From: a virus | IMG/VR virus record: IMGVR_UViG_3300032288_004567 | Coordinates: 1 to 38,703 of that record | DNA length: 38,703 nt | Direction: 5' to 3' (one strand) | Shown here: one piece after another, positions 1-38,703 of the stretch | How positions within the stretch are numbered: the stretch's first letter is position 1 | How the letters are laid out: each line of letters begins with the position of its first letter | The notes under the pieces: model-generated | What the model was told of the DNA's origin: nothing | Seen by the model: only the letters and a program-made list of their open reading frames with translations | Databases searched by the model: none | Translations under genes and position numbers: made by a program

Positions 1-22
1 AAAACTTACAAAACCAACTGAC

Positions 23-1615
23 ATGTCATTCATTCCTACTGATTATTCACAAATTCAAAAACAACTTAAAGCTGAAAAAGAAAATAGTTATTGGGGCGGC
101 TATTATAAACCAGGTGTTTATGGTAGCACGCCGACGCAGAAGAAAATGTTCTCGGGTAGAATTCTGCCAGCATTTAATTATGCTCTGTCGCAGGCTGACT
201 CGGATTTCCAGACCTCCTGGATGCCGTATCGTAATGCAGACAACATCGATCCAGAAACTAATCAGCCAGTTCTCAGCGCTTTCTTTGCTGTGGTTGCTGC
301 TTATTCCTGGTTTGGTAACAAGCAGGTTTCTTTCCTCAGTCCATCAACTCTTAGATTCACGCACAGTGTGTCTAAAGGGCCTGAGCTAATTGATCCTGTT
401 CAGGACATTCGTAACTTTGCCAAGAAGCACGATGACCCTGCTATCCGGGCTCTGATTGAGCGTCCTGAGAATAAGAAAGATGCCAAGATTGTCATCCCTT
501 ATCCTCAGCGTCGTTATGTATTTAATTTCTATGGTACTGCGGGTACAGACCGTAATGTTAGAAATTATTTGATCGATGTGTCTCAGAAAGCATTTGAGGA
601 TCTAGCTGGTAAGTTGTCTGAGTGGCGTCCTGCGCATGAACAGACAATCGATCCTAACTGGCCTCATTATCTTTATGGTGACATTACTGATCCGCAAAAC
701 GGTGTGATGATTGAGACTACGTCTATTCCGTCTAATCCTCAGCCTTTCAATGGCTTTGTGTTTACAACTGGATCTCACAAGTCGCTGAAGGGTGTGCGTC
801 AGTATCCTGTTCCTCCAGAAGCACTGGCAGGTCGTTATCATCTTTACGGTGATAATTCTGCCTTCAAGATTATGGGCGCACAGGAGATTGTTGAATTCCT
901 TGTTGAGGATGGTGCTATTCCGTATCATCTGATTGAGGAAGTCTGCAGTAACTATGCTCACGTTCCTGCTCGTCCGAGTAAGGGTACGGTATTCCCAGGT
1001 AGCACTTCAGAAGAAGATGACATGGATTCCTACCGTCCCCCGGTAGCAAATCCATTTGCTCAGAAACCGGCAGCTCCTGCGATTAAACCTGCGCTGCCCC
1101 CAGTACCCACCGCTGAGGCTCCGCCTTGGGAAATGCCTGCCGCTATGCGTACTCCTCCACCTCCTCCAGCTTTGCCTGAAGAAAAGTTCTGGGTATCCAT
1201 GAATGGCAATATTGATGATGAAACTTATACCCGCGCCGAGGTGCAAAGTATTATCAATAAGAGCCCAGGGCACGTATTCATGCTTTGCTCTACAGGTGCT
1301 AATAGCGCTTGGCAGACTCCCGCCGAAGCTGGCTTTACAGTTCAGGCTGCTAAGCCTAAACCTCCAGCCCCGCCTCCAGTTATGGAGGCTCCCCCTTCCC
1401 TACCTCAACCAGTGGCGGCTCCTGCTTTACCTGCAATGGTAAGCACGCCTCCTCCAGTTGCGGCTGTGAAAACTGCAGCTCCAGCTGCTTCCGTCTTAAC
1501 AGACGAGGAGCGAGCAGAGTATGCAGCGCTTAAAGTTCTCTTTGATGCGGGCACACTTCCTACTTCAGATCTCATGAAGTTTGTACAGTATGTGAATCGC
1601 GTTGAGAAAGCTTAA
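23..1615 (+). CDS. Possible ssDNA-binding protein with Pro/Ala-rich tail
   Basis: This 530-residue protein has two parts. Residues 1-320 look globular, with many aromatic residues and the segments VIPYPQRRYVFNFYG and GDITDPQNGVMIETT. Residues about 326-388 and 440-490 are Pro/Ala-rich linkers around a small domain at about 389-438 (FWVSMNGNIDDETYTR through SAWQTPAEAGF), whose spacing resembles a GYF_2-type domain. It lies directly upstream of the RecA-like gene, where T4-like and other large phages often keep an ssDNA-binding protein, so that role is inferred from position and aromatic content only. It starts at ATG 23 behind a leader with no Shine-Dalgarno. A hairpin at 1626-1655 separates it from the next gene. 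Confidence 0.4.
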   Translation: MSFIPTDYSQIQKQLKAEKENSYWGGYYKPGVYGSTPTQKKMFSGRILPAFNYALSQADSDFQTSWMPYRNADNIDPETNQPVLSAFFAVVAAYSWFGNKQVSFLSPSTLRFTHSVSKGPELIDPVQDIRNFAKKHDDPAIRALIERPENKKDAKIVIPYPQRRYVFNFYGTAGTDRNVRNYLIDVSQKAFEDLAGKLSEWRPAHEQTIDPNWPHYLYGDITDPQNGVMIETTSIPSNPQPFNGFVFTTGSHKSLKGVRQYPVPPEALAGRYHLYGDNSAFKIMGAQEIVEFLVEDGAIPYHLIEEVCSNYAHVPARPSKGTVFPGSTSEEDDMDSYRPPVANPFAQKPAAPAIKPALPPVPTAEAPPWEMPAAMRTPPPPPALPEEKFWVSMNGNIDDETYTRAEVQSIINKSPGHVFMLCSTGANSAWQTPAEAGFTVQAAKPKPPAPPPVMEAPPSLPQPVAAPALPAMVSTPPPVAAVKTAAPAASVLTDEERAEYAALKVLFDAGTLPTSDLMKFVQYVNRVEKA

Positions 1616-1625
1616 TTGAAAAATT

Positions 1626-1655
1626 AGCGCGCTGCATGGAAACGTGCAGCGCGCT
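1626..1655 (+). terminator. Hairpin, likely terminator after the first gene
   Basis: An 11-bp perfect stem (AGCGCGCTGCA with TGCAGCGCGCT) closes an 8-nt loop ten bases after the stop at 1615. The following sequence, TAACCTTTAG, is only weakly T-rich, so termination could be inefficient or the hairpin could stabilise a processed 3' end. Confidence 0.55.
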
Positions 1656-1677
1656 TAACCTTTAGTTGTAATTATTT

Positions 1678-3300
1678 ATGTCTTCAGAACTTACGAAAAA
1701 GCGCAGAGGTCGCCCACCGGGCTCCGCCAAAAAAATTACAGCAGAACATACTGCTGTCGAATCTTTAGTAGATAACGACGTTATCGAAGCGCCACCGGTC
1801 CAGTTACCGGGAGCAAATATTGACTATGGTTTTCACTTTCTAGATAGTGAAGAAGACTATGGCGACAAATTTAAAATCGCCTTAGACGGAGCAGTGTCTT
1901 CTAGAAAGAATCAGAGTGTAAGCTTCAAGAAAATGTCTGAGATACAGGAAGGCTTTGCTTTTCCCTTTAGACATTTCTTGCTGCAGTACGCTGTTGGTCA
2001 GTACGGTATACCGTCACAAAAAATTATAGACATTATCGGCGCGGAGGGTATTGGTAAATCCACGTTGGTAATGGATATGCTTGGCAGTGCTATGGACGTT
2101 GGTTGTCCAGCTCTGTATCTAGAGTGCGAGTCAAAGCAGATTCCGCCTCCTCGAGTAATGCGTGCTTTACATCCTAGCATTTCTCGAGCTTACAAAATGC
2201 TTAATCGCTTGCGCGTGGAACCGGTGAATTCGCTGGACCACATGTGGCAGGCTATGAAAGATTTCGTGTATATCGCCCGAGGTACAAAGGGCACAAAGGA
2301 TACGCCACGCGTACCTATGCACGTACCAATTGTTATCGCTGTTGACCCCTGGTCAAAACTATTAAATCCTGACGAGGCCGCAGGATTTTATAATTATGGC
2401 GATAACATGTCTGATGCTAAGAAGAAGAAATTCAAAGAAATTAATGAAGGTTCTAATCTTGGGCATGCCAAGTGGGCACATAAGTGGTGCCGTCTTCTTC
2501 CTGCATTCCTTAAACAGTACAATGTCGTACTGATTATTGTACACCATCAAAACGATAAGATTGATATGGGTGGTAGTGGTCCGTCGTTCATGACGCCGGA
2601 AGCTAGTGCTTTATACAATAAGACTCGTATTGGCGGTAAGGCCTTACACCAGAACACAGCGTTGACACTCATCCTGTCTCGTCGTGGTTTGGCAAAGAAT
2701 GGTTCAGGTGACATTACCGGGAACCTTATTAGTTGTCGTGTAGCCAAGAATTCTCTCGGGCATGACAACATTAAATTCTATTATGAACTACGCACAGGTT
2801 TCTACAACGATACCCTGACCCACATGGACCCGGCTATCAATTTTAATATTGGTTTTGCCACTATGTGTGCGGAACAGAAATGGATGAGTACATCCGTGAA
2901 AGGTTCCAAATTCTCCAGTCCTGTACTGGGAGTTACAGAAGTATCTGCAGATGAATTCTGTGAAGCATTTAATGCTAACCAGGAAGTTAAATTTAATCTT
3001 GGTAAGCAGCTTGGCATCAATGGTTATGTTGATGTTGTAGACAATATTAAATCTATGATTGAAAAGAATTATCATGCTGAGCATGATGACTCTGTTGAAT
3101 CTGAAGTTGAATTAGGTACTCAGATCGATCAAGAAGCTCTTGAAGCTTTGCGGCAGAAGATGGAGCAAGGTAATGGTTTTGCTGTAAATGCTGAGCTAGA
3201 ACCGATTCCAGAAGAAGATGCGCATCTGATGTCTGTAATTGAAGATATTGATAACAATCAAGAAAGTTCTAGTGAGGACCTCCCAACCCAAGACGAATGA
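1678..3300 (+). CDS. RecA-like recombinase/ATPase (UvsX-type role)
   Basis: This 540-residue protein is a RecA-fold ATPase. Walker A is GAEGIGKST at about residues 121-129. It is followed by a RecA-like ALYLECES strand, a Walker-B-type strand PIVIAVDPWSKLL at about 217-229, and VVLIIVHHQND at about 283-293, which resembles the L2-side strand of RecA. The N-terminus carries KKRRGRPPGS, an AT-hook-like basic motif, and the C-terminus is long and acidic. Phage RecA/UvsX proteins drive strand exchange in recombination-dependent replication and repair. Position between a possible ssDNA-binding protein and a RecQ-type helicase fits that. At 540 residues it is longer than typical RecA (about 350), because of the N-terminal basic and C-terminal acidic extensions. 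Confidence 0.8.
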   Translation: MSSELTKKRRGRPPGSAKKITAEHTAVESLVDNDVIEAPPVQLPGANIDYGFHFLDSEEDYGDKFKIALDGAVSSRKNQSVSFKKMSEIQEGFAFPFRHFLLQYAVGQYGIPSQKIIDIIGAEGIGKSTLVMDMLGSAMDVGCPALYLECESKQIPPPRVMRALHPSISRAYKMLNRLRVEPVNSLDHMWQAMKDFVYIARGTKGTKDTPRVPMHVPIVIAVDPWSKLLNPDEAAGFYNYGDNMSDAKKKKFKEINEGSNLGHAKWAHKWCRLLPAFLKQYNVVLIIVHHQNDKIDMGGSGPSFMTPEASALYNKTRIGGKALHQNTALTLILSRRGLAKNGSGDITGNLISCRVAKNSLGHDNIKFYYELRTGFYNDTLTHMDPAINFNIGFATMCAEQKWMSTSVKGSKFSSPVLGVTEVSADEFCEAFNANQEVKFNLGKQLGINGYVDVVDNIKSMIEKNYHAEHDDSVESEVELGTQIDQEALEALRQKMEQGNGFAVNAELEPIPEEDAHLMSVIEDIDNNQESSSEDLPTQDE

Positions 3301-3703
3301 TCATAGGTTGATTTCTCACATCGCTAAACATTTCAAAATAGATCCGTCAGACTATGAAACTCTGCCGGATCTTTTTTCTATGCTGGATGCGATGTTTTCA
3401 AATCCGCCCTTAAGATTTCGTGACTTGTTGTGCGTCTACGAGACGTTCCCAGTATTTGGCGAATTCATGTTTCCAAAAAATAAAAGTCATTTGTGGCAGC
3501 TGGTTGAATCTACTGATTCGCCAATGTTACTTACTGACGCGCTTGTATCTGGTAAAGATGGCCTGTTCATTTGTCAGGCTGTTAATACAGATACTGCAGC
3601 CTCGGAAGCAGAAAGAATCATAGACAAATTAAAAGTACCTTCGATGTGTATTAATCATCGACATGGCGTGACAGCCTTGCTTTATCCCTTAACTTCTCTA
3701 TAG
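3239..3703 (+). CDS. Hypothetical protein
   Basis: An unrecognised protein of up to 154 residues. The start is uncertain. ATG 3239 would overlap the recombinase gene by 62 bases, while GTG 3272 or TTG 3308 would shorten the overlap or remove it. The region after 3308 (LISHIAKHFKIDPSDYETLPDLF) reads as ordinary folded sequence with no membrane segment and no catalytic motif. Its TAG stop overlaps the GTG start of the next gene (TAGTG), which suggests translational coupling within the recombination operon. Confidence 0.6.
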   Translation: MKILITIKKVLVRTSQPKTNDHRLISHIAKHFKIDPSDYETLPDLFSMLDAMFSNPPLRFRDLLCVYETFPVFGEFMFPKNKSHLWQLVESTDSPMLLTDALVSGKDGLFICQAVNTDTAASEAERIIDKLKVPSMCINHRHGVTALLYPLTSL

Positions 3704-4161
3704 TGGACAACATGTCTTCAAATACGGAGTGCATCAATGGGTGGATCGAGTTATTACATTTTAAGACCGATCCAAATAAAATACATCTGGCTAAACCGCT
3801 TCTGAAAAATGCAGGCTCTTTGGATAATTTCAAAGAGGAGCATTATGAAATGGTAGGTAGCCATATTCCCCTTTGTGAATATTACTCCGCGATTGAAGTG
3901 TACAAACAATTTGTTGTACCAATAGATAAAGAATTCAATATTCCTAGACCTATAGGTAATTTCGATGCCATGAATTTGTGTATGCGAGATCCTAAATTTG
4001 GTCGTAAATTGTTAACATTTATTTTCTATCCTAAAGGCTTACACCACAGTGTTAAATTTAGAGAACAAAGAATTCAGTATCACCCTGACTACCCTCATGT
4101 TCTATTAATCAGAAAAGAGCCATTTAGATCTTTCATGCGAGCACCTGAAAATCCTTCCTGA
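3703..4161 (+). CDS. Hypothetical protein
   Basis: A 152-residue protein without a family I recognise. The open frame starts with GTG at 3703 overlapping the previous stop; ATG 3712, three codons later, is an equally good start. The sequence is soluble with mixed charge and contains RPIGNFDAMNLCMRDPKFGRK. The last base of its TGA stop is the first base of the next ATG (TGATG at 4159-4163), so these genes are probably translated in series with the helicase. Confidence 0.65.
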   Translation: MDNMSSNTECINGWIELLHFKTDPNKIHLAKPLLKNAGSLDNFKEEHYEMVGSHIPLCEYYSAIEVYKQFVVPIDKEFNIPRPIGNFDAMNLCMRDPKFGRKLLTFIFYPKGLHHSVKFREQRIQYHPDYPHVLLIRKEPFRSFMRAPENPS

Positions 4162-4706
4162 TGTTTAATCAAAACTACTCCATCATCGCTTTCCTCAAAG
4201 AAACTGATGATGGAGTTTCCTTCCCATTTTTCCCAGAACAAATCTGGGATGACGTTTATAATATTTATTGCGTTAACTGTAATGCGCCCAGTCCTATAGT
4301 TAATACATGCGTTGGTAATTGCGATGAAACAATTCACATTCCTTCATATGATATTATAAAACATGGCGGTGTTTCTAACATCATTGCTTCTCTTATTCAT
4401 TCCGAAGGAATGGAGAGACGCAGGATATTCACCGTACATCCTAATAATGTTTTACTACCTATTTATAAATGGTATTTGCTAAAGCACGGTACCACCATAT
4501 CTAGTGTAGATGAATATGTTCAACGCCTGTCCCGGGTAACAGTAGATATATGCGAGGCTTTTCATAAGCCAACCATTTTGACACTTGACCGCAGGCAGAA
4601 CTTTAATTATAAAACCATAGCTAGATGGTTAGATTATGTGCCCCCTGGCGCATCTAAGATAGATCAGTGTTTGAGTACTTTAAAATATATATGTCAGAGA
4701 CTATAA
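4161..4706 (+). CDS. Hypothetical protein, possible Cys-pair motif
   Basis: This 181-residue protein is unrecognised. It has a cysteine cluster near the N-terminus (YCVNCNAPSPIVNTCVGNC, about residues 36-54) that could bind a metal, followed by a mainly helical body. It overlaps the upstream stop by one base and runs 16 bases into the helicase gene if the helicase starts at 4691. The packing suggests a shared operon with the recombinase and the helicase. Confidence 0.6.
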   Translation: MFNQNYSIIAFLKETDDGVSFPFFPEQIWDDVYNIYCVNCNAPSPIVNTCVGNCDETIHIPSYDIIKHGGVSNIIASLIHSEGMERRRIFTVHPNNVLLPIYKWYLLKHGTTISSVDEYVQRLSRVTVDICEAFHKPTILTLDRRQNFNYKTIARWLDYVPPGASKIDQCLSTLKYICQRL

Positions 4707-6361
4707 AGCAATTGAGAGAGTCCAAGATTAACATGGATGTTTTGAAGAGCGGGTATGCGCAATTACCTAATGCTTTGAGCGTGATGGGGTTCTCCCAATT
4801 ACGTGCAGGGCAGGAACCGGTGATTGTAAATATTATGGCTCAGAGAGATACTCTTTGTATTCTTCCGACCTCCACGGGTAAAACCGCTTGCTTTGTAATT
4901 CCGACGTTATGCCTTGGTTGGCGAGCCATTGTTTTCTCGCCCCTGGTCGCGCTTATGCGCGATCAGGTCCAGGGCCTTACGGCTAAAGGAATTAAAGCGC
5001 AGGCTATTTCTTCTATGCAAACTGAAGCGGAGAATCAGGCAGCTATTAAACGCTGGGCTGAAGGTGAGCTTCAATTTATTTATGTAGCGCCAGAGCGTCT
5101 ACACAACGAGGCATTTAAAGATGCCATGATGCGTGTTCCTCCTGATATTGTCATCATGGATGAGGCCCACTGTTTATCTCAGTGGTCAGATAACTTTAGA
5201 TCCAGCTATTGTCTTGTGGGTGATTTCATTCGTGAAAAGAATCCAAAAGTTGTAGCTGCGTTCACTGCTACTTGTCCTAATGAAGTTGAGCACGACATTC
5301 GCCGTGTACTTCATTTAGAGAATGCACAGAAGCTTTCATATTATCCCCGCAGAACCAATCTGCACCTGAAGAGTGACAACATGCTGAGTGAGACTCAGTT
5401 AGCTGATTTCATTTCTGGTATAGATGGTCCTGTTATTGTTTACTGCGCTACAATTAATAAAGTAGAGCAGACAGCCAAGCAGTTAATGTCTGCACTCCGG
5501 GAAGATGTAATTATTTTCCATGGAGAGCTATCTCCTACAGATAAGCGTGTTAATCAGGACATGTTCATGAATGACAAGATTCGTGTCATGGTCGCTACCA
5601 ACGCTTTCGGTATGGGTGTGGACAAAGGTAATATCCGAGGCGTCGTTCATCGCGATATCCCGGGTTCACTTGAAGCTCTCGCTCAGGAAGTTGGTCGTGC
5701 TGGTCGTGATGGTAATGACTCTACCTGCATGACTTTCTATTCTCCTGATAGTTATAATACGCAGAAGTTTTTTATTGAATGTAGCTATCCTTCCAAGTCT
5801 GAGATCAATGCTGTTATGCGCGTTCTTAATTTGGCTGCAGACAGCAATGGTATTTCGCAGCTTACTATTAGCGACATCGCAAAGAAGACTAATTTATTTA
5901 GTCGTAAAGTGCCTGCTATTCTGGAAGTTCTAAAATCCAATAGGATTATAGAACGAGAAAAGAATGGCGAAAAGATAGCTAAGATTAGGCTGGACGAGAA
6001 TACGCCAGAAGACGATTCTAGATTTGAAATGTGGTGGAATACTATTTTAGAGTATGGTATTGAGGAAGATGGTTTCTTTAATATCGATCTAAACTGGTTC
6101 TCTGACCATATTGGTCTTGGGTATCAGACAGTGACTAATCATTTTAAGAAATGGGATGAACAATCTGTAATTAGATTCATTCCGCCTTACCGTGGATCCG
6201 CTACAAAAATTATAGGATCCATCAATCAAATTGACTTTGAGCGCTTGGCTATTAAAGCAGCAGGAGCGCATGCTAAGCTTGATCAAGTATTAGGATATAT
6301 TAAGACTCCTGATAATGATAAGCATGGTTATCTAGAGAAATACTTTCAAGTGAACAATTAA
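4691..6361 (+). CDS. RecQ-family DNA helicase
   Basis: A superfamily 2 helicase of 556 residues. Visible motifs, in order: Q-motif-like GFSQLRAGQEPVI, motif I TSTGKT at about residues 60-65, motif Ia FSPLVALMRDQ, motif II DEAHCLSQW at about 157-165, motif III AFTATC, motif V TNAFGMGVDKGNIRGVVH, and motif VI QEVGRAGRDG near 334. DEAHCLSQW and the GRAGRDG block are characteristic of RecQ. The C-terminal 200 residues probably hold winged-helix elements, but the four-cysteine zinc site of bacterial RecQ is not evident. I chose ATG 4691 over the upstream GTG 4667 because MSETIKQLRE looks like a natural start. It probably unwinds recombination or replication intermediates made with the upstream recombinase. 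Confidence 0.85.
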   Translation: MSETIKQLRESKINMDVLKSGYAQLPNALSVMGFSQLRAGQEPVIVNIMAQRDTLCILPTSTGKTACFVIPTLCLGWRAIVFSPLVALMRDQVQGLTAKGIKAQAISSMQTEAENQAAIKRWAEGELQFIYVAPERLHNEAFKDAMMRVPPDIVIMDEAHCLSQWSDNFRSSYCLVGDFIREKNPKVVAAFTATCPNEVEHDIRRVLHLENAQKLSYYPRRTNLHLKSDNMLSETQLADFISGIDGPVIVYCATINKVEQTAKQLMSALREDVIIFHGELSPTDKRVNQDMFMNDKIRVMVATNAFGMGVDKGNIRGVVHRDIPGSLEALAQEVGRAGRDGNDSTCMTFYSPDSYNTQKFFIECSYPSKSEINAVMRVLNLAADSNGISQLTISDIAKKTNLFSRKVPAILEVLKSNRIIEREKNGEKIAKIRLDENTPEDDSRFEMWWNTILEYGIEEDGFFNIDLNWFSDHIGLGYQTVTNHFKKWDEQSVIRFIPPYRGSATKIIGSINQIDFERLAIKAAGAHAKLDQVLGYIKTPDNDKHGYLEKYFQVNN

Positions 6362-6363
6362 TT

Positions 6364-6774
6364 ATGAACCAGGAATTACCTGCAGCAGCACAAAAAGCAT
6401 TCAGGCTATTGAGCAGTATGCCTCCTATAACGGAGGTTATAACCTCTACTACACATTCTCCATGTGTGGCCTGTGGTAGGCAAAAACATCTTACTGATTT
6501 TAATATTTATAATTCTGGCGTCGTCAATAATGTGATGGAGCCGCTTTGTAAACTTTGTATCGGGACCTACAAAGAATGTTCTAAAGTAGTTTGCTGTAAG
6601 TGTAAAATGGTCATGGGCTGGTTAGACCCGCATAAAGATAATGATGGTTTTGTATTTGAAAAAAATCATTCTTACCATATTCAGGCTTGCCCTAACTGTA
6701 CTCCTGGTTTATTAAAAGCAGACTTGATAGAGAAAATTATTTACCTCCAACGAAAACAAAAAGGACTTATATGA
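6364..6774 (+). CDS. Zinc-binding protein with four CxxC pairs
   Basis: This 136-residue protein has four cysteine pairs (CVAC, CKLC, CCKC and CPNC) spread from about residue 34 to 118, consistent with two zinc-ribbon or treble-clef sites. The C-terminus is basic (LQRKQKGLI). It starts two bases after the helicase stop (TAATTATG) and overlaps the next gene by four bases. A nucleic-acid-binding accessory role is inferred from the cysteines and position only. Confidence 0.65.
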   Translation: MNQELPAAAQKAFRLLSSMPPITEVITSTTHSPCVACGRQKHLTDFNIYNSGVVNNVMEPLCKLCIGTYKECSKVVCCKCKMVMGWLDPHKDNDGFVFEKNHSYHIQACPNCTPGLLKADLIEKIIYLQRKQKGLI

Positions 6775-7361
6775 GTAATACCCCAGTATCCAGTATCCCT
6801 GTTCCAGGTGCTTTGATTAAACCAAAGCGTGAGAACATTAAGAAAACCGAAGCCTTTAGTATGAAGCCTCCGCTTGTGGAAGCCGATCCTGAAGGTGGCG
6901 ATAATCATAAATATCTGTGCAAGTTTGTTTCAAATAATTACCGCGAGGTAAAACAAGTTTGTACTTTTGATGTATGGAAGAGATGTGAAGGCAGACAGGC
7001 TCCCGGCAGAGTTCGGGATGGCCTTGATGCTAGACTTCAAAATGACTTTGTTATTATTCAAGACAAGGATGATAAAGTCATTGATATCGACGTCATTCCA
7101 AAAACTTATTATGCCAGCAAAGCAGTACTTCCTGATCACCTCCAAGGAAAAGAAGATATTGTTTTGAAGGTCAATACCAAGACAGGCGGTGTAGAAGTTA
7201 CTCAATGTCCTGCTGGTGTTACCAAGGCTCGTATTTTGAAACTCATTAACGCACTTGATGCAGTTACATCAGTATCTACTGGTGATTCTCTGGCTGGAGG
7301 ATTTGAGGTTTTGAATGTATCTGGCAACCAGATTTCTGTTGTTTCTACGGCACGTAATTAG
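6771..7361 (+). CDS. Hypothetical protein
   Basis: A 196-residue soluble protein of unknown family with no catalytic motif. It is one of the few genes here with a plausible Shine-Dalgarno (AAAGGA, about nine bases before ATG 6771). It is the last gene of the recombination block: a promoter-like motif follows at 7381. Confidence 0.6.
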   Translation: MSNTPVSSIPVPGALIKPKRENIKKTEAFSMKPPLVEADPEGGDNHKYLCKFVSNNYREVKQVCTFDVWKRCEGRQAPGRVRDGLDARLQNDFVIIQDKDDKVIDIDVIPKTYYASKAVLPDHLQGKEDIVLKVNTKTGGVEVTQCPAGVTKARILKLINALDAVTSVSTGDSLAGGFEVLNVSGNQISVVSTARN

Positions 7362-7380
7362 TTTGTAATACAACGCTCTG

Positions 7381-7398
7381 TTGTGTTATAAATAATTG
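7381..7398 (+). promoter_or_regulatory. Candidate phage promoter, copy 1
   Basis: TTGTGTTATAAATAATTG is a near match to the motifs at 23866 and 27775. It lies in the 36-base gap before the GTG start at 7398, so the transcript would have a very short or no 5' leader. The assignment rests on recurrence in intergenic gaps at the head of gene groups. Confidence 0.45.
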
Positions 7399-7607
7399 TG
7401 GACCGTTCACATATTATCACCACCGCCACGGGTGCAGTTGCTCTTGCAGTAGCTGCACCCGTTGTAATTTCTATGGCTAGCTTAATTAGTTTTGCTTGGC
7501 CAGTGATACCAATTCTAACTGTAGGTTCCGTATGGGCCGCAGTTAATAGAAAAGAAACAAGCCAGAACCAACATGATAACAACAAAGACAAAAAAACCAG
7601 CGCCTAA
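7398..7607 (+). CDS. Small membrane protein
   Basis: A 69-residue protein with a GTG start and two hydrophobic stretches (about residues 8-27 and 30-48: ALAVAAPVVISMASLIS, then AWPVIPILTVGSVWAAV), followed by a polar Lys/Gln-rich tail. It overlaps the next gene by 35 bases. No family recognised. Confidence 0.5.
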   Translation: MDRSHIITTATGAVALAVAAPVVISMASLISFAWPVIPILTVGSVWAAVNRKETSQNQHDNNKDKKTSA

Positions 7608-8484
7608 CACAGCGCAAAAAATAGAGACTGTACTGAACCACAGGCCTCTTATGCTAGGAGAAAAAGCCCAGCAGGAATGTTGGGCTAATTTTGGCGTAGC
7701 CTTTCAAACCAGCGATGGTCGCGCCTTCCTTCAGCCGGGCCAGTTTATTCCCGTTTGGAATACAGCTGGTGGTCGTTGGCAGTGTAAAACACCGGTTGAA
7801 ATCAGTATAGTATCTGCTTTTGTAATAGAAAACAGATACATGATTCGAGGAGGTACCAACAAGCTGGCATCTCATCCCGAGATTCAGGATTGGGATAATG
7901 GAACCAGTTCAGTTAGCGGGCAGGCGTCTGAGTTGCGTATACCAGGAGGAGTGCGGCGCATTACTCCAAGCAATACTCCAGCCATAACCGCAAATGCAGG
8001 AAATTATGAAACGCGGGCTATAACTGCCAGGGCTTTTCATAATAACTTCGCGCAGGCTAGCTTGCACGAAGGGTGCCCTATATCGTTGGTTTGCAGGTCG
8101 GATAAAACTCCCAAGGAACTTCCCCAGCCATGGGCTCACACCATGATAGACATGGTGCGAGGTGAAGCAACTTGTGGCTACGTTCTGCCGATACCGATGG
8201 TAACATCCAATGAGGAAGAAGTAGTTCTAAAGGACTATCCTCAAAGTTGGATGAAGGCGCTACAGGACATGCTGACCTATCTCGGAGTAACCGAAGTCGG
8301 CATCATGTATCGTGCGCAGGGAGAAGATTTGATAGAGGACATCAGCTGCGATAGGCCGCAAGAGGTTTATCGTAATGCCCTCGTCAAAGGAGACCTCGGA
8401 TTCAGTACGCTGGATCCGGATCTGTACGAGCGGATGCTGCCGATTGCTACAGGTAGGTTCGATGCTGAACTCATGGGAGTTTAG
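7573..8484 (+). CDS. Hypothetical protein
   Basis: A 303-residue soluble protein with no motif I can name. It has few low-complexity stretches and several Cys residues (ECWANFG, RWQCKTPVE, ATCGYVLP). The first ATG at 7573 sits inside the end of the upstream membrane-protein gene. A strong terminator follows the stop at 8484, so it ends a short transcription unit that starts at the 7381 promoter-like site. Confidence 0.6.
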   Translation: MITTKTKKPAPNTAQKIETVLNHRPLMLGEKAQQECWANFGVAFQTSDGRAFLQPGQFIPVWNTAGGRWQCKTPVEISIVSAFVIENRYMIRGGTNKLASHPEIQDWDNGTSSVSGQASELRIPGGVRRITPSNTPAITANAGNYETRAITARAFHNNFAQASLHEGCPISLVCRSDKTPKELPQPWAHTMIDMVRGEATCGYVLPIPMVTSNEEEVVLKDYPQSWMKALQDMLTYLGVTEVGIMYRAQGEDLIEDISCDRPQEVYRNALVKGDLGFSTLDPDLYERMLPIATGRFDAELMGV

Positions 8485-8490
8485 TATTAT

Positions 8491-8526
8491 GAAAGAGCTC
8501 GCGGATAACCACCGCGCCTCTTTTTT
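8491..8526 (+). terminator. Intrinsic terminator
   Basis: The stem pairs AAAGAG (8492-8497) with CTCTTT (8518-8523) and CGCGG (8500-8504) with CCGCG (8512-8516), separated by a small internal loop, and ends in a run of six T. It separates the unknown gene from the RNA polymerase beta piece. Confidence 0.75.
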
Positions 8527-8566
8527 ACCTATCAGATTTTGCTTTTTTTTAGTTATCAAGTAAATT

Positions 8567-9769
8567 ATGTTTCACCATATGCAGCAAAATATTGAGCCAG
8601 AAGAAGAGTTACCAAAGGGCGTTATACTTCGTGACTTTGATGACTTCACTACCTTACGCAATCAAATTTTTGATGGTGTAAAAAATTCCATGATCAAATC
8701 ATTTCCTGTTAATTATGGAAGTGTGAGAATGGAATTACATGATGTGGACTACGATGACAGGGATGATGTGCCTGTATCAGAGCAGAAGAAAAACCTTCTA
8801 GAAAATAAATATATAACAAAGAAATTAAGAGGTACAATAAAATTATTTGATACAACTAATGATCAGCTTTTAGAAGAGAAGCGCATATCATTAATGAAGG
8901 TACCTTACCTTACTAACCGTGGTACATTTATTCATGGTGGTAATGAATATGCATCGATCATGCAGTCACGCCTTCTTCCCGGGGTGTACACTCGTAGGCA
9001 GGCTAACGGAGAATTAGAAACTCAGTTCAATGTTAAGCCAGGTACGGGAATTGGTTTCCGTGTTGGTTTTGAACCTGAGACTACACAGTACAGAGTAAAG
9101 ATCTCTCAAGCCAATCTGCACCTGTATAGTCTATTAAAAGATTTAGGTACAAGTGATAAGGAACTGGAAAAGTCCTGGGGTCCTGAAATCTTTCGTGCTA
9201 ATCAAATGAAGTACGATGCCCGGGTATTTGATAAAGCATATGACCGATTGGTTCCTGCACGACAAAAGAAATTAGATAAGACAAGAGAAGACAAAGTTGC
9301 ATCTGTTCGCAATGCTCTAGAAGCTGCACAGATTCATGCCCGCGTAGCTCAGAAGAATCTGCCTAATATGTTTGACCCGAAGATTGCTTCTCAGTGGGAA
9401 GCACAATGGCAGGGTAAACAGGCTGCTGAAAAAGTTATCGATGATATGCCTTTTAATCCTGACTTAGAACCTGAACAGGTTTATGAGAATTATTTTGACG
9501 AGGATGGTGGAGTTAAATCAGCTGCAGATATGCATGCATTGATGCAGGCGCGTAGACACAGTTCACAGGCTAAAGAAGAATATAAAAAGAAGACAGCTAT
9601 CATGGCTGCAGCTTTAGCTCGTTATCCTGATGAATTTATTGTTGATCAGGATGGACGTATGTCAGGTATTACTCACTTACCTACAGGTTTTAGAATTCAC
9701 GTTCCTAAAGAAATTATTCCTAAAGGAGTGAAGCGAGTATTCCAGGAGGATGAGGAGGATCTGGAATAG
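8567..9769 (+). CDS. RNA polymerase beta subunit-like, N-terminal piece
   Basis: This 400-residue protein resembles the N-terminal part of a multisubunit RNA polymerase beta subunit. The segment LMKVPYLTNRGTFIHGGNEY and then SIMQSRLLPGVYTRR (about residues 111-146) aligns by eye with the beta signature in which a strand leads into GTFIINGTERVIVSQL and RSPGV. The later segment is charged and helical (about 225-350). Bacterial beta is over 1100 residues, so this is only a fragment. The following beta region is encoded at 12141-12866. phiKZ-type phages also split beta and beta' over several genes, so the gene is probably functional as a piece. Its last 50 bases overlap the 3' end of the - strand endonuclease. 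Confidence 0.75.
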   Translation: MFHHMQQNIEPEEELPKGVILRDFDDFTTLRNQIFDGVKNSMIKSFPVNYGSVRMELHDVDYDDRDDVPVSEQKKNLLENKYITKKLRGTIKLFDTTNDQLLEEKRISLMKVPYLTNRGTFIHGGNEYASIMQSRLLPGVYTRRQANGELETQFNVKPGTGIGFRVGFEPETTQYRVKISQANLHLYSLLKDLGTSDKELEKSWGPEIFRANQMKYDARVFDKAYDRLVPARQKKLDKTREDKVASVRNALEAAQIHARVAQKNLPNMFDPKIASQWEAQWQGKQAAEKVIDDMPFNPDLEPEQVYENYFDEDGGVKSAADMHALMQARRHSSQAKEEYKKKTAIMAAALARYPDEFIVDQDGRMSGITHLPTGFRIHVPKEIIPKGVKRVFQEDEEDLE

Positions 9770-10568
9770 TCCAGCCTTTATAATGTGTAATCTTTTTGTT
9801 TATTACCTGACACAATTTATTTGGCGAATTTAAATTGTGTTTTAAACAAAAAGATTTTATTGTTGTATTTAATATAAATTTGTCTTTTTTAGCATTTAAA
9901 AGACAAATTTCATATCTAGGGCATGTCCATCCTCTGTGATGTCGCCATATTCCTCTTAACAATAAATTTACGCCTTTCCGGTCTAATCCATTTTTGTATC
10001 CAAATTCAATTGAATTATCGAATTGATGAATTTTACCGTATTCGTCTCTTAAGCTATATTTGTAAGTTCTTTCATTATTACATAAACACCAGTCTTTAAA
10101 GTTATTTCTTTTACCATTTAAAATTTCTGCAATTCTATTCCTATTGATATTCAGTTCTCTTTCTGCTTCTGTTAGACTGCTGAATTTTTTTATTTCTTCT
10201 CCTTTTTTTAATATTATCTTTTTACAATTTATGAAAGCATTTGGTCTATCCAATTTTTTATTTATATTAAAACCGTGTTTTCTTTTACAGCTCCTTTTTA
10301 ATTTTATAAAATATATTTCACGGGCCAATAAATTTTTTATTGGTGTTAGTTCTAAAATTTCTACTCTTAGCGTATGCACTCCGTATTTATTTACATGCCT
10401 TTGCAGCTTGGGATTGCAGTGTTTGTTTTTTAAAAGATCATTTTTGTGATTTCTTATTCTTGATCTTAAATTTTTACTACTGCCTACATATATCTTGCCA
10501 TGTTGGCTAATGATAGCGTATATTCCTGCAGATTTAGGTAGGTTATCTGTGTTCATATAATTGGGCAT
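9720..10568 (-). CDS. GIY-YIG homing endonuclease (free-standing)
   Basis: A 282-residue GIY-YIG nuclease. The N-terminal domain contains SAGIYAIISQHGKIYVGSSK, with GIY and YVG spaced as in the family, then RSRIRNHKNDL with the conserved Arg. The rest holds repeated segments ending in (H)xGW (LRGIWRHHRGWTCPR, ITHYKGWTIPDP), which look like tandem DNA-binding modules of homing endonucleases. I chose ATG at 10568 because an upstream ATG would extend the frame into the start of the gene at 10589. It is AT-rich, on the opposite strand to its neighbours, and lies between the two beta-subunit pieces. Such genes cut alleles that lack them and spread by repair. Confidence 0.85.
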   Translation of the reverse strand: MPNYMNTDNLPKSAGIYAIISQHGKIYVGSSKNLRSRIRNHKNDLLKNKHCNPKLQRHVNKYGVHTLRVEILELTPIKNLLAREIYFIKLKRSCKRKHGFNINKKLDRPNAFINCKKIILKKGEEIKKFSSLTEAERELNINRNRIAEILNGKRNNFKDWCLCNNERTYKYSLRDEYGKIHQFDNSIEFGYKNGLDRKGVNLLLRGIWRHHRGWTCPRYEICLLNAKKDKFILNTTIKSFCLKHNLNSPNKLCQVINKKITHYKGWTIPDPPHPPGILASLL

Positions 10569-10588
10569 TTTATACCATTGAAATAAAT

Positions 10589-10999
10589 ATGCAAGATACA
10601 TTTGATGAATCAATAGTGCAAAATCCTGACGATTTAAGAGAGGAATATAACTCTCTTTACGGACGTGTTGGTCCTAGGTTAGCAGGTATGAAACAATGGA
10701 AAGCAGAATGGATTCCTGAGTCTTCCGGGCTTGGCTGGTTAGACTGGTATACGCAGTATGCTAATGGAAAAAGATCAGATGATGACGCCCATCAAATTAA
10801 GCGTTGGAAGTCTTTTAAAGCTAGACATGTACCTCAGTTTATTAAAAACCCCACGCCTAAGAGAGCCATAATGTTACGTAACTGGGCTATCGATCCTCTG
10901 AAAATGATTGAGGATGAAGAAGCTCGTAGACAATTAGCCGAAGCTATGGAAAATTATAAGCAGAAAGCCTGGGACAACTACAATAAAAATAAAGTTTAA
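10589..10999 (+). CDS. Hypothetical phage protein between RNA polymerase pieces
   Basis: A 136-residue protein rich in Trp and basic residues, with the ordered core SSGLGWLDWYTQYANGK then QIKRWKSFKARHVPQFIK. I recognise no function. It starts 20 bases beyond the divergent endonuclease start. It could be a structural protein or a remnant of the region disturbed by endonuclease insertion. Nothing in it resembles the missing beta-subunit segment. Confidence 0.6.
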   Translation: MQDTFDESIVQNPDDLREEYNSLYGRVGPRLAGMKQWKAEWIPESSGLGWLDWYTQYANGKRSDDDAHQIKRWKSFKARHVPQFIKNPTPKRAIMLRNWAIDPLKMIEDEEARRQLAEAMENYKQKAWDNYNKNKV

Positions 11000-11007
11000 A
11001 GATATAT

Positions 11008-12138
11008 ATGCTGTCACCAGTTTTTTCTAATCTATTAAATACAGATGTCGTGGACAGAGATTCTGTATTACCTACAGCGTTAGGTGGTGCTGGTCTTTTT
11101 TCTCTTGCTCCAGCTATCACTGCGAGACCCTTGCAGCATTATAATAAAGGCGTAGAAATAAGTGACTTTAATAAATTTCAAAAAGGACTTAGACCTGGCG
11201 ACATTGTAGTTAGCGGTAGTAAAGAATTATTACCAATTCCTACAGGTGTAAATTTAGTTACAGGTAATCCTTATGGGCAGCATATTAGCATTGTTGATAC
11301 TCCTTCTAAGCGCTGGGACATAGATTCACATCCTGCTTACGGCTTTAATATATCAGAAGGTAACATTGATAAAAATCATAATTTACAAGTTTTAAGATTT
11401 AAAGATGATGCAGCTAGAAAGCGAGTTCTGCGCGAAATGAGGTCTATGGCTCGCGCCTCTAATAAGTTTGAATCTGCAATTAAAAGAATACTTGTTCGCA
11501 AGGGTTGGGATCCTGCATCGGCTGCAAGTCATGCAGAAGTTGCAACTAGCAGATTATACGATACATCCACAGGCGTCAAAGCAGGCCTAAAAGAATTATT
11601 TTTACCAAATTTAGCTTCCGCAGAAAGCGTAAAAAATTTAAATAGACAACATTATTTGGCTAATAAAAATTTTATAAGTAATGTAAAAAGTTATGCACAA
11701 AATGTTGCAGAGATGCTTGACGTACATCCAAAGCCTGAAAATATATCTGCAGATGAATTAAGAAAGGCATTACCAAGATGCGTTGGTGGCGTCTGTTCTT
11801 CCATGCCTGCTATTTTAGGCGAAATAGACCTAGTTCCCGGGCGTGCAGCTAGGGACATATTGACATCTGATTATCTTAAATCAGATAAACTTAAACCCAT
11901 CATGCGTTACTATGGGGGCAGACCAGAAACATTCTTGGAGAAATCATATTTTTCAGCTATGGCTAAAGCGCCTAGGTTACTTAAATCGCTTCCTGGTTTA
12001 GGTCTATTAGGCGCAGGTGTAGGGTTGGCTTTAAAGAATAAGAGTGACAAAGCAGATAGATTAAGTTCTTTAGCTTCTCGTATCAAATTCACACAACCTA
12101 TTTCTTCGCTGTTAAAAAATAGAATGAATGCAGCATAA
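11008..12138 (+). CDS. Permuted papain-like (YiiX/NlpC-type) peptidase or amidase
   Basis: This 376-residue protein has the hallmarks of a circularly permuted NlpC/P60 fold: GLRPGDIVVSG at about residues 58-68, the catalytic-His-type strand YGQHISIVD (His near 92), then VLRF at about 128, and much later RCVGGVCSSMPAIL with Cys 258 and 263, one of which would be the nucleophile. The C-terminus has a Gly/Leu-rich hydrophobic stretch near 325-342 that could insert in a membrane. Such enzymes cleave peptidoglycan peptides or acyl/amide bonds. With the lysozyme downstream, a role in cell-wall penetration at infection is plausible but inferred. Confidence 0.55.
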   Translation: MLSPVFSNLLNTDVVDRDSVLPTALGGAGLFSLAPAITARPLQHYNKGVEISDFNKFQKGLRPGDIVVSGSKELLPIPTGVNLVTGNPYGQHISIVDTPSKRWDIDSHPAYGFNISEGNIDKNHNLQVLRFKDDAARKRVLREMRSMARASNKFESAIKRILVRKGWDPASAASHAEVATSRLYDTSTGVKAGLKELFLPNLASAESVKNLNRQHYLANKNFISNVKSYAQNVAEMLDVHPKPENISADELRKALPRCVGGVCSSMPAILGEIDLVPGRAARDILTSDYLKSDKLKPIMRYYGGRPETFLEKSYFSAMAKAPRLLKSLPGLGLLGAGVGLALKNKSDKADRLSSLASRIKFTQPISSLLKNRMNAA

Positions 12139-12140
12139 GT

Positions 12141-12866
12141 ATGAAAAAATCTCAAATAGACGAAATACTTTCCAAGGTTCAGAAGCAAGCTTCAGCTGTT
12201 GCTAAGGTTCGTTCTATTCTGCCCAACCGCAAAGTTGATGCTAACGATAATGGTATTCCTGATGACGAGGAAGAGTATGTGCCTGTAGGCGTTAAGGGAC
12301 TGCTATCTGCATCTCAGAAACTTCTGGCCATCAACCGTGGATTAGATAAGACAGATGAGCGTGATAGTTTATTATTCAAAAGGATATTAACTACTGACCG
12401 TCTGTTATCTGAACGAGTACGTTTAGATAGCGACAGAGTTCGCGGATCCATGATGCCGCTAATTGCCCGGCATAAGAATCTCAAAGCTGTAGGTCCTTTT
12501 GCATTTGATTCCTATATGGAGAAGTTCCTGATCGGAAATCCTTTATCTTCTCCTTTGGAAGAAATTAATCCGCTACATCTTCTTGAGCAATCTCGTAGGG
12601 CTACACAGATGGGTCCGGGAGGCATTGGTACTGACAATGCCATTACTGAGGACATGCAGGCTATTAGAACTGATCAGTTTGGTTTCTTATCTACCCTTGA
12701 AGGCCCTGAGTCTGAGAAGATCGGTATTGATACAAGAATGGCCTGGGGATCTAAAATTGGATCAGATGGTAAACCATATCAGAAATTCTATAACCGTAAA
12801 ACCAAGAAATACCAATGGATGAGCCCGGAAGATCTTGACGGGCTTACTGTTAAATTACCCGACTAA
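12141..12866 (+). CDS. RNA polymerase beta subunit-like, middle piece
   Basis: This 241-residue protein matches the middle of RNA polymerase beta. [20 protein letters not shown] and TQMGPGGIG (about residues 135-163) follow the pattern of the bacterial segment [44 protein letters not shown] (about 177-195) matches the fork-region PIETPEGPNIG. The upstream [20 protein letters not shown] resembles the region that precedes the rifampicin cluster. It lacks the C-terminal beta parts (no GDKxxxRHGNKG motif), which do not appear in this window. It starts two bases after the previous stop. Together with 8567-9769 it shows that beta is encoded in pieces. Confidence 0.8.
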   Translation: [241 protein letters not shown]

Positions 12867-12867
12867 T

Positions 12868-13641
12868 ATGACTAGTTCAGACAAATTATCTTTAAGCTCA
12901 TTTATTGTAAAACGCGCATACGCTGGATTTTCTGGATATTTTAATCCTAGCGCAGGTGTCAATCCATTGCCCCCTGCCCCTAAAGCTGTACCTGTGGCTC
13001 AGCCATCCATAGCTGTTCCCAAAGCTGTACCTGTTAGAATAGCCAAGCCAGCGCCTGAAACTATTTCTTCAAATAAACCTTCTGTTTTATCAGCCAATAA
13101 GCCAGTTAAAAAACCTGCTTTGCCCGCAAATGATTTTTCTTATTATCAGCCTATCTTAGATGTAATTAGAAAAGGCGAAGCTAATACTGCCGGGTACAAC
13201 CAGATGGTATCTGACTATACCTCTAAGGGACATGGTTTAACTAAAAAAACATTGCAACAAGTTTTAGATTATCAAGATCAATGGTTAAAAGATAAAGGAG
13301 GAACTGCTGCGGGTGGTTATCAGTTTTTAAGAAATAATTTAGTAGGACTAGCTAAGCAGCATAAACATGATTTAAATAAAACTTTATTTGATGAAAAAAC
13401 TCAAGATCTATATGGGCGCTCTTTGATGGACCGCAGAGGATTTAAAGATTATCTGTCTGGTAAAATTAATGCAGACCAAATGAGATTAAATCTATCTAAA
13501 GAGTGGGCTGCTTTGCCTGCTAGAGGTGAAAAGTCTTACTATGATAAAGATGGTAGGAATAAAGCTAGGGTCTCTTCTAAAGAAATAAATACAGCTATAG
13601 CTAAAGCTTTGGAATTATACCGTAAATCTTTGGGTCAATAA
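12868..13641 (+). CDS. GH104-like lysozyme with N-terminal leader peptide
   Basis: A 257-residue protein. Residues about 90-257 resemble lambda R-type lysozyme (GH104): VIRKGEAN with a candidate catalytic Glu 104, GGTAAGGYQFL at about 145-155 matching the family STGAGRYQLL block, and SKEWAALPARGEKSYY matching NIWASLPG. The N-terminus is separate: MTSSDKLSLSSFIVKRA, then a Pro/Ala/Lys linker of about 70 residues. The leader is shared with the proteins at 13707, 14789 and 19706. I chose ATG 12868, one base after the previous stop, because this aligns the leader. It likely degrades peptidoglycan, either as endolysin or, given the leader, as a virion-carried enzyme. Confidence 0.7.
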   Translation: MTSSDKLSLSSFIVKRAYAGFSGYFNPSAGVNPLPPAPKAVPVAQPSIAVPKAVPVRIAKPAPETISSNKPSVLSANKPVKKPALPANDFSYYQPILDVIRKGEANTAGYNQMVSDYTSKGHGLTKKTLQQVLDYQDQWLKDKGGTAAGGYQFLRNNLVGLAKQHKHDLNKTLFDEKTQDLYGRSLMDRRGFKDYLSGKINADQMRLNLSKEWAALPARGEKSYYDKDGRNKARVSSKEINTAIAKALELYRKSLGQ

Positions 13642-13706
13642 CTTACGAGCGAAGTAAATTACCTTGACTTAAAAACTAATATACATTTTATTACCGCACT
13701 CATTTT

Positions 13707-14783
13707 ATGAATTCATTAGATAAACTTTTTTTATCAGATTATTTAATTAAATTAGCTGGAGTCACTGGCTCTCTAGCAAGAGGTGCGGCTAGAGGCGCTG
13801 GTAGAGGTGCCGCCAGAGGTGCTGGTAGAGGTGCAGGTAAAGGCATGGCACAGGCTACCACAAAGCTACCTCCGCCTTCCTTTTTGACAGAGGCTGAGCA
13901 ACTTGCTCAAAAGAGGTTTAATGCTTTATCTCCTGGAGAAAAGCAATATTATCTTCAGTCTCAACTTAAGAAACAGGTGCAAAACGCTGCTCCTAAAACA
14001 CCTGCTCAATTACCTCCGCCGTCCTTCATGACACAGCAAGCAGCTCCCGCTTTAGCAGCGGTAGCTCCCGCAGCTGCTGCGGCTATGCCTACAGGATTAG
14101 GTTTAGCAAGACAAGGTTTAGGTCAGGTTATGACGGGTACAGGTCAAGCAATAAGAAGCGGAGTAGGCGCTGTTCGTGATAGAGTGAGTAATGCTGCTGC
14201 GGCAGCGAAAAACCGTTTAAGTAGCGGAGTGGCTGCTACTCGCGCAGGTTTGGTGTCCGCAGCTAAGAATCCATTAGTTCAAGCTGGTGCTGTAGGTTTA
14301 GGTGGCGGTGCTTTAGGCGCATATGGTGTTAATACTGCAATGGGTGTAGGAGCTACTCCTCAGCCTGCCCCTGCCCCGGCAGCAGCTACTATGGCTCCAG
14401 CCGCTGCTCCGGCATTGACCAATACCATACCTGATTATGCTGCCATGGATGAAGAAGGAGTGCAAATGACACCTCCAGTCGCAGCTCCTGCTGCTCCAGC
14501 TTCTGTTCCTGCTGCCGCCACAGCTCCAGTTTCTCCTGCCGCCGCTCAGGCTACTTATGACCAACAGCTAGCCGCTGACGAGGCTACAGCACAAGAAGAT
14601 GCGGCCATGGTTAATGAGCCTGATTATAATCAAATATTCAAACGATATATGGGCAGTGATTATAGAGGTGATTCCTCTTTGGATCGCGCTAAAATGCAGT
14701 ATCTGCAATCTTTGCACGGGCAAGGTAGAGATTTGAATGCAAGTAACATTTACAACAAAAGTTATGGTTACGGTAATTGGTAA
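13707..14783 (+). CDS. Ala/Pro-rich low-complexity protein with RGA repeats
   Basis: This 358-residue protein starts with MNSLDKLFLSDYLIKLAG, the shared leader, followed at about residues 23-46 by a basic RGAARGAGRGAARGAGRGAG tract. The middle has two copies of LPPPSF, Ala-rich stretches, and a Gly-rich hydrophobic segment (LVQAGAVGLGGGALGAYG) that could enter a membrane. The C-terminus is acidic then Tyr/Asn-rich. No enzyme motif is visible. Basic tract plus hydrophobic segment suggest an internal virion protein that contacts DNA and membrane, which is inference. The repeat tract is prone to slippage and may vary between relatives. Confidence 0.65.
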   Translation: MNSLDKLFLSDYLIKLAGVTGSLARGAARGAGRGAARGAGRGAGKGMAQATTKLPPPSFLTEAEQLAQKRFNALSPGEKQYYLQSQLKKQVQNAAPKTPAQLPPPSFMTQQAAPALAAVAPAAAAAMPTGLGLARQGLGQVMTGTGQAIRSGVGAVRDRVSNAAAAAKNRLSSGVAATRAGLVSAAKNPLVQAGAVGLGGGALGAYGVNTAMGVGATPQPAPAPAAATMAPAAAPALTNTIPDYAAMDEEGVQMTPPVAAPAAPASVPAAATAPVSPAAAQATYDQQLAADEATAQEDAAMVNEPDYNQIFKRYMGSDYRGDSSLDRAKMQYLQSLHGQGRDLNASNIYNKSYGYGNW

Positions 14784-14788
14784 TACTT

Positions 14789-15370
14789 ATGAATATTAGT
14801 AATAAATTACATTTAGCTAGTTATTTAGTTAAGCGCGCTATTTTTGACGATATACGTAATGCGTATAACGCATATCAGACTTATAAAGATTTTAAAGGTA
14901 AGTATGATAATTTAAGTGGTACTATTCAACAGGGATTAGGTCAATTTAATAGTATGTTAGGTCAGGGAGGTTTATCTCAATTAGGTAATACTATTCAACA
15001 GGGAATTAGTGGTGTTATGCAAGGGTTTAATACCAATCCTCAAGATTACCTAAAAAGTTTAAATCCTCAGCACGGGCAAGATCCAGGATTCGCCCCTCAA
15101 TCCATGAATAAATCTGAAGATGTCCTGAAATGGAACACACCAGATAAAGATTATATTCCTCCATCTGGTAATCAGTATCAAAATTACCTAAAAAGTTTAA
15201 ATCCTCAGCACGGACAAGATTCAGGATTTGCCCCTCAGTCTGGCACGCCTTCCTACCAAGGAGCTCGTCGCATGCCTTATCGCCCGTCCTCGTCCTCATC
15301 CCTGGCTAATTTGTATCCTAATCGCCCATCCTCATCACAAGCTCCTAAGCCGCAAGTTCATTTACTATAG
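14789..15370 (+). CDS. Repeat-containing protein with shared leader
   Basis: A 193-residue protein that starts MNISNKLHLASYLVKRA, the shared leader. Residues 20-80 are Gln/Gly-rich with a near repeat (TIQQGLGQ, TIQQGISG). Then a 19-residue unit YLKSLNPQHGQDPGFAPQS occurs twice, 46 residues apart, and the tail is Ser/Pro/Arg-rich. I chose ATG 14789 over the in-frame ATG 14777, which is still inside the previous gene, because it aligns the leader. Function unknown; a structural or internal virion role is inferred from the leader and neighbours. Confidence 0.6.
   Translation: MNISNKLHLASYLVKRAIFDDIRNAYNAYQTYKDFKGKYDNLSGTIQQGLGQFNSMLGQGGLSQLGNTIQQGISGVMQGFNTNPQDYLKSLNPQHGQDPGFAPQSMNKSEDVLKWNTPDKDYIPPSGNQYQNYLKSLNPQHGQDSGFAPQSGTPSYQGARRMPYRPSSSSSLANLYPNRPSSSQAPKPQVHLL
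15045..15102 (+). repeat. 58-bp direct repeat, copy 1
   Basis: Starts ATTACCTAAAAAGTTTAAAT; the second copy begins 138 bases later at 15183 with only a few substitutions. It encodes the YLKSLNPQHGQD unit, so this is a coding duplication. Confidence 0.85.
15183..15240 (+). repeat. 58-bp direct repeat, copy 2
   Basis: Second copy of the unit at 15045-15102. The changes are mostly synonymous or conservative (DPGFAPQS versus DSGFAPQS), which suggests selection on the encoded peptide after duplication. Confidence 0.85.
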
Positions 15371-15379
15371 ACAAAAGTA

Positions 15380-15407
15380 TTGACAAATTTAATCACTATT
15401 CTAAACT
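15380..15407 (+). promoter_or_regulatory. Candidate sigma70-type promoter
   Basis: TTGACA at 15380-15385 and TAAACT at 15402-15407 are 16 bases apart, just ahead of the start at 15417. The -35 is perfect and the -10 imperfect. Transcription would begin only a few bases before the ATG. Confidence 0.4.
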
Positions 15408-15416
15408 CATAACACT

Positions 15417-15602
15417 ATGCCAAACGAAATCACTCCTGAATTAGTCCGTCAAGCTAAGTATGAAGGCTTTATCCGTCATACATCCGCTATGTACGATAAA
15501 GATACTACTGCTCAAAAATTCGCTGACTATGTTGAAAAAGACAAAGCCAGAGAAAATAAGTTTGTAGAACTTCGCGGTAACATCCTCGAAGGGTTGCAAT
15601 AA
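15417..15602 (+). CDS. Small hypothetical protein
   Basis: A 61-residue soluble, charged, probably helical protein (MPNEITPELVRQAKYEGF to LRGNILEGLQ). It has its own promoter-like site upstream and an excellent terminator downstream, so it is probably a separately expressed small gene. No family recognised. Confidence 0.65.
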   Translation: MPNEITPELVRQAKYEGFIRHTSAMYDKDTTAQKFADYVEKDKARENKFVELRGNILEGLQ

Positions 15603-15623
15603 TAAACTAGATGAATCTTCCGG

Positions 15624-15660
15624 CCTCCGTGGTAGAGTATGTCTGCCACGGAGGTTTTTT
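15624..15660 (+). terminator. Strong intrinsic terminator that also carries a ribosome binding site
   Basis: CCTCCGTGGTAG (15624-15635) pairs with CTGCCACGGAGG (15643-15654), 12 bp with one G-U, and six T follow at once. The 3' arm ends in GGAGG, and the next ATG is seven bases downstream at 15661. The hairpin therefore both stops most transcripts and hides the Shine-Dalgarno of the next gene in those that read through. Confidence 0.85.
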
Positions 15661-16050
15661 ATGCCCAAATCTAAATCTACATCGCCCAAGAGTACAAGAA
15701 ATAGAAAGAAGATTAAGATTGTGGAGACTAAGCTAGGGCATCGTCAGTCCCTAGGATTGTGGGAGAAGGTTAACGACAAGACATCGAAGATATCCATAGA
15801 TGCCCGGTTAAAAGGTTTCCAACGATTGTTGATCGTTTTGCATGAAGCACTACATGAAACCTGCCGAGATTGGACAGAAGAGAAAGTTGTAGCAGTAAGT
15901 GAATTTTTAGCTCGCGTTCTATGGGAATGTGACTATAGACATGTCGATCATTCCGGGGAGGCTAAACCTAGTTATAAGACTCCTATCAAGAAGAAGAAAT
16001 CGACTGATGTTAAAACAAAAGAAATATGGGATACAAAGAACCGAAGTTAG
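15661..16050 (+). CDS. HExxH-type putative metallopeptidase
   Basis: A 129-residue protein with a basic N-terminus (KSKSTSPKSTRNRKKIK) and the motif LLIVLHEALHETC at about residues 57-69, where His 61, Glu 62 and His 65 form HExxH. A downstream acidic residue in TEEKVVAVSEF could be the third ligand. This is small but compatible with minimal zinc peptidases of the ImmA type. The tail is Lys-rich. It follows a terminator and has a GGAGG site inside that hairpin, one of the few canonical Shine-Dalgarno sites in the window. It overlaps the next gene by 25 bases. Confidence 0.55.
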   Translation: MPKSKSTSPKSTRNRKKIKIVETKLGHRQSLGLWEKVNDKTSKISIDARLKGFQRLLIVLHEALHETCRDWTEEKVVAVSEFLARVLWECDYRHVDHSGEAKPSYKTPIKKKKSTDVKTKEIWDTKNRS

Positions 16051-16727
16051 GGCATTATGCGACTCCAGCGCAAACGCAGCGCTGGATTAAATGTTTAACT
16101 AGCTGGGCTAAGGCTAATGACAAGTCTCATACTGACATAGCCAATATGCTTGGTTACTCGAGTAGATCCGGGTGGTACCGCCTACTGCAGGGAGTCAATA
16201 AGCGAGCAAGGCTTGCTTTAATTCGCAGCTCTACACAACAGCTAGGATTAGATTCTAATTTCATTAATGGTGTATTTGATTTCAAAGCCAAGTTCTCAGA
16301 AGCCCGGAACATATTCACTGACTTTAAAGAATTGTATGCTCAATATCTGAGTCAGGGTAATCAATATCAAGCTTCACAGATTGTACGCAAAGCTGCTATG
16401 TTCCTTTATGAAACGCTTGTGCCTAAAGATATGATTTTGGGTCTAGAGTTTACTAACAAGAAAAATGAATATGAATCAGCAAAGATTTACTGCAGCCCTG
16501 ATGAAATAAATTATTATAATATTTCTGTTTTTGGCGGGCCTATGTGCGTGATGTTTTCTTTATGTAAAAAGATAAATGGTATGACTGTACCAATCATGGA
16601 AGGGGACCTAGATATACACGCTGTCAGTGCTATTAAACATCAGGTATCAGTAGGAAAGAAAAAGTATTATAAAGCACAAAAGAGCATTGCTAAATTTGCA
16701 GACAATGCTAAGCAATTTACTATATAA
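16026..16727 (+). CDS. Hypothetical protein, possible HTH at N-terminus
   Basis: A 233-residue protein. Residues about 18-60 (SWAKANDKSHTDIANMLGYS then SGWYRLLQGVNKRA) have the shape of a Cro/CI-like helix-turn-helix. The remainder is not recognised. The start ATG 16026 lies within the end of the HExxH gene. If the HTH is real, the pair would be a HExxH plus DNA-binding protein arrangement, like ImmA with ImmR but in the reverse order. Assignment is tentative. Confidence 0.5.
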   Translation: MGYKEPKLGHYATPAQTQRWIKCLTSWAKANDKSHTDIANMLGYSSRSGWYRLLQGVNKRARLALIRSSTQQLGLDSNFINGVFDFKAKFSEARNIFTDFKELYAQYLSQGNQYQASQIVRKAAMFLYETLVPKDMILGLEFTNKKNEYESAKIYCSPDEINYYNISVFGGPMCVMFSLCKKINGMTVPIMEGDLDIHAVSAIKHQVSVGKKKYYKAQKSIAKFADNAKQFTI

Positions 16728-16729
16728 TT

Positions 16730-17317
16730 ATGTCACAGAGTATTGATACAGGAGCAGAAAGAACACCACCGGCTGTGTCCGCTATGAAGATCTTTAAGGA
16801 GAAGCTTCTGCAAGGACACAAAGTGAAAGCATCCCAATTTGGCATTGAACTACCAGTTATGACAACACAAGAAAATGTTGCTTATTCTTCTGATGAAGTG
16901 GATGAGATGGAGTTAGTAGACAATCCAGAAGAAGAAACAGTGGATGTAAATTATCAAGACCCTGATGCTATTGGGCCTATGGAAGAAACTCGCGCATATA
17001 AAGAACGAGCTATGCTAAATAAAGATCCGGTACAGATGCTTTCTGATTATCTAGAGCAGACGACTGCCAGAGAAGAAATTAAGATTGTCGGACCATTTGG
17101 TAAGCTTGGATTCAAAGCTTTAAATGTAAGTATCACAGACTTCGGCGTTGCCTTTATTATTAAAAAGGATGCCATTCAGTTCGAACCAAATATAAATACA
17201 GAATTGACTATACAATATCGAGGGCAGGACTATTCTGTAATTTATGCAGGAGGGTTCTTTACTTTTCCCAAAATACCTTTTACATTTGTATCCTTCCTGC
17301 GAGTTCAACCTGAATAA
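16730..17317 (+). CDS. Hypothetical protein upstream of portal
   Basis: A 195-residue protein with an acidic central stretch (about residues 50-90, DEVDEMELVDNPEEETVDVN) and a C-terminal beta-rich domain (FGKLGFKALNVSITDFGVAF to FVSFLRVQPE). It starts two bases after the previous stop (TAATTATG). Proximity to the portal suggests a head or assembly role, without sequence proof. Confidence 0.6.
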   Translation: MSQSIDTGAERTPPAVSAMKIFKEKLLQGHKVKASQFGIELPVMTTQENVAYSSDEVDEMELVDNPEEETVDVNYQDPDAIGPMEETRAYKERAMLNKDPVQMLSDYLEQTTAREEIKIVGPFGKLGFKALNVSITDFGVAFIIKKDAIQFEPNINTELTIQYRGQDYSVIYAGGFFTFPKIPFTFVSFLRVQPE

Positions 17318-17319
17318 TT

Positions 17320-17484
17320 ATGATTAAAGAAGGAGTAGTAAAATCTGAAAAAACGCCCTGTCCTGTTACAGGCAAGGTGTGCAATTGCGATCATCCTGAA
17401 AATGAATGCGCTTTGACTAAAGGTAAGGTAGCCTCAGCTTCCCAATTAGGCGCTATGATTAGTACGGAAGACAATAACGAATAA
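17320..17484 (+). CDS. Small Cys-rich protein (54 aa)
   Basis: ATG 17320 lies two bases after the previous stop and the frame runs to TAA at 17482. The protein has CPVTGKVCNCDHPENEC at about residues 14-30, four cysteines and a His that could form one zinc site. The frame lies between two convincing genes with no overlap, and the 11-base gap to the portal fits the operon. Confidence 0.6.
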   Translation: MIKEGVVKSEKTPCPVTGKVCNCDHPENECALTKGKVASASQLGAMISTEDNNE

Positions 17485-17494
17485 CTTAAATCTC

Positions 17495-19309
17495 ATGGTT
17501 AATTATCCCGGCGACAATGACGCATTTGCAATTTGGACAGGTAAGAATAGAGTCTTTGCTGACCCTTTCCTTCTTCCCAGCAGTACAGCTATTCCGACTG
17601 AACTTCAGTCTGCTTTAGACTTCTGCTTGTTCCTTTACTATTTAAATCCTCTTTATCGCCGGGCGTCTACGCGCGTTATCAGTCACTTTGTCACCGATAT
17701 TGACTTTGTAGGTAAGGATGGGGACCAGGATGAACGCGATGAGTTTAAAAACTTCCTGATTAATGACCTGGACATTTTTGGCGCATTACTTGAAGTGGGC
17801 CAGGAATGGGCTTGCTACGGTAATGCATTCCTCAGACTTCATCTTCCTTTTGACCGTGTACTCGTTGACCATAGAGATGGTAAATATAAGGAGTATGCGC
17901 TGCCTATGTTCGGAGCGGATGTGAAGTATGATTACAAGGCCATGAAATATGATGTGCCTGATCCTACTACCTTTGACAGACCTAAAGATAAAAGATCTAG
18001 AATTAAGCTAGATTTCATCGACCGCCCTTCCCGGGACAAGTCCCGTATTAAGTTACGTAAAATAGATCCTCGCCAGATTGTCCTGCAGCACTCATTCATG
18101 AGTGGTAAACAGCAGATGATTTACCGCTTTGAACCTGAATGGGTTACTATGATTAAAAATAGTATCATGTATCAGGTTAATGAGACGCCTATGAGCATGC
18201 TCAAAGCCATTGCTCTTGAACAGGATTTCCTGTTTAATGAAGGACAAGTATTCCATTTTAAGGCACCTACAATTTCAGGCGTATCCAATTATGGATGGGG
18301 CTTACCTGAAACTATCGCTAACTTTAGGCACATCCATCAGCTTCAAGTTCTGCGTAAGATTGATGAAGCTGTCGGTTTGGATTACATGCTCCCTTTCCGC
18401 ATGTTCCATCCTGTTGCATCCTCACAGGCCAGCGACCCGATGAACTACATGCTGCTGAATCGCTGGGGCTCTGAGATTAAAGAGGTTATCAAGCGGCGTC
18501 GTCTTGATCCTTTTGCTATGCATGCCCTTCCGTTCCCTGTGAGCTATCAGGAGTTTGGAGCTCAAGGTAAAAGCTTAGCACCTAAAGAATTGGTTGAGTA
18601 TCATAATAATGTTCTCCTTGATTCCATGGGATATCCTGCAGAATTATTTAAAGGTTCACTGCAGGTGCAGCAGATCCCGACAGCTGTTCGTCTGTTTGAA
18701 AACTCATTCCATTTTGTTCACCAAGGATTTGATAGAATTGTGAAATGGGTGTCTGGTCGTATTTGCGACTATATTGGTCAACAACGTCTTGATGCTTCTC
18801 TTCAGCTTCCTCGTCTTGCTGATGATCTCGAGCGTCAACGTGTGTACATGCAACTCGCAGCCGGTGCTGAAATTCCGCGCTCCATTGCTTATGGTCCCTT
18901 CGGTATCAAAGATCCTGTTGAAGCTGCTAAACAGCGTGCTCAGGAAGATATTGAAATTCAGAAGGAGCAAACGAAGCTACAGTCTGATTTCCAAAGGCAG
19001 CAACAGATGGGGTCTATGGACAGCATCTTGTCACAGCAGGCGCAGCAAGCTGGAATGGGAGGCGGAAGCTCTCCTGCTGGTATGGAGGGTCAAGCTGCAG
19101 GAGGTGAAATGAACCCGCTTGACATTCAAAATAAAGCTGCTGAATTGGCGCAGCAATGGTTGCAGTTGCCTGTCGGTGAACGGCAGAAGCAAATGGCAGC
19201 TGTTCGCACGTCAAATCCGAACCTGCATGCAATGGCTAAGCAAAAGATGGAAGAAATGAGATCTCAAGCTGAAAGTCAGGGCAGGCAGTCCTTATCACAA
19301 CCACAATAA
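17495..19309 (+). CDS. Portal protein
   Basis: This 604-residue protein has portal features: an N-terminal region describing a helical base (CLFLYYLNPLYRRASTRVI), a long stem and clip body, the segment ALEQDFLFNEGQVFHFKAP, a region typical of portals around LLDSMGYPAELFKGSLQVQQ, and a Gln/Met/Gly-rich helical C-terminal tail (about residues 490-604). Portals form the dodecameric ring at the head vertex through which DNA is packaged and ejected, and length and tail fit. No terminase or major capsid gene is in the window. I could not align it to a named family by eye beyond this overall pattern. Confidence 0.75.
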   Translation: MVNYPGDNDAFAIWTGKNRVFADPFLLPSSTAIPTELQSALDFCLFLYYLNPLYRRASTRVISHFVTDIDFVGKDGDQDERDEFKNFLINDLDIFGALLEVGQEWACYGNAFLRLHLPFDRVLVDHRDGKYKEYALPMFGADVKYDYKAMKYDVPDPTTFDRPKDKRSRIKLDFIDRPSRDKSRIKLRKIDPRQIVLQHSFMSGKQQMIYRFEPEWVTMIKNSIMYQVNETPMSMLKAIALEQDFLFNEGQVFHFKAPTISGVSNYGWGLPETIANFRHIHQLQVLRKIDEAVGLDYMLPFRMFHPVASSQASDPMNYMLLNRWGSEIKEVIKRRRLDPFAMHALPFPVSYQEFGAQGKSLAPKELVEYHNNVLLDSMGYPAELFKGSLQVQQIPTAVRLFENSFHFVHQGFDRIVKWVSGRICDYIGQQRLDASLQLPRLADDLERQRVYMQLAAGAEIPRSIAYGPFGIKDPVEAAKQRAQEDIEIQKEQTKLQSDFQRQQQMGSMDSILSQQAQQAGMGGGSSPAGMEGQAAGGEMNPLDIQNKAAELAQQWLQLPVGERQKQMAAVRTSNPNLHAMAKQKMEEMRSQAESQGRQSLSQPQ

Positions 19310-19318
19310 ATAAATCAG

Positions 19319-19660
19319 ATGGAAGAAACTAAAATCGACTGGGTAGATGTAATGAATACTGTTGCTGCAGACATTAATCAGAATGCAGTTAACAAAGGGT
19401 TCTGGGACAAGGAACGCAATGATGGAGAAGCTATCGCGCTTATTCATTCAGAGCTTTCTGAAGCGCTTGAAGCGCTGCGTCATGGTAATCCTCCTGATGA
19501 TAAAATTAAAGAATACACAGGAGTAGAAGCTGAATTGGCTGATGCTATTATTCGTATTTGCGATTTAGCAGCGGGAAGAAAATGGAGAGTCTTTGAAGCC
19601 ATGGCAGCTAAGATGCAGTTCAACACCACCCGGGAAAGACTGCACGGTAAAGAATTCTAG
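19319..19660 (+). CDS. MazG-like NTP pyrophosphatase
   Basis: A 113-residue all-alpha protein with IHSELSEALEALRHG at about residues 42-56 and GVEAELADAIIRICDLA at about 69-85. These are the paired acidic helices (ExxE and ExxD) that coordinate magnesium in MazG and dUTPase-2 type enzymes. Family members hydrolyse nucleoside triphosphates to monophosphate and pyrophosphate. Phage copies are thought to adjust nucleotide or alarmone pools. A strong terminator follows its stop. Confidence 0.75.
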   Translation: MEETKIDWVDVMNTVAADINQNAVNKGFWDKERNDGEAIALIHSELSEALEALRHGNPPDDKIKEYTGVEAELADAIIRICDLAAGRKWRVFEAMAAKMQFNTTRERLHGKEF

Positions 19661-19678
19661 TATATTTGTATTTGTCTT

Positions 19679-19716
19679 AACGTCCATGATATGTTAAACT
19701 GTATCATGGACGTTTT
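19679..19716 (+). terminator. Intrinsic terminator overlapping the next gene's start
   Basis: AACGTCCATGATA (19679-19691) pairs perfectly with TATCATGGACGTT (19702-19714), 13 bp, with a 10-base loop and TTTT at the 3' end. The upstream side is also A/T-rich. The likely start codon of the next gene, ATG 19706, is inside the 3' arm. Confidence 0.75.
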
Positions 19717-19975
19717 GACTAAATTAGCTGCAAGTTTTTATCTGCTAAAAAGGGCAGAGCAATCTTGCATAGACAACGGGCAACCTACCCACGTCAAACA
19801 ATGGGATTCCATAAAAGGAATACCTGGCTCGTCGGGCAACCAAAATTATACAGATCCCTGGAGACCTAATCCTGAGGATATGCCTGTTGATATTGGTATC
19901 AACAATAAACAAATGGTCACTGGCACTGGTGGCGGCGCTTTAATCTACGGTCGTTACCGCAACGGAGATAGATAA
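19706..19975 (+). CDS. Small protein with shared N-terminal leader
   Basis: An 89-residue protein starting MDVLTKLAASFYLLKRAE, which matches the leader of the proteins at 12868, 13707 and 14789. The rest is polar and Gly/Asn/Pro-rich with no predicted fold. I chose ATG 19706 over the in-frame ATG 19691 because it aligns the leader. It lies inside the terminator stem, so expression may need a transcript that does not form it. The next gene starts two bases after its stop. Confidence 0.55.
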   Translation: MDVLTKLAASFYLLKRAEQSCIDNGQPTHVKQWDSIKGIPGSSGNQNYTDPWRPNPEDMPVDIGINNKQMVTGTGGGALIYGRYRNGDR

Positions 19976-19976
19976 G

Positions 19977-20963
19977 ATGACACAAGACGCGTCACTAAAA
20001 GCATTATATAGTTCTCTTGATCCTGCGGTAAAAGGCAAGATCAAGAATAAGATTTATGATTTTGCTACTTCGGATAGCGGCACGATAACTACACCTGATC
20101 CTTTATCGCCTTATAAAGACGATGTTATAGAGATGACTCCACTGCAGTGGATGTCTACATATGATGAGCAATTTAAAAAACAGAATCCTGAGTATGCAGC
20201 TTTAAACGCTTACTATAATCCTTATCAAAGTAATAGATCGTTTGGTTATGCGATGGGCGAAAAACTTAATAATCTTTATAAAGGTTATGGTCCTGTGATT
20301 GGTGACATTTTGAATAAAGGACCTCTCGCTGGGGGTTTACTTTCAATGGCCCCTGGTCTTTTACTTGGAGCGGCAGGCACAGGCGTTTTAAATTTACTGA
20401 CAGGTAATTCTTTATCTAATAATTTACTTCGTAATGCTTTAATTGGCGGTCTAGCTACGGGCTCTTTAGGAGCATACAGTGGTTATCTACGTAAATATAA
20501 ACCGCAGTGGGAAGCTCCTAATTTAGAGAGGGAGAAATGGACTCCAGAAGAACTTAAAAAAATTAATGCGCTGAACAGAATACAAGCTATGACTGGTATA
20601 AATAAGCCAGCTAGTATTAAAAGTGCGTTTACAGGTTCTGCAGATGCTCAGGCTAGAGTCGTACAACTTATTCAATCCGCTCCCGGGTTATCCTTCACAG
20701 AGAAAAGCCAGCTTATAGCAGGTGTCGCTCAATTGTCAGGCAACGAAGTTTCTCAACTATCTAATTCTTTGATTGGAATTGGCGGAGCTGCCGTAGGTGC
20801 TATTGTAGCTAGATTTTTAATGAATAAAGGTTTGATTGGTACAGTATTAGGCGCTATTTTTGGCGGCACTGTTGCTAAGTCTTTATTCGGATCCCCTGTT
20901 CCCAAAAACGATTTAGGACAACCATCCTTTCAAGGTAGAACTCTTTTAGGTAATTATCTTTAA
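19977..20963 (+). CDS. Gly-rich protein with two hydrophobic hairpins
   Basis: A 328-residue protein. Two hydrophobic Gly-rich regions are visible at about residues 115-165 (LAGGLLSMAPGLLLGAAGTG onward) and 262-305 (LIGIGGAAVGAIVARFLMNK and GLIGTVLGAIFGGTVA). They resemble membrane hairpins with small-residue packing. The flanks are Tyr/Asn-rich and basic. With the portal cluster nearby, an internal virion or ejected membrane-pore protein is a reasonable inference. No named family is recognised. Confidence 0.6.
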   Translation: MTQDASLKALYSSLDPAVKGKIKNKIYDFATSDSGTITTPDPLSPYKDDVIEMTPLQWMSTYDEQFKKQNPEYAALNAYYNPYQSNRSFGYAMGEKLNNLYKGYGPVIGDILNKGPLAGGLLSMAPGLLLGAAGTGVLNLLTGNSLSNNLLRNALIGGLATGSLGAYSGYLRKYKPQWEAPNLEREKWTPEELKKINALNRIQAMTGINKPASIKSAFTGSADAQARVVQLIQSAPGLSFTEKSQLIAGVAQLSGNEVSQLSNSLIGIGGAAVGAIVARFLMNKGLIGTVLGAIFGGTVAKSLFGSPVPKNDLGQPSFQGRTLLGNYL

Positions 20964-20964
20964 T

Positions 20965-21612
20965 ATGAATGATTCATCATTTTTTAATTTAGGCGTTAAA
21001 ATGGCTTCTGCTGCTCGCGGCAGAGATCCTCAAAGTCTCGTAACTATATCTGGTTTACTTTCAACAATAGATAATCCTAAAGAAGCAAATTATGGATTTA
21101 TTCAAAAGTTTGTATGTAAAGTTGCAGCTGACGCTTTTTCTGAAGCAGGCCGCAAGAATGAAATGGAATATCATGTCTTTGAAAAACTCGCAAACACTAC
21201 AATTTGGTATCCTGAATTTGATTCATATTCTAATGCTGTATTTGCTGCTTTAGGCGCTATAGCAACGGAGCATGAACAGCAAGTTAAAGAAGCATCTTCT
21301 GAAACAGTAGTTAAACAAGCTCAGACTCTTTTACCTAATTTAATTTCAATGGCTGGAAAATCTACGCCTGATGTTATCAAAGGTCTTGCTGCTGCAGGTG
21401 CCTTGGGTGGTGGTATCACTGGCGGGCTGTATTGGCTTTTAAATAGACATGCTAATGAAGATGAAGATGAAGCCGAAGTAGTTAAAGCCAAGATTGATTA
21501 CTATAATAAAATTTCAGATGAAATCAAAAGACAACTAGGAACAAAAAATATTGCTCCCGCGCAGTTAGCGGCTCAAATACAAGAAATCGCAGACAGAGAA
21601 AACCTATTCTAA
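20965..21612 (+). CDS. Hypothetical protein with one hydrophobic segment
   Basis: A 215-residue protein, mainly helical, with an Ala/Gly-rich hydrophobic segment near residues 139-158 (LAAAGALGGGITGGLYWLL) and an acidic then amphipathic C-terminus (NEDEDEAEVVKAKIDYYNK). It starts one base after the previous stop (TAATATG). Likely part of the same virion-protein set as its neighbours; function unknown. Confidence 0.6.
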   Translation: MNDSSFFNLGVKMASAARGRDPQSLVTISGLLSTIDNPKEANYGFIQKFVCKVAADAFSEAGRKNEMEYHVFEKLANTTIWYPEFDSYSNAVFAALGAIATEHEQQVKEASSETVVKQAQTLLPNLISMAGKSTPDVIKGLAAAGALGGGITGGLYWLLNRHANEDEDEAEVVKAKIDYYNKISDEIKRQLGTKNIAPAQLAAQIQEIADRENLF

Positions 21613-21618
21613 TAATTT

Positions 21619-22044
21619 ATGATGAGCGCCGATGAGTTACAAGCCATGATGGACCCGGGCGCGGCGGTGAGTGTTGATGCGAGTAAAATTGCACCATCAT
21701 TTGCCACGCCTGAAGAAGCTGAGAATACTGAGACTTCCAATTCAGATTTTGAAGAGCATAAAGATCCTAAAGGAAAATCAGTATGGACAAATACTCCAAC
21801 ATTCGAAGATCAATATAAACGCTTTCCTCAAACTACTAGATTAGTAGGCCCTGTTGTGGCTGTATATGATGCTGCTAATCCTGATCAACTTAAAGAATTA
21901 AATGTCCTACTCTCTAAACAACAACCTGAAGATGCCCCTTCAATCATCCTTGCCAGCCGCAAAGAAAACTTCCATGAAGGAAAATGGTTGATGCTTTTGG
22001 AATATTTTAGAGTAGAATACAAACAACTCATCACGACTTCTTAA
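21619..22044 (+). CDS. Hypothetical protein
   Basis: A 141-residue soluble acidic protein. The N-terminal 60 residues are polar and probably disordered. The C-terminal part (RLVGPVVAVYDAANPDQ to WLMLLEYFRVEYKQL) looks folded. ATG 21619 and ATG 21622 are adjacent candidate starts. No motif recognised. Confidence 0.6.
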   Translation: MMSADELQAMMDPGAAVSVDASKIAPSFATPEEAENTETSNSDFEEHKDPKGKSVWTNTPTFEDQYKRFPQTTRLVGPVVAVYDAANPDQLKELNVLLSKQQPEDAPSIILASRKENFHEGKWLMLLEYFRVEYKQLITTS

Positions 22045-22045
22045 A

Positions 22046-23389
22046 ATGGAAAAGATCGCTTTAACTCCTCGCAGCAAAGAATTAATTAAGAACTATCTTA
22101 TTGGCGGTGCCGCGCTTGGCGGTTCTGGCGCGTTACTTACTTCTTTGATTAATTATATCAATACATTGAAGCAACAGGTTCCTTCTGATACTGAAAAAGA
22201 AGACGATGACACACTTTATCTTAATGTGGGTAAATCAGCTAACGAAAGCTCAGGTGCAACTGACTTAGCTGCAGGCGGTCTGGCTTTAACTGGTGGTCTA
22301 TTATCTACGCTTGGTACTTATGCCTTGGTCAGAAAGCTGTACCAGAATATCAAACGCAAACAACTGCAGGAGCAATTAGATCAAGCGCAGCAGTCGTTCC
22401 TTGAAAGTGCGCAGCAGGAAGCAGAGTCTAAAAGCGCTGCCGTGGCAGGTAAGCCTATGGACTTGGCTGAATTGAGCTGGTCTTACCCTGTAGCTTTTAC
22501 TTTACTAAGTGCTATCGCGGCAGGCGCTCTGACAAATAAAGCTTTAGATAAAACTTTCCCTAGAATTAAGAAACCTAAAGACACAGCTCCTAAACGTATT
22601 GTCATTCGTAAAGCGCAAAAAGAGGAGGAAAATGAGGAAGAGAAAATGGCCTACGATAAGATAGCGGCAACGGAACAGGTAGATGACGCTTTAGAATTCT
22701 TGATGCATCTTTGCATGGGTAGCAAGTCTGCCTCTCAGTCTGAGCTGGTTGATATTGTGCATGCAGTTGCCCAAGGTAGAGGCCCGGACTTAGCAAGTCA
22801 TATTCTGGAATATGGTTTTGACTCTGCTATGGATACGATCAAGGGCGCTTCAGAAATTGATATTACTCCGCTTAGTAAGCAGTGTGCTATTAGTTACTGC
22901 GTTAAAAGTGCATCGCTGAATCCTATTGTTACTTTACTCGCTGCTGCTGAGTATAACGACATGGCTCCTAAGTTTACTAAAATTGCTAGTTTGCAGAGTG
23001 AAGAGTGCGTGGATACTCTGCTTAAAATTGCCGGAACAATAGGTGCTTTGAATCGATTTGAAATGGCAGGTAAACTTTCTGATGAATTCGATACAAGTAA
23101 AGAGGCTAATGAAATGTCTCTTGAGGAAATCCTGGCTTTGGTAAATAAAATGAAAGGGCAGGGTGAGCATTCATCTGAAGAAGATGATATTGAGCAGAAT
23201 GAGGATTTAAATTCTGAAGACAGTATTGACTCTGGTGATGAGAAGCAGGTCAATGACCGTAAACCTTTTGCCAATCCTAATATTACCCCAGATATAATTG
23301 ATGAATTATCTGAAGATGATGACTTGATTGATCAGGCAATGTCTGCTCCTGTTACTCCTGCCAAAGCAGTAGCGGCAGAAAACAAATGA
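22046..23389 (+). CDS. Membrane-segment protein with acidic tail
   Basis: A 447-residue protein with three hydrophobic Gly/Ala-rich segments (near residues 18-38, 73-96 and 150-166), a coiled-coil-like Gln/Glu stretch (IKRKQLQEQLDQAQQS), and a strongly acidic C-terminal 90 residues. The centre (about 200-340) is helical with several Cys. The same hydrophobic architecture as 19977-20963 suggests an ejected or virion-internal protein that meets the host membrane. It overlaps the next gene by four bases (ATGA). Confidence 0.6.
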   Translation: MEKIALTPRSKELIKNYLIGGAALGGSGALLTSLINYINTLKQQVPSDTEKEDDDTLYLNVGKSANESSGATDLAAGGLALTGGLLSTLGTYALVRKLYQNIKRKQLQEQLDQAQQSFLESAQQEAESKSAAVAGKPMDLAELSWSYPVAFTLLSAIAAGALTNKALDKTFPRIKKPKDTAPKRIVIRKAQKEEENEEEKMAYDKIAATEQVDDALEFLMHLCMGSKSASQSELVDIVHAVAQGRGPDLASHILEYGFDSAMDTIKGASEIDITPLSKQCAISYCVKSASLNPIVTLLAAAEYNDMAPKFTKIASLQSEECVDTLLKIAGTIGALNRFEMAGKLSDEFDTSKEANEMSLEEILALVNKMKGQGEHSSEEDDIEQNEDLNSEDSIDSGDEKQVNDRKPFANPNITPDIIDELSEDDDLIDQAMSAPVTPAKAVAAENK

Positions 23390-23856
23390 GTGTACCACGT
23401 AACAAAACATCAGCGTCCAAGCTTATTGCTTTAATAAACAAGAGCTCTAAGCATGGGCGCTATAAAGTTTCTCCTAAAGAAGCGAGAACATACGAAGGTA
23501 TTGTGTTTGATTCCAAATGGGAAGCAGAGACATATAAGTTACTGTCTACCTTATTACCTGAAGGCGTACATATTCATAGACAGGTAGATTTCCTTTTACA
23601 GGAAAAGTTTAGAGCTCCCAATGGTAAAGCTGTTCGTGAGATTCATTATTCCGCAGACTTCGTGATTACCCGGGAAAAAGAGTTGAAGGAAAATGTAATT
23701 CCTAAAGATGCCTTTGTGATAGATTCCAAAGGACACCTTACTGACATATTTAAAATAAAGAATAAGATGTTCATGTATAGATACAATGCTCTTATTCATC
23801 AGGTGAAGTCTGCTAAAGATGTAGCAGTAGTTGTTGATTTATATAAGGCGCAATAA
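23386..23856 (+). CDS. DUF1064-like phage protein, nuclease-type fold
   Basis: A 156-residue protein with the DUF1064 pattern: YEGIVFDSKWEAETYKLLS (Glu near residue 49), then QVDFLLQEKF, then REIHYSADFVITREKE with the Asp of ADF, and DAFVIDSKGHLTDIFKIKNK with DSKG near 113. Glu, Asp and D-x-K match the active-site order of PD-(D/E)xK nucleases. The family is common in phages. An endonuclease role in recombination or DNA processing is likely but not shown. It closes the virion-protein run. Confidence 0.7.
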   Translation: MSVPRNKTSASKLIALINKSSKHGRYKVSPKEARTYEGIVFDSKWEAETYKLLSTLLPEGVHIHRQVDFLLQEKFRAPNGKAVREIHYSADFVITREKELKENVIPKDAFVIDSKGHLTDIFKIKNKMFMYRYNALIHQVKSAKDVAVVVDLYKAQ

Positions 23857-23865
23857 CAAACATTA

Positions 23866-23885
23866 TTGTGTTATATAAATTTGTA
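23866..23885 (+). promoter_or_regulatory. Candidate phage promoter, copy 2
   Basis: TTGTGTTATATAAATTTGTA, identical over all 20 bases to 27775-27794 and close to 7381. It lies ten bases after a stop codon and ahead of the hairpin-rich RNA region. TATAAAT would serve as the -10-like element. Confidence 0.6.
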
Positions 23886-23956
23886 CGGCAGTTAGTAACT
23901 GTTGTTCAAAATACGCATGGTGCGTATAAAAACAATAACTCAACCAGAACACACAC

Positions 23957-24172
23957 ATGGTACAGTTAATAAAAGACCACCCACGAATTGTGGGTATCCT
24001 GGCGGCACGGGATTATATCCTGAGCCGTACCCCTGCACCAGAGACAGTGCAGGAGCTTAAGGAACTGGGTACCCGGCGTGCTCAGCAGCCGTGCTTGCAC
24101 GGCATCGACCTGCACAGTAAGCGCAGGTTGAAAAATGCAATAGGCAAACCCCTGCCTACTATATCCCTGTAA
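23957..24172 (+). CDS. Possible small protein inside hairpin-rich region
   Basis: A 71-residue basic frame (MVQLIKDHPRIVGILAARDY onward) behind an A/C-rich leader (ACTCAACCAGAACACACAC) of the kind seen at other starts in this genome. Against it, codons such as CGG, AGG and CTG are commoner than in neighbouring genes, and stable hairpins fill the frame. It may be a real small gene, or a chance frame in a structured RNA. Confidence 0.3.
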   Translation: MVQLIKDHPRIVGILAARDYILSRTPAPETVQELKELGTRRAQQPCLHGIDLHSKRRLKNAIGKPLPTISL

Positions 24173-24224
24173 AGGGAGCAGCAACACGGTGGCAAATGTG
24201 TTGTTGTTTGGTTCATGGCACCCA

Positions 24225-24255
24225 GGCTCGCGTCGTAGCCACCACGACGCGGGCC
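24225..24255 (+). terminator. Strong hairpin at end of hairpin-rich region
   Basis: GGCTCGCGTCGT (24225-24236) pairs with ACGACGCGGGCC (24244-24255), 12 bp with one G-U, loop of seven. The following GCATTTCCTTATTCTT is T-rich but interrupted, so it is a plausible but imperfect terminator. It sits just before the 3' end of the convergent HNH gene. Confidence 0.45.
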
Positions 24256-24269
24256 GCATTTCCTTATTC

Positions 24270-24629
24270 TTATCTGTCAAAGAATTGTTTGTACGCTTGA
24301 TTGTGTGTTAATTTATGAGCAGCAATAAGTTTACACATCTGCGCTATTATATTTAAAGGCAGATCGGGATGATGAATTTCAGAATGACAGTTATGGCAAA
24401 CAAGAACGCATCTGTTAAGTTCTTCTTCTGCGCCTTTAACAGACATGCCTATCAAATAGTTGCCAGATAACCTAGCACCTTTCTCGTTGATATGATGAAA
24501 AGCTAAACCTGCTAAATTCTTTTTGTAGCCACATATCACACATTTCCCGCCAGCCTTTTTTATGAGGTTGTATTTTCTTAATAATCTCATTACCTTATTT
24601 CTTTTTACAGAAGAAGGATTTTTAGGCAT
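24270..24629 (-). CDS. HNH homing endonuclease (free-standing)
   Basis: A 119-residue HNH nuclease. CVICGYKK and CHNC are the two zinc-ribbon knuckles. Between them AFHHINEKGARLSG carries the catalytic HH, and CVLVCHNCHSEIHH gives the Asn/His part of the motif. A basic N-terminal helix (KRNKVMRLLRKY) could bind DNA. I chose the ATG at 24629, since the 11 codons before it look like spurious extension. It is on the - strand between the hairpin-rich region and the tRNA cluster, typical of a selfish insertion near RNA genes. Confidence 0.8.
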   Translation of the reverse strand: MPKNPSSVKRNKVMRLLRKYNLIKKAGGKCVICGYKKNLAGLAFHHINEKGARLSGNYLIGMSVKGAEEELNRCVLVCHNCHSEIHHPDLPLNIIAQMCKLIAAHKLTHNQAYKQFFDR

Positions 24630-24672
24630 CGCATAATATACGATATGTATAATGCGCGGCAAGCTATCTTCG

Positions 24673-24711
24673 GAGCGTATCGTTTGCGCTCTTCAACCTC
24701 GAGTGAGGTTG
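24673..24711 (+). other. Two hairpins upstream of tRNA-Arg
   Basis: GAGCG/CGCTC (24673-24691) and CAACCTC/GAGGTTG with a four-base loop (24694-24711) lie next to each other. No T-run follows the second. TTGACA at 24709-24714 could be a -35 for the tRNA cluster, but no good -10 follows at the usual distance. The rest of 24663-24776 shows nothing I recognise. Confidence 0.4.
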
Positions 24712-24776
24712 ACATGCATTTATCAAATAAGTTCTTGCGCTGAGAATGATGTTGGTTAATGCATGGAATCCTTTTT

Positions 24777-24851
24777 GCCCGGTTCGTTTAATGGATAGGA
24801 CAAGGCTCTTCTAAAGCCTTTATGGGGGTTCGATTCCCTCACCGGGTACCA
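24777..24851 (+). tRNA. tRNA-Arg (anticodon UCU)
   Basis: Folds as a full cloverleaf: acceptor GCCCGGT/ACCGGGT, D stem GTTT/GGAC, anticodon stem AGGCT/AGCCT with loop CTTCTAA, T arm GGGGG-TTCGATT-CCCTC. CCA is encoded. The first pair is G1-U72. It would read AGA and AGG codons. Confidence 0.9.
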
Positions 24852-24862
24852 GTTCTTTGACA

Positions 24863-24876
24863 TCATTTAATTTTCG
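24863..24876 (+). repeat. 14-base motif before tRNA-Ile, copy 1
   Basis: TCATTTAATTTTCG abuts the first base of tRNA-Ile. The same 14 bases abut tRNA-Met at 25208-25221. It could be a processing or transcription signal, or the trace of a duplicated tRNA cassette. Confidence 0.7.
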
Positions 24877-24951
24877 GGGATATAGCTCAGTTGGTAGAGC
24901 GGCATCTTGATAAGGTGCATGCCGCAGGTTCGAGTCCTGCTATCCCTACCA
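24876..24951 (+). tRNA. tRNA-Ile (anticodon GAU)
   Basis: Cloverleaf with acceptor GGGGATA/TATCCCT, TAGCTCAGTTGGTAGAGC D arm, anticodon stem GCATC/GGTGC with loop TTGATAA, T arm GCAGG-TTCGAGT-CCTGC, encoded CCA. As in tRNA-Arg and tRNA-Leu here, the first pair is G1-U72. Confidence 0.92.
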
Positions 24952-25207
24952 TTTCGTAAGTAAACAATTAATGCTGCCGTGTGCTAGCTTAAATCGGTGA
25001 ACAACCGAGCGGTAGCTCCAATTTAGATGTGGGTGAAAGTCCCAGAAGTGTCGCTGAGGCACTTGTTCCACGACGGGCTCTAAAACTTGAGAGTTCACCA
25101 CAATAAAATACAGTGAGAATCCGATGCTGGGAAGACTGTCCGAAAGGAAGATTGCAAGGCTAGGTAGTATCTAACAGAATCTCGTCGGTGGAGATGAAGC
25201 TGTACTC

Positions 25208-25221
25208 TCATTTAATTTTCG
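25208..25221 (+). repeat. 14-base motif before tRNA-Met, copy 2
   Basis: TCATTTAATTTTCG, identical to 24863-24876, directly adjoining the tRNA-Met 5' end. Confidence 0.7.
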
Positions 25222-25295
25222 CGCGGGTAGCTCACTGGGTAGAGCAGGGGTCTCATAAACCCTTGGGGAGGGTTCAATTCCCTCACTGCGCACCA
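25221..25295 (+). tRNA. tRNA with CAU anticodon (Met, or Ile after modification)
   Basis: Cloverleaf with D arm TAGCTCACTGGGTAGAGC, anticodon stem AGGGT/ACCCT with loop CTCATAA, T arm GAGGG-TTCAATT-CCCTC and encoded CCA. The acceptor GCGCGGG/ACTGCGC has one G-A mismatch at 7-66. It lacks the mispaired 1-72 of bacterial initiators. CAU could also be tRNA-Ile2 if a lysidine enzyme acts on it. It is embedded within the ornate RNA region. Confidence 0.85.
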
Positions 25296-25533
25296 ATTTG
25301 TCTTGCGTGTAAGAGGACAGTCCTAAACACGAAAGCTGGTGAGGAACGAACTGATAAATCGTCAGCCTCAGCCTAGCCAAGACAATCAATTTCCGCTCAA
25401 CCCGAGATGCTAGTGCCCTTGCGGAATAGGCACGTACAGCTAGCATTTCACCAACTTCTCAGCTAGGGGACAAGAGGCTCCATGCCTCGATCAAGGGAGT
25501 AATATCCTGAGACTTACCCTAGCTGGGATTCCC

Positions 25534-25619
25534 GGGCGTGTGGTGTAAAGGTTGCAAAGGCACAAGGTCGAAAGGCTGGTATTACTGAGGAGCAGGTTCG
25601 ATTCCTGCCGCGCCCACCA
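25534..25619 (+). tRNA. tRNA-like element without a normal anticodon arm
   Basis: The acceptor GGGCGTG/CGCGCCC, a D-like arm GTGT/GCAC, the T arm GCAGG-TTCGATT-CCTGC and an encoded ACCA end are all good. The 27 bases between D and T arms (25565-25591) do not form a 5-bp stem with a 7-base loop; only GGTC-GAAA-GGCT with two G-U pairs is possible, so no anticodon can be read. It could be a decayed tRNA, or a tRNA-like 3' processing signal for the ornate RNA that ends just before it. Confidence 0.6.
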
Positions 25620-25632
25620 TCTAAACCAACAC

Positions 25633-25842
25633 ATGATATCTAACAATACTATAGTATTAGCTGCAGTAGCAGTTGCTGATAAAATTGATACATTACACCG
25701 CAGAAAAGCTGAGTGTGAAAAGTGGATGAAAGAAGGCGACCAGAGTGAAGAAAATCAAAAGTTCTGGACGCATCATCTTGAAATGTTAGATAAAAACATT
25801 CAAGAGTATACAGAAGCAAGAAAAGAATTAATCAATAGCTGA
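25633..25842 (+). CDS. Small helical protein
   Basis: A 69-residue protein, Glu/Lys-rich and probably a coiled coil from about residue 15 on (LHRRKAECEKWMKEGDQSEE). I chose ATG 25633 behind the A/C-rich leader CTAAACCAACAC, since the upstream part of the frame crosses the tRNA-like element. No family recognised. Confidence 0.6.
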   Translation: MISNNTIVLAAVAVADKIDTLHRRKAECEKWMKEGDQSEENQKFWTHHLEMLDKNIQEYTEARKELINS

Positions 25843-25843
25843 T

Positions 25844-26116
25844 ATGTCAACAAGCGCTAAACTCGCCCTTCTTTGCGTGATGGTTAATCTGCCATTGCTG
25901 ATGGCAATTACCTTCATGAGCCGCGAACCTACGCAGCAGGAAATTTTCGACAGTGTTTCAAAATATGCACTTGCATACGAGAAGGCTGGCGATAAAGAGA
26001 AATACCTGGAAACAATTTACGATGAGGTCAAAGACATCGATGAGGTCGTTCTACCACACGATCTTAAAGTCTTTGTAATCAAAGTAAAAGTAAGCCAGTT
26101 TGGTAAACTAGATTGA
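25844..26116 (+). CDS. Small membrane-anchored protein
   Basis: A 90-residue protein with an N-terminal hydrophobic segment (residues 6-24, KLALLCVMVNLPLLMAITF) that is either a signal anchor or an uncleaved signal. The remainder is acidic and soluble (EIFDSVSKYALAYEKAGDKE). It starts one base after the previous stop and ends six bases before tRNA-Leu. Confidence 0.6.
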   Translation: MSTSAKLALLCVMVNLPLLMAITFMSREPTQQEIFDSVSKYALAYEKAGDKEKYLETIYDEVKDIDEVVLPHDLKVFVIKVKVSQFGKLD

Positions 26117-26121
26117 GATAT

Positions 26122-26207
26122 GGCCCAGTGGTGAAATGGTAGACACAACGGACTTAAAATCCGTTGCCTTTAAAAGCGTGCCGGTTCGAGTCCGGCCTGG
26201 GCTACCA
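26122..26207 (+). tRNA. tRNA-Leu (anticodon UAA)
   Basis: A class II tRNA of 86 nt: acceptor GGCCCAG/CTGGGCT, anticodon stem ACGGA/TCCGT with loop CTTAAAA, a long variable arm (TGCCTTTAAAAGCG), T arm GCCGG-TTCGAGT-CCGGC and encoded CCA. G1-U72 again. It would read UUA and UUG. Confidence 0.92.
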
Positions 26208-26256
26208 CTCGAAATAACCGCACTCGCGTGTTATTTCTTTAACTATCAAATAAATT

Positions 26257-26523
26257 ATGTCACAAGAAGCTGATACAACCACTAAAGTACCTGAAGTTGA
26301 GGCAATTTTTAACCAGCTGAATGCTGTCGATTTTACATTGGCGCAGCTGGCCATTGACCTCAAAGATCCTGATAAGCGCCAAGAAATTGGTATTAGACTT
26401 ATTGAGAACATTAACGAGGCTTTCACCAAAGGCCTTGAGTTCTCTGATGTTAAAGTTAAGAGTAAAGCCGGGGTAGCAACTGTGTCTTTTAAATTCCCAG
26501 TAGCTGCACTAGCTAAGAAATAA
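26257..26523 (+). CDS. Small hypothetical protein
   Basis: An 88-residue soluble protein, helical in its first 60 residues and beta-like at the end (VKVKSKAGVATVSFKFPVAA). No Shine-Dalgarno; the start sits in AAATAAATTATG. Unknown function. Confidence 0.6.
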   Translation: MSQEADTTTKVPEVEAIFNQLNAVDFTLAQLAIDLKDPDKRQEIGIRLIENINEAFTKGLEFSDVKVKSKAGVATVSFKFPVAALAKK

Positions 26524-26527
26524 TTAT

Positions 26528-26737
26528 ATGCGATACTTTTGTTTGCCTCGCGAAATAGTGGAATCTATTCAGAACTTTCCTCCTGCGAAAGAAGTGTACC
26601 GCCCGGTAACCTTTGTTCTAAAGGATGGGTCTGTTCGTGATGACGTTGATGTCATCAATTGTGAATTCTATGCTATGGATGAGACAAAGCATAAATACTT
26701 TGAACCTGCTGACATTTCTTTTGTAAGCGAGGGCTAA
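26528..26737 (+). CDS. Small hypothetical protein
   Basis: A 69-residue protein, five bases after the previous stop, with mixed beta-type sequence (PVTFVLKDGSVRDDVDVINC) and no motif. Unknown function. Confidence 0.55.
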   Translation: MRYFCLPREIVESIQNFPPAKEVYRPVTFVLKDGSVRDDVDVINCEFYAMDETKHKYFEPADISFVSEG

Positions 26738-26774
26738 AACTTTTTTGTTTTTCCTCTTGCGCAATTTAGAAAAC

Positions 26775-26789
26775 TTGCCAATATAAATT
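26775..26789 (+). promoter_or_regulatory. Possible promoter related to the TTGTGTTATATAAATT motif
   Basis: TTGCCAATATAAATT keeps TTG and ATATAAATT of the recurrent motif with one base less between them. It lies in a 114-base gap ahead of the gene at 26852. Weaker than the other three. Confidence 0.3.
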
Positions 26790-26851
26790 AATCTTGGAAG
26801 AGGTTGTTACCAAATCCAGAGCAATCCCAAACCCAAAACACATAACTAGAT

Positions 26852-27109
26852 ATGAAGAGAAAAGCACTGCCTGAAATTATCAAGGGACTTGAGCCACTTG
26901 AAGCCAACATCAAACGCGTTCGTACCAAGCCTCGTAAGAGCCTGTGGGATGAATTCTTTGGTACGCTTCAATCGGGTGATTCCTTTGAGATTGAGGCTCT
27001 GGAAGTTAACACCGTGAAGGCTCATGCTGAGAAGCATGGCTTTGAACTGCGCCACAAGAAGACCGAAGGCAACAAGGTCGTGGCCCAGGTTCATAAGGCT
27101 GAAGCGTAA
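26852..27109 (+). CDS. Small basic hypothetical protein
   Basis: An 85-residue protein with a basic first half (EANIKRVRTKPRKSLWDEFF) and a second half that alternates as if one alpha/beta domain (DSFEIEALEVNTVKAHAEKH). A/C-rich leader (CCAAAACACATAACTAGAT), own terminator downstream, possible promoter upstream: it looks like a single-gene unit. DNA or RNA binding is possible from charge alone. Confidence 0.6.
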   Translation: MKRKALPEIIKGLEPLEANIKRVRTKPRKSLWDEFFGTLQSGDSFEIEALEVNTVKAHAEKHGFELRHKKTEGNKVVAQVHKAEA

Positions 27110-27128
27110 TCGTTAATTAGAAACTTGG

Positions 27129-27159
27129 GGGCTACCACTTAACTGTGGTAGCCCTTTTT
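27129..27159 (+). terminator. Strong intrinsic terminator
   Basis: GGGCTACCAC (27129-27138) pairs perfectly with GTGGTAGCCC (27145-27154), loop of six, followed by TTTTT. Confidence 0.9.
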
Positions 27160-27187
27160 ATTTAGCTATTCTATCCCCAAACACATC

Positions 27188-27760
27188 ATGACATCAGACG
27201 AAATCAAATACGAAGTTGAGAAGGCATTAGCTGGAGACAAAACCTTAATGCTCAAAGGATATAAAAGTTCAGACGGTTCAGTAAAAGATTATGTAGTTCT
27301 TTTGCTGCCTGATGATGGATATAAAAATCTGGTTAAGACCAGCCATGAGAAGCTCAATAAAGAAACTGAGTTCTTCATGAATGAATTAAAGCCTGCAGAC
27401 GCTGATATTGCTGAGTGGGCTACTGCTATTACAGAACAGGTTGAAAGCTTCAATAAGAGCATGAGTGACAATAAACCTGTTAAGGAAATGCAGTTTAAGA
27501 ATCCTACAGTCAAGCAGGGTGGTATGCATTTTTACCAATCTGAATTTGAGTCAGGAGAAATTAATACTGTGATCATTAAGAATGTTCAGGTTCTTTCTAC
27601 TACCAATCATACACCTGATAAGGAAGCGAAAGAACCTAAAGGTAATATACCTCGGTATAAGAATTTGATTAGATCACAGCTACCTATCAGTCAGTATGTG
27701 GGTCAGTTTAACCTTTCCCCGGATAAAGTGGAGCTGGTTAAATCATTACATATGCCCTGA
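27188..27760 (+). CDS. Hypothetical protein
   Basis: A 190-residue soluble protein, acidic and Lys-rich, with no recognised domain. Its leader is A/C-rich (CCCCAAACACATC). Followed by the promoter-like motif at 27775, it ends a short unit that begins after the 27129 terminator. Confidence 0.6.
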   Translation: MTSDEIKYEVEKALAGDKTLMLKGYKSSDGSVKDYVVLLLPDDGYKNLVKTSHEKLNKETEFFMNELKPADADIAEWATAITEQVESFNKSMSDNKPVKEMQFKNPTVKQGGMHFYQSEFESGEINTVIIKNVQVLSTTNHTPDKEAKEPKGNIPRYKNLIRSQLPISQYVGQFNLSPDKVELVKSLHMP

Positions 27761-27774
27761 TATACAAGGCGGTG

Positions 27775-27794
27775 TTGTGTTATATAAATTTGTA
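27775..27794 (+). promoter_or_regulatory. Candidate phage promoter, copy 3
   Basis: TTGTGTTATATAAATTTGTA, identical to 23866-23885, 14 bases after a stop and 20 bases before ATG 27814. Even the following bases agree partly (CGGCAG versus GCGCAG). Confidence 0.6.
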
Positions 27795-27813
27795 GCGCAG
27801 CGCGCTATTTATC

Positions 27814-28446
27814 ATGAAACTACAACACTACCACGCAACCAGTTTCATGTCTCTTACTTCTGAGGGACGTGAAACTGGAAACAGGATCTGTCAGATTTTG
27901 ACAGATATGGATGCTCTTAAGAGTGTCCAAAGAATCAAACCTTCTGATGATTGGGTAGCCGATCACAGATATAACAACGAACAGCTGCTCGTCAAACAGG
28001 CGATGTCCTCGGTCGATTACGCCGAGGAGGCAGCGTTAGAACTCACCGAAGTTACTGCGCGTCGCAAGATGTCAGTAACCGATGAGCATCTGCAGTTGGT
28101 AATCAACGCTCAGTGCTTGGGAGCCAGACTCTACAGAAACCTTTGGGAGTTGTCTCTCTCAGATGATGATAAAAAGATCATGCGCAATCTGATCAAAAAG
28201 ATTGCTGTATTTTCTGTCTGGGAGGATCTTCCGACCACCATGGCGGGACATTCATACGAGCGTGTCTCAAACGACATGGATGGCGTCATCGCTTACCAGC
28301 ATGCGTATGGCGTTACTTTTATGGAGTACAAAAAAGGTAAGGCCACATCAGGCTGGACCCTTCTGCGTGAAGCCCTGGAAGAAAACGTCATTCTAGCTCG
28401 GTCTAGCTTTGACACGGCAGTAGATCACATGTCCCCTTCGACATGA
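27814..28446 (+). CDS. Hypothetical protein
   Basis: A 210-residue helical soluble protein. I see no named motif. It lies directly behind promoter copy 3 and overlaps the next gene by four bases (ATGA), so the two are probably co-translated. Codon use is GC-richer than average for the window. Confidence 0.6.
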   Translation: MKLQHYHATSFMSLTSEGRETGNRICQILTDMDALKSVQRIKPSDDWVADHRYNNEQLLVKQAMSSVDYAEEAALELTEVTARRKMSVTDEHLQLVINAQCLGARLYRNLWELSLSDDDKKIMRNLIKKIAVFSVWEDLPTTMAGHSYERVSNDMDGVIAYQHAYGVTFMEYKKGKATSGWTLLREALEENVILARSSFDTAVDHMSPST

Positions 28447-28628
28447 AAACAATAACCCCCCAAAACTCGCAAAGGGCGCTCAGAAGGGCTGTGGCAGGTA
28501 GCGTATTATGCGCTGCTCGAGCACATCCTGGAAAGGTAGACCCTGACATTGCAGGCAGTATTGTTAAGCGCCTCACTGGCCAACTGCTTGCACAATTCGA
28601 TATTAAACCCAAGTCTCCTGCCCGATAA
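28443..28628 (+). CDS. Small basic protein
   Basis: A 61-residue basic protein (NSQRALRRAVAGSVLCAARA) with an alternating basic and small-residue helix. It starts within the stop of the previous gene. A 9-bp hairpin follows immediately. Unknown function. Confidence 0.5.
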   Translation: MKTITPQNSQRALRRAVAGSVLCAARAHPGKVDPDIAGSIVKRLTGQLLAQFDIKPKSPAR

Positions 28629-28640
28629 TCCCGGGCAGGA
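28616..28640 (+). terminator. Weak terminator-like hairpin
   Basis: TCCTGCCCG pairs with CGGGCAGGA around a seven-base loop, overlapping the stop at 28626-28628. The downstream ACTTTCTCTTTAT is pyrimidine-rich but not a clean T-run. Confidence 0.45.
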
Positions 28641-28657
28641 ACTTTCTCTTTATCTGT

Positions 28658-29581
28658 ATGACACCTCCTCCTCCTTCCACAAACCCGTTCAGTGCGTTGC
28701 TTGACAGGCTTAATCATAAGCTTGGGCATGTGCGCACCTTCATTGGCGTTTACGTCAATTCCAAAGGCGAAATGAAAATTCTTAAAGATGCTACGACTGG
28801 CAAATTTGCCTGGCATCCGTCGTGTGCCTCGTTGCACACTGAGTTTTTAAAGCGCCTGCATAATCATGACGCTGAATATGAGAAATGTAATTTTTATGCC
28901 ATTGCTGGTATGAGTTACATTAATAATCAGCTGTTGATTAATGGTTATGAGAAAACCAAAGTCAAAGTAACCTCTGAGATGCTTATGGTGTTTAATGCTA
29001 TTGCATTAAATTTTCATAAGAATGCCAGTATTGGTATGTTCATGCCTATTGAGTATAATCTTAATAAGCTGTACGAGAAGATTAAAAAGGATCCTAGCTC
29101 TTTGTTTTCAGCCCTTACCCGAGCTAAGGAATTGGTCTTTACACAGACCAAGCCGTGTACATCATGTAGTACACTGTGTCATGTGCCTGATTTAAATGAT
29201 CATTCTGATTCGCTTCCTCCAGAGGCGCTTGAAGAAATCGAAAACATCAAAGAAAGCGACAAACATTTCTGTTTCAACTGCGGTAAAACGCTGATGATCA
29301 ACATGGCCAAGCATAAAATGATTGCCTGTGCAGACTTGAATAAAATCAAGCGCGTGCAGTCTTTGGTTGTTGAACTGGAGCAGTGTGACCTCAATAGTCT
29401 CAACTTTGATTTCAACAAGGCACAGAGCGTCATGCAGGAACTGATGGCAAATGTCAGCAAGACCAGCATGACTGTTGTTAATAATGATAAAGTTATGCAT
29501 AGGGAGAAGTTGGCACCAACTAATCCTGAAGCTAACAAGAGTGATTCCCCTAACACACCTACGCCACCCTGGATGAACTAA
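28658..29581 (+). CDS. Hypothetical zinc-binding protein
   Basis: A 307-residue protein. It has a Cys cluster CTSCSTLC at about residues 168-175 and a CFNCG knuckle at about 206-210, together one plausible zinc site separated by an acidic loop. The N-terminal half is not recognised. The C-terminus is a polar Pro/Thr-rich tail. Confidence 0.55.
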   Translation: MTPPPPSTNPFSALLDRLNHKLGHVRTFIGVYVNSKGEMKILKDATTGKFAWHPSCASLHTEFLKRLHNHDAEYEKCNFYAIAGMSYINNQLLINGYEKTKVKVTSEMLMVFNAIALNFHKNASIGMFMPIEYNLNKLYEKIKKDPSSLFSALTRAKELVFTQTKPCTSCSTLCHVPDLNDHSDSLPPEALEEIENIKESDKHFCFNCGKTLMINMAKHKMIACADLNKIKRVQSLVVELEQCDLNSLNFDFNKAQSVMQELMANVSKTSMTVVNNDKVMHREKLAPTNPEANKSDSPNTPTPPWMN

Positions 29582-29582
29582 C

Positions 29583-29930
29583 ATGAGCAACATCATCAAT
29601 GATATTTTTAACAAAGGCGCAGAACTGGCCCCAGTTGTGCAGCCTGATAACAAAAACACATTCCTTCTTACTGAGGATGAGTGTGCTTTTGTGAATGCAC
29701 TTAACCTTCAGACCGGCGCTTTGAAGACTATGCTCATCTCTATTGTTTCTTCGGTAGAAGAACATATGAGTACGCAGGTGAAAGTGCTGGAAGATATGAA
29801 GGATCAATTTATTACGGCTCTTGTGCAGAAGAACATTTCTAAGCCCGCAGAAATGCTGGGTACTGTGGAGATCGATCTTCCCAACAAGCTTCTGGTGATT
29901 AGACCTAAAGAAGAAGAGCAGCCACAATAA
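29583..29930 (+). CDS. Hypothetical protein
   Basis: A 115-residue protein, mainly helical in the middle (FVNALNLQTGALKTMLISIV) with an acidic Glu/Gln tail. It begins one base after the previous stop. Unknown function; a long structured non-coding gap follows. Confidence 0.6.
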   Translation: MSNIINDIFNKGAELAPVVQPDNKNTFLLTEDECAFVNALNLQTGALKTMLISIVSSVEEHMSTQVKVLEDMKDQFITALVQKNISKPAEMLGTVEIDLPNKLLVIRPKEEEQPQ

Positions 29931-29935
29931 TTTTC

Positions 29936-30136
29936 TTGGTATTGTTGTGGTATCAAGACGGATAACTCGCGGGTGTTCGATAGGCTACAAGTAGTATAGT
30001 ACTTGTCTATAGCGCAACGTGATATGCGTAGCTAACTGCGAGGTCACAAAAAGTATCTTGAGAAATACTTACCGTCCTTAGGGGCATGGTGGATCGCGGG
30101 AGGCGGTCTGGATTCTCAAACCTCCCACCTTTTATT
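29936..30136 (+). ncRNA. Structured leader, possible riboswitch or attenuator
   Basis: About 200 non-coding bases fold into a junction: GACGG (29957-29961) closes with CCGTC (30072-30076). Inside are ATAG-ACAAGTA/TACTTGT-CTAT (29980-30010, 11 bp with a GCT bulge), GTGA/TCAC enclosing CGTAG-CTAA-CTGCG (30019-30047) and AAGTAT/ATACTT (30051-30070). A further hairpin GGGAGG/CCTCCC (30098-30126) is followed by ACCTTTTATT and then ATG 30137, like a terminator placed before the gene. Junction plus terminator-like hairpin is the layout of a riboswitch or attenuator, but I recognise no known class and it might be an independent RNA. Confidence 0.5.
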
Positions 30137-30388
30137 ATGGAAGACAAAGTACGATGCCGTTCTTGCAACTGGATAGGGCTTAGAAAGAATTTACTATTCG
30201 GAGTAAATCCTTTTAATGTAGAAGAAACAATTCATGGATGCCCGGAGTGCAAACAATGCACTGAGGGTTTTGATGGGTTGTGCTACATTGAAGGATGTAA
30301 AGAACTGGCTGGCTGTGGGTTTCCCACAAAGACACAAGGATATTTATTTACATGTCACAAACATTATGAAGAACATAAGCACAGTTGA
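30137..30388 (+). CDS. Cys-rich zinc-binding phage protein
   Basis: An 83-residue protein with VRCRSCNWIG, HGCPECKQC, LCYIEGCKELAGCG and TCHKHYEEH, in total enough Cys/His for two zinc sites. The order CxxCxW, CPxC, C-GC, GxPT-GY-TCxKH resembles a small zinc protein widely seen in phages. I chose ATG 30137 over GTG 30086, since the latter would translate through the structured leader. Function unknown. Confidence 0.65.
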   Translation: MEDKVRCRSCNWIGLRKNLLFGVNPFNVEETIHGCPECKQCTEGFDGLCYIEGCKELAGCGFPTKTQGYLFTCHKHYEEHKHS

Positions 30389-30599
30389 CATTAATTGGAG
30401 GCCTGCTAGTGAGAAGCCAACAGGCTATGAGCGCAGAGTCTTATTATGGGTCGTATGGCCTGAAGAAGTAATGCTATGGCCCTCACGGCCTGAGGCAGTT
30501 ATAGGATGGTGGAAACACGGTCCTCAATGTTTTGGATTTGATAATATTGAACATGCAAATCACCTTGTAACACACTGGTGTGAAATACCTGAACCTTAA
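30366..30599 (+). CDS. DUF551-like small protein
   Basis: A 77-residue protein with INWRPASEKP near the N-terminus, VLLWVVWPE, VIGWWKHG and the ending VTHWCEIPEP. This is the pattern of DUF551 phage proteins, which begin with a W-x-P segment and end THWxPLPEPP. Start ATG 30366 overlaps the upstream gene by 23 bases. Function unknown. Confidence 0.65.
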   Translation: MKNISTVDINWRPASEKPTGYERRVLLWVVWPEEVMLWPSRPEAVIGWWKHGPQCFGFDNIEHANHLVTHWCEIPEP

Positions 30600-30602
30600 A
30601 CC

Positions 30603-30791
30603 ATGGACTACGACGACGAAGACGATAACCAAAATGAAAACACCGGCTGTGGATGCGGCGGTTGTTTATTTATAATTTTTTATACATTTACTGCATGGTT
30701 TATTTTATGGGCCATCTGCTTTGGTGTACGCCTACCTCCGGGCTTACTTGAAATTGATATCTTTCCTCCCTCAATTCGAATCACAAAATAA
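30603..30791 (+). CDS. Small membrane protein with acidic N-terminus
   Basis: A 62-residue protein: an acidic first 13 residues, a GCGCGGC cluster, then one hydrophobic helix (LFIIFYTFTAWFILWAICFG). It overlaps the next gene by one base (TAATG). Unknown. Confidence 0.55.
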   Translation: MDYDDEDDNQNENTGCGCGGCLFIIFYTFTAWFILWAICFGVRLPPGLLEIDIFPPSIRITK

Positions 30792-31231
30792 TGAAAGATA
30801 AAATAAAAATAGCTTTGGAATTTGTTAAATTTTTAATATCTGATAAAGAATTTTTAACAGCCTCTATAATATTTGTTATTTCATTTGCAGCGTGGTTGTA
30901 TTTGATGATTATCAGGCATAGCATGCTTGATATGTTTGTTCAGCCGCTGGCTGGTTACATGGGCTACCGTATTGCCAGGTATGGTAGATTCGCCTTCCTT
31001 CCCGGGGGTAAATGGTTAAGTGATCATTTTTATGCTAGAGTAAAGTATGGATTTGAATCCTGGTATAACTATTTTCGATTCATCAAAGAGAATACCTTTA
31101 CTCTGGATTATGAATACATTAGCAGAGAAATGATAAAGGGCGATCCGTCGTCCAAAAGAGAAACAACAGGCGTAGGTGCTGTCACCTTTGGCCTTGGAAG
31201 AAGTAAATATATTTTCAACCTGCAACACTAA
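30791..31231 (+). CDS. Membrane protein
   Basis: A 146-residue protein with one clear hydrophobic helix at about residues 22-42 (TASIIFVISFAAWLYLMII) and an aromatic, basic C-terminal domain. First of three membrane proteins in a row after the 30603 gene; unknown function. Confidence 0.6.
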   Translation: MKDKIKIALEFVKFLISDKEFLTASIIFVISFAAWLYLMIIRHSMLDMFVQPLAGYMGYRIARYGRFAFLPGGKWLSDHFYARVKYGFESWYNYFRFIKENTFTLDYEYISREMIKGDPSSKRETTGVGAVTFGLGRSKYIFNLQH

Positions 31232-31240
31232 ACACACATC

Positions 31241-31621
31241 ATGGATCCGACACTCGAACCCTATGTCAAGAAACTGTTAGATGGCGGTATGAAGACCGCT
31301 GAAGACATTGCTAAATTTGTTGAAGTTCAGACACCTGAACTTGGAAAAGAAATTATTACCTGGGGCGCAGCATCAGAAATTGTTGTGCCTATTTTTGGTT
31401 TACTGCTAGTAGTCACGACAATCTGGTTCCATTTTACTTATCGTAAAGAGAAGTGGTATAGTGGCGAAACTCGTTACGACGAGCCTCCAATTGTGCTTTT
31501 TAATACCATTGCATTTCTTGTGGGCATGCTCCTTTTCTTTATTCAGATTATGGATGTGCTTTATCCCATTATGGCTCCTCGTCTGTACATTCTGGAGAAG
31601 GTCAGTTCATTCGTTAAATAA
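31241..31621 (+). CDS. Two-helix membrane protein, paralogue of 31627
   Basis: A 126-residue protein: an amphipathic N-terminal 35 residues, two hydrophobic segments (about residues 46-66 IVVPIFGLLLVVTTIWFHF and 84-108 VLFNTIAFLVGMLLFFIQIM), and the ending APRLYILEKVSSFVK. The next protein ends APKVYLLETFSNVIK in the same context, so the two are related by duplication. Size and topology fit a phage holin pair, but this is only inference. Confidence 0.6.
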   Translation: MDPTLEPYVKKLLDGGMKTAEDIAKFVEVQTPELGKEIITWGAASEIVVPIFGLLLVVTTIWFHFTYRKEKWYSGETRYDEPPIVLFNTIAFLVGMLLFFIQIMDVLYPIMAPRLYILEKVSSFVK

Positions 31622-31626
31622 TCAAT

Positions 31627-32055
31627 ATGGCTAATACATCTACTCCTCCCCCTGCAATGGAATCCATTGATCAATTTGTTCAGTGGGCTGTTGAAAATGC
31701 ACAAGTGAAAGGTCCCAAGATTGTGGACTGGCTTTATACTGAAGTGCCTGAAGTTGTTCAACAATTTCTAGCGTGGAGCTTTGCAGAAAGCTTCCTTGGA
31801 TTCTTAGTTCGCTTCTTCTTTATTTTTGTTTATCCATTTGTTTTATATAAAGTAGCAAAGCACTTTTACGACAAATTAGAAGTAAGCAAAGCGCGTGATG
31901 AATCCTTCTTCTGGTTTCCAACTGTTATTATTAGTGGAGTTACTATTTTGGTATCTCAAATAGTCAGCTGGAACACCATTAATTTAATATGGTTAAAGAT
32001 CTGGCTAGCACCTAAGGTGTACCTGCTTGAAACCTTTTCTAATGTAATTAAATAA
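31627..32055 (+). CDS. Two-helix membrane protein, paralogue of 31241
   Basis: A 142-residue protein with hydrophobic segments at about residues 53-74 (SFLGFLVRFFFIFVYPFVLY) and 96-118 (FWFPTVIISGVTILVSQIV) and the ending APKVYLLETFSNVIK shared with the upstream gene. Membrane topology resembles holin or holin-like proteins. Five bases separate the two genes. Confidence 0.6.
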   Translation: MANTSTPPPAMESIDQFVQWAVENAQVKGPKIVDWLYTEVPEVVQQFLAWSFAESFLGFLVRFFFIFVYPFVLYKVAKHFYDKLEVSKARDESFFWFPTVIISGVTILVSQIVSWNTINLIWLKIWLAPKVYLLETFSNVIK

Positions 32056-32057
32056 TT

Positions 32058-32330
32058 ATGAGTAAAAAACAACAGTCTCCACAAAAGATTCTCATTGAAG
32101 TGCTCGAAGGAGTTAATCCTATTGCGCATATGTTTATTTTTGATTCGCTTTCCAAGAACATTGACATCGTTCTTACGCACCAAGAAGAACTTCGAGAGAG
32201 TTTTAAGAAGACTCTAATCGATGGTGATGCTTGGATTAATGCAGCTGAGCAGCTCAAAGTTGCCTTAGGCTGGGAGGATCAACCTACAAAACAAACTACT
32301 AATGACTCTGTTTCAGAAGTTAGTGTATAA
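32058..32330 (+). CDS. Small hypothetical protein
   Basis: A 90-residue acidic helical protein (QKILIEVLEGVNPIAHMFIF then FKKTLIDGDAWINAAEQLKV). It starts two bases after the upstream stop (TAATTATG) and overlaps the next gene by 29 bases. Unknown. Confidence 0.6.
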   Translation: MSKKQQSPQKILIEVLEGVNPIAHMFIFDSLSKNIDIVLTHQEELRESFKKTLIDGDAWINAAEQLKVALGWEDQPTKQTTNDSVSEVSV

Positions 32331-32490
32331 GCTATACAGACGGGTGATGAACCCATACTTCCATAAGTATCCCGGGGCGATGATTCCTGTTATGTTTTCA
32401 TTTCAGGACAGCATTAGAGAGGCCGGATTTAGAGATGAGGAATTAATTCTGTTAAGAAAACAATATGATGAATCAAAAAAAGCCAAGTAA
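32302..32490 (+). CDS. Small hypothetical protein
   Basis: A 62-residue basic protein (LFQKLVYKLYRRVMNPYFHK) with an amphipathic N-terminus. It overlaps both neighbours (29 and 26 bases), which makes it a weaker call than they are, but the frame fills the gap between them. Confidence 0.5.
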   Translation: MTLFQKLVYKLYRRVMNPYFHKYPGAMIPVMFSFQDSIREAGFRDEELILLRKQYDESKKAK

Positions 32491-32785
32491 ATTGGCGTCT
32501 GCATTAGCAGGTTGTTATACCATATTCATGGTACTATCTACTGCTTTAATTATTACTGTCTTATGCTTTTGGGTTGTAAAAGCTTCTTTAGCAGTACTGG
32601 ATCCGGCTGATCCTATGAAGAAGCTTGAAGCTGCTATTGATGCACTGCCTGACAGTCCATTGAAGCGTAATCTCTATACTATCCTAGCATCTGAATATGC
32701 GAGTGATAGTGAGGAATTGAATGGTATTCTGCAGGCATACTCTGAGATGAAAATTCAAGAGCTGCAGAATGGTAAATCACTATAA
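32465..32785 (+). CDS. Membrane-anchored protein
   Basis: A 106-residue protein with one N-terminal hydrophobic helix at about residues 12-43 (YTIFMVLSTALIITVLCFWV) and a soluble C-terminal helical region. Adjacent ATGs at 32465 and 32468 are equally likely starts. Signal-anchor topology resembles a spanin or regulator of lysis, without further proof. Confidence 0.55.
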   Translation: MMNQKKPSKLASALAGCYTIFMVLSTALIITVLCFWVVKASLAVLDPADPMKKLEAAIDALPDSPLKRNLYTILASEYASDSEELNGILQAYSEMKIQELQNGKSL

Positions 32786-32788
32786 GCC

Positions 32789-33070
32789 ATGCATAGTCAT
32801 TCAGCTAATAATGAAATAAATATATCAATTCATCAAACTCCTGTATTACCATCTGCGCAGCATATTTTAAATGTGCTGCGCAATTTGCTTAAATATGCAG
32901 AACGCAATACGTGTTTGCATGATGAGACATATAGAGGTGGTACGAATTGGGAAATCTGTTCTTCTTGCGGTGCTCGCTGGGCCGATGATGAGGGAGGAAA
33001 ACCTCCTTATGTTCATGAGTATCCGAAAGCTATTTTAGATGCTCAAGATCTTTTAATCTTATACAAATGA
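32789..33070 (+). CDS. Small zinc-binding phage protein
   Basis: A 93-residue protein with NTCLHDETYRGGTNWEICSS then CGARWADDEGG at about residues 46-76. The C-x-H...C-x-x-C-G-x-x-WADDEGG pattern is a recurrent small phage protein with one zinc site. The C-terminal helix (YPKAILDAQDLLILYK) is also family-like. Function unknown. Confidence 0.65.
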   Translation: MHSHSANNEINISIHQTPVLPSAQHILNVLRNLLKYAERNTCLHDETYRGGTNWEICSSCGARWADDEGGKPPYVHEYPKAILDAQDLLILYK

Positions 33071-33077
33071 AAACAAA

Positions 33078-33497
33078 ATGATTGAATGTGATGATGTTGA
33101 AGAGGTTAGTTCAGCACCTTCAACGCTGGAAGAATATGTAAGAAGTTGTTTAGACCAGCATGTTTCTTTTGAAGCTAATGTAGCCAAGAAGAAACTGTAT
33201 GGAATCTTTTATAATGGTGTGCGTATTAAAACGCATTCCAAAAAGGGGGTATTTAATAATCCGGGAGCAGCTAAGCTTTCATTGTATCAATGCTTTAATA
33301 ATAAAGCGAGGACACTGGCTTATGCTAGGCCTAAAGATCCTAATGCACTTAATCTCAGCCATGTGGCGTACCATGATACATCTGGGCTGGCTGAAATATT
33401 TAAAGGTAAAAACCTTGATCACATGAGTAAAATCTCTGCATTTAGAGAGGAGTTACTTAAACACGTAGAAATTAGGGAGCTTAGCGATGGCTGTTAA
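33078..33497 (+). CDS. Hypothetical protein
   Basis: A 139-residue protein. The middle (KKLYGIFYNGVRIKTHSKKG to AYARPKDPNA) looks like a small alpha/beta fold. It overlaps the next gene by 11 bases. No family recognised. Confidence 0.55.
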   Translation: MIECDDVEEVSSAPSTLEEYVRSCLDQHVSFEANVAKKKLYGIFYNGVRIKTHSKKGVFNNPGAAKLSLYQCFNNKARTLAYARPKDPNALNLSHVAYHDTSGLAEIFKGKNLDHMSKISAFREELLKHVEIRELSDGC

Positions 33498-34212
33498 TGT
33501 TGAGCTTCGTAACTATGGTGTAGAGATAGCTTTATGCGATTATGCGTCAAATAATGCAGGGTGGCAAAACACCTATGAGGCTGAGCTGGAAAATGAAGCT
33601 AAAACTTGGATGAGCCCTGGAAAAGCATTTCCTTGGCGAACAAGAAATAATGCTGGCTATACACATGGGCTATTATTTGATAGCAACATGGCTATTGTTG
33701 TGAAGGACGATGCAGGGAAAGTGCTGGATCAATTTAAAGGATCTGAATGCATGGACCTTACATATGTGCATAAGGAGTACTCATCTGTGCCTTATAAGCA
33801 GTACAGAAGTCATAATTCACATGGAAGGATAACAGCAATGGAGATTACCCAGAGCGGGTACCAACGCAGTAGACTTCCCATTTCTCCTCAACAATATTCC
33901 CGGGATCTAATCCATATTGGCTTGAGTAAAGTCGATTACATTGTAACTAATGATGAGAACGGGTGGTATCTGAATTGCTCAAAAGCTTTTATTGTAGATC
34001 TAGACACCAGTCTGGAATTGACAATAGATAATAAGAAAACGCATAGTGTGAATGCGTGTATGGAAGAGATTAAAATACATGGTCCCACATATCAGCAGGT
34101 GCTTGTTCAAACATATGGGTATTATCCTCCCAAGGTATTTACCGAAGCAAACCGCAGAGATTGTGACAGCCTGTACAAGTATATAATTAGCAAAGCTGAA
34201 TTTAAGAAATAA
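33487..34212 (+). CDS. Hypothetical protein
   Basis: A 241-residue soluble protein rich in Tyr and Asn with no motif I can name. Possible start ATG 33487 lies within the previous gene. It is followed by a 48-base A/C-rich leader for the small gene at 34261. Confidence 0.6.
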   Translation: MAVNVELRNYGVEIALCDYASNNAGWQNTYEAELENEAKTWMSPGKAFPWRTRNNAGYTHGLLFDSNMAIVVKDDAGKVLDQFKGSECMDLTYVHKEYSSVPYKQYRSHNSHGRITAMEITQSGYQRSRLPISPQQYSRDLIHIGLSKVDYIVTNDENGWYLNCSKAFIVDLDTSLELTIDNKKTHSVNACMEEIKIHGPTYQQVLVQTYGYYPPKVFTEANRRDCDSLYKYIISKAEFKK

Positions 34213-34260
34213 TTCCGTCAGATAAACCCACAACACAACCTCAAAGAAAAACACAATACT

Positions 34261-34416
34261 ATGGCAGTCTCCATTCGCTCATGCAATTGCAAACATGAAT
34301 CCAAGGACAGCATGTATGGCAAATCCCAGCGCTTGCATAACAAGTGCGGTAAAGGTCATCGCTGCACTGTGTGCGGTAACGTGAAAGGTTCTACCGAATC
34401 TCCCACGAAAAAGTAA
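34261..34416 (+). CDS. Small conserved-type zinc protein (51 aa)
   Basis: The frame from ATG 34261 to TAA 34414-34416 gives 51 residues with SCNCKHESKDSMYGKSQRLH, then NKCGKGHRCTVCGNVK: C-x-C-x-H and C-x-x-C around a YGKxxRxHNK core. This order is typical of a short phage zinc protein. It has a long A/C-rich leader without Shine-Dalgarno and a large hairpin directly after it. Not among longer frames but well supported by motif. Confidence 0.7.
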   Translation: MAVSIRSCNCKHESKDSMYGKSQRLHNKCGKGHRCTVCGNVKGSTESPTKK

Positions 34417-34419
34417 TTA

Positions 34420-34473
34420 ATTTGTAGCCTAAAATCCTGGGGTTGATTAATTTCAGCCCCAGGATCTACAAAT
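34420..34473 (+). terminator. Long interrupted hairpin after the 51-aa gene
   Basis: ATCCTGGGGTTGA (34434-34446) pairs with TCAGCCCCAGGAT (34453-34465), 13 bp with one G-U, and an outer ATTTGTAG (34420-34427) pairs with CTACAAAT (34466-34473), with a six-base bulge CCTAAA on one side only. No T-run follows directly. It could be a terminator, a 3'-end stabiliser or a protein or RNA binding site. Confidence 0.5.
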
Positions 34474-34568
34474 AGTTTGCATGTCATTATTTTTAGCTCA
34501 TAATCGATATAGCTGATAGCTAAAGAAAAGAGTCAAAATAGACATAAATATTTAAATATATAAATTGA
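34474..34568 (+). promoter_or_regulatory. Non-coding gap with hairpin and promoter-like sequence
   Basis: TTTAGCT (34492-34498) pairs with AGCTAAA (34518-34524) around a 19-base loop. TATATAAATT at 34557-34566 repeats the core of the phage promoter motif, but it ends two bases before ATG 34569, so a promoter there would give a leaderless message. A separate transcription unit for the modification cassette is plausible. Confidence 0.3.
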
Positions 34569-35516
34569 ATGTTTAATACACCGCCAGTAAATCCTTCGTT
34601 AGCGTTAATAAGGAAAAACGAAGGAAGATTATATTCTGAGGACGTGGCGCTGAAGGAATTAAATGAAAGGTTCGCTGATACATTTACTTCCAGTATAGAA
34701 CCAATGGGAAAGAAAAACCTGGTATATTTCACTATTAATTATAATATAGAGTATGTAGATTTATTTTTGTATTGTCTTAAATCGATTGTTAATAAAGATG
34801 AACCTGATGCATTTGATTTATTGGTGATATGTCCTGTGTCGTTTGAAAAGACAATTAATGAATTGATTTATGATCGTAATATTGATCTGAAAGGATTTAA
34901 TTTACTGTTTCATAATGTGGATGAGGCTAAGGATGGTGTTGAGGCTTCAATGAATAAATTGAAGATATACCAATTCAATAATATCATTGAGTATGGAAAG
35001 GTATTATTCCTGGATGTGGACATATTGGCTAAGGAGCCAATTAGTGAATTGTTTAATTTGGAATTAGATCCTGATATTCTTTATTCCGCTATTCATAATG
35101 CATCTGATCATTTGCATAATACTAAGTTCCATAAATTGGTGGATTATGATTTAGCTAAAATGAATGAATTCCGTGATAAGCGGATATATGCATTTAATGC
35201 AGGTCAATTCATGTTTATTAATAGCATGAAGATGATGCACCACATGTATAATGTGGATTGGATGACTCGAGCTTGGCCCGGAGAATATTTCTTTGAGCAA
35301 GCATTTATGAACCATTATTTTAATTGGTTCTGCATTTCAAATGTGCATTTGTTGGATAATCATGTTAAGTTCATTGCTGTACATTTATGGGACAAAGGAG
35401 ACTTTGCGCATCAGTACAGATTGAGTTATTCTATTATCCATTTTGCTGGGCATGCATGTGATGCTAGCAAGAAGATAGAATACATTCGTCATTTTCACCC
35501 AGACTTAATTAAATAA
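34569..35516 (+). CDS. Glycosyltransferase, GT8-like (DxD)
   Basis: A 315-residue protein. KVLFLDVDILAKEPISELF at about residues 145-163 is a GT-A metal-binding DxD (DVD) strand like those of GT8 enzymes. FNAGQFMFINSMKM (about 213-226) and the C-terminal YSIIHFAGH (about 291-299) fit the acceptor-side segments of that family. It would move a sugar from a nucleotide sugar onto an acceptor in the cytoplasm. First gene of a tight run with a sulfotransferase one base downstream, so its product may be the sulfation substrate. Low-GC N-terminus. Donor and acceptor unknown. Confidence 0.65.
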   Translation: MFNTPPVNPSLALIRKNEGRLYSEDVALKELNERFADTFTSSIEPMGKKNLVYFTINYNIEYVDLFLYCLKSIVNKDEPDAFDLLVICPVSFEKTINELIYDRNIDLKGFNLLFHNVDEAKDGVEASMNKLKIYQFNNIIEYGKVLFLDVDILAKEPISELFNLELDPDILYSAIHNASDHLHNTKFHKLVDYDLAKMNEFRDKRIYAFNAGQFMFINSMKMMHHMYNVDWMTRAWPGEYFFEQAFMNHYFNWFCISNVHLLDNHVKFIAVHLWDKGDFAHQYRLSYSIIHFAGHACDASKKIEYIRHFHPDLIK

Positions 35517-35517
35517 T

Positions 35518-36144
35518 ATGTCCAACTACAAACTTTCTCATTGTAATTTCATTCACATTCCTAAATGTGGCGGTACAGCTTTGAATACTGCACTTTGGCA
35601 ATTAGGAGTAATTACTGATAGAGCGAATCAAATTATTGCTGAACCTGCTTATGGGCATTTATTTCCATCGCAGATGCCTGAGAATGGAAAGCCATTTTTT
35701 AGTTTTGTACGGCATCCTGTTTCTTGGTGGATGTCATTCTACCATTGGAATATGAATCCTGCGCATAGCAGATTCTCAGAGCAGGAACGTGCTACCACTT
35801 CATTTGATGAATGGTTACGTGATTATGGTCAGGCCTGGCTTGGATATTATACGATGCTAGTACGGCGTTATATAGGTAAGGACCTATTGTTCCCATCCAA
35901 TAACAAAGTGGATTTCATTGGGCGTACAGAATACATGTTTCATGACCTGCGTAATATTTTTAATACTATTGGTCAACCTTACAGAGTCGATGTGATGAAG
36001 GATCTTGTCTCTGGTAAACTTTCAATTGATCCTGCCTATGCTAATATTCAGCAATATGACCGTACCGCTGTTTCTCCAGAATCCCGGGAGCTTATTCAGA
36101 AATGTGAGCAGTTCATTTATGTGACGTTTGGATATAAATTATAA
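35518..36144 (+). CDS. Sulfotransferase (PAPS-dependent)
   Basis: A 208-residue protein with the 5'-phosphosulfate loop NFIHIPKCGGTAL at about residues 10-22 (Lys 16 is the expected PAPS contact) and the 3'-phosphate motif FSFVRHPVSWWMSFYHW at about 61-77 (Arg and Ser). FIGRTEYMFHDL near 139-150 also fits the family. It most resembles Sulfotransfer_2-type carbohydrate sulfotransferases. It would transfer sulfate from PAPS to a glycan or other acceptor. The APS kinase at 36866 can make PAPS, which strongly supports this call. Confidence 0.8.
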   Translation: MSNYKLSHCNFIHIPKCGGTALNTALWQLGVITDRANQIIAEPAYGHLFPSQMPENGKPFFSFVRHPVSWWMSFYHWNMNPAHSRFSEQERATTSFDEWLRDYGQAWLGYYTMLVRRYIGKDLLFPSNNKVDFIGRTEYMFHDLRNIFNTIGQPYRVDVMKDLVSGKLSIDPAYANIQQYDRTAVSPESRELIQKCEQFIYVTFGYKL

Positions 36145-36146
36145 TT

Positions 36147-36860
36147 ATGGAGGAATACAACGTAGATTTACTGGGTAAATGGCATCATGACATCGTCATA
36201 TCTGAAGGTGTTAGGACCAGCCATTTGTCTACGCCTTATAATGGTGATGCCTTTGTATGCAAAGAAAAGATAGCCAGCAATATTAAAAGTATTTATGGTG
36301 ATTCTTTGAAAGATAAAAAGGTTCTGGATATCGCCTGTAATGCAGGCGGACATCTATTTGCATTAAATCGGTTCGGTATTAAATCCGGATTTGGATTTGA
36401 TATACGTTCGTTATGGATAAAGCAAGCTAATTGGGTACAAAGGAATATTGATATACCCTGTGATAACTTATTGTTTGCGCAGGGTAGCTTTGATTTGTTG
36501 AAGCATTTTGCTGATCGTCATTTCCATTTGTCTTTGTTCAACGGTATCTTTTACCATCTAGCTAACCCTATTAGCGAGCTGGAGAAGGTAGCGAATAAAA
36601 CATCTGAGATTATTATTGTTAACACTGCATACGATCCTGACTCTAATTGCTCTAATCCCGCACTAATATGTAAGAATGAGTCTAATGCTATGGAGCATGG
36701 CTTGAGCGGTGTTGAAGGTTTATCCTGGCATCCAAATGGCGAGCAGGTTTTATTTAAAATCCTGGCGCATCTTGGATTTCCTTATAATAAACTATCATTC
36801 AAGAATCCTGATAACAGAAGACTCGAGGTCATAGCTTCCCGGGTCCCTGATTTAATATAA
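36147..36860 (+). CDS. SAM-dependent methyltransferase
   Basis: A 237-residue protein with Rossmann motif I KVLDIACNAGGHLFAL at about residues 58-73, GFGFDIRS as motif II, and SLFNGIFYHLANPISELEKV as motifs IV-V. KWHHDIVISEG at the N-terminus resembles CmoB-like enzymes, which act on tRNA, but sugar methyltransferases share this layout. Between the sulfotransferase and the APS kinase, methylation of the same glycan is the simplest idea. It starts two bases after the previous stop. Confidence 0.7.
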   Translation: MEEYNVDLLGKWHHDIVISEGVRTSHLSTPYNGDAFVCKEKIASNIKSIYGDSLKDKKVLDIACNAGGHLFALNRFGIKSGFGFDIRSLWIKQANWVQRNIDIPCDNLLFAQGSFDLLKHFADRHFHLSLFNGIFYHLANPISELEKVANKTSEIIIVNTAYDPDSNCSNPALICKNESNAMEHGLSGVEGLSWHPNGEQVLFKILAHLGFPYNKLSFKNPDNRRLEVIASRVPDLI

Positions 36861-36865
36861 TAAAT

Positions 36866-37375
36866 ATGTATTCAGTATTGTGGCTTTATGGTTTATCTGG
36901 AAGTGGTAAGACTACTCTTACAAGCTATGCACAGCATGTAATTGAGTCTTGGCATATTCCACATATCGTATTAGATGCAGATGAACTGAGAAAGAATTAC
37001 TGGCCTGAGGTTGGGTTATCTAAAGATGCACGATTAGAAAATACTCGACGCATTGCTAGACTTGCCAAGACTTATAAGGACCTGGGTGTAGCTGTAATAG
37101 TTGCGGCTTGCGCTCCATTCCAAGAACAAAGGAATGAAGTGCTGCAGGTATTGCCTGATACTAAATTTGTTTTTGTGAACACTTCATTGGGCACATGTAA
37201 GAAGCGAAAGCCTCATACATATATGGACCAAACTAAATTGGTTTCTTCAGTTGATCCTTTACCTGCTCCCTGGGCAAGTATTGATGGTAGCCGAGAAATT
37301 GAATCGATTCTTGATAGTGTATCTGACATCTTAGAAAGATGGATACCATTCCCTCTCGGTGCCTTGAATTCATAG
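36866..37375 (+). CDS. cysC: Adenylylsulfate (APS) kinase
   Basis: A 169-residue P-loop kinase with LWLYGLSGSGKTTLTSYAQH at the N-terminus (Walker A residues 9-17), LDADELRKNYWPEVGLSKDA (about 40-59), RLENTRRIARLAKTYKDLGV and AVIVAACAPFQEQR. This order matches APS kinase: GLSGSGKST, DGDxxR, GFSxxDRxENIRR, SPxxxxR. It phosphorylates APS to PAPS, the sulfate donor. The Asp-for-Gly change in LDAD and Cys-Ala for Ser in the SP segment are family variations I would note. With the sulfotransferase two genes upstream, the phage supplies its own PAPS; APS must come from the host. The end overlaps the next gene by 37 bases. Confidence 0.8.
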   Translation: MYSVLWLYGLSGSGKTTLTSYAQHVIESWHIPHIVLDADELRKNYWPEVGLSKDARLENTRRIARLAKTYKDLGVAVIVAACAPFQEQRNEVLQVLPDTKFVFVNTSLGTCKKRKPHTYMDQTKLVSSVDPLPAPWASIDGSREIESILDSVSDILERWIPFPLGALNS

Positions 37376-37971
37376 GCTCCAAAGTACAAGAACTAATCCA
37401 ACATGGGATTAGCGTTCATTTGACTAATGGTCGGTGTATAAACAATAAGTATGCCGGTACATTTAATTCTCATAGAAAATCACTGTCTGTAGCCATGGGC
37501 TTAGGTAATTTTAGTGTGTATACATTTTTGCATGAGTACGCACATTTTATTCAGTATAGAGATAAAAATGAGTTATGGAAGCATTTACATGAGGAAGGAC
37601 CATGTAAATATATTGGCTGGTTGAATAGAGAGATTACTCTTTCCAAGTCAGAGATAGAATCAGCATTTAGAAATAGCCTGGCGCTTGAACATGATGCCGA
37701 GACAATGGCTATAGGTATGGCTTTAACGCATAACCTTCCGTTGGATGTTTCTGATATATCTCGCGTCGCTAATAATAATCTACTATTCTATTCTTGGACC
37801 CGAATTAGGCGAGATTGGAATAGTGGTTATATGGGTGTATCTGATGCTATTATTGAACAACACTTACCTGAAGTCCTTCAACCACTTGACTACTTTACTG
37901 ATATGAAAAATGCTAAAAAGATATTTAAACAGGCAGGTGTACGCATCGGCCAACACACCCGGTATTATTGA
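37339..37971 (+). CDS. Zinc metallopeptidase-like (HEYAH)
   Basis: A 210-residue protein with FLHEYAHFIQY at about residues 63-73 (His 65, Glu 66, His 69) and a downstream LEHDAE at about 116-121, a layout of gluzincins in which the third ligand is a Glu. The helix before HEYAH and the following aromatic segment fit a peptidase. No signal peptide is visible, so it probably acts in the cytoplasm or virion. Start ATG 37339 lies inside the kinase gene. Confidence 0.6.
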   Translation: MDTIPSRCLEFIGSKVQELIQHGISVHLTNGRCINNKYAGTFNSHRKSLSVAMGLGNFSVYTFLHEYAHFIQYRDKNELWKHLHEEGPCKYIGWLNREITLSKSEIESAFRNSLALEHDAETMAIGMALTHNLPLDVSDISRVANNNLLFYSWTRIRRDWNSGYMGVSDAIIEQHLPEVLQPLDYFTDMKNAKKIFKQAGVRIGQHTRYY

Positions 37972-37973
37972 TT

Positions 37974-38198
37974 ATGGGCGATACTTCTGATAGCGATATT
38001 TATTTTAATGCTTTCCTCTTAAATCCTTGGCTAGCTTTACATCATACTGTGCTTAATGGTATTGATAGTTTTGCGCAGAGAGAATTTAGGGATGATGTTT
38101 GGAATTTTACTAAAGATACTCTTTGGTCTTCTGTTGATGCTTCTATCAGTACGCATGCTACTTTTGTTGATAACTTTATGAAATCTTATGACACTTGA
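37974..38198 (+). CDS. First member of FMKSYDT-ended ORF chain
   Basis: A 74-residue protein (MGDTSDSDIYFNAFLLNPWL onward). The N-terminal half is unique, while the second half (DDVWNFTKDTLWSSVDASIS) already shows the degenerate four-residue period, and it ends NFMKSYDT, the terminal peptide of all members of the chain. I chose ATG 37974 rather than TTG 37968. Its last 11 bases overlap the start of the next ORF. Confidence 0.6.
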   Translation: MGDTSDSDIYFNAFLLNPWLALHHTVLNGIDSFAQREFRDDVWNFTKDTLWSSVDASISTHATFVDNFMKSYDT

Positions 38199-38394
38199 TA
38201 CTTCTGTTATTAATTCTGTTTATAATTCTGTTTGTAATTCTGTTTGGAATTCTGTTAGTAATTCTGTTTGTAATTCTGTTAGTAATTCTGTTTGGGAGTC
38301 TGTTTGGGCTTCTATTTGTAATTCTGTTCATGATTCTATTAGTAATTCTATTGATAACTCCATTACTACCTTTATGAAATCATATGACACTTAA
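38188..38394 (+). CDS. NSVx tetrapeptide-repeat protein, unit 2
   Basis: A 68-residue protein: MTLDTSVI, then thirteen or so repeats of the pattern N-S-V-x (NSVYNSVCNSVWNSVSNSV), drifting to NSIx, and the ending FMKSYDT. DNA repeats with a 12-base period, AATTCTGTTNNN, where the variable codon is often TAT, TGT, TGG or AGT. The start ATG is in the last codons of the previous ORF (ATGACACTTGA). Function unknown; the regular V every four residues would favour an unusual helix or solenoid. Confidence 0.55.
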   Translation: MTLDTSVINSVYNSVCNSVWNSVSNSVCNSVSNSVWESVWASICNSVHDSISNSIDNSITTFMKSYDT

Positions 38395-38470
38395 AGACTC
38401 TGTTAGTAATTCTGTTCGGGACTCTGTTTATGATTCCATTGATAACTTTATGAAATCTTATGACACTTAA
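38384..38470 (+). CDS. NSVx chain, short unit 3 (28 aa)
   Basis: The frame ATG 38384 to TAA 38468-38470 encodes MTLKDSVSNSVRDSVYDSID and NFMKSYDT. It overlaps unit 2 and unit 4 by 11 bases each through the shared sequence ATGACACTTAA, in which the stop of one frame and the start of the next interlock. It is too short for a usual gene call, but the identical architecture supports it. Confidence 0.5.
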   Translation: MTLKDSVSNSVRDSVYDSIDNFMKSYDT

Positions 38471-38471
38471 A
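38411..38471 (+). repeat. 61-base direct repeat, copy 1
   Basis: Identical to 38643-38703, covering the C-terminal coding end, the ATGACACTTAAA junction and the first codon pair of the next unit. It marks the duplicated junction of the NSVx chain. Confidence 0.9.
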
Positions 38472-38702
38472 GACTCTGTTGATAATTCTGTTAATAAGTC
38501 TGTTGAGAATTATGTTTGTAATTCTGTTAATAATTCTGTTAATAAGTCTGTTGAGAATTATGTTTGGTACTCTGTTGAGAATTATGTTTGGAATTATGTT
38601 TGGAATTCTGTTTATAATTCTGTTAATAATTCTGTTAATAAGTCTGTTCGGGACTCTGTTTATGATTCCATTGATAACTTTATGAAATCTTATGACACTT
38701 AA
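38460..38702 (+). CDS. NSVx tetrapeptide-repeat protein, unit 4
   Basis: An 80-residue protein starting MTLKDSVDNSVNKSVENYVC, followed by repeats that mix NSVx, KSVE and NYVx, with an internal near-repeat of about 39 bases (NSVNKSVENYV twice), and ending DSIDNFMKSYDT. Its start overlaps unit 3 and its end overlaps another ATGACACTTAAA at 38692. The repeat composition implies frequent slippage or recombination. Confidence 0.55.
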   Translation: MTLKDSVDNSVNKSVENYVCNSVNNSVNKSVENYVWYSVENYVWNYVWNSVYNSVNNSVNKSVRDSVYDSIDNFMKSYDT

Positions 38703-38703
38703 A
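38643..38703 (+). repeat. 61-base direct repeat, copy 2
   Basis: Exact copy of 38411-38471, running to the last base of the window. Confidence 0.9.
38692..38703 (+). CDS. Start of the next NSVx chain unit (partial)
   Basis: ATGACACTTAAA (MTLK) repeats the start of units 3 and 4 and runs off the window, so the chain probably continues. Confidence 0.4.

Follow-up and report, generated by a model that had tools for sequence, protein, structure and literature searches.

Independently closed RNA modules in a phage tRNA array, among them a covarying small RNA family

Layout of the tRNA array

The window, meaning the whole stretch of DNA analysed here, is a 38,703-base virus record from IMG/VR in which a tRNA array spans positions 24777 to about 25620, with an extra tRNA-Leu at 26122. 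All the array features and linkers given below lie on the plus strand. The first gene of the array is a tRNA-Arg (TCT, 24777–24851), which is followed by a tRNA-Ile (GAT, 24876–24951) and a tRNA-Met (CAT, 25221–25295), the three of them recognized by both ARAGORN and Rfam. Directly upstream, on the opposite strand, there is an HNH endonuclease gene (24270–24662, minus strand), with apparent counterparts in the IMG/VR contigs L003, L004 and L033. In L033 (9533–10430), a group I intron interrupts tRNA-Met and itself carries an endonuclease-like (HNH-type) gene in the opposite orientation.

A first-pass annotation had described the region as one large ornate RNA with a pseudoknot, wrapped around a tRNA with CAU anticodon. 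All the elements that it listed are present. The CAU tRNA is real, the 8-bp junction-closing helix is formed by TTGTCTTG (25298–25305) with CAAGACAA (25378–25385), the pseudoknot strands are TTCCGC (25391–25396) and GCGGAA (25421–25426), the 12-bp helix pairs 25457–25468 with 25517–25528, and a tRNA-like element with an abnormal anticodon arm follows, which Rfam scores as tRNA and ARAGORN misses. The general claim of structured non-coding RNA beside phage tRNAs is also supported by folding: compared with dinucleotide shuffles, the 3' half of the region (25296–25533) is far more stable than chance (z −4.5); the 5' half taken as a whole (24952–25220) has chance-like stability (z 0.05).

The spacers between these genes are occupied by small modules. 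X1a (24973–25020; fold z −2.7) is a 48-base module that reads as a mini tRNA, with an acceptor-like stem, a T-arm-like hairpin UCGGUGAACAACCGA and a 3' UCCA; no relative of it was found. X1b (25022–25084), closed by UUUAGA/UCUAAA and containing two hairpins, is weak (z −0.7) and gave no relative either. X1c (25088–25210) is closed by UGAGAGU/ACUCUCA and has a z of about 0, so that X1b and X1c fold no better than chance. On the other side of tRNA-Met, X2 (25298–25385; z −4.2) is a three-way junction with the 8-bp helix as its closing stem, and X3 (25388–25452; z −2.5 without the pseudoknot) consists of a hairpin whose loop pairs with an upstream strand; a 6-bp tail-to-loop match of this kind arises in about 2% of shuffles. 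X4 (25457–25528) is closed by the 12-bp helix. The last feature is the tRNA-like element (25534–25619), with an acceptor stem, a D-like arm, a GAAA-capped stem replacing the anticodon arm, a T arm and CCA. It passes the Rfam tRNA model (33.8 bits, cut-off 29) with a 12-bp acceptor/T arm plus CCA; a decoding anticodon arm is missing, since the model leaves a 23-base stretch of the anticodon region unaligned and ARAGORN reports nothing.

Exchange of modules among relatives

Four relatives were found in IMG/VR by a neighbouring protein 82–85% identical, and a fifth, L033, was found via X4. In L003 and L005, the order is tRNA-Pro, tRNA-Met, X3, a new 190-base module (X5), X4 and the tRNA-like element. 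L004 has a new module X6, X1c, tRNA-Met, another new module X7, X4 and a reduced tRNA-like element. L033 carries X2, X7, a different tRNA-like element, a 290-codon gene and then X4, which sits there directly before the gene that in the window follows the array. L006 lacks X4 throughout its 121-kb record. Thus, X2 occurs without X3, X7 replaces X2/X3, and X4 occurs without tRNA-Met or the tRNA-like element. Modules that are kept, lost or swapped singly are not parts of one obligatory fold, and the region is an array, similar to a tRNA operon, whose modules are closed independently of each other, not one giant RNA.

This independent exchange contradicts the single RNA wrapped around tRNA-Met. 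The idea of a large composite RNA of a new GOLLD/ROOL-like class, with the tRNA inside and folding as a whole, has some basis, as 25296–25533 is very stable and GOLLD RNAs, which lie near tRNA islands, may carry tRNAs in a linker (PMC12286853). However, X4 is found alone in many phages, and a helix bridging both sides of tRNA-Met was neither listed in the first-pass annotation nor seen by us. The Rfam covariance models, whose use had been proposed as a check, gave no match for GOLLD or for ROOL, either at the gathering threshold or at E values up to 10, and no credible family other than tRNA, which also speaks against a divergent member of those two families. Neither did they give a credible match to group I introns, tmRNA or ribozymes at X1–X4, and the same search detects group I introns in L033, L150 and L142 and tmRNA in L148. 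GOLLD is a single long RNA with many members over 800 nt (PMC12286853), whereas the longest stretch free of tRNA in our array is 269 bases and its modules are separable in the relatives. Moreover, GOLLD and ROOL are single cage-forming RNAs of hundreds of bases and the modules of the window measure about 48–125 bases each, the likeness being that all are phage-encoded structured RNAs near tRNA islands. We consider a composite RNA extremely improbable. From the suggestion of a new class of large phage RNA, the part that stands is a new phage RNA family with covariation, X4; being large and single does not. When folding is the sole basis of a call, a string of small RNAs may be taken for a single 'large RNA'.

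The homologues of the remaining modules inform on whether their folds are selected. The homologue of X1c in L004 is about 75% identical and shares a conserved core, GGGAAGACUG..GAUUGCAAGGCUAG, with four compensatory pairs and one broken pair relative to the window. X7 shows three compensatory and three one-sided changes, with none broken. The homologue of X2 in L033 (10879–10966) is 89% identical; 27 of its 28 pairs are the same as in the window, compared with differences in 16 of the 41 unpaired columns. Substitutions fall almost exclusively on unpaired bases, which is the mark of a constrained fold. In L003/L005, where its neighbours differ, X3 shows 97% identity across 65 bases, and its pseudoknot is unchanged in L003, these homologues being too alike for covariation. 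Of the helices at which covariation was to be checked, the 12-bp helix of X4 displays it, X2 offers mostly unchanged pairs and X3 is too uniform to tell. In tight scans of IMG/VR, X1c, X2 and X3 appeared only in close relatives of the window phage.

In the tRNA-like element, two compensatory pairs separate the window from L003 and the odd centre is kept, so the element looks maintained rather than decaying. In L004, it is reduced to one perfect acceptor/T-arm minihelix, GGGCGCGGCAGGTTCGATTCCTGCCGCGCCC, and it is absent beside X4 in L033. Other elements with an acceptor stem and a T arm, in which a good deal of other sequence replaces the D and anticodon arms, occupy a similar array position in L006 (13753–13924) and L033 (11110–11233).

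Spacers of this sort might also be remnants of decayed tRNAs, introns or mobile cassettes with incidental folds, as homing endonuclease genes within and beside the arrays, the split tRNA-Met of L033 and the reduced tRNA-like element of L004 would suggest. Against this, X4, X7, X1c and the tRNA-like element have undergone compensatory changes and X2 conserves its paired bases, which indicates selection on structure. We find the remnant explanation very improbable for the array; it is contradicted for X4 and may hold for X1b.

X4, a phage RNA family

X4 has a length of about 72 bases and folds considerably better than dinucleotide shuffles (z −5.0). It comprises the closing helix P1 (25457–25468 with 25517–25528), which is the 12-bp helix mentioned above, the strand GACAAG, the P2 hairpin GAGGC-UCCAU-GCCUC, a third helix P3 and the stretch ACUUA. 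Homologues were collected in IMG/VR with a 16-base probe, which returned eight stretches, and then with two broader patterns, which led to 28 distinct sequences. The final pattern fixed only GACAAG and the P2 hairpin, so that the search did not select for P1 or P3, and every stretch that it returned has both helices and scores 55–78 bits with the covariance model R1. The copy in the window matches R1 at 25458–25528 with 75.3 bits (E 7.6e-19), its sequence being included in the model.

In the alignment of the 28 distinct sequences, 93.9% of the cells pair, compared to 74% in shuffled alignments and 38–56% in slid ones, and 14 of the 21 pairs change on both sides. The covariation score is 0.578, versus 0.212 in shuffled alignments and no more than 0.163 in slid ones. 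Two of the five shuffle measures are not extreme, namely the number of double-changed pairs (29 of 500 shuffles) and that of extra pair types (65 of 500). All P1 pairs of columns 5–12 have changed on both sides, for instance A-U/U-A/C-G at 9–106, and RNAalifold arrives on its own at P1 and P2 as well as the base of P3. The invariant unpaired bases are GACAA, the C and U of the YNCRU loop of P2, and the UA that precedes the closing pair; longer members place GUAAG opposite CGACAA within P3. X4 is a genuine, previously undescribed phage RNA family.

Exactly one copy of X4 is detected by R1 in 27 of the 28 phage records, all of them IMG/VR contigs. By shared proteins, the loci fall into about 15 phage groups; the count is 17 clusters at three shared ORFs, some of which are split only because the sequence stretch compared is short. 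In seven contigs (L011, L039, L050, L143, L145, L148 and L154), X4 belongs to a tRNA array, and array copies begin 5–6 bases past the CCA end of a tRNA, after an AUUUU-type spacer. In eight others (L008, L010, L013, L014, L041, L130, L134 and L149), it is intergenic and away from tRNAs. Most copies have several U immediately 5' of P1. X4 has no fixed gene partner, as the neighbouring genes differ between phages. Two of the contigs with X4 also contain a tmRNA gene (L148, 1–412; L039, 4092–4525).

With the phage records as positive control, X4 was found in none of 398 bacterial genomes of one phylum. At BLAST sensitivity, nothing significant was obtained in named phages; the family is absent from Rfam, and no relevant X4 sequence is printed in the searchable text of open papers. 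A set of 79 pattern matches in bacterial genome contigs was rejected as chance-like, with at most 22 bits versus 52–78 in phages. A match before a queuosine gene of a Vibrio phage was also rejected, as P1 is missing there and the score is 16.9 bits.

Linkers, processing and possible roles

The word AATTT occurs five times in 24851–25460, compared to 0.7 expected (p 0.0005), and always at a module boundary: before tRNA-Ile (24869–24873) and, in the same word scan, between X1a and X1b (25020–25024), X1c and tRNA-Met (25214–25218), tRNA-Met and X2 (25295–25299), and X2 and X3 (25388–25392). As RNA, these spacers match the consensus RN/WUU of RNase E (PMC5222698), an enzyme that the host may lack. 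Within the array, the count of promoter sites is no higher than in shuffles.

We think it probable that tRNA genes alternate here with genes for independently folded small RNAs, whose common transcript would be cut to release stable small RNAs, among which X4 would act in trans. The array would be transcribed as a single polycistronic tRNA/small-RNA precursor; RNase E of the host, or an equivalent enzyme, might cut it at the single-stranded AAUUU spacers (AA/UUU), and RNase P together with tRNA 3' processing could trim the ends of the tRNAs and of the tRNA-like element, so that small stable RNAs, X4 among them, would be set free. RNase P and tRNase Z are able to act on acceptor/T-arm helices. 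The simplest reading of the tRNA-like element would be that of a processing signal, that is, a dispensable landing site for RNase P/tRNase that separates X4 from the downstream gene.

Several known systems resemble parts of this proposal. RNase P processing at a tRNA-like element is characteristic of the MALAT1/mascRNA type, to which the window offers an analogy, in that a tRNA-like element comes directly after a structured RNA and might define the 3' end of the latter; the difference is that beside X4 in L033 the tRNA-like element is missing. RNase E is able to make a small RNA from a polycistronic tRNA precursor, as in the leuZ-3'ETS type (PMC5222698). There, a non-tRNA RNA derives from a tRNA precursor, as X4 would in the window, although the leuZ-3'ETS product is a spacer fragment and X4 is a folded, conserved RNA closed by a helix of its own.

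Since the work on T4, phage tRNA clusters have been recognized as places that can hold stable RNAs of unknown function, for which there are few comparative handles. The closest known kind is that of the stable RNAs rnaC (species 1) and rnaD (species 2) of T4, which are 119–139 nt long and whose genes adjoin those of the phage tRNAs, in a cluster that also contains a homing endonuclease gene; the 3' hairpin of rnaC resembles a T arm, as in the tRNA-like element of the window. Like them, X4 is a structured RNA other than a tRNA that is encoded within a phage tRNA cluster or next to one, and the function of the T4 RNAs is unknown (PMC9697503). There is no homology between them, since R1 run over the T4 cluster with filters off gives at most 6 bits, and T4 has two such RNAs, whereas the window has five or six different modules, of which X4 recurs across phage groups. 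As far as tested, X4 appears homologous neither to the T4 RNAs nor to GOLLD/ROOL and would be a new family in a known kind of setting. In our opinion, X4 provides a comparative handle, in the form of a covariance model and numerous homologues, with a single copy in each phage and invariant bases that can be mutated, through which the role of non-tRNA RNAs in phage tRNA clusters becomes testable.

The main competing explanation is that X4 and its sister modules act in cis, as a leader, attenuator or terminator controlling the next gene. In L143 and L033, a start codon follows X4 after 15–18 bases, runs of U follow P1 in L011, L143, L134, L149 and L156, and several copies lie outside tRNA arrays. 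Yet cis regulators usually retain their gene, and the genes downstream of X4 differ in nearly every phage group; in L145, L136, L011 and L028 X4 is followed by a tRNA, and the invariant bases far exceed the needs of a terminator. We therefore regard a cis role as unlikely.

Judging from these sequences, the phages carrying X4 very probably make a dedicated small RNA. Once released, this RNA of about 72 nt would act in trans through a conserved partner. Its covarying helices may hold the GACAA strand, the YNCRU loop and the opposing UA in a fixed shape, a candidate binding site for a partner common to many hosts. That the loops stay constant while the helices vary freely suggests a protein that recognizes X4, rather than pairing of X4 with a multitude of targets, and our guess is that the partner is most likely a conserved host protein. 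Whether X4 would be a widespread undescribed trans-acting phage RNA that binds conserved host machinery, with tRNA arrays as a general platform for collecting and swapping such RNAs as cassettes, is to us an evenly balanced question.

A second module recurs in arrays, at L151 2995–2922 (minus strand), L150 2639–2569 (minus strand) and L153 2341–2416. Its motif is UU(G/A)AGCAG...AACGUGUGUUA...GG(G/A)AAUACGUU(C/U)CC...CUGCU(C/U)AA; it is absent from Rfam, has a fold z of −4.3 and presents compensatory changes in the closing helix and in a hairpin. Words of the GTTCTTTAAAA type, similar to the boxA of rRNA antitermination, precede many tRNA/RNA modules, X4 included (L151, L137, L153, L133 and L139), and in L150 and L151 the second module is preceded by the boxA-like GTTCTTTT.

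Follow-up and report, generated by a model that had tools for sequence, protein, structure and literature searches.

The 38.7-kb IMG/VR virus record analysed here (its whole length is referred to as the window) carries a gene cassette which, in our estimate with a probability of about 0.6, provides the phage with a cytosolic sulfo-glycosylation system of its own, most likely directed at a virion protein of the tail or fibre. Four ORFs follow one another on the plus strand between positions 34569 and 37375 in a single run, separated by 1, 2 and 5 nt (Table 1), and are predicted to encode a glycosyltransferase (GT), a sulfotransferase (ST), a methyltransferase (MT) and an APS-kinase-family protein. 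An earlier note, made from the sequence, had described such a run with almost no gaps; all four ORFs lie where it placed them, and the motifs that it quoted are present: GLSGSGKTT, LDADELR and RLENTRR in the kinase, HIPKCGGTAL and FVRHPVSWW in the ST, and the DxD of the GT. The extent that it gave holds for these four ORFs, but the run goes one ORF further, to a metallopeptidase-like gene with an 81% identical copy adjoining the kinase in one related phage (G001); this gene was not found in another (G003). The cassette is surrounded in the window by a run of small unknown ORFs and not by recognised virion genes.

Table 1. Predicted features of the cassette region (positions are those of the window; E-values are from Pfam searches)
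Feature	Position	Strand	Details
GT8-like glycosyltransferase (GT)	34569..35516	+	315 aa; PF01501 (Glyco_transf_8) 1.3e-5, over cut-off; DxD in LFLDVDI
PAPS-dependent sulfotransferase (ST)	35518..36144	+	208 aa; Sulfotransfer_2 0.017, below cut-off; Lys16 5'-PSB, Arg65 + Ser73 3'-PB
SAM-dependent class I methyltransferase (MT), CmoB/TIGR04290-like	36147..36860	+	237 aa; PF13847 (Methyltransf_31) 4.4e-7, over cut-off; PF08003 5.8e-6
APS-kinase-family protein	36866..37375	+	169 aa; PF01583 (APS_kinase) 3.7e-25, over cut-off; P-loop Lys15, Asp39, Arg42, Arg56, Asn59 kept
HEXXH metallopeptidase-like ORF	37339..37971	+	HEYAH motif; overlaps kinase by 37 nt; optional neighbour
RNA hairpin	34434..34465	+	13-bp stem, loop TTAATT; upstream of cassette

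Three related IMG/VR contigs, G001 (101 kb), G002 (74 kb) and G003 (121 kb), carry the cassette or its core along with most other genes of the window, which represents a fourth phage of this group. The portal and terminase of the lineage are only 21-24% identical to those of Vibrio phages D69/D148/D181 and Salmonella phage Arash, which indicates a deeply divergent lineage of large phages. Megablast of window positions 20000-38000 gave no match, and neither did tblastn of the ST and GT against 50,697 phage records. The cassette genes are 61-83% identical at the protein level in the related phages, and dN/dS values of 0.09-0.27, where measurable, reveal purifying selection on the GT, ST and kinase. 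The cassette is therefore not a chance assembly.

The gene order GT-ST-MT-kinase of the window recurs in G003. In G001, the GT and ST form a single ORF of 538 aa, joined by a linker of approximately 20 residues and followed directly by the kinase, and the MT is missing; the kinase thus adjoins the ST in this phage and lies one gene away from it in the window and G003. In G002, the GT and ST are followed by a repeat ORF, and the contig ends approximately 245 nt later with neither an MT nor a kinase before its end. Since all four related phages retain the GT and ST (as do the loci L026 and L035, discussed below), while the kinase and MT are variably missing, the GT-ST pair is the core of the cassette and the other two genes are its accessories. 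The fusion in G001 implies that both enzymes would act on one acceptor and, although it comes from one metagenomic contig, is the strongest single piece of evidence for a common acceptor. The earlier note had proposed a sulfated, methylated glycan as the product: the fusion backs the glycan, whereas methylation is not a fixed trait, given the absence of the MT from G001.

The GT exceeds the PF01501 cut-off by a small margin (25.4 versus 24.3 bits); its homologue in G002 scores higher (31.2 bits, 2.1e-7), that in the contig G005 matches at 1.7e-5, and the DxD motif (LFLDVDI/LYLDADT) is conserved in six of six homologues. The MT matches TIGR04290 at 5.9e-16, yet stays under the curated cut-off, and its likeness to TIGR04290/CmoB is limited to the SAM-binding part. 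Its counterpart in G003 is 64% identical.

By its PF03567 (Sulfotransfer_2) score the window ST falls short (15.7 bits against a cut-off of 22), while a homologue in locus L034 passes (24.5 bits), and 39 of 57 family members match the profile at E<=0.01, the best at 9.1e-22. PHROG 3347, annotated as Galactose-3-O-sulfotransferase, matches the ST at 1.3e-4; PDB sequence searches with the ST and GT profiles returned nothing. An alignment of the 57 viral proteins, at 19% mean identity, has no invariant columns other than K16, R65 and S73, with E138 nearly so; the search pattern includes K16 and accounts in part for its invariance, but R65 and S73 lie outside it. As is established for the family, K16 is the 5'-phosphosulfate-binding lysine and R65 and S73 are the 3'-phosphate-binding arginine and serine, so that the catalytic Lys, Arg and Ser, on whose retention the earlier note had made its reading depend, coincide with the invariant columns of the family. 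An AlphaFold (AF2) model built from the 57-sequence alignment reached a pLDDT of 92.7 and a pTM of 0.88, whereas the four relatives alone gave a useless model (pLDDT 48). Structural searches with the former (Foldseek, VIA-align) returned sulfotransferases as all of the best 50 matches (Z 8.8-10.9 over 173-192 residues), most of the best having PAP bound. The closest fold is that of heparan sulfate 2-O-sulfotransferase 4ndz (Z 10.9, 185 residues, 3.8 A), and 3-O-sulfotransferases, NDST1, SULTs, StaL and Teg12 are also near; glycan sulfotransferases are tied with SULTs, and with Z values this close the acceptor class is not readable from the fold. We therefore consider the assignment of the 35518 protein as a PAPS-dependent sulfotransferase, weak by sequence alone, to be settled by its family and its predicted fold. 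A scan of approximately 85,000 prokaryote genomes with patterns from an 11-member ST alignment, which reaches only genes bearing the chosen peptide patterns, produced two remote partial hits; within that reach the subfamily looks virus-restricted, with no cellular source found.

The 36866 protein scores 89.2 bits against APS_kinase (cut-off 21.1). The earlier note had set this assignment against other small kinases, and the protein does fit APS_kinase far better than these (3.7e-25 versus 9e-9 for AAA_33). Every one of its PDB matches, down to 3.2e-19, is an APS kinase or an APS-kinase-like domain from ATP sulfurylase, and alignment with true CysC proteins shows that K15, D39, R42, R56 and N59 are kept. 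In the CysC structures of Mycobacterium tuberculosis, Asp480 binds the ribose, and the contacts to the APS phosphosulfate come from Arg483 and Arg497 (PMC4373884); by spacing, D39, R42 and R56 correspond to these three residues. The TIGR00455 equivalog cut-off, in contrast, is missed (89.6 against 138.7 bits). The lid is approximately 8 residues shorter and lacks KGLYxKAR...FTG, although R114 is kept; at the position of the lid lysine (Lys562), two of the three phage kinases of this kind, the only such sequences so far, have His and the third has Tyr, and LGF is changed to VGL, so that the adenine-pocket Phe is Leu51. The claim that the kinase makes PAPS is thus favoured by the retained APS-binding residues and tempered by the altered lid and adenine pocket. 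We conclude that the protein belongs to the APS kinase family and probably makes PAPS, with APS as its likely substrate.

The donor synthesis encoded by the phage is not complete, as had been suggested, since only its second step is present: neither ATP sulfurylase (PF01747) nor CysD/PAPS reductase (PF01507) was detected over cut-off in the window or in G001-G003, contigs which may be incomplete. Consequently, APS would have to come from the host, and the lack of cysH argues against a role in assimilation, the usual reading of phage cysC genes.

A scan using the ST alignment identified 79 viral loci with related sulfotransferases. The order GT-ST-MT appears again in two of these, L026 (on contig G004) and L035 (on contig G005), with approximately 50% (ST), 49% (MT) and 31% (GT) identity to the window proteins. 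From its gene content G005 looks T4-like, and it has almost nothing else in common with the window lineage; G004 contains two further proteins common to G001 and G002. The L026 cassette is preceded by genes matching tail-fibre, minor-tail and virion-structural PHROGs. Transfer of a core, as one unit, from one phage lineage to another and descent from an old shared module are both possible. No kinase follows the MT in L026 or L035; G004 and G006 lack the gene, G002 lacks it as far as its contig runs, and G005 has only a subthreshold match, elsewhere on the contig. The pairing of kinase and ST is, therefore, not obligatory. Across the 53 ST-bearing records tested, nine also encode an APS_kinase-family protein over cut-off, mostly non-adjacent and of a different subtype, and the rarity that had been claimed for such pairs is, in view of these numbers, only relative. 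The kinases of three ST-bearing phages (G007-G009) are NADxxR types without ENxRR and were not counted as support. Conversely, no related sulfotransferase accompanies the other cysC genes of the phage collection (L123-L126) over the stretch read, hence cysC alone does not predict sulfation. A cellular precedent for the association is provided by a Haladaptatus plasmid, on which cysC lies two genes from a sulfotransferase gene.

Upstream of the cassette, an RNA hairpin (-24.5 kcal/mol) separates it from a small Cys-rich ORF (34261-34416). The hairpin occupies the same position in all four phages, and its stem covaries, with the sequence altered on both sides: the arms are ATCCTGGGG/CCCCAGGAT in the window, ACCCTTGGG/CCCAAGGGT in G002 and TGTCCGGGGG/CTCCCGGACA in G003, and a core, GATTAATTTC, is invariant across the four. 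It is probably either a transcription boundary (a terminator without a T-run) or a leader element; as a boundary, it would most simply make the cassette a transcription unit of its own. Shine-Dalgarno-like motifs precede genes barely more often than random sequence would provide (9% versus 14% in the window, 10% versus 13% in G003 and 19% versus 11% in G001), and gene starts are preceded by A/T-rich sequence. Together these features fit a host that is sparing in its use of Shine-Dalgarno motifs, and a host of Bacteroidota type would be consistent with them; that the phage lives in freshwater is a guess.

None of the four cassette proteins contains a membrane segment (the maximal 19-residue Kyte-Doolittle mean is 1.1), and the chemistry of the GT, METHYLTRANSFERASE, ST and kinase should therefore be cytosolic. 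In the mechanism that we favour, the ATP sulfurylase of the host would furnish APS, which the phage kinase would turn into PAPS by phosphorylating the 3'-OH. The acceptor would receive a sugar from the GT8 enzyme, the ST would use PAPS to sulfate a hydroxyl on this sugar, and the MT, in phages carrying it, would cap another group, with the host CysQ recycling PAP. The sulfated, negatively charged virion glycan so formed may alter adsorption, stability or recognition. A virion protein is the likeliest acceptor, given that all the enzymes look soluble and that GT-ST-MT has virion genes as neighbours in the T4-like phages; as the window cassette is not so placed, this part of the argument rests on distant relatives. 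A more specific version is put forward tentatively, at somewhat less than even odds: a dedicated module would place sulfated glycans on the phage's own virions, with PAPS supplied by a kinase whose lid has been remodelled to a GT and ST that work as a pair and are fused in one relative, and the core of this module would be common to two unrelated large-phage lineages. If true, virion sulfo-glycosylation would be a recurrent phage trait, explaining many orphan phage sulfotransferases.

The main rival acceptor is a glycan of the host envelope: the same chemistry would act on a surface glycan, such as a lipid-linked LPS or EPS precursor, and would change the receptor, either to keep superinfecting phages out or to modify the cell under infection. 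Bacteria have sulfated capsules with their biosynthetic clusters (e.g. PMC11641403), and soluble GTs can work on lipid-linked precursors at the cytosolic face. We nevertheless regard this reading as rather unlikely, since the run encodes no flippase, membrane GT or polymerase, and the L026 cassette lies in a virion-gene region. Somewhat less likely still is a change of chemistry, with the kinase phosphorylating another nucleotide and the ST-fold enzyme transferring a non-sulfate group or drawing on host PAPS. Cj1415 of Campylobacter, a CysC-like cytidine diphosphoramidate kinase, illustrates how this may come about, and the missed TIGR00455 cut-off, Leu51, the shortened lid and the replacement of its lysine by His or Tyr all point that way. 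The gene accompanies a sulfotransferase, however, its PDB matches are without exception of the APS kinase kind, and Asp39, Arg42, Arg56 and Asn59 match APS-site residues (PMC4373884 describes what the Asp and both Arg do).

Two further readings carry very little weight. Freshwater phages commonly carry cysC, and 62 such genes have been interpreted in terms of sulfur assimilation (PMC10914622), and the kinase could similarly be an auxiliary metabolic gene that boosts host sulfate reduction, its neighbours being unrelated. This is improbable in view of the three phages in which the kinase is linked to an enzyme that uses PAPS, and PAPS reductase, CysD and Sat were not found in the four related, possibly incomplete, contigs. 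Least probable of all is a modification of phage DNA bases or tRNA (a glycosylated or sulfated base, with a CmoB-like MT). Phages do glycosylate DNA and the MT is weakly similar to CmoB, but this similarity is confined to the SAM-binding core, the nearest ST folds act on glycans and small molecules, and the run contains no DNA-modification partner.

Sulfotransferases, cysC and virion glycosylation have each been described in phages before; a search of open-licence papers found no case of their union, with ST, cysC and GT in one run and a fused GT-ST. In mycobacteriophages, phage-encoded enzymes glycosylate the virion (Freeman 2023, cited in PMC11652166 and PMC13313380), and the likeness lies in a phage-encoded GT plus methyltransferase, which there decorate virion proteins; no sulfation is mentioned for them, and in our phages a virion protein is the probable acceptor. 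Compared with the Sulfotransfer_2 carbohydrate sulfotransferases (heparan sulfate 2-O-sulfotransferase, 4ndz/3f5f), the window ST shares the fold, the PAPS-binding Lys, Arg and Ser and the motif order, at only 12% identity; it is shorter, soluble and, taken alone, under the Pfam cut-off. Likewise, the kinase has the P-loop, LDxD, both APS-binding arginines, ENxRR and a SPY-like loop (CAPF) of CysC/PAPSS, but differs from them in VGL for LGF, in the loss of the lid motif KGLYxKAR..FTG and in lying under the equivalog cut-off. As with the freshwater phage cysC genes (PMC10914622), an APS kinase family gene is carried by a large phage; here it occurs without cysH and in a run with an ST, which points to PAPS for sulfation. 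Sulfotransferases are also encoded by OM43 phages and Synechococcus phage S-SRM01, where their function was called unclear (PMC10580990); in contrast to these members of PHROG 3347, the ST described here is fused or linked to a GT, and it is also linked to a kinase that probably forms PAPS. Phage metagenomes widely contain sulfotransferase genes, and the cassette offers a first concrete and testable idea of their purpose. Together with the GT-ST fusion, it merges the puzzles of phage ST and phage cysC into one testable proposal, that the phage makes PAPS in order to sulfate a sugar which it has itself added. Sulfated glycans on the virion or the host surface would, if this is true, constitute a new layer in phage-host recognition.

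The cassette is flanked by further small ORFs that recur in related phages. The Cys-rich ORF preceding the conserved RNA hairpin is conserved and is present also in the related contigs G001 and G002. The cassette is followed, in the window, G001 and G002, by small tandem ORFs built of a tetrapeptide repeat (xNSV/xDSV; underlying DNA period of 12 nt), several of which share a KSYDT-like tail. Several core genes carry intein-like insertions, which are not alike among the related phages. Read by eye, the sequences of G001 and the related contig G003 also contain a second block of genes, probably for glycosyltransferases, methyltransferases, radical-SAM proteins and sugar nucleotides.

Coordinates of further features in the window and other contigs
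Feature	Location	Remarks
Cys-rich ORF	window 34261-34416	51 aa, zinc-ribbon-like; directly before cassette hairpin
Tetrapeptide-repeat ORFs	window 38131-38703	
Tetrapeptide-repeat ORFs	G001 ~22-24 kb and 31.6-33.0 kb	
Tetrapeptide-repeat ORFs	G002 73966-74193	
Tetrapeptide-repeat ORFs	G003 71.3-72.4 kb	
Terminase	G001 91393-94299 (L013)	intein-like insertion
DNA polymerase	G001 67883-72283 (L012)	intein-like insertion
Helicase	G001 78717-81239 (L012)	intein-like insertion
tRNA genes (n=4)	window 24777-26207	Arg-TCT, Ile-GAT, Met-CAT, Leu-TAA
Second probable sugar-gene region	G001 ~1.7-16.6 kb (L009)	by eye
Second probable sugar-gene region	G003 ~77-94 kb (L023)	by eye
Sulfotransferase paralogues	L034:8001-8633 and 9750-10361	
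Kinase-HxGH protein	L042:6316-7143	

Clusters of two to four sulfotransferase paralogues occur on several phage contigs (L034, L041, and L089 of G014). On the sulfotransferase-bearing phage contig G007 (L042) and a Haladaptatus plasmid (L136), a sulfotransferase gene lies near one encoding an APS-kinase-like domain followed by an HxGH nucleotidyltransferase motif (GRYQPFHVGH and GRWQPLHKGH, respectively). These proteins might represent a two-step sulfate-activating enzyme, or else an unrelated kinase-nucleotidyltransferase.
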